Assembly: GCA_001632425.1 (NCBI GenBank)
Contig: KV425558.1
Location: forward strand, 331,508 to 360,067
DNA: 28,560 nucleotides
Source of the DNA: Neolentinus lepideus HHB14362 ss-1
Taxonomy: Eukaryota; Basidiomycota; Agaricomycetes; Gloeophyllales; Gloeophyllaceae
Reading direction: 5' to 3'
Shown: in pieces, positions 1 through 28,560 of the stretch
Layout: each line of letters opens with the position of its first letter
Numbering within the stretch: position 1 is the first letter of the stretch
Position numbers and translations under genes: made by a program
Notes under the pieces: model-generated
Databases searched by the model: none
Told to the model about the DNA's origin: nothing
Seen by the model: the letters and a program-made list of their open reading frames with translations, nothing else

Positions 1-1715
1 TAGCTGCAGGACCCTGCTTCTTTGTCGTAGCTTTCCGGCTTGTGACCTCGATGCTTGGAGGCAACCATGAGTCGGCATGCTCTCCTGCGATGGTGGCCGA
101 AGCTGAAGTGTCCCCATCTGACATACGCTTGAGAGTGCCATCACGCTTGACTTCGTGCCATTCATGCGGGTTCTCCGGATTCCTTTCCGAGCGTATAACA
201 TAGTCGGCATTGTCTGGGGTATCTGTACAGTACAGTCATTAATACAAAGATCATCATATAAAAGGATACTGAAAGCTCGCCTTTAATTTGAAGCTGTCAC
301 TTTTCCAAGGCCATCGCAATCTTTTCCTGCAGTGCATATTCGAGACTACCAAATCCGCAATCTGAGGCCGACATTGTGGGCAAGGGAACACCCCATGGCC
401 ATCCTACGAGTATCTTTTTCTCCTTTCGTAGACCCTCTACTGCTGTCTTCCAAGGGAACATCGATAGTCGGTTGTTCTTATCACCCCGCAAGGGTATTCC
501 ATGATATGCTAGGTTGATTGTTTCAGTAGCTTGTCACATGCACTGTGAAACAATGCACATACCAAAGAGTACCTTGATATTTTCACGTGCCGTCGTAGAC
601 AACGAGTCCTTATCACCTGGAGTATGTTGCACGACCTGCCAGGTTGCCTGAGCCTCCTCACTAGCCTGCGTCCCTCTTGTAGATTCTCGGTTAAGTATGA
701 CCTCACGGTTAGACTCATTATTCCTGTTGCACAATCAGTCATGCCGTAGATAATATTACAAACCCAAACTTACTGAACATGCGCACGGAGGTGCTGCAGT
801 ACTGAAGTCCCTGGCATGTAGCACTTCACCTCAAAGAACTGCAAACCATCACGTATTAGCTGCATGATGAACGTTGGAGGTAGAGCCTGGACATACACCC
901 TTGGCTGCACTTGTCTCATGGAGCCCAGTAGTTGTACTGTAGCTATCGACCATACCATTCCCCCCGACCATCATAATCACACCATGAAAGCTTTGATACT
1001 CCGCCAGGGAGTCGAACTATGATATAACGTCAGCACTATAGTCGGTGGTTACGAACAGAAAATCTCCACTCACCTGCTCCGTCATTTCCTTCCACTTCTT
1101 GTTCCACTCCCCTCGGCGTCCAGCCTTAGTTGTGATGGCTTTGTCGAGTTGGAAAACAGAGTTGTGGGTGTGGAGAATGCGTTCATATGTCTTGCCGTGC
1201 GTCTGCTTGAATGCATTGAAGTCCGCACTCACTTTCTTGATGTTCCACGGCTCTCCGGGATGCTCAACCATCTTCCAATAGTTCTGGTAGATGTCCCATG
1301 GATGCTGCTTTGATCGTTTCCCTGGACGTACACCTTGTAATATAAAATCAACATTCACGCCTGTGTCATGAGCGACATCCTTCGCTATCTGACGGATCTT
1401 GGCCGTCGCCTCTGCTATCTTTGTGGCTGCTTCAAGAGTATATCTGCCTCGGCGAGAGGCTACGTTGGGCGTAGGATGTTCCAGAACATCATCACTTGCA
1501 TCTGAATGTTCGCTTTCATCTCTGTCACCTTCATCTGCAGCCTCAAACATATCCTCGTCATTCCCTTCTGCACCATCAAACAGGTCCAGGTCCATCCCCT
1601 CCTTGGCCACGCTTTCCTCAGCAATGATGCCAGGACTCTCATGGTCTGAGACCTCTGGCGGCATATATGACAGTTCTCTCACGGGGGCCAAACAATATTC
1701 CGGACGATGGGATGG

Positions 1716-1805
1716 TGGTCGCGTAGGTGCAGATGGTGGCCGCGTAGGTGCAGATGGTGGTCGCATTGGTACAGACGGTGGCCGCATAGGTGCAGATGGT
1801 GGCCG
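1716..1805 (-). repeat. 21-bp coding tandem repeat (RPPSAP[M/T])
   Basis: About four near-identical 21-bp units encode the heptad RPPSAPT / RPPSAPM / RPPSVPM on the minus strand, inside the large exon of the accessory gene. More diverged RPPS / RLPS / RPTS copies follow upstream to about 1880. The repeats give a low-complexity, Pro/Ser-rich linker. The TGA at 1883-1881 falls on an Arg position of this RPPS register. Confidence 0.85.
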
Positions 1806-3091
1806 AGAAGGTATTTGATCAGCATCTACAGTTTGGTGGATAGCAGTAGATGTTGGACGTGATGGTAGCCGAGAAGGTGGTCAGACAGCATCTGCAGGTA
1901 CATTGACAGTGGTGGACAGTGGGTGCGGGAGCTGCTGTACGTTATCTGCAGATGGATGGGATCGTGGTGGTCCAGTCACAGGTGCAATTCCTGCAACTGG
2001 ACGTGATGTTGCCGGCTGTAAATGTTTCATTGTTACCTGTTGATGGGAACCTTCGTGGATTGCGCCTACTGCTGCAGAGCTCAGATGCGAGGGACCTGAC
2101 GGCAGATGCTGCACATGCTGAAGTGCTGCTGTTCCAGATGGTCGCGTCGAGGAGGGTTGGATGGGAGGTGGCCTAACATTAGCTGCTGACGAGGGCCGTT
2201 TTGGAAGATATTGCATGGATGTAGATGTGACTGGAGCTGCTGATGCAGGTCGCATATGGTCAGTGGAATGGGCTGCACCACCTGCAGAAGGTGGTCGACG
2301 AGGTACTGTACTAGTATTTGTCCTTGCAGGTGGAGCGCCCATGGCCTTCGAATGTCCCAAGGCAGCTCGTGATAGTACTGGGGTTTGTATGAGATAACTC
2401 TGTGCCGTTACTGACCCCCCATGCCGTCTATCCGGCGACGGAGAGGGTGGGCCCGGTACATCATAATCCTCCTCATTAATGACAAAGGTCTTTCGCGGCG
2501 CCTTGCCTGCCACCGGATGCTACATTCACATGTGTTAGATTATCGAGACGTCTGCATGCACAACCATATACTTACTGGCTGAATCTGAGACTCGAGAAAT
2601 TCGACCTCCATCCTTCGGCGAGGGCTCGGAGTCAGGATTAGTGGACCTTCAGGCAATGCTCTTGACTCATCGCCTACATCTGCATGCCCAAGGTTGATCG
2701 TATGACTGGGATTGACGGCAACAGGTTGATCCGGCGTATGGTAGTTTGTTAGATCTGTGTGATCATGGGTTCATGAGCCGTCACAATTCATAAGCCAGAA
2801 TGCATACCTAGTTCACCCCACGTAGCTTCATAATCCTCTCCAGAATCTTGAAGTTCCTGCCTCTCATTATATCGTTGTTCCACAACCGAATCTTGCCTGC
2901 CACTTTGATCTTGAAGTTCGTCCTCCTCCTCTCCATCATCAGGATACACAGACCCTGTCAAGCACGATCATCATGATCATGTTAGACCATCGACACTAAC
3001 ATGCAGATATGACATACCTAGAACAGTCTCTGGTGCTTCCAGCATTACTTCCCAAGCTGGTAATGAAGCTCGTGAACCGCCACTCGAATGT

Positions 3092-3120
3092 CCACGACCA
3101 CGACCACGACCACGACCACG
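3092..3120 (-). repeat. 6-bp microsatellite coding for an RGRG tract
   Basis: Five consecutive copies of a ccacga unit (plus strand) read on the minus strand as alternating Arg-Gly. In the accessory gene this makes an RG-rich stretch followed by GHSSGGSRASLPAW. RG tracts often bind nucleic acid; that role is only a possibility here. Confidence 0.8.
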
Positions 3121-4092
3121 GATGGGCGTTGATCGAACGGGATCTCCGGTATGGCCAGCATTCATATTTGTCCCCCACCCTTGCATTGTCAGATGTAGTA
3201 GCGAGTTTGATATATGCTATACAATCCAAAGAAGTCAGCAATAACTACCCAAACTCGAAGACTTTAACATACAGAAAGATATTTGAGGTTCAGTAATGAC
3301 AGAAAATTGCTCACCGAATAGCGGAGGTTCGGCACTGAACATCCTTTTAAACTGTTGTTGAAGCTCCGATGCTGCGCTGGCAGGTCCTGAACTTCTGGGC
3401 GAAGTTCAGGATGATGTCAGTTAGTATTTTACTGCAGCAATATCTGTATAATAGAAAGCAGTTATAGGTGAGAGTCGTTGTATGAACCAGCATGCACATT
3501 GCAACGTACCTGACAGAAAGGGGTAGATCACCCCTGAACATCAGCGGAATGACCGACGTTGCGTGGCGGGTGGCGAACTTCAGCTCGACTTTCAAGGATG
3601 CTGCTAGGGCGCACTTGAAAGTGTTTGCTACGGCTACATATCTAGGAAATAAAGTGTTTAGTAGCTGCAAGAACTATTTTCAAATGTCACAGACGTAAAT
3701 TGTACACACCTTCAATCGCATTGACATTATCACATAGTATTTGCTTGTCGCATTGAACACGACTGCGACCGTCCGGCGCCACTAGGATGTACTCAGATTT
3801 GTTCGGGAACACATGTGTTCCAACGTCACAGAAGGTGAATTGTATGCACCTTCGGTATGGTATATCTGGATAGTATTCAGATTCACGAACTGCTGACTCC
3901 TCGACTTTGCCATCCCACATACTATGCGAAAGGTATTATGGCGGAATGGTGAAGGTCACCGCTGATATGGGGCCTTTATATCACAATTTTGCAACAGAAT
4001 GCCGGTCCAGAGAGGCACGGCGGTGTTAAGGTAGTTACTAGCTATGTTTAGATGTTCATCATTACACTGAAACACGTATATAAGAATCTATG

Positions 4093-4936
4093 CTATTCGG
4101 AGTGCAAGGATGGAAGAGCAATACAAAGTCTAATTATATAGGCACGGAACCACGTAAAGTCTTCCTCTGACAGGCCCGTCACCTGGAAGCCACGAAGCAC
4201 AGCAGTAATCTGTGCAAGTGCCCAGTAACAATCCATCACGTCGTGCGGCCGACACACAGCAACTTTCTGAACATCACGCATGATAAGATGAGAATCATGA
4301 ACTGCACTGATCACATACCAGTATGTCCGAAATGTACAGAACATCGTCAGATAGGCAATTGTCCCCTGCGATCCTCAGGAAGTGCGAGATCACACTGACG
4401 ATAAGCTGCCCAAGCGACAAGGCATCAGCACGTATTACACGCCAAGTCACGAAACACGTACCTTTGTGCCCTCCTCATCAGCCACATCAGCAAGGCTGTC
4501 GAAGATATTGATCTGTCTATTTTGGACATGCACCGTAGCAACAATCCAGTGCGGACCTTCCAAGAGCATGGGAACTATCCAGATGGGTCTATTTAATTCA
4601 TATGACTTGTTCCATTGCTCTTCAGATTCTGTGTCAAAGAAGTCTGCAGCTTCGGTGATCTGCGAAAGGTCACAGCAGTCAAAGATGGCGATGTTGGGAT
4701 GCCCGTGTGCTGAGGCTAGCACCGTGGTGATGGCATGCATTCCGTCTGCATCAAGGGCTTGCTGGCGTAAGACCCTGTGCTGTAGAGAACCATCTATTGT
4801 AGCCCGCAGTAACCCTTCTGCTGGTACTACGTAGCGGTCCGTGAATGTCAGAGGAAGACCTTCAAAGGAGCACACTGGAAGGTCATCCATGTAATCAAAT
4901 GACAGCTCCTTCCATTGGCGATTAGATAATGGACCG
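4093..4936 (-). pseudogene. Ulp1-like (C48) cysteine protease domain after the KDZ transposase
   Basis: Exons 4936-4462, 4405-4319 and 4266-4093 join in frame across introns of 56 and 52 nt. The product has the C48 layout: His in GPHWIVATV (codon 4551-4549), Asp in NIFDSLAD (4500-4498), and Cys in MDCYWALAQ (4230-4228), followed by the helical end AVLRGFQVTGLSEEDF and a TAG at 4095-4093. Ulp1 enzymes process SUMO-type conjugates. The usual Gly after the catalytic Cys is Tyr here, and the usual upstream oxyanion Gln is not evident. The domain follows the transposase C-terminus on the same strand and probably belonged to the same polypeptide, but the joining intron (about 4937-4982) does not keep frame with the donors I can see. 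It could instead be a separate gene or have a small indel. Confidence 0.72.
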
Positions 4937-4961
4937 CTGAGGAACAAAGAATTGGACTTAC

Positions 4962-7900
4962 GTAGCAAAGAACATGGCATACAAATCTAGTACTGACAGA
5001 TGTCAAGGGAGCGGAATCCAATGGTGTCTCAGAGACGTCGGGTTCCAAGAAGATGTCTGTAACATCTGTCTCAGCTGCCTCGATATCTGCATCAGGTTCC
5101 GCGTTCACACTGTTGTCATCCAGCATAGACCGATCAAGTAATGTACGTGTCCCCACAGCGACAGCGGGTTTAAGGAACGTATACTGATGTTCGGACGGCC
5201 TATTCAAGACTTGGCGGGCAGTAGCGGATGCTTCCCGTAAATGGCTTGCCCAACGAAAGTCTGAAATGAATGGATTTGCCCATTGATGTCACAACATGAG
5301 CAGACCGTCACAACGTTGCTGGAGTGCGAGCTGCAAGGGACTATCTATGGAAGTTCAGCGGTGATGTACGAGTAACTTAAATACTCTGACAACTTACCTT
5401 CTGTTAAATGCACGGCAATTTCAAGAGCGGCAAGCTCTTCCGCAAACCATCGTAGGAGATTCTCTGCTTCGCGACCGAGACAGCGTCTTTCCTCCAAACA
5501 GCGGTCAATCTGCAGGAATGCCCGTATGCCTTTCCGAATAGCTGGATCAGTGAGCCAGAGAGGGCATTCACCTTCACGAGTGTCAATCCAGACATCCTGC
5601 ATCAAATTATCATCAAGCTTAAGGTGCCCGAGGTTCAGGGACAATGGTGTGGGCAAGGGAAATGGTGGATGCGGTCCAGCAAGCTCACGAAGCTTGGTAC
5701 AATATGTATTGAACTTGTTGATGGCGGTAAGAAGAGCCGGACGTCGACGCGTGAGCGACTTCCGAGCTTTTTGATGAAGTTTCGTCCCTGCAAGTCATGT
5801 TCAATAAGACACCCCTCCAAGGTAAAGTCAGCAAGACTGCACTCACCAAGGGCCTGTTCACGACCCCCTACAGCCTGATCAATGCGGTTCCACTCGAAGA
5901 AACATCCCATTGCACGCTTACGAATGTTAATCTTGAGATCCCGAGCAACCAGCAGGATTCGAACAAATTCGACATTGAGGCCATGAAGTTCTGGAAACGA
6001 CTCAGAGACATTCAAGGATGCGTAGAGTGTCTCGATCTGGTGGATGAGGAGACAGTGAGTAGTGTGCATTGCCGATAATGAGTGCGTCGTATTCGGAGGT
6101 GCCTTGCCACTTGCCAGCACAGCTTCGGTCGAGTCAATAGCGTTCTTGACCAACTCCGCTTGAGTCTGGAGAGCAAGGACTGCATCAAGCTCTTTCTTCA
6201 AACGTGCAGGAGCATCTAGAGAACATTAAATCAGTAACAATCAGCAAAGACATTCTACCAGAGCTTACGTGAGCGTAGCGAGCCCTGAGCCTCCTTCTGA
6301 AGTTCCCATTGCTTCCTCAAAACATCAATTGAGTAACCGCACTCTTGAAGGTCGGTGCTGGCCTTTGCAGCATGTCTCACAACCCCCGTCATTAGTTTTC
6401 GTCTGATCCAGTGCCCAAGTTCTTGCTTGTTGATGTCGTTAATGTGGTGAGCTTGCCGATCAAGGAGCCAAATACGACGTTGCCGCTGTCATGGGAATGA
6501 GTTCAGGGATGAATGGACATTAGTGTTTGATCAACATACCCCCGAAGAGCGTGTTACACTGATAAGCTTGCGTAGCCTCGACCACAGACGCTCGACACCT
6601 TCCCCGTCAGTAAGGCCAAGTCCATGTCGTAACCGGGGATTGTAGACTAGTTGACAGGACCATTGATGCCCATACGCATGCATAGCTGATGTTGCGAACA
6701 TCAGCCGAGACACAACATCGGGGGATAGGATATCATACTATGAACCAATCAGCTTAACACACGTACATGTAGAGAATACATACAAGGTGAAGACTTCGAT
6801 CAATTACACAACCTACGTCATACAGGCAACACACCGTCGCATATGTCGGGATGCTCAAGAAAAGTGCTTCGAGGAGGGCAACGGCGAACTTCTGCTGTTC
6901 CCCCGGTGTGTCGACATTGGCCAGAAGGATGGGGTTGTCGTGTCGGCAGATAAGAGCCACTAGCCCCGTGTCATCGAAGCGGCCTTCATGTGTTTTCTGC
7001 TTGGCTTCATCAGCAGCCTCAAATGACTTTTCACATTCGTCCACAGCGATATCCGGGACCTTTGCACGGTAATCAGAACGTGGGCCCTTCTTACGTGCTT
7101 TGAGGATCCGCTCTCCAACAGCATCAACATCTTCTTTCGAGATGAAATATTCCGCCGCATAGAACTTCGGGGAATCTCCGGCGGTCCGGCGGTGACGTTG
7201 ATGGAAGTTCAGGTCGATAGCAACATGCAGATCACTACCTCTGTGGTGGGAAGCTATTCAGTACGTAGTGTGGCTGCAGTGTATTGGTACATACGTTCCA
7301 AATGACCGGCCATATAGTATCTCTCCGAAACAGGCCGGGCAACGGTCGCGCAATACAGCTGCGCAGCGCGCGCGATGTAGAGTGGGTTCTTCGGTGTTGG
7401 AGGGGCTGCTTGTGTCGGATATGGCCACCAAAGCATCAGTAGTACTTTGTCTTCGTGGTGGAGTGCTGGGGCCACTAGCAGAGCCACGGGCGCTGGTCCC
7501 CTCGTGGTTCTGTGAAGGGCAGCTTGGGACAGACGCAGCTGTGGGACAGCCAGGTGGGGAAACGAGCGGTGGATTCGGAAGCAGCACCCTGGCTCCTTCG
7601 ATTATCTGCGAGACCTCTTTTCCGTGCAATACACGAAGGCAATCATACCACTGCATTGCGTGGCTGAGGCCTCGGCGGAAGGGATCTGCTATTGGAAGTC
7701 CCTGTGCACAGTAATCAGCTATATCTCACAGTAGTTCTAGTGTTACGTACCTTCTCATCAATGAGTCGGTACCCGCGACTTATGTAGAAATCGTTCAGAG
7801 CCGCTGCCGCTGAACTTACTGCGTCTCCTGACCGGTAAAAGAGCTTCGAGTAGAACTCTAGAAGGTTGATGGAGACGGCTACACGGGGTTGGAGTGGTGA

Positions 7901-8569
7901 TGTAGGAAACAGACCCAGTCAGACCAGCCGTGATGGAAGGCTCTCCTGGGTTTCACAGTCGCAGACGGGAAACTCGATGCTCATGTAACCTGACACATGG
8001 GAGTTAACATTGCAGCTATGAAAGCTCTTGGTAGACGTACGGTTCCACAACAAGCACAATATACGGCGCCTCTTTCCTGGGCACGTAAGCGCAGTACAAG
8101 GTGGCTGGTCGCGCAAGAACGGAGCTTCAATTTGCCCCCCTTCCGTCACTTGGTTATACGACGCGTGCGGAGCCAGCAAAGTCGGAAGCAGCTTCGTCCA
8201 CTCAGTGTACAATCGATTAGCAGTGGCATCAGGTATAAGCCGTTTAGGCTTTGGATTTGCAACAGCATCGGGGGTTGTGTCGCATAACGCCTGAGGATGT
8301 TCCAGCTGTTCCGCAACTGCTCCTCCATCTCCCGCATTCATAGGGACATCCTCCCATTGATCAGAATCTCCATCTCCCTCACAAGAACCTCTCGTTGTTT
8401 CAGCTGTCTTGTTCCGTAAAGCATCCCGCTCTCGCAGGAGCAGAGCCCGCCGTTGTGCATATGCTGCTGAGCCGACACGCTCCGAGCGCCCTTTTTGGCG
8501 CGGATTCTTGTTTGGGGATGGTCCACATCCACGGCGAGGTCGACGTCGATTAAGGTCCACAAATCCCAT
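4962..8569 (-). pseudogene. KDZ-superfamily transposase, two in-frame TGA codons
   Basis: Exons, 5' to 3' on the minus strand: 8569-8041, 7989-7751, 7701-7295, 7240-6784, 6737-6540, 6485-6269, 6215-5847, 5787-5398, and 5344 to about 4983 or 4962. All eight introns between them are GT-AG, 46-59 nt, and preserve frame. The N-terminus is basic, then acidic, then a Cys-rich CxC region ending FPVCDCETQ. The catalytic core shows Asp in HVAIDLNFHQ (7215-7213), the RHD motif in ALICRHDNP (Asp 6939-6937), LYDVGC, MHAYGHQWSCQLVYNPR, and the Glu of GLTDGEGVERLW (6602-6600). The C-terminal part has RRIWLLDRQ, coiled-coil-like helices and DVWIDTREGECPLWL, as in family members. TGA at 7921-7919 and 5291-5289 interrupt conserved regions. 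The ATG at 8569 is the best Met before the basic N-terminus; the frame is open further upstream. Confidence 0.85.
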
Positions 8570-10029
8570 ACCCAGTGTCAGGCTTTGTACGACATAACAG
8601 CAGGCGAGTGAGCATGTCGCAAAAGCGGGGTAAACCGTGACCTGTATTTTGTGACAATACTGTGTCACATTTACCTCAGTCAGTGTCCAAAGCCTTTCGG
8701 ATGATATTCTAAGCTCCAACTGATGTACCAGGATAATCCAGTAGTGCAATGCTATCGATTCAGAAGGAAAAATGGAGCGCCGGATCGATATGTATAATAC
8801 TACGTAGCGCAACAGCTCGAACGTGACATGTGACATGATCACGGTGGAAGTGCGCTGCCCATGTAGTTCGCGATCGCGATCGGGTACTAGATCTCAGGCA
8901 GATCTCGCAGAAGTTCACAAAGCAGCTGGTGGATAAGCGAGCCGATAAACGTGTCGCTTAGAGGCGGATGTTCGGTATGCACGAGGCCTCTGGGGTCTAT
9001 TTTAGTGATAGATTAATGGCCCCGGAAGGCCCTTCGGAGTTTGAAACCTCGTTGCCAAAGGTGTACAAAGCCTTGAAGTGAAACTCAAACTCCGACTCAA
9101 TCTGGCAACGAACGCAAACGAAAGGGCGTGCGTTCGTTCGCAGCATTTTCGACCATCTTTGCATAACGAACGAACCCAACAGTTAAGGAATTGAGCACCC
9201 CTCGTACCTTCACTGCTTTTGGAGCGTCCAGTACTTGTCATCGATGCATCATCAATCTGTCAATAAAACTTGGATGGCCGTCAGAACTATAACTCATCTG
9301 CCACCATTACTCGGATGCGGACCAGGCCTGAAATCCAAAGATGACCTCTGACCTTTGGAGTCGGCGGATGGAGAACTTGAATCACGGCGTGCAAATAGAT
9401 TTTGATGGGCTACTTTGCGCTGCGAGATCCATTAGGTCCCCGGGTTTAGGGAGATTTCAGTATTCATGTTGACACAGGTTTGATACTTATCTCGGATACG
9501 ATTGTTCCTGACGGGCTTTAGCTAATTAGCCGACTATTCGGTATTGTCCTATACTGCGTGTGGTGTCGCTCCTCATGTGCTCTGTGAGTCCGGTCCTCAG
9601 ATTCACTGAGGACAGCTTTTAGGGTCGACCCACCCTGTTTTCATTCATTTCGGCATGTCCAGCTGATAACAATCAATATTAAATCATTCTTCTGTGACTT
9701 GGGCGCAAACTTGGTACTGTTCGTGGAGGTATTCTGACGTTGGGTGCTGTTCAACTGTCAAGAGTTTACACAGACTAACGAATCCGTCCACCAGAAACAC
9801 GCTTTCATCCATCATAATACATTTCATATGCCATCGAACAACCTACGAGATTGAAATTGAGTGGAAATGCGGAGAACAGTTCAGCATGCTACATTATTGG
9901 TCTCGAGTACCCACAGGTTCACGCCTGATTAGAACTACGACTTCCTTCACAGTGCTTACTGTCAAACTTCATTATTTCGACTCGCATATAACAATCCGCC
10001 GGGCTTCGTGTCCCCCGCAAACCAAAAAT
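8570..10029. other. Intergenic, no gene recognised
   Basis: No ORF here shows family-like sequence. It should contain the promoter side of the KDZ transposase, probably the right end of that transposon, and the upstream region of the 7-TM gene. A 9-nt inverted repeat (aacgaacgc at 9107-9115 and its complement at 9130-9138) and a CGATCG-rich stretch near 8868-8881 are visible, without a clear function. Confidence 0.6.
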
Positions 10030-11347
10030 ATGGAGGGTGGGATCTCCCTTGCCGAAGCTGTGATTCTCTCCTTGTCTCTGGAGAGCATACTTTACGGTGC
10101 GCTAGCTCTTGCAATGTTACAGCTCCATGAAAGGTTAACTGTTTTGTCTGAATCAACGTATAGGTGCTTCCGTGTGCATGTTCGGTGCTACTCTATGGGT
10201 TCTCTGCTACAAGCATGCATCGCCGCGTACGACCCGCTTTATGATAATCGCGGCTTGCGCATTGTTTCTCTTCAGTACTATGGTGCGTAGTCGTATTTTT
10301 AACTGTTACAAGATAGTTTTCGAGTCGCAGCGCCCATTCGTCCATGAAGCATGTGTCCACAGATATAGCACGCCTGATCATCGCATTTGTGCATATCGGG
10401 TCTACGAACCCTGGTGGCATCGAACTTTGGCTCGGCAGAGTTTCACAAAAGACATATATGCTTAAAACCGCCTTCTACATTCTTCAGACACTGACCGGAG
10501 ACGCCGTAATTGCAAGTAATACCCCTGTTCTTTCGACATTCTACTATTCTGAAGCAGGTTATAGATTTACCGTTGTCACATGGTGTACCGCTCGTATTGG
10601 ATCATTCTCGGGCCCTTCATCTTGTGGTGCAGCGTCGTCGGTGAGTTGACATATCCTTATATTTATGATATACGGACGTCAATCACACATCACCTGCACA
10701 GCCATGGGAAGTGCTGTTTTGTATACTTTCGCTACCACCAGTACAAATGTTTTCGCTCGAAGGACCACAATATGGGTCTCCTCATTTTGGGGTTCAACAC
10801 TGGCAACAAATCTAACTTCCACCAGTGAGTTTCTGTTTGGTTCTCGTGGGGATGAAAGTAATTGACACTGTAAGCAGTTCTGCTGGCCTATCGGATATGG
10901 AGGGTTGACCGCAGTGTGGCTGAAACACGCACCAATTCCTCGCTGAGGGGGGTGGTGCGAGTGGTCCTGGATGCCGGCGCCTTGTATTCAGTCACTCTAC
11001 TAAGTGCGCTGATACCCTTCATCTGCAAGTCCGAGGGACAGTACGTCGTGTTGGACATGGTAAATTCAAATCTGTCTGCGCACCCAGGTTGAAAGTTTGA
11101 ATCGTTGCCGTCGCAGATAACGCCAATTATCTCGATTGCGTTCTACATGGTTCTCATTCGAGTGGGACTCGCTAACGGCTCGGCGCCGCTCTCGTCGTCG
11201 GCCAACCGGAGTAGAGGGTCCACGGCTCCGACTATGCACAACCACTATTCTATGAGACCTCTGGAAGTGCATATTTCACAGCTGATGGAGACCGACCAGC
11301 GCGGAACTGGTCGTTCCGACTCTTCGGTACTTGACAAGAGTGTTTAA
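10030..11347 (+). CDS. Seven-helix membrane protein of a basidiomycete-type family
   Basis: Seven exons give about 318 residues: 10030-10115, 10180-10282, 10350-10505, 10565-10640, 10702-10824, 10878-11059 and 11117-11347 (TAA). Introns are 53-67 nt. Helices can be read in order: AEAVILSLSLESILYGAL; FMIIAACALFLFSTM; a helix with YILQTLTGDA leading into IYRC; YWIILGPFILWCSVV; STLATNLTSTILLAYRIW; DAGALYSVTLLSALIPFICK; and TPIISIAFYMVLIRVGLA. A short Ser-rich cytosolic-type tail follows. The pattern, including GDA..IYRC and GALYSVTLL, matches unnamed 7-TM proteins common in Agaricomycetes; ligand and role are unknown. Oddity: intron 1 (10116-10179) must end in CAT instead of CAG to keep frame, whereas the AG at 10162-10163 would lead to a stop at 10290. 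The gene may therefore be damaged, or the base misread. The donor of intron 3 (10506) is chosen for frame. Confidence 0.75.
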
Positions 11348-12219
11348 ACTTGGGCTTTCTAGTGCAAGGCTCCGTTTTGTGCACCGCATTCGTGAGTGTG
11401 TCGAGTGCCTTTGTACAACCCATGTATATCATGATGAGAGTGGGTCATTTCTTGCTGTAACGTTCTCATAATAATAATCATTCCACAACGTCGGGAGATT
11501 TGCGACACTCTACATCTATTCTACGTTATTCAAATGCCCCAAATGACTCTATATTATTAATGACTTGTGCCGTCAGTAGAGCCGACTGTCCTTCGGCAGT
11601 ATGAACGTGAAGCAAAAATCAATGCGGTAAGACTATAGACGTCATGGGCTCTGTAGTCTTGTCCAGTTCGATGGAAACTATAAGAAGAATAGGTTGTATA
11701 GAGGTCGTTTCGTCATCTATCACCAGGCAGCAAGCTGCGAATTGTCTCTATACTGTCCAGCATCACGTCGAACTTTTATAGTGCCTTCAGTCTGCAGAGC
11801 AAGCCCGTGGCACTGTCCCAGCGTTGCCATCGATGGAGATGAGTCCAAGACGACGACGAAGAAACGCCTGTGAACCAGAATTACGTCGGGTCTATTGTGG
11901 TGGTACCAGTAGCTCCGATCTCTGGCTGTACACTCAGGCCCAAGGTCAGCTTCAGGCTATGTAATCGGATGATCGAGCATATCAAAGACTGCGTGCTCAG
12001 ACACCTTAAGCTGATATAGCGACAATAAATAGAAGAGTATCAGGAACGTGGCGTGCTATCAAATTGCAACAATAGGTGATGCTGTGATAGACCGTGCGAG
12101 TGGCTGAGGAAAGTCGGCTTGCAGAGGCAAGCCCGTCCGATCGCATCGGACGAAAACACCGTGGGAACACCGCCACCGCTCTCCCTCCAGACGTCTCACT
12201 AGCACTAGTGACATACACC
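11348..12219. other. Intergenic, no gene recognised
   Basis: This lies between two plus-strand genes. I see no conserved coding segment, tRNA or repeat. It should hold the 3' UTR of the 7-TM gene and the promoter of COX20. The open frame that extends upstream of the COX20 ATG (from 12094) looks like leader sequence. Confidence 0.55.
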
Positions 12220-12843
12220 ATGTCTGACTCTTCTTCATCATCATCCTCGTCGTCCTCCCAACAAAGCGACCAGCGCGACGCCCTCGCGCCGCTCCCCGGC
12301 TCGTCCAAGCGACCCGTGTACAAAGCCGAGACGACGGGCAGTTACTGGGGCGATGTGAAAGCGGCTGCCTCGGTGAGCACTCTTTTCTTCTTCCCACTCA
12401 TCCCTTGTATGCTGACGCCCCTCTGCAAGTAAGCGCCTCTCCCCGGACGACTTCTCGCACATCGGCGAGATGCCCTGCGCGCGGAGCAGCCTCCTGAACG
12501 GCATCGCGGCCGGCGCGGGCGTGGGGATCGTGCGGGGTATCGGTGCAGGTGCGCTTGCCATCCCTAATATGCTGGGAGTCTGTGGGTGCTGACGAGACGG
12601 CAGGCCCGTTCGTGGCGAGCAACTGGGCGGTGGGGACGTTCATGCTGATTTCCATCGGGACGTGGTGTGTGCGATATCTCTTTGACCGGGTTGGGTCTTT
12701 TTCAGTGCTTTACTCCCAGGACGGTGTGTCAGCGGAACCGCAATGAAGAGCGCAGAAGGATCCAGCAGGTCATTGAGGAAATGCCGAGGCGGTACGTGGT
12801 GAAGAAGGAGGGGGAGGAAGGCACCGAGGGCAAGGCACCGTGA
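12220..12843 (+). CDS. COX20: Cytochrome c oxidase assembly protein COX20
   Basis: Four exons (12220-12372, 12434-12548, 12604-12664, 12720-12843) give 150 residues, typical for the family. Introns are 61, 55 and 55 nt, GT-AG, and all phases agree. COX20 is a mitochondrial inner-membrane chaperone for the Cox2 subunit. Family marks are the conserved IGEMPCARSSLL entry, the Gly-rich first membrane helix NGIAAGAGVGIVRGIGAG, the second helix NWAVGTFMLISIGTW, and the charged tail CQRNRNEERRRIQQVIEEMP. The N-terminus has a ten-Ser run after MSD and no obvious presequence. The start ATG sits in the context cacaccATG. The third intron ends at the second of two nearby AG sites (12718-12719), which keeps the conserved GTW..CQRN frame. 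The sequence appears intact and CpG-rich, unlike the transposons around it. Confidence 0.93.
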
Positions 12844-13118
12844 TGCTGTGCTGAATTGTCGATGTTGCTACAAACGCGTCATGCTGCGAGCGACTCCAGG
12901 TTTCGTGGTGAGCCAAGGACAGGGCTATCTTCTATCGATACAGCATAACTTTTGTACCATACAACACGCCCCTACTCCCAAAAATTACTAAAACCCGTGT
13001 ATTTTACTCTTCTGCCCCAAAACCCTCTAATGAAAGCGAAATACAAAACAGCAATATATAAATAACATACGAATATATTGAAATGAGATTCGTTTAGGCG
13101 TCGGTGCGGTGAACGCGG

Positions 13119-13690
13119 TCACATGTACTTGACGTTCGACGTCTCCACGAGCTGTGGGTCATCCTGCAGGTAACAGATATATTCATGTCAGAGGGGGTAA
13201 AGAAGGGGAAAGGGAGACGTACTTTGAACTTGTCGTGGAACTCCTGGAACCCGCCCCGGAGGACGTAGACCTGGTGCTGCCTGTCTGCGCTAGAGGCTTG
13301 CAGGGCGTCGCGGACTTCCGAGTATATCTGGACAGGATGGAATAGTCAGTATACGGGTGCAGACTACAGGGAATCCGTGAACGCACTCGTGCAGCTTTAG
13401 GTCCTCTCTGCTGGGACAACGCGCAGTGAAACACGACCGTCGGCACGTCCTTTGTCTTCTCGACCAGCTCATCGACTTTGGATAGGAACATGTGCGACGG
13501 CGAGTTGTGCGCGCCGACGATGTTTCCGCCCACCCAGTCGTCGTCGCGCACGTCAACGATGACGTAGTCTTTCGTCGGGACTGCGGGGGATTTGATGAGT
13601 GAGGCGAGTTCCTGCGCGTAGGGATTGGTATTTGAGTGTTAGCCGAGAACAAAGGAAAGAACGTACATCGGCAGAAATGTACTTGACCAT
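13119..13690 (-). CDS. Small rhodanese/Cdc25-type (Acr2/Ych1-like) protein
   Basis: Four exons on the minus strand (13690-13667, 13611-13387, 13327-13223, 13163-13119) give 132 residues. Introns are 55, 59 and 59 nt and preserve frame. It is a single rhodanese domain: N-terminal VKYISADELASLI, the DVRDDDWVGGNI strand-turn with GAHNSPS, then the active-site loop FHCALSQQRGPKAAR. That loop is a C-x5-R pocket as in Cdc25 phosphatases and Acr2/Ych1 proteins, rather than the shorter loop of sulfurtransferases. Closing motifs are VYVLRGGFQEF and a short acidic tail. Likely activity is phosphatase or arsenate reductase type; the sequence alone cannot separate these. It is transcribed away from the HNH gene across about 310 bp and converges with COX20. 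It appears intact. Confidence 0.92.
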
Positions 13691-14004
13691 GGCGATGGCG
13701 CGGATGTACAGTTGGGAGGTGGAGGTGGAGGTAGAGGACAAGGCACGGCTGCTTATAAGTGGCCGTAGCGAGACTCGACTGCGTGCACCGCCTCTGATTC
13801 CCAAAGGCGAGAGCATACACTGAGTGACCGGGATATAAATACCTCCCGGTGGAGGTGAGTCGAGAATGTCGTAGGTAAAGCCCGGGGAAATCGCGATGAC
13901 CTCATTCCGATCACGACCCCTGCCGTCCAATCAGCGTGCGACTCGGTGTCTTCCGGTCATTCTTCTGGAATCCGCGGGAATCGGAATTCCTTAACTTCAG
14001 CACC
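13691..14004. promoter_or_regulatory. Divergent promoter interval
   Basis: This 314-bp gap separates the divergent starts of the rhodanese gene (-) and the HNH gene (+), so it must hold both promoters. No TATA box is obvious. A GA/GT-rich stretch at 13714-13735 (gaggtggaggtggaggtag) reads as a polypyrimidine tract just upstream of the rhodanese start, common in fungal promoters. Confidence 0.4.
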
Positions 14005-14965
14005 ATGTCTCGTCGCCGGTCCAGCTCAATCAGCCTGATTTGCAGTATCATTTCTTGTTCTCATGACGAATATTTGGCGGCCTACGAAGCAGCGGACCCT
14101 TCTACGGACGAGCTATACTCTGATGCACGGATGCACGGATGCACATTATTCAACGGCAGCGAGAACGCTCACATGCAAGACAGTCGATCTCGGCCAAACT
14201 CCCGACTTGGATGAGACCGCTCTGAAAATCTACAAGGCTAATCGTGCCGAGCAATGCAAGCTGCGAGACAGCGTGAGTTATGATGTTGGTTTCACTGGCT
14301 CTGCTAAGAATTTGTAGGTTGGAAGACGAGAAAATTACAGATGTCCCATTACTGGTATTTTGGACTTGTCCTATGCCGAAAAGTTGAAGGCTGCTAGAAA
14401 ACGCTCTCGAAGTCTCCGGCAGTCGGTGTGCTGCAAGCTGCTCACATCATCCCTTTCTCTTTTAATAAGTTAGTTGCTCGAGCGACAGTTTAGTACGTAT
14501 GAGACAACTATTACTTTCCTGATCCTTGGACTTATATCTGAGACCGCAACATATCCCAGTACCTGGGATATGTTGCAAAGTTGGACATCGAAGGTCTTGC
14601 TGGAGCAAGGATCAATCCTCCCAGGAACGCTATCCTCCTGGCTGCTCACGTCCACAACTACTTGAGACGTTTCAAGATCTATTTCGAAGCTGTGAGTTCC
14701 CCTTCGCGATGATCCACGGCCTAATAAGACTGACGTTTAGTCAGCACCCAGACGTACCGCACAAGTTACCACGCCCGAAGTAGTTCTCACGTCTACAGAG
14801 GGGGACGTCGACGTCACGTTCCGGTCTGTAGCGGAGTCGGGCCTGGAGCCTCCCGACCCCGAGCTCCTCAGAATTCACGTTGCGCTCGCCAAGATTCTGC
14901 ATGCTTGTGGTGCTGCTGAACATTACGAACGACGAAGAGAGCGGTGCCTCCGTGCAGCCGGGTGA
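14005..14965 (+). pseudogene. HNH-endonuclease family protein, frame-broken
   Basis: Start ATG at 14005 (context cagcaccATG) reads MSRRRSSSISLI, a common opening of basidiomycete HNH proteins. Recognisable later pieces are DLGQTPDLDETALKIYKANR, RRENYRCPITGI (zinc/HNH entry), LQAAHIIPFSFNK (first His), STWDMLQSW, GLAGARINPPRNAI (Asn), AAHVHNYLRRFKIYF (last His), and a C-terminus with EPPDPELLRIHVALAKIL, ending at TGA 14963-14965. Plausible introns are 14275-14318, 14469-14542 and 14692-14739. Frame changes occur at the 8-bp repeat 14122-14144, between the Cys motif and AHIIPFS (about 14395), and after MLQSW (about 14585). No single set of GT-AG introns rescues all three. HNH proteins cut nucleic acid; this copy probably makes none. 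Confidence 0.75.
14122..14144 (+). repeat. 8-bp tandem repeat (gatgcacg, 2.9 copies)
   Basis: Three near-complete copies of gatgcacg stand head to tail inside the HNH gene. Eight bases is not a multiple of three, so gain or loss of one unit changes frame. The family-like frame does switch here. Confidence 0.85.
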
Positions 14966-16083
14966 TCATGCATCACTTCTGATGGCAAGGTTGACGGCTC
15001 TAGTCTATTGAAGGAACTTCTAAGCCTGCGGCCAGCTCTAGAACGTGAAGTAAGGAATCTGTGATCACAGACCATCGAGATATAGCGTGTAAGTAGTGAG
15101 CGCTGAGCTAGTGTCATTATGGAAATAGTGTACGTGGCATGCAGATGTTTATGGCAGGAGTCCATAACCTAACACAAACACGAGGATCATAACAATGTCT
15201 CTTGGCGTTGGGTAAAATCTCGAGATGCTGCTGTCTCGAGTCAGGCTTGAAGCTTGAAGCTTGAGTGCTGACTAGTGTTGGACTCTTCTTTCACCCTCCA
15301 GGCGATCCGGAATGCCTCTTGACATCAAAAAGTAAGCTGTTCCTTTTGAAAGAAAGATCCTGACGGTCGCTGCGACCTGACCCAGTACTCCGAGAGATGC
15401 AAAGCCGCCACCAAACAACACGAGTCCTTACTACAAATGAGCATGGTGCCGAATTTAGTCAGTGTGGGGGCATCAATCCCGAATTACCGTGGAGTCGTAT
15501 ATTATTTATAGTGCCGGATCTGAATATATTGGCTTTGCTTTGGGTACAACTAGTTATCCTGACTCCATAGTAGCCTCTGCTTTACCATTTTGTTATTGAA
15601 GGAGTTACTTAGGACTCGCCAGACTACCATGCACAGCGGTGGCCCACCCCACAAGTAAAAATTGCCACAGCACCCGAAAACCTTTCAAGTATAACCACAC
15701 TTCGGGAGTTGCACTCTTTTAGGCCTAGCAAAAGGTTGAACAAAAGGGATATACAAAATATATTCTATTTCAAAGCATTCTGGGACTGAGAAAAGTATAT
15801 ATTTAGGCAGTGTTCTGCAGGTTTGTATGTATATTATCTATTTCATTACCTTTCAATACTTATATATAAACCAAATGCGAAATGGATAGGCAAAGGTTTC
15901 TACAGCGAATCATTTAGTGAGTGAATAAATTGAATCTTTTAATTCAGCCTTAAATGGAAACTGCAACATCTACTTTTGCACAGGCTACTTGAACAAAAAA
16001 TAATGTAATATAATATTTTATCTTGAAGTGTCATGCAAAAGGGCATGCAAAAGAATATATTCAGGATACAGGCAAAAGGTACT
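14966..16083. other. AT-rich intergenic stretch, no gene recognised
   Basis: There is no convincing coding segment on either strand. A short run of gcttgaa units lies at about 15245-15262. From about 15700 the sequence is strongly AT-rich with many tatat/tataa strings. Part of it may belong to the inverted-repeat element that follows. Confidence 0.55.
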
Positions 16084-16122
16084 GGCCCGATGACCACCCG
16101 ATGAGCACCTGATGAGCACCCA

Positions 16123-16178
16123 GTAAGTGCCCGGTAACTGTGGTGGCCCGGTAAGTGCCCGGTAATTGTGGTGGCCCG
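16123..16178 (+). repeat. 28-bp tandem repeat, two copies
   Basis: 16123-16150 and 16151-16178 match at 27 of 28 positions (one C/T difference) and contain gtaagtgcccggta. They sit in the outer left end of the inverted-repeat element. Subterminal repeats like these are often transposase-binding sites; that is a guess here. Confidence 0.8.
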
Positions 16179-16225
16179 ATACATGCTTACCGGGCGATTA
16201 CCAGGCCGGTACCTCCAATGAGCAC

Positions 16226-16294
16226 CCAGTAATTGTGGTGGCATGGTATGTGTGGCCCAGTACCAGTATATGTGGTCCAGTAGATGGCCCAGCA
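16226..16294 (+). repeat. Left terminal inverted repeat (69 bp)
   Basis: Pairs with 17965-18033 on the opposite strand. The four mismatches are all transitions of the CpG-to-TpG/CpA kind. Confidence 0.85.
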
Positions 16295-16369
16295 ATCTCC
16301 TGAGGAGTGCCTGATTGCCACCTGGGGTGCTCACTACTCCTGGCAATCAGGCACTCCTCAGGACATTGC
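16292..16369 (+). repeat. Long hairpin: 29-bp arms, 20-nt loop
   Basis: Arms 16292-16320 and 16341-16369 are complementary at 28 of 29 positions; the inner 23 bp (16298-16320 with 16341-16363) are perfect. The loop is 16321-16340. It starts where the left inverted repeat ends. It could be a small inserted foldback element, or part of the end structure of the host element. Confidence 0.85.
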
Positions 16370-17964
16370 CAGTATGGCGGTTCCTTCGCACTTTTAATCC
16401 ACTGAGCATATTATTACAGTAGCGCATATGCATTTGTCTTTCAGCATATATTCACCTTGCTTTACAAATATAACTATGGTGTTGCTCCCCGAGGCATGAA
16501 TATGCAGCACAAATAGTTCATACCGTCCACAGATTTTAATGACCGACTCTTTATGCATGACCTACCTTTGTGATTTCAGGCCTATCACTACCAAACAACA
16601 GTATGTCAAGGATGCTACATCATTTTATTACTTCACGACCATATGACTATCTATTACTTTTGCAGCCAAGGGTTTGTGTGAGGTTACCCGATGACTTAGC
16701 CCCACCGCAGTTTGGCAGAGGATCATACAAGATGCAGTGGCACCTCACGATCACGGGCATGTATTGCAGTAGTCCATCCTCTCCTAACCAGTGGGCATGC
16801 CTGAGCGCATTGCCATTGTCCGCGTGTATGACAAGATGCAACAGCCAATCATGGGTGCATGTCTCGCGGTGCCGCTATCCATGTGGTGTGCTGCTTGAGG
16901 AGCCTGTGATTGGGTGACTTGCAGGTGTTGCCCGAGGTGGAGAGGATGCTCAGTACTATGCTCATGGCAGAGGTGAAGGTGGATGAGAAGGTGAATGAGA
17001 CAGCATGATTTGTTCTGATTTTGAGGTGGTACAGGTTTCAGCATATAGAAAAGGGGTCACCAGCTGGCATGTACAATTGCAGTCAGGACTGAGTTTGACA
17101 AGTGAGGAGTCCTGGAAAAGCACAGTCAGCCATGTACAATAATATGAGGACTAGATGAAGCAAGTTTTACATTATAGATCAGCCACTCATTGTGCATCAT
17201 CCCGCAGCCATAGACTGAGTAAGCTGGTCAGCCATATGAGAAGGAGGGATGAGCGGGATGACCACAGGGGCCTCTGCAACACAAGTATGCCCACCCCGCA
17301 TCCAACATCACATGACTTGCCAAGCACGAACACTCATGTGAGTTCTACATAAGAACTGAAACACTTACAGGGGCTAAGTAAATCAAAATGGATGGCATAC
17401 TGAGCACTGCGCCACTTTCAGGTGTGAAAGTTAACACTGTGCCATGGCTGATTGGCTGATTCATCAGTACTGATGCCGGCACTGGCCAGCGACACAACAT
17501 GAACTAGTCATGAGATTGAGCTACACACCTGCAGCACATCATGACTCCCACTCTGTTGATACCCTCTGCATGCCCCACATGTGCCATGCACTCAGCCTTG
17601 CCATTCTTCACGATAATGCAGACCCTCATGTGTTGGTTGATTGATAGGATGCAGCCAACAGTTGGGTGGACACGGTGCTCACGTCAAATCCTTTGCTTGC
17701 ACTTGCCATCAGCAGGCTGTGAATTAGCTTCAAGCAAGGGAAATAGTACAGGCCTGCAGTCAACAAGAAGGTCAAGGAGAGGGATACACAATGACAGCCT
17801 GACAAGTACAGCAGCAACTTCAGTCATGAGTATATGTGCAGTTAGACAGCACCAAAGTATCAATATATGCACATGAGTGTGGAACTATGCACAGTTTCGA
17901 GTGTATGTGCATATTTTGGTATATTTATGTTCATTTCCATTTTTAGTGCAAACAGATCATCATA

Positions 17965-18033
17965 TGCTGGGCCATCTACTGGACCACATATACTGGTACC
18001 GGGCCACACATACTGTGCCACCACAATTACCGG
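17965..18033 (-). repeat. Right terminal inverted repeat (69 bp), cut at the LTR
   Basis: Inverted copy of 16226-16294. Its outer end directly abuts the TG of the 5' LTR at 18034. Confidence 0.85.
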
Positions 18034-19346
18034 TGATAGGCCCTGTTGACTTCTGACCCCAGAAAACACGATTTAGGGTGATTCTGCATGCTTTGTGGGA
18101 ATGGCGACTTAGCGACTCAATAGCGCACTGTCGGTACTCTGTGCACTAGCGACCCTACACACCAGCGACAAGGCTCTCGGCTCCTTGGTGCACTTAGGAT
18201 GGCTCCTTGGTAGCTCGGACATTGAATGTCATTCAGTCGAGTCATCGGCATTTCGGCATGCATTGGCCGGCATTCTTACTGTGGTCTGAACCGAGGCGGT
18301 GTCTCAGGGTGCCTGTCCATATGGCGTACAGCCCGCCGTCGCTTCGGATCAGTGCTAGTTCTATTGGTGTGACTTTCCTTATGCATGCAGTGCGCATCGA
18401 CACATGGCATGACCACAGCTATCACGACACCGCCGCACCACAGAGTGGCCCCACCCCTTATCCCTCTTTTGGCAGTATCGCGCTAGCATCGGCAGCATAG
18501 CCCATCTCCGGATCATCGAAGAGGTGCACTCTAACGCAAAGTCAAGATGCACCCGACTGGCTCCCATCTGCGGGATGGCGTGCATGCTAAAGTTGGTCGC
18601 ACAGGGTATTGGTCAAAGAGCACATGTGGATTAGGAGCAAGGCAGTACAGGTCGTATGGATGAGAGGCTGAGCAGAGGCACAACTCGCGGTAGTAGGTAG
18701 ATAGGATCAGACACAGAGTAGTCGCTCTCTTGTATTTAAGCCATTACTCTACTGTTTGTAAAACAAGTTATCTTCACCACACTCTTCAGATTTCAATCTT
18801 GCATCAGAGCTTCTTCTAAAGTCCATCTTGCGACTCGTGTTTAGGTACTCTTGCATACCTCTGACTTCACCCAGAGATAGTGACAGAGTACACCAGTGTA
18901 GCGTCGCTGTTCATAAGCCGTCCCTTATATGTTCCTTTCTCCTAGACAGCCCCGTGCACTGTAATGTAGTGCTAACCAGAGTCCATATATGTTTGAGTTA
19001 GAGATAGCGACTACAAGTAGTGTGCCTCTATAGAGCATTGAAGACCACATAGTGCCGAGCAGGAGGAGCATCGTATAGCGCCTATACAGCGCCGTGCACA
19101 TAGCGCAACATAGCGCATAGCATTGCCTTCACTCTGCAGACTGCTGCCGAGTAGCGACTTGGCGCCAACCTACCTTTAGCCCCAACTATACGTCTCACCT
19201 ACACCCATCCCCTCTGAACTATATTACCCTTCACTACCCTGGGCCTTGCAGCCATCTGACACCAAGGGCTTTGGTGTTTGCTTTGTGGTTGTGTCTACAC
19301 TTTAGGTCTCATTTCCGCGGGTTTCGTCGTGTGTCTGTGCATATCA
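18034..19346 (+). repeat. 5' LTR (about 1,313 bp)
   Basis: The start (TGATAGG) is fixed by alignment to the 3' copy at 28088. The end is set at the CA of catatca (19345-19346), just before the TGG of the candidate primer-binding site. Only the first 398 bp can be compared with the 3' copy: 364 positions are identical, with no gaps. U3 would be about 730 bp, with a TATA-like box near 18733. Confidence 0.8.
18733..18740 (+). promoter_or_regulatory. TATA-like box in the 5' LTR
   Basis: tatttaag lies in the middle of the LTR, far upstream of gag, and would place transcript initiation around 18765. It is the best TATA-like match I see in the LTR, and it is absent from the truncated 3' LTR. Confidence 0.5.
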
Positions 19347-19349
19347 TTT

Positions 19350-19368
19350 TGGAGCCCACCACGAGGGG
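19350..19368 (+). other. Candidate primer-binding site
   Basis: TGGAGCCCACCACGAGGGG begins three bases after the LTR end with the TGG expected to pair with a tRNA 3' CCA. The complement would give an acceptor strand GGTGGGC. I do not assign the tRNA; a tRNA beginning GCCCACC would be expected. Confidence 0.55.
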
Positions 19369-19755
19369 AGATTTCACGAGACATCAGGGCACAATCAAGA
19401 TGATAGCGATCTCCATAGAGAGCTCAAACAGCACCAGGAACGTTTCCTAGACCTTGTTGAAAGGGAGCACATTAATAGCGAAGCAATCAAAGAAGTCTAC
19501 GACGCAGCGGTAGCTATCGCCAATTGTCTCTATCTGGGTCATTTCGCCCAAACACCATCTGACATCCCTCACAGTGACTCAGAATCCTCTGAGGAGGTAC
19601 CCCTGGCTTCACTATTTCCAAGGCGCCGATCAGCTCACATAGCTGCGCTATCTGCACCTCCTTCACAAACTGCTTCACCTCTGCCCATCTCCCCTATCAA
19701 TGAACATCCAGTCCTCCCACCATCCACTCCAGAAACCATCTCTGAGACCAACTCA

Positions 19756-20607
19756 ATGGCAGATGTCAAAGCTCTCCCATCACGTCATGACAAGGCAGCG
19801 CTGGTATTCGATCCCAAAAACCCGCGATCGCTACTGTGCTACTTGGAAGATCTAGAGGATCTCTTCAAGGTGCACCCTACCCTGATAATGAACGAAGCAG
19901 ACAAGAAGCACACCGCCATCAAATATGTACCTATGCACGAAGAAGAAATGTGGAAAGGGTTGCCGGAATATGAGGATGCAGCCAAGACATGCGAGGAGTT
20001 TGTCACGGCGCTCAAAACACTATACCCAGCGGTGCGTGAAGACCAGCACTATTCTGTGGGTGACATGGATAGACTGGTTGGGGAGCGCGTACAAATCGGT
20101 ATCCACAATTTGGTGGACCTATCAACCTTCTACCGCGAGTTCCTCCTCATCACATGCTTCCTCTGTTGCAGGGACCTTATCTCAGAGCACAAGCAGAACC
20201 GCGCTTTCCAGCACACCTTCAGCCAAGACTTGTGGACCAAGGTGTACATGCGCCTCCAGATAAAGAACCCTGAACAAGCGGCAGATACTCCTTACGGCGT
20301 CGCTTCAGTATTCGAGGCTGCATCATTCTTTCTTGCTGGGACGCCCACTACCACAATAATGGAAGCAAAGGCAGAGACTCCAGAAGGAAAGGTCAAAGTA
20401 GAGGAGTATATGTCACTGGTTGACATCATCACGAAAGCAGTCTCCCAGTTGCTCACACCTACATTAGCGGCGATGGCGCAGGGAAGCACGATGGCCGCAA
20501 ATAGCGCCCCAGCGTGTGTGATGCCTACAGCGCCCTACCAGTGCCACTACTGCGGCGCAAATGATCATTCCATATGGCGCTGCCCCAAAGTTGATGAAGA
20601 CCAGTGA
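19756..20607 (+). CDS. gag: Retrotransposon Gag (capsid and CCHC nucleocapsid)
   Basis: The frame from the first ATG gives 283 residues. The capsid-like helical region carries LVFDPKNPRSLLCYLEDLEDLF and the usual Trp/Leu pattern, as in Ty3-type Gag. Near the end is a zinc knuckle C263-x2-C266-x4-H271-x4-C276 (CHYCGANDHSIWRC) that binds RNA. The same frame is open for 132 codons upstream of this ATG, back to 19360 inside the primer-binding site. That extra part looks coding (acidic, Ser/Pro-rich), so the true N-terminus may have lost its ATG. The TGA at 20605-20607 follows the knuckle by eight codons, and the same frame continues directly into the next block. It may be a CGA-to-TGA mutation or, less likely, a readthrough stop. 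Confidence 0.85.
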   Translation: MADVKALPSRHDKAALVFDPKNPRSLLCYLEDLEDLFKVHPTLIMNEADKKHTAIKYVPMHEEEMWKGLPEYEDAAKTCEEFVTALKTLYPAVREDQHYSVGDMDRLVGERVQIGIHNLVDLSTFYREFLLITCFLCCRDLISEHKQNRAFQHTFSQDLWTKVYMRLQIKNPEQAADTPYGVASVFEAASFFLAGTPTTTIMEAKAETPEGKVKVEEYMSLVDIITKAVSQLLTPTLAAMAQGSTMAANSAPACVMPTAPYQCHYCGANDHSIWRCPKVDEDQ

Positions 20608-21612
20608 GCGGGACAAGTGATGAGGAACATAGAGGGAAAGGTGGTGCTACCATCGGGAATAATGGTGCCACAGAATCTCCCAGGCACAAATATGCGCAAA
20701 AGGATTATGGAGTGGCATAGGTGCAACCCAAGTCAAGTGGCAGCAAACATCATCGAGCAGATGATCTACGAGGACGTCAAGACAATCAGCGCCCCTTGTG
20801 ACATATTCCAATTAGACGTCAACGAGCACATCGAATCACTAGAGAAGGAGCTATTCGCTCTCAGAAAGTGCCCAACCTTCGACAGGGTACAGGTCCCGCC
20901 TCACCCAGACAAAGGCAAGGCGCCCACGCTACCTATCAATGCGACTCCCTCTGCACTGGTGGTACCTGAGAAAACAACCGCACCAGCACCAGGACCCTCG
21001 ACGCCCAGCAAACTGCACAATCCACTGCCTCATATGCCAAATGCACCCATCCATCTGTACGCCCAAGCTCGCGACATCAATCGCCCTCATCAACCTGCAC
21101 CCAAAACAGTCCGCTTCGATATGTCACAAGAGAAAGTAGTGGAAGCAGAGCAAGCACGCTCTAAGGAGCCAGCATATCATGTGCAAGCCCCAGTTTATGA
21201 TCCAGTCATCTTGAAGAACATCTTTCAGCGGTTGCTATCTACCCCCTACGTGTCGCTCACCTCCCAGGAACTACTTGCTATCTCGCCAGAAGTTAGGAAC
21301 AAATACTGCGACCTCATTACACCCAAGCATGTCCCTCCTACTCCAGAGCACATACAAGCGACACTAGAGGAGGTGGCCGACGAGGAGCTCACCTTGCCCA
21401 AAACATTCCTATGCTCTGATCTCTTAACATATGGCAAAATGGAGGAGCACGGCGAGATCATCGTACCTGACCCTGTGGACCAATACTTCAAAGGGTTAGC
21501 ACCAGGTGAAATACCGCTACATTTCCATGTAGCGAGGGAGTCGCTAGCGCTGCGCTCTATAGTCGGGTTGGTAGATAACAAGGAGAAGTTTGAGGCAATC
21601 CTTGACCCGGTT
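20608..21612 (+). pseudogene. Gag-Pol linker between nucleocapsid and protease
   Basis: This continues the gag frame after the TGA at 20605-20607. It opens with RNIEGKVVLPSGIMVP and MEWHRCNPSQVA, segments typical of this basidiomycete Gypsy group. A Pro/Ala-rich spacer follows, then helical sequence up to the strand FEAILDP that begins the aspartic protease. At about 21611 the frame breaks, and the uninterrupted reading continues into nonsense until 21729. With the TGA removed, gag and this block would be one polyprotein. Confidence 0.75.
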
Positions 21613-21977
21613 CCCAAATCATCGCTATGTCGGAAGGAGTGTGCTTGTCTCTTGGGGTCACTTTTGATCCTACGGTTAGGGTGCAGATGCAGTCTGCAAA
21701 CAAAACGGTTGACCTCACTCTCAGTTTAGCGTGCAACGTCCCGTTCCAGGCAGGGTCTATCACATTGTATCTCCAAATGCATGTGGTACGCGACCCTGCC
21801 TACGACATCCTACTGGGCCAGCCTTTCGATGTCTTGACGCAAAGCAACATTTGGAATTTCTTTAACAAGACGCAGACCATCACCATCACTGATCTGAATA
21901 GCGACCTAGTAGCAACAATACCAATGTACCCGCAAGGCAAGCCGTGCTTCCTTGGCAGATCCTTTCATGGTGAGTGA
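21585..21977 (+). pseudogene. Retrotransposon aspartic protease, frame-broken at the active site
   Basis: From about 21615 the protease continues in another frame: IIAMSEGVCLSLGVTFDP, VQMQSANKTVDLTLS, and the closing YDILLGQPFDVL, the ILG motif of retroviral-type proteases. The active-site strand ILDP is in the upstream frame. Its continuation after the catalytic Asp is out of frame by one base, within cccggttccc around 21609-21613, so the Asp-containing loop is not encoded whole. A second one-base change near 21950 returns to the original frame at ADPFMVSEES. The enzyme would normally cut the polyprotein. Programmed shifting is unlikely because I see no slippery heptamer in the right frame at the break. 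Confidence 0.8.
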
Positions 21978-23766
21978 AGAGTCCCCGCCCCATGAAGAGG
22001 GTAGTCCGTTTGACTGGGTCGCAGTCATCATAGAGGCAGCCGCCACCCCCAACGCTTTCCACATCTCATCGCTATGCAAAATCAACTTAGATGAAAGTGC
22101 AAGTGAGCTCCCAGATGGACTCCTCCACTCCATATACCTTTCTGCTTGCGACTCTCCATCTGTCTCTCAGGTTCTTACACAGTCTTCGGGTTCTTATTGG
22201 GTTCCAACAGCAGAAAATATCAAATTGCAAAAACATTCCACTGACTCTCTTGTGTCAGTCCTAGCAGCAATGAAAAAGAAGTACAAACCGGTAGCGCAGA
22301 AGGTGCGCATGGTACCAGCGATGCTACCAAAAGAATATCACATCATACGAAACATCACCGGTGACCCTTTAGCAGACATGCCGACTCTCAGTCTGACCCC
22401 ACAAGCATTCAAACCTACAGGGTGCTATACTGCAGACTGGCGCAAGGTGCTACACAAAGCACATCCCGAAGGATTCCTTACCAGTGATGAGCTCGCACTA
22501 CTAGACGACTTCATGAGCAAGCAGAACGAAGCCTTCACGTGGAACAATGATGAGCGCGGTTGCTTCAAGAAGGAATTCTTCCCTCCCATCGATTTCCCAG
22601 TACTCCCGCACATGCCGTGGATCCAGTGCAACATACCAATACCACCCGGAATCTACCCCGAAGTGTGCGCCGTTATCAAGCGCAAGATAGCGGCGGGAGT
22701 CTATGAACCATCCAATGCCTCATACAGGTCACGCTGGTTTTGCGTCATCAAGAAAGATGGCAAATCTCTCCATTTAGTCCACAGTCTAGAGCCCCTCAAT
22801 GCCATCACCATACAACACTCAGGCATCGTCCCCATCCCTGATCATATGGCTGAACAGTTTGCAAAGCACGCATGCAGCGCTATGTTAGACTTATATGTGG
22901 GCTACGACGAAAGAGAAATAGCGGAATCCTCGCGTGACCTAACTACCTTCCAGATGCCCTTCGGTGCTATGCGACTAGTCACTCTTCCTATGGGCTGGAG
23001 CAATTCAGTCCCCATCTTCCATGATGATGTTACCGCTATCCTACAACCCAAGATACCGGAGCATACCATTCCTTACATCGATGATGTTCCAGTGAAGGGG
23101 CCGCCAATGCGCTATGAGCAGCCAGACAGATCATACCCCAACATCCATCGGTTCATGTGGGAGCACTTTCAGACGCTCAATAGAGTCATACAGCGCATGC
23201 GCTATTGCGGCGGTACCTTCTCTGGATTGAAATTGACAGTATGCAGCCCAGAGATCATTGTTATAGGGCATCGCTGCACATACGAAGGTCGGATACCAGA
23301 CGAGTCAAAGGTCGCGGTCATTAGAAATTGGGGCCCTTGCAAAACGATATCCGAAGTGCGCACCTTCTTAGGGATGGTTGGCGTGCTAAGGATCTTTATC
23401 AAGAACTTTGGACATCGTGCAGACGCGCTCACTAGACTAACGCGCAAGGACATCCCTTTCGAGTGGGGCCCCGAACAGGAGCTAGCGCAAGCAGACCTCA
23501 AGCAGGTGCTATTAGAGTCACCAGCGCTATGTCCCATCGACTATATGTCCTCTTTACCTGTCATCCTAGCCGTGGACACCTCCTATATTGTGGTAGGTTA
23601 CTACCTCTGCCAACAAGCAGCGGCGGACACCAAGAATCGCAACTATAGTCGGTTTGGCTCCATCATGCTCAACGACCGCAAGCGCCGCTTCTCACAGCCA
23701 AAGCTCAAGATCTACAGTCTATTCAGGAGTCTATGCACACTACGTCTCTACCTGCTCGGCATCTGA
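21952..23766 (+). pseudogene. pol: Reverse transcriptase and RNase H
   Basis: An open stretch of 604 residues, counted from 21952 at the frame re-entry. RT fingers include IPPGIYPEVCAVIKRKI and RSRWFCVIKKDGKSL. Catalytic Asp313 is in MLDLYVGYDE, the PFGAMRLVTLPMGWSN block follows, and the YIDD box is at 375-378 (Asp377, Asp378). The thumb/connection contains WGPCKTISEVRTFLGMVGVLR. RNase H begins at AVDTSYIVVGYYL (Asp542). The acidic position expected in the following helix reads KLKIYSLFRSL, with Lys where related elements have Glu (from my knowledge of the family). TGA at 23764-23766 interrupts the RNase H; the same frame continues with NLVIKVDAQYIKGMLQNPDI, the usual next segment. RT copies the RNA genome into DNA. 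Confidence 0.88.
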
Positions 23767-25545
23767 AATCTAGTCATCAAAGTCGATGCGCAATATATCA
23801 AGGGCATGCTACAGAACCCCGACATAGCACCATCCGCTAGCATCAATTGGTGGATTGTCTCCATCCTTACATTCCACTTCAAACTCGTTCATGTGCCAGG
23901 AGTAAAGCATGGACCCGATGGCTTGTCGCGTCATCCACCCCAACCAGATGACCCACCGCAAGATGAAGACCCCGAGTTTGACGACTGGATAGACCGGCTC
24001 CACAGCTTCATCCACTTCATCAACCCCATTGCCTATCTCGAATCACCCTCTAACCTAGCGGTATTCACGCAAGACCTTGTAGAAGAAGCTGACAAACAGT
24101 CAAACGCCAATAGCGACAAAGAACAAGATAGCGATGCGGTGCGTCTTACCTACACAGACTTCCCAAGGACGGATAGCGCACGGCGACTCGACCAGCGATT
24201 GGCACTTCTACCCGACTGGTTTGAGACGCTAACAAGGCCAGATGAAATAGTGGAAGACAAGTACATCAGCTTCATCAAGTATGCGACGCAGTTCTTTGTT
24301 AGTGGAGGAAGACTTTGGAAGAAGGATGCGCAAGGTGCGCACCAGCTGGTTCTCTTAGGTGAAGTGCGACTCGAGGCCCTCCATGCCTGCCACGATTGTG
24401 TAGGCCACTGTGGTATCTACGCGACCAAAGCACTGCTACTCGAACGATTCTGGTGGCCATTCTGTGTCCAAGATGCTGCATGGTATGTCAAGAGTTGCCA
24501 CCTATGCCAGATGCGACAGTCCCAATTAGTGCTCATCCCGCCCACTGTCGCTACTCCGGTGCTGCTATTTTCCAAAGTCCATATTGACACCATGCACCTT
24601 CCAGTCTCAGACAGTTTTCATTATATCGTCCAAGCACGATGCGTCTTGACATTCTATCCAGAAGCCAAGAAGTTGCGATCAGAGAATGCGCAATCGATAG
24701 GCGATTGGATCTATGAAGACATCCTCTGTCGATGGGGTGGACTTGCAGAAATAGTCACGGACAACGGCAAGCCCTTCATTGCAGCTATGGAGTATTTGAG
24801 CAAGAAGTTCGGTATACGACACATCCAGATTAGTGGTTACAACTCGAGGGCAAATGGTGTTGTGGAGCGCCCCCACTTCGACATGCGCCAAGCGCTATTC
24901 AAGGCAGCAGATGGTGACTCTAAGAAGTGGTCGCAGGTATTCCATTCGGTCATCTGGTCAGAGTGCATCACAATCAGGCGGTGCATGGGATGTTCGCCCT
25001 ACTTTGCAGTAACCGGCGTGAACCCCCTCATTCCTCTCGATATCGTCAAAGCGACCTACCTCCAACCGCCACCCGATTCCATCCTATCCACTACCGACCT
25101 CATAATGCGACGCGCTATTGCGCTACAGAAATGGGATGAACAAGTCGAGCGCCTTCATCACCATGTTCTCCAACATCGAGTAGAAGCAGCAAGGCGATTC
25201 AAAAAAGAACACATGCATACGATATGCGATTTCGACTTCAAACGAGGCGACCTAGTACTCATGCGCAATACTGCCATCAAAAAGTCGCTGAACTGCAAGA
25301 TGCACCCGTGCTATCTCGGACCACTCATTGTTGTGTCACGCAATCATGGCAGCGCCTACATCCTCGCAGAACTAGATGATACCCTGTTCAACAGACCTAC
25401 GGCAGCCTTTCGCATTATTCCCTATCTAGCACGCAAGACAATTCCGCTACCCGATGACTTCACAGATGTCGGCGACGACCAAGTCCATCGCATGGAGGAG
25501 CTAGATGACCATGGCAATGAGGATGCACTGGCCGTGGATGATTAA
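23767..25545 (+). CDS. pol: RNase H C-terminus and integrase
   Basis: Same frame as the RT, after the TGA. Residues counted from the Met at 23806: RNase H tail with LVHVPGVKHGPDGLSRHP; integrase zinc domain His196-x4-His201 (HDCVGH) with Cys231-x2-Cys234 (CHLC); catalytic Asp261 (HIDTMHL), Asp319 (IVTDNGKPF) and Glu354 (ANGVVERPH), giving D-x57-D-x34-E. A GPY/F-like module (YLGPLIVVSRN) and an acidic end follow. TAA at 25543-25545. No chromodomain is visible. The integrase itself looks uninterrupted, but its expression depends on passing the upstream TGA and frame breaks. Confidence 0.88.
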   Translation, partial: NLVIKVDAQYIKGMLQNPDIAPSASINWWIVSILTFHFKLVHVPGVKHGPDGLSRHPPQPDDPPQDEDPEFDDWIDRLHSFIHFINPIAYLESPSNLAVFTQDLVEEADKQSNANSDKEQDSDAVRLTYTDFPRTDSARRLDQRLALLPDWFETLTRPDEIVEDKYISFIKYATQFFVSGGRLWKKDAQGAHQLVLLGEVRLEALHACHDCVGHCGIYATKALLLERFWWPFCVQDAAWYVKSCHLCQMRQSQLVLIPPTVATPVLLFSKVHIDTMHLPVSDSFHYIVQARCVLTFYPEAKKLRSENAQSIGDWIYEDILCRWGGLAEIVTDNGKPFIAAMEYLSKKFGIRHIQISGYNSRANGVVERPHFDMRQALFKAADGDSKKWSQVFHSVIWSECITIRRCMGCSPYFAVTGVNPLIPLDIVKATYLQPPPDSILSTTDLIMRRAIALQKWDEQVERLHHHVLQHRVEAARRFKKEHMHTICDFDFKRGDLVLMRNTAIKKSLNCKMHPCYLGPLIVVSRNHGSAYILAELDDTLFNRPTAAFRIIPYLARKTIPLPDDFTDVGDDQVHRMEELDDHGNEDALAVDD

Positions 25546-25675
25546 GTTCATTTAATTTCTTATAGTCCCTTTCATTACAAGTTTATTATTCAGTTGATCA
25601 TTTATTACTTCCTTATATTTCAAACCAGACGCAACTCTGCCATTCATTTGCTAGTGCAACCCCTCCTCTCATGAA

Positions 25676-25719
25676 GAACTGAGGACAGTCCCCATTTTAA
25701 AGTCTGGGGGAGGAGGGAA
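25676..25719 (+). other. Internal polypurine-tract-like sequence
   Basis: gaactgaggacagt and ttttaaagtc precede a 14-base purine run (25706-25719). The same arrangement occurs at 28050-28087 directly before the 3' LTR. Here it is 130 bp after the integrase stop, where a Gypsy element lacking an accessory gene would be expected to end. Confidence 0.7.
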
Positions 25720-25925
25720 CACCGTTCAACCAGTGTGCACATACACTTTTTCATTTTTTACCTTATTTTAGTTCCTTCATATGCACTATTTTGCGCTATC
25801 TGTGCTATTACCCGTTTTACCACAACAGCACTACCCGATCAAGGACAGAAGAAAGTCAAAGATCACGCAAGAATGAGTGCGCGCACAAGACCGAGCGATT
25901 TTATTTACAAAACAAGATTTCAATT

Positions 25926-27982
25926 CTACAACATAGAAGGGACTACAGGAGAGGGCACATATTTAGCTATGAGTGCATTGGCCTCCTCCTCCGACAAATC
26001 CACCAATGATGATGAGTCATCGCTCTCATCCTCATCAACCACCAGTGCACAATCGCACTCATCCCCGCTATCCTCCCACTCGGCATCTTCAGGCTCGCCA
26101 TAGGAGCCACGGTCAGTACTCTCCGCGCTACTACTTCGAGGACGCCGAATTGCATCAGTCGGTCCAAGATGAACTAATGAGTGCACGTACTCGCACTCAT
26201 CGTCATTCAGCCCCCAACCCTCCTCCTCTGCTTCCTCCTCCTCGCACCACTTGCCAAAGTCCTCCCCGCCATCTTCGCCAGTTGGCTCATGGTCACGTGC
26301 TGCCTCGGAGCGCTCTTCAGTCTCACTGGTGTGCCCATAGACCAGATAGTCCTCAAGCGGCAACAAGGGTGGTCCAGGAAGTAGCGCTCCGCTAGGTGAA
26401 GCGTCAGATAGGCCGTGGATCGGAACAAACGACCGCGCTGGAGCTCCCGAGCAGTAGAGGAGTGATCTGAAAAGCAAGCATCAGTCTAAAAACAGGCAAA
26501 GAAAAGAGCATACTGCGTACCTTGGTCGATAGTGCGCATTAGTGCTTCCACCATCTCTCGAAACTCTGTGGCCTGCGCATCGAGCGCGCAACGGAAGGCC
26601 TGGTTCTCATATTGCTGCACAGCGACCCACGCTTGGAAAACCTGGCCATTGTGTTCAAGCGCGCCGATGCACGCTTCCAGATGCGCTTGGCATGCCTCCA
26701 TGGCTGTGACTCACTCCTGCAGAGAGTGGTCTTCAGATGCAGAAGGAGCGGAGGGAGGAGGAGGAGGCTGGGTCGGTATCAATGCCACCACGCCGAGGAG
26801 TTGAGAAGGGTCGTTGGCATCAAACACTTGACTGCCAAATTCTAGGACACCTAGTCAGCTGGGAGCAAGTAGCGATGGGAAATAGCGAGACTTACCTGGA
26901 ACCTGGAAGCGCATGCGTTTGAAGGGTGGCATCCCTTCTGCTTCATCACGCGGTCTTTTCTCTCCAACCGGAGTACTTTTTGATGGTCCCGCCTCCGCGT
27001 TATCCACTGCAGGCACCACCCACCGAGAATGAGACCACGTAGCGGTCACAGCAGGATCTAGCGCCAGCAGACCACTGCCTGGAGACCCGCTTGGCAGCCG
27101 CGACGCTACCTCAGGTGACAAGGGGGGCGCATCGTCCCCTTCATCAACTGCAAACAAAAAGATTAGAATGGCAAGAGCAGATAGAAACTGGCGACACTTA
27201 CCAATCTCTACATGTGTCCTTCGAACATGTGCTATCGATCCAGATGGTGCCGAATGGTGCTCCGCATCCACCCAGAGATGCTCAGCATTGGAGACAATGC
27301 CCGCGGAAAGCGAGCACCCCTTCTGCGAGAGCTTGCAGGAATAGCAAGCGGTTGCAGGCATAGCATCAAGGCGTGAATAACACGAGTGACCTTTGGCGAC
27401 ACAGCAGTCGCACTAGCACACAAGCAAGGGTCAGCGCTGGAAAAGCGAAGATTGGTATTGAAGAACTTACTGGCCGTTCATTGCGCAGGCCCACCTCTAT
27501 CTGCTGCGGCGACTTTTTAGCACGAAGGCGTGGTACCTTCTCGGGGCGGGACTCCTCGACAGCTTTTGCCTTACCCTTCCCTTTCACCGTACGGGTTGTG
27601 ACCGGAGCCACAACTTCTTCCACCTCCTCAACGAGCAGTAACTCCTCGGCCGCTGGCGGCACCTCCTCAGTCGATGGCGGCATCACAATCAGAGACCACG
27701 GAAGGCCAGGGAGGTGTCGGTTCAGCTCCAACATGAGGGAAGCGGGGAGGAGCTCCAGGCATAGCATGGAGTACTCCCACTCCCACGCTGCACATATTGC
27801 CGCGCTACTGTCAATAGGCTAGAAAAAGCCATTAACACTAATACGACGACACAAGTACGAGCGAAACTTACTACCAAGCTGACCAAAGCGTAGGCCACTG
27901 CCAGTTCTTCAAAATCGCGACGCACTAGAGTGTCAACCACCTCTTGAATAGCAGCGCGAAGGGAAGAAGCAGCAGCAGACAT
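25926..27982 (-). CDS. Antisense, spliced accessory gene with Zn(II)2Cys6-type motif (probably damaged)
   Basis: Minus-strand exons 27982-27872, 27818-27471, 27412-27202, 27147-26896 and 26841 to about 26521 join through GT-AG introns of 53, 58, 54 and 54 nt with all phases preserved. Exon 1 opens MSAAASSLRAAIQEVVDTL. Exon 2 ends with a basic KGKGKAKAVEESRP stretch. Exon 3 starts CDCCVAKGHSC and contains CYSCKLSQKGC: C-x2-C-x6-C-x11-C-x2-C-x6-C, the spacing of fungal binuclear zinc clusters. Exon 4 has a second basic patch (EKRPRDEAEGMPPFKRMRF). TGA at 26713-26711 would end the product at about 350 residues. The same frame continues with a helical, coiled-coil-like segment (MEACQAHLEACIGALE). 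A fifth intron (26467-26520 or 26467-26513) leads to a last exon that, in one frame, encodes a strongly acidic tail ending at 25926. Function unknown; a DNA-binding regulator is a hypothesis. Confidence 0.72.
27202..27412 (-). other. Exon carrying the Zn2Cys6-like motif
   Basis: The first codon after the splice acceptor is Cys. Counting from it, Cys lie at 1, 4, 11, 23, 26 and 33 (with an extra Cys at 3). The established consensus for Gal4-type clusters is C-x2-C-x6-C-x5-12-C-x2-C-x6-8-C. The extra Cys at 3 is encoded TGC; CGC (Arg, giving the common CDRC) is one C-to-T step away. Confidence 0.8.
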
Positions 27983-28049
27983 AGCAAAAAGCAGGGTTGG
28001 GCAAACTGGAGCGAAGAGCGACAACAAGAGCAAAGGAGCGATGGCTAGT

Positions 28050-28087
28050 GAACTGAGGACAGTTCGTTTTTAAAGTCCAGGGGAGGG
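28050..28087 (+). other. Polypurine tract and its leader at the 3' LTR
   Basis: gaactgaggacagt, then tttttaaagtc, then a nine-base purine run (28079-28087) directly abut the TG of the 3' LTR. This is the expected plus-strand primer site. Its upstream sequence is duplicated at 25676-25717. Confidence 0.75.
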
Positions 28088-28485
28088 TGATAGGCCCCAT
28101 TGACTTCTGACCCCAGAAAATGCGATTTAGGGCGATTCCGCATGCTTCATGGGAACGGCGACTTAGCAACTCAATAGCGCACTGTCGGTACTCTGTGCAC
28201 TAGCGACCCTACACACCAGCGACAAGGCTCTCGGCTCCTCGGCGCACTTAGGACGGCTCCTCAGTAGCTCGGACATTGAACGTCATTCAGTCGAGTCATT
28301 GGCATTTCGGCATGCGTCGGCCGGCGTTCTTACTGCGGTCTGAACGGAGGCGGTGTCTCGGGGTGCCTTTCCATATGGCGTACAGCCCGCCGTTGCTTCG
28401 GATCAGCGCTAGTTCTATTGGCGCGACTTTCCTTATGCGTGCAGTGTGCATCGACACATGGCGCGACCACGGCTATCACAACACC
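28088..28485 (+). repeat. 3' LTR, first 398 bp only
   Basis: Aligns without gaps to 18034-18431 (364/398 identical). Similarity ends abruptly after aacacc at 28485, before the TATA-like box. The following 75 bp are AT-rich and unlike the LTR. Either the LTR is deleted here or another insertion interrupts it. Confidence 0.85.
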
Positions 28486-28560
28486 TAATGCTGTAGTATT
28501 AATGTATTACATGTCTAATATTTTAACAAACCCTTATGCAATACCCAGTAATGTTTTAAG
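28486..28560. other. AT-rich sequence of unknown origin beyond the LTR break
   Basis: It matches neither the rest of the 5' LTR nor the inverted-repeat element. It is too short to classify. Confidence 0.5.

What the first reader, a model, noticed from the sequence alone, without database searches (positions are those of the whole stretch)
25926..27982. A multi-exon, antisense gene with a Zn(II)2Cys6 spacing carried inside a Ty3/Gypsy element
Between integrase and the 3' LTR, on the opposite strand to gag-pol, five exons join through four GT-AG introns of 53-58 nt with perfect phase. One junction places a Cys codon first, completing C-x2-C-x6-C-x11-C-x2-C-x6-C. The predicted product also has two basic patches, a coiled-coil-like segment and an acidic tail, a layout reminiscent of fungal zinc-cluster regulators. 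Introns can persist in an LTR element only if the gene is antisense to the genomic RNA, which fits. A retroelement that carries its own DNA-binding regulator, or a factor acting on its host or its own LTR, would be unusual. Only about 100 bp separate its start from the 3' LTR, so the LTR could serve as its promoter in reverse.
Basis: partly seen in the sequence, partly recalled or inferred. Interest (0 to 1): 0.88.

Follow-up and report, generated by a model that had tools for sequence, protein, structure and literature searches.

The report
Backward zinc-cluster gene inside a retrotransposon
A jumping element in a wood-rotting mushroom carries, on the strand opposite its own genes, a real intron-containing gene that natural selection has preserved and that probably makes a zinc-bound DNA-binding regulator; genes in this position are known, but their function is not.

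Summary
The window's gene reproduces a deposited Neolentinus lepideus protein exactly. On the minus strand, between integrase and the 3' LTR of a Ty3/Gypsy element, is a real spliced gene with six exons and five introns, not five and four. The window copy is broken: a TGA in exon 5 and a frame change before the acidic tail. In 14 copies, introns keep GT 66/67 and AG 67/67 while their lengths vary out of frame. Median dN/dS is 0.25 over 91 pairs, against 0.98 and 1.15 in shifted frames. Eleven of 14 copies keep all six Cys. A second, diverged Gypsy family carries the gene antisense behind integrase wherever integrase was detected (4 of 9 places); between families only the Cys cluster aligns. 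The spacing is Zn2Cys6-like, but the halves appear swapped relative to Pfam Zn_clus: supported in family 2 with controls, not by itself in family 1. No relative outside N. lepideus was found, at limited sensitivity. Antisense genes here are a known class (aORF-3R, Botrytis brtn); the spliced, apparently half-swapped cluster is the new variant. Transcription, zinc and DNA binding are untested.

The parts
18034..18428 (+). 5' LTR (TGATAGG...; aligned copy 18032-18431; right edge uncertain by a few bases)
   Evidence: 91.5% identical to 28086-28485
28088..28482 (+). 3' LTR (right edge uncertain by a few bases)
   Evidence: 34 of 395 mismatches, 32 transitions, 24 CpG-type dinucleotide differences
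28073..28087 (+). polypurine tract AAGTCCAGGGGAGGG immediately before the 3' LTR
   Evidence: read directly; similar block in families 2 and 3
19756..20607 (+). gag-like ORF ending in a CX2CX4HX4C zinc knuckle
   Evidence: motif read from the translation; no Pfam hit above cut-off
21952..23766 (+). pol ORF: reverse transcriptase and RNase H
   Evidence: RT_RNaseH_2 35.2 bits (cut-off 29.8); RVT_1 17.5 bits (below cut-off)
23806..25545 (+). pol ORF: integrase
   Evidence: Integrase_H2C2 54.5 bits (cut-off 25.5)
27872..27982 (-). antisense gene exon 1 (ATG 27982-27980)
   Evidence: median dN 0.164, dS 0.782 between copies
27471..27818 (-). exon 2 (basic KGKGKAKA patch)
27202..27412 (-). exon 3, six-Cys cluster C-x2-C-x6-C-x11-C-x2-C-x6-C
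   Evidence: 11 of 14 copies keep all six Cys; median dN 0.069, dS 0.416
26896..27147 (-). exon 4 (second basic patch KRPRD...FKRMR)
26521..26841 (-). exon 5 (long helix in intact copies; broken here)
   Evidence: helix 344-426 of P0002, block pLDDT 82-85 over 351-410
26711..26713 (-). in-frame TGA that breaks the window copy
25926..26466 (-). exon 6 (acidic tail); frame changed in the window copy relative to other copies
27819..27871 (-). intron 1 (phase 0)
   Evidence: GT 13/13, AG 13/13
27413..27470 (-). intron 2 (phase 0, directly before the first Cys)
   Evidence: GT 12/13, AG 13/13
27148..27201 (-). intron 3
   Evidence: GT 14/14, AG 14/14
26842..26895 (-). intron 4
   Evidence: GT 14/14, AG 14/14
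   Evidence: GT 13/13, AG 13/13
25900..25905 (-). AATAAA downstream of the antisense stop (possible poly(A) signal)
   Evidence: read directly; function inferred

Best explanation
This is a genuine accessory gene of a Ty3/Gypsy lineage, encoded antisense between integrase and the 3' LTR and expressed from spliced antisense mRNA (inferred). Its introns survive retrotransposition because they are not introns in the genomic RNA. The product, 588 aa in one open copy, most likely works as an element-borne nuclear DNA-binding regulator. It would have an N-terminal helical region, basic NLS-like patches, a six-Cys zinc cluster whose two halves lie in the reverse order of Gal4-type clusters, a long coiled coil for dimerisation and an acidic tail for recruiting or competing with transcription machinery. 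The likeliest use is control of the element's own sense transcription or of its host silencing state, in the manner of the antisense HBZ protein of HTLV-1. Shown here: gene structure, selection, place and orientation in two element families, conservation of the cluster. Inferred: transcription, zinc and DNA binding, nuclear location, dimerisation, regulatory role.
For: Five introns conserved over 14 copies, each varying in length out of frame. dN/dS 0.25 over 91 pairs against about 1 in shifted frames, similar to integrase of the same elements, 0.30 over 6 pairs. The 3' LTR directly adjoins the gene in 12 of 14 copies. A second family has the gene antisense behind integrase in the 4 of 9 places where integrase was detected, with phase-0 introns after exon 1 and directly before the first Cys and in-frame dN/dS 0.27, 0.24, 0.20 in three exons. 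Between families only the cluster aligns: 36 columns, no gap, E 4.3e-5, probability 69%. Single family-2 clusters match Zn_clus in 8 of 8 copies, 7 above cut-off, and 0 of 10 Cys-preserving shuffles do. Six doubled family-2 domains score 26.2-47.0 bits across the permuted order; the best of 10 doubled shuffles scores 25.4. Precedents: aORF-3R proteins include a nuclear one; HBZ is antisense, initiated in the 3' LTR (abstract).
Against: No RNA data were available. The family-1 cluster never reaches the Zn_clus cut-off: 7 of 9 copies match at 9.6-15.3 bits, one matches another family instead, and the window copy not at all. Doubled family-1 domains (15.7-16.8 bits in four, none for the window copy) are within the range of doubled shuffles, of which 7 of 10 match and 2 pass the cut-off. 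So the half-swap in family 1 rests on homology to family 2, and the weakest doubled family-2 copy (26.2) barely exceeds the best shuffle. AlphaFold gives the cluster block means of about 30-55 pLDDT. Window LTRs show no CGG/CCG enrichment. The PPT-adjacent block is not specific to gene-bearing elements, and one related, decayed element (family 3) has no such gene; loss in that copy cannot be told from absence in its lineage. Of 20 gene places, 12 have no integrase match nearby (some truncated or at contig ends).
Confidence: 0.5

Rival explanations
1. The protein is an accessory factor of the retrotransposition cycle rather than a transcription regulator: it binds cDNA, integrase or chromatin for nuclear import or target-site choice, with the zinc cluster as a tether.
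For: Constraint like that of integrase; beside 12 of 14 integrase matches with at least 62% identity; basic patches and long helix; the review suggests a role like retroviral accessory proteins for aORF-3R.
Against: A related element, family 3, ends directly after integrase without the gene, though it is a single decayed copy; separate antisense expression would decouple the protein from the particle.
Confidence: 0.27
2. A host zinc-cluster transcription factor gene was captured and is carried as cargo.
For: Intron-rich structure and zinc-cluster spacing.
Against: The hits listed in searches of the genome with either cluster (24 and 17 rows, E up to 10) are at family-1 or family-2 places; half order differs; no Pfam family reaches its cut-off in the family-1 protein; shared by two diverged families, so not a recent capture.
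Confidence: 0.1
3. The antisense RNA, not the protein, is the functional product, for example by forming dsRNA that silences or limits the element.
For: Overlap with the 3' part of the genomic RNA; discussed for aORF-3R.
Against: dN/dS 0.25, frame-specific constraint and conserved splice sites point to a protein.
Confidence: 0.05
4. Chance ORFs and chance splice sites.
Against: Copies, second family, dN/dS and intron conservation.
Confidence: 0.01

Closest known systems
aORF-3R of plant Ty3/Gypsy elements (Grande gene23, RIRE2, Retand, PvRetro13), review PMC7264820
   Same: Antisense ORF between pol and 3' LTR, present in most copies, conserved, function unknown; gene23 protein nuclear (parts 1-2 of 3 read)
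   Different: No zinc cluster is described in the parts read; here there are five introns and a six-Cys cluster; sequence homology not tested
brtn of Botrytis cinerea Boty-like elements (Zhao et al. 2011)
   Same: Antisense gene of a fungal LTR retrotransposon, placed among aORF-3R by the review
   Different: Original paper not held; only passages citing it seen. Boty gag-pol is reported with a chromodomain; Pfam found none here. Sequence comparison not done
HBZ of HTLV-1 (PMC3185765, abstract and section list seen)
   Same: [quoted passage not shown] DNA-binding-type factor that represses the element's own sense transcription
   Different: bZIP instead of zinc cluster; no homology claimed or tested; analogy of layout and role only
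Fungal Zn(II)2Cys6 (Gal4-type) transcription factors, Pfam PF00172
   Same: Six Cys with compatible spacing; family-2 C-terminal half matches profile positions 1-14 to 1-18 in 8 of 8 copies
   Different: Half-motifs appear in the opposite order; family 1 below cut-off; antisense in a retroelement; no other domain above cut-off

Membership tests
Ty3/Gypsy LTR retrotransposon | LTRs flanking gag, then RT-RNase H, then integrase | tested here: met
   LTRs; RT_RNaseH_2 and Integrase_H2C2 above cut-off in that order, RVT_1 below cut-off; gag by position and zinc knuckle only
aORF-3R (antisense additional ORF between pol and 3' LTR) | Antisense position between pol and 3' LTR | tested here: met
   3' LTR adjoins in 12 of 14 copies
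aORF-3R (antisense additional ORF between pol and 3' LTR) | Conserved in most copies | tested here: met
   12 of 14 integrase matches with at least 62% identity have the gene or a piece of it behind them, antisense; one element lacks it, one lies at a contig end. Conversely 8 of 20 gene places have an integrase match nearby
aORF-3R (antisense additional ORF between pol and 3' LTR) | Antisense transcript | not testable with these tools
   no RNA data
Zn(II)2Cys6 cluster (PF00172) | Six Cys with C-x2-C-x6-C-x5-12-C-x2-C-x6-8-C spacing (pattern recalled) | tested here: met
   17 of 29 deposited proteins hold the exact spacing
Zn(II)2Cys6 cluster (PF00172) | Score above Pfam gathering cut-off, family 1 (window family) | tested here: not met
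   at most 15.3 bits for a single cluster, cut-off 21; window copy no match
Zn(II)2Cys6 cluster (PF00172) | Score above Pfam gathering cut-off, family 2 | tested here: met
   7 of 8 copies, one half only; shuffles 0 of 10
Zn(II)2Cys6 cluster (PF00172) | Order of half-motifs as in Gal4 | tested here: not met
   family-2 C-terminal half matches the profile start and doubled domains match across the join; family 1 shows only the weak complement
Zn(II)2Cys6 cluster (PF00172) | Binuclear zinc fold | tested here: inconclusive
   AlphaFold block means about 30-55 pLDDT over the cluster
HBZ-like antisense regulator | Antisense transcription from the 3' LTR and effect on sense transcription | not testable with these tools
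   no RNA or reporter data; analogy only

The most novel reading that the evidence does not exclude
A fungal retrotransposon lineage evolved its own antisense, spliced regulator built on a half-swapped (circularly permuted) Zn2Cys6 DNA-binding cluster. It would be a fungal counterpart of HBZ that sets a sense/antisense switch at the element's LTRs, and would give a concrete biochemical handle on the unknown function of antisense accessory genes in Gypsy elements.
Probability: 0.3. Interest if true: 0.85.

Novelty: new variant of a known kind. Interest (0 to 1): 0.64.

Why it matters
Antisense accessory genes between pol and the 3' LTR have been reported in plants and in Botrytis, and a 2020 review calls their function unknown. 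This one is under clear purifying selection, keeps five introns, and has one module, a six-Cys cluster, that is the only part still alignable between two element families. That makes a specific, testable prediction: zinc-dependent DNA binding. If the half-swap holds, it is also an unusual arrangement of a common fungal DNA-binding domain. Many copies in one genome allow the selection and expression tests to be done at once.

Tried and rejected
PPT-adjacent core promoter: a TTAAA / ACTGTCCTCAGT block is conserved between families 1 and 2 and looked like a promoter of the antisense gene. The CTGTCCTCAGT part also sits beside the PPT of a family-3 element that lacks the gene, so I dropped it as gene-specific evidence.

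Binding sites: CGG/CCG triplets and CGG-N0-20-CCG pairs in the two window LTRs are within dinucleotide-shuffle expectation.

Other swapped clusters in the genome: of 65 Zn_clus matches, 17 weak or partial ones were inspected by translation and look like canonical halves or unrelated pieces. A six-Cys pattern over 18 fetched stretches gave nothing, but it also missed the canonical clusters there, split by introns, so it is a weak test.

Relatives outside N. lepideus: three protein searches returned only N. lepideus proteins (26, 29 and 22). Sensitivity is limited to shared 5-residue words; only the roughly 8,000 candidates with most shared words were scored. So absence elsewhere is not shown.

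Structure: both AlphaFold runs are too weak over the cluster for a fold search; none was run. PDB sequence search with the family-2 cluster found nothing.

dN/dS: the family-2 tail was discarded (unreliable alignment), and so was the 'ALL' row. Family-2 exon 3 does not discriminate: 0.35 in its own frame (shift-2 column) but 0.42 in another. L032 was dropped (part N, misaligned), and L032 and L020 (truncated). In one search codons with stops or gaps and the first part of exon 6 were left out; 14 of the 20 places were used.

Cluster scans: one search used 9 of the 11 intact family-1 clusters (the L005 cluster was; L004 was left out). together doubled 6 of the 8 family-2 clusters and 5 family-1 clusters.

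Literature: searches listed no paper whose title or shown abstract describes a zinc-cluster gene in an LTR element or a permuted Zn2Cys6 domain. Only open-licence PMC papers are held; only 15 of 361 papers were listed, none of the 15 with 'circularly permuted'.

Full report
What the window is. The window is G000:C8:331508-360067 of a 33.8 Mb genome in 168 contigs. The deposited protein P0017, named Neolentinus lepideus HHB14362 ss-1, is on a contig of 632,387 bases, the length of C8, and splicing the window reproduces it exactly. The element is bounded by LTRs aligned at 18032-18431 and 28086-28485, 91.5% identical. Of 34 mismatches in 395, 32 are transitions, and 24 dinucleotide differences are CpG-type, so its age should not be read from divergence alone. 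Between the LTRs are a gag-like ORF, an RT-RNase H ORF and an integrase ORF on the plus strand. That order is Ty3/Gypsy.

The gene. A fifth intron, 26520-26467, was missed. The window copy is not intact: exon 5 has TGA at 26713-26711, and the acidic tail is in another frame than the joined exon 6. The deposited model (509 aa) reaches the tail by a 248-nt splice, 26714-26467, that skips the stop and most of exon 5, and it also removes 26190-26131. One other copy is open over 588 aa.

Copies. A 1-kb probe finds 20 matches in the genome, the adjoining kilobase 24, both lower bounds. I analysed 14 that cover most of the gene. Donor GT is kept in 66 of 67 and acceptor AG in 67 of 67 intron instances, against 65% and 74% for GT and AG dinucleotides inside exons. 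Intron lengths are 50-59 nt, and in each of the five introns they differ between copies by amounts not divisible by three. These are spliceosomal introns. They sit on the strand opposite the genomic RNA, so reverse transcription does not remove them (established logic). The 3' LTR directly adjoins the gene in 12 of the 14.

Selection. Over 91 pairs the median dN/dS is 0.25 (range 0.19-0.51). Shifting the frame by one or two gives 0.98 and 1.15. Divergence by codon position is 0.121, 0.105 and 0.245, and introns diverge by 0.251. Integrase of the same elements gives 0.30 over 6 pairs, with 0.88 and 0.87 in shifted frames. The antisense gene is therefore constrained about as much as integrase. 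All six Cys are kept in 11 of 14 copies; the other three have a deletion, lack the exon, or have an indel.

A second family. Searching with the Cys exon gave five hits with E above 0.001; four of them proved to be a second, diverged family with nine places in the genome. In the four of nine places where an integrase match was found, the gene lies behind it on the opposite strand, as in family 1. In seven copies examined, four exons join with total length in frame. One of the seven has lost a donor, one lacks the ATG, and four contain one stop each. Phase-0 introns follow exon 1 and lie directly before the first Cys, as in family 1. dN/dS over 28 pairs is 0.27, 0.24 and 0.20 for exon 1, exon 2 and the Cys exon, against 0.86-3.6 in shifted frames; exon 3 does not discriminate. 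Profile comparison of the two proteins aligns only the Cys cluster: 36 columns, no gap, 36% identity, E 4.3e-5, probability 69%. The cluster is thus the best preserved module.

How widespread. Of 14 integrase matches with at least 62% identity, 12 have the gene or a piece of it behind them in antisense orientation; in one (C59:116128) extra sequence lies between. One (C40:1526) is at a contig end with nothing found, and one (C59:105510, here called family 3) goes straight from the integrase stop to the PPT without any such gene. Four further rows, more distant or partial, showed no convincing match to either gene. Conversely, 12 of the 20 gene places have no integrase match nearby; some are at contig ends or in truncated elements. 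The gene was therefore gained in, or lost from, parts of the lineage.

What the cluster is. No Pfam family reaches its cut-off in the family-1 protein. Family-2 clusters match Zn_clus (PF00172) in 8 of 8 copies, 7 above cut-off, but the matching part is the C-terminal half against profile positions 1-14 to 1-18; of 10 shuffles that keep the Cys places none matches. In a longer family-2 protein the same half scores 22.1 bits. In family 1, 7 of 9 copies match weakly with their N-terminal half against positions 16 or 17 to 31. Natural family-2 domains written twice match across the join at 26.2 to 47.0 bits in six copies; Gal4 gives 45.8. Ten doubled shuffles reach at most 25.4 bits, 7 of them matching and 2 above the cut-off, so spacing alone explains part of the score but not all. 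Doubled family-1 domains give 15.7-16.8 bits in four copies and nothing for the window copy, no better than shuffles. I conclude that the halves are in swapped order relative to Gal4-type clusters, supported in family 2 and, for family 1, by homology only. Structure prediction is uninformative for the cluster, but shows a long helix (344-426 of P0002; block pLDDT 82-85 over 351-410), which I read as a coiled coil.

What it does. No tool here shows transcription, zinc or DNA binding. From the layout (basic patches, cluster, long helix, acidic tail), the constraint and the parallel with HBZ (abstract only), I think a nuclear DNA-binding regulator of the element is the likeliest role (0.5). An integration or import accessory is the main rival (0.27). 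The PPT-adjacent promoter idea and LTR binding-site enrichment did not hold up.

Known kin. [quoted passage not shown] the original was not seen). So the kind is known. The variant, a multi-intron antisense gene with an apparently half-swapped zinc cluster shared by two Gypsy families, was not found described in the titles and abstracts that the searches listed. My recollection that similar Cys-cluster proteins are common in mushroom proteomes is untested here.

Noticed in passing
28050-28087 and L051:620-680: The block CTGAGGACAG followed by the PPT (AGTCCAGGGGAGGG) before the 3' LTR is similar in Gypsy families 1 and 3, and CTGAGGACAGT also lies beside the PPT-like tract of family 2; family 3 lacks the antisense gene, so it may be an extended PPT or another cis signal.
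   Followed up: partly
26131-26190: A possible sixth intron of 60 nt. Of 21 deposited proteins that reach this point, 14 skip it and go on into the acidic tail, 3 leave it in another way and 4 read through it.
   Followed up: partly
28491-28560; L006:883-952, L012:522-600, L015:2297-2366: A 70-79 nt sequence right of the window's 3' LTR also abuts break points of other copies and lies at C12 (97%); it may be the end of another transposon. No target-site duplication was seen around the window LTRs.
   Followed up: partly
L009, L010, L012, L013, L014: Behind the LTR next to the gene these copies continue with the 5' leader of the element (window 18432 to about 19346), as if elements stood in tandem sharing an LTR; similarity to the window stops near 19346 in several loci.
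   Followed up: no
16226-16294 and 17965-18033: A 69-nt inverted repeat (94%) just left of the 5' LTR, arms 1,670 nt apart.
   Followed up: no
4447-4980 (-): ORF with a Ulp1-type protease domain match (Peptidase_C48, 25.3 bits, cut-off 20.7), possibly part of a DNA transposon.
   Followed up: no
G000:C108:33708-34199: A family-1 integrase lies in an open frame of 1,218 aa, which may mean relatively recent activity of some elements in this genome.
   Followed up: no
18034-28482: Most LTR differences are transitions, largely CpG-type, and CpG observed/expected is 0.78 in the element against 0.90 in window 1-16000, consistent with methylation-driven decay.
   Followed up: partly
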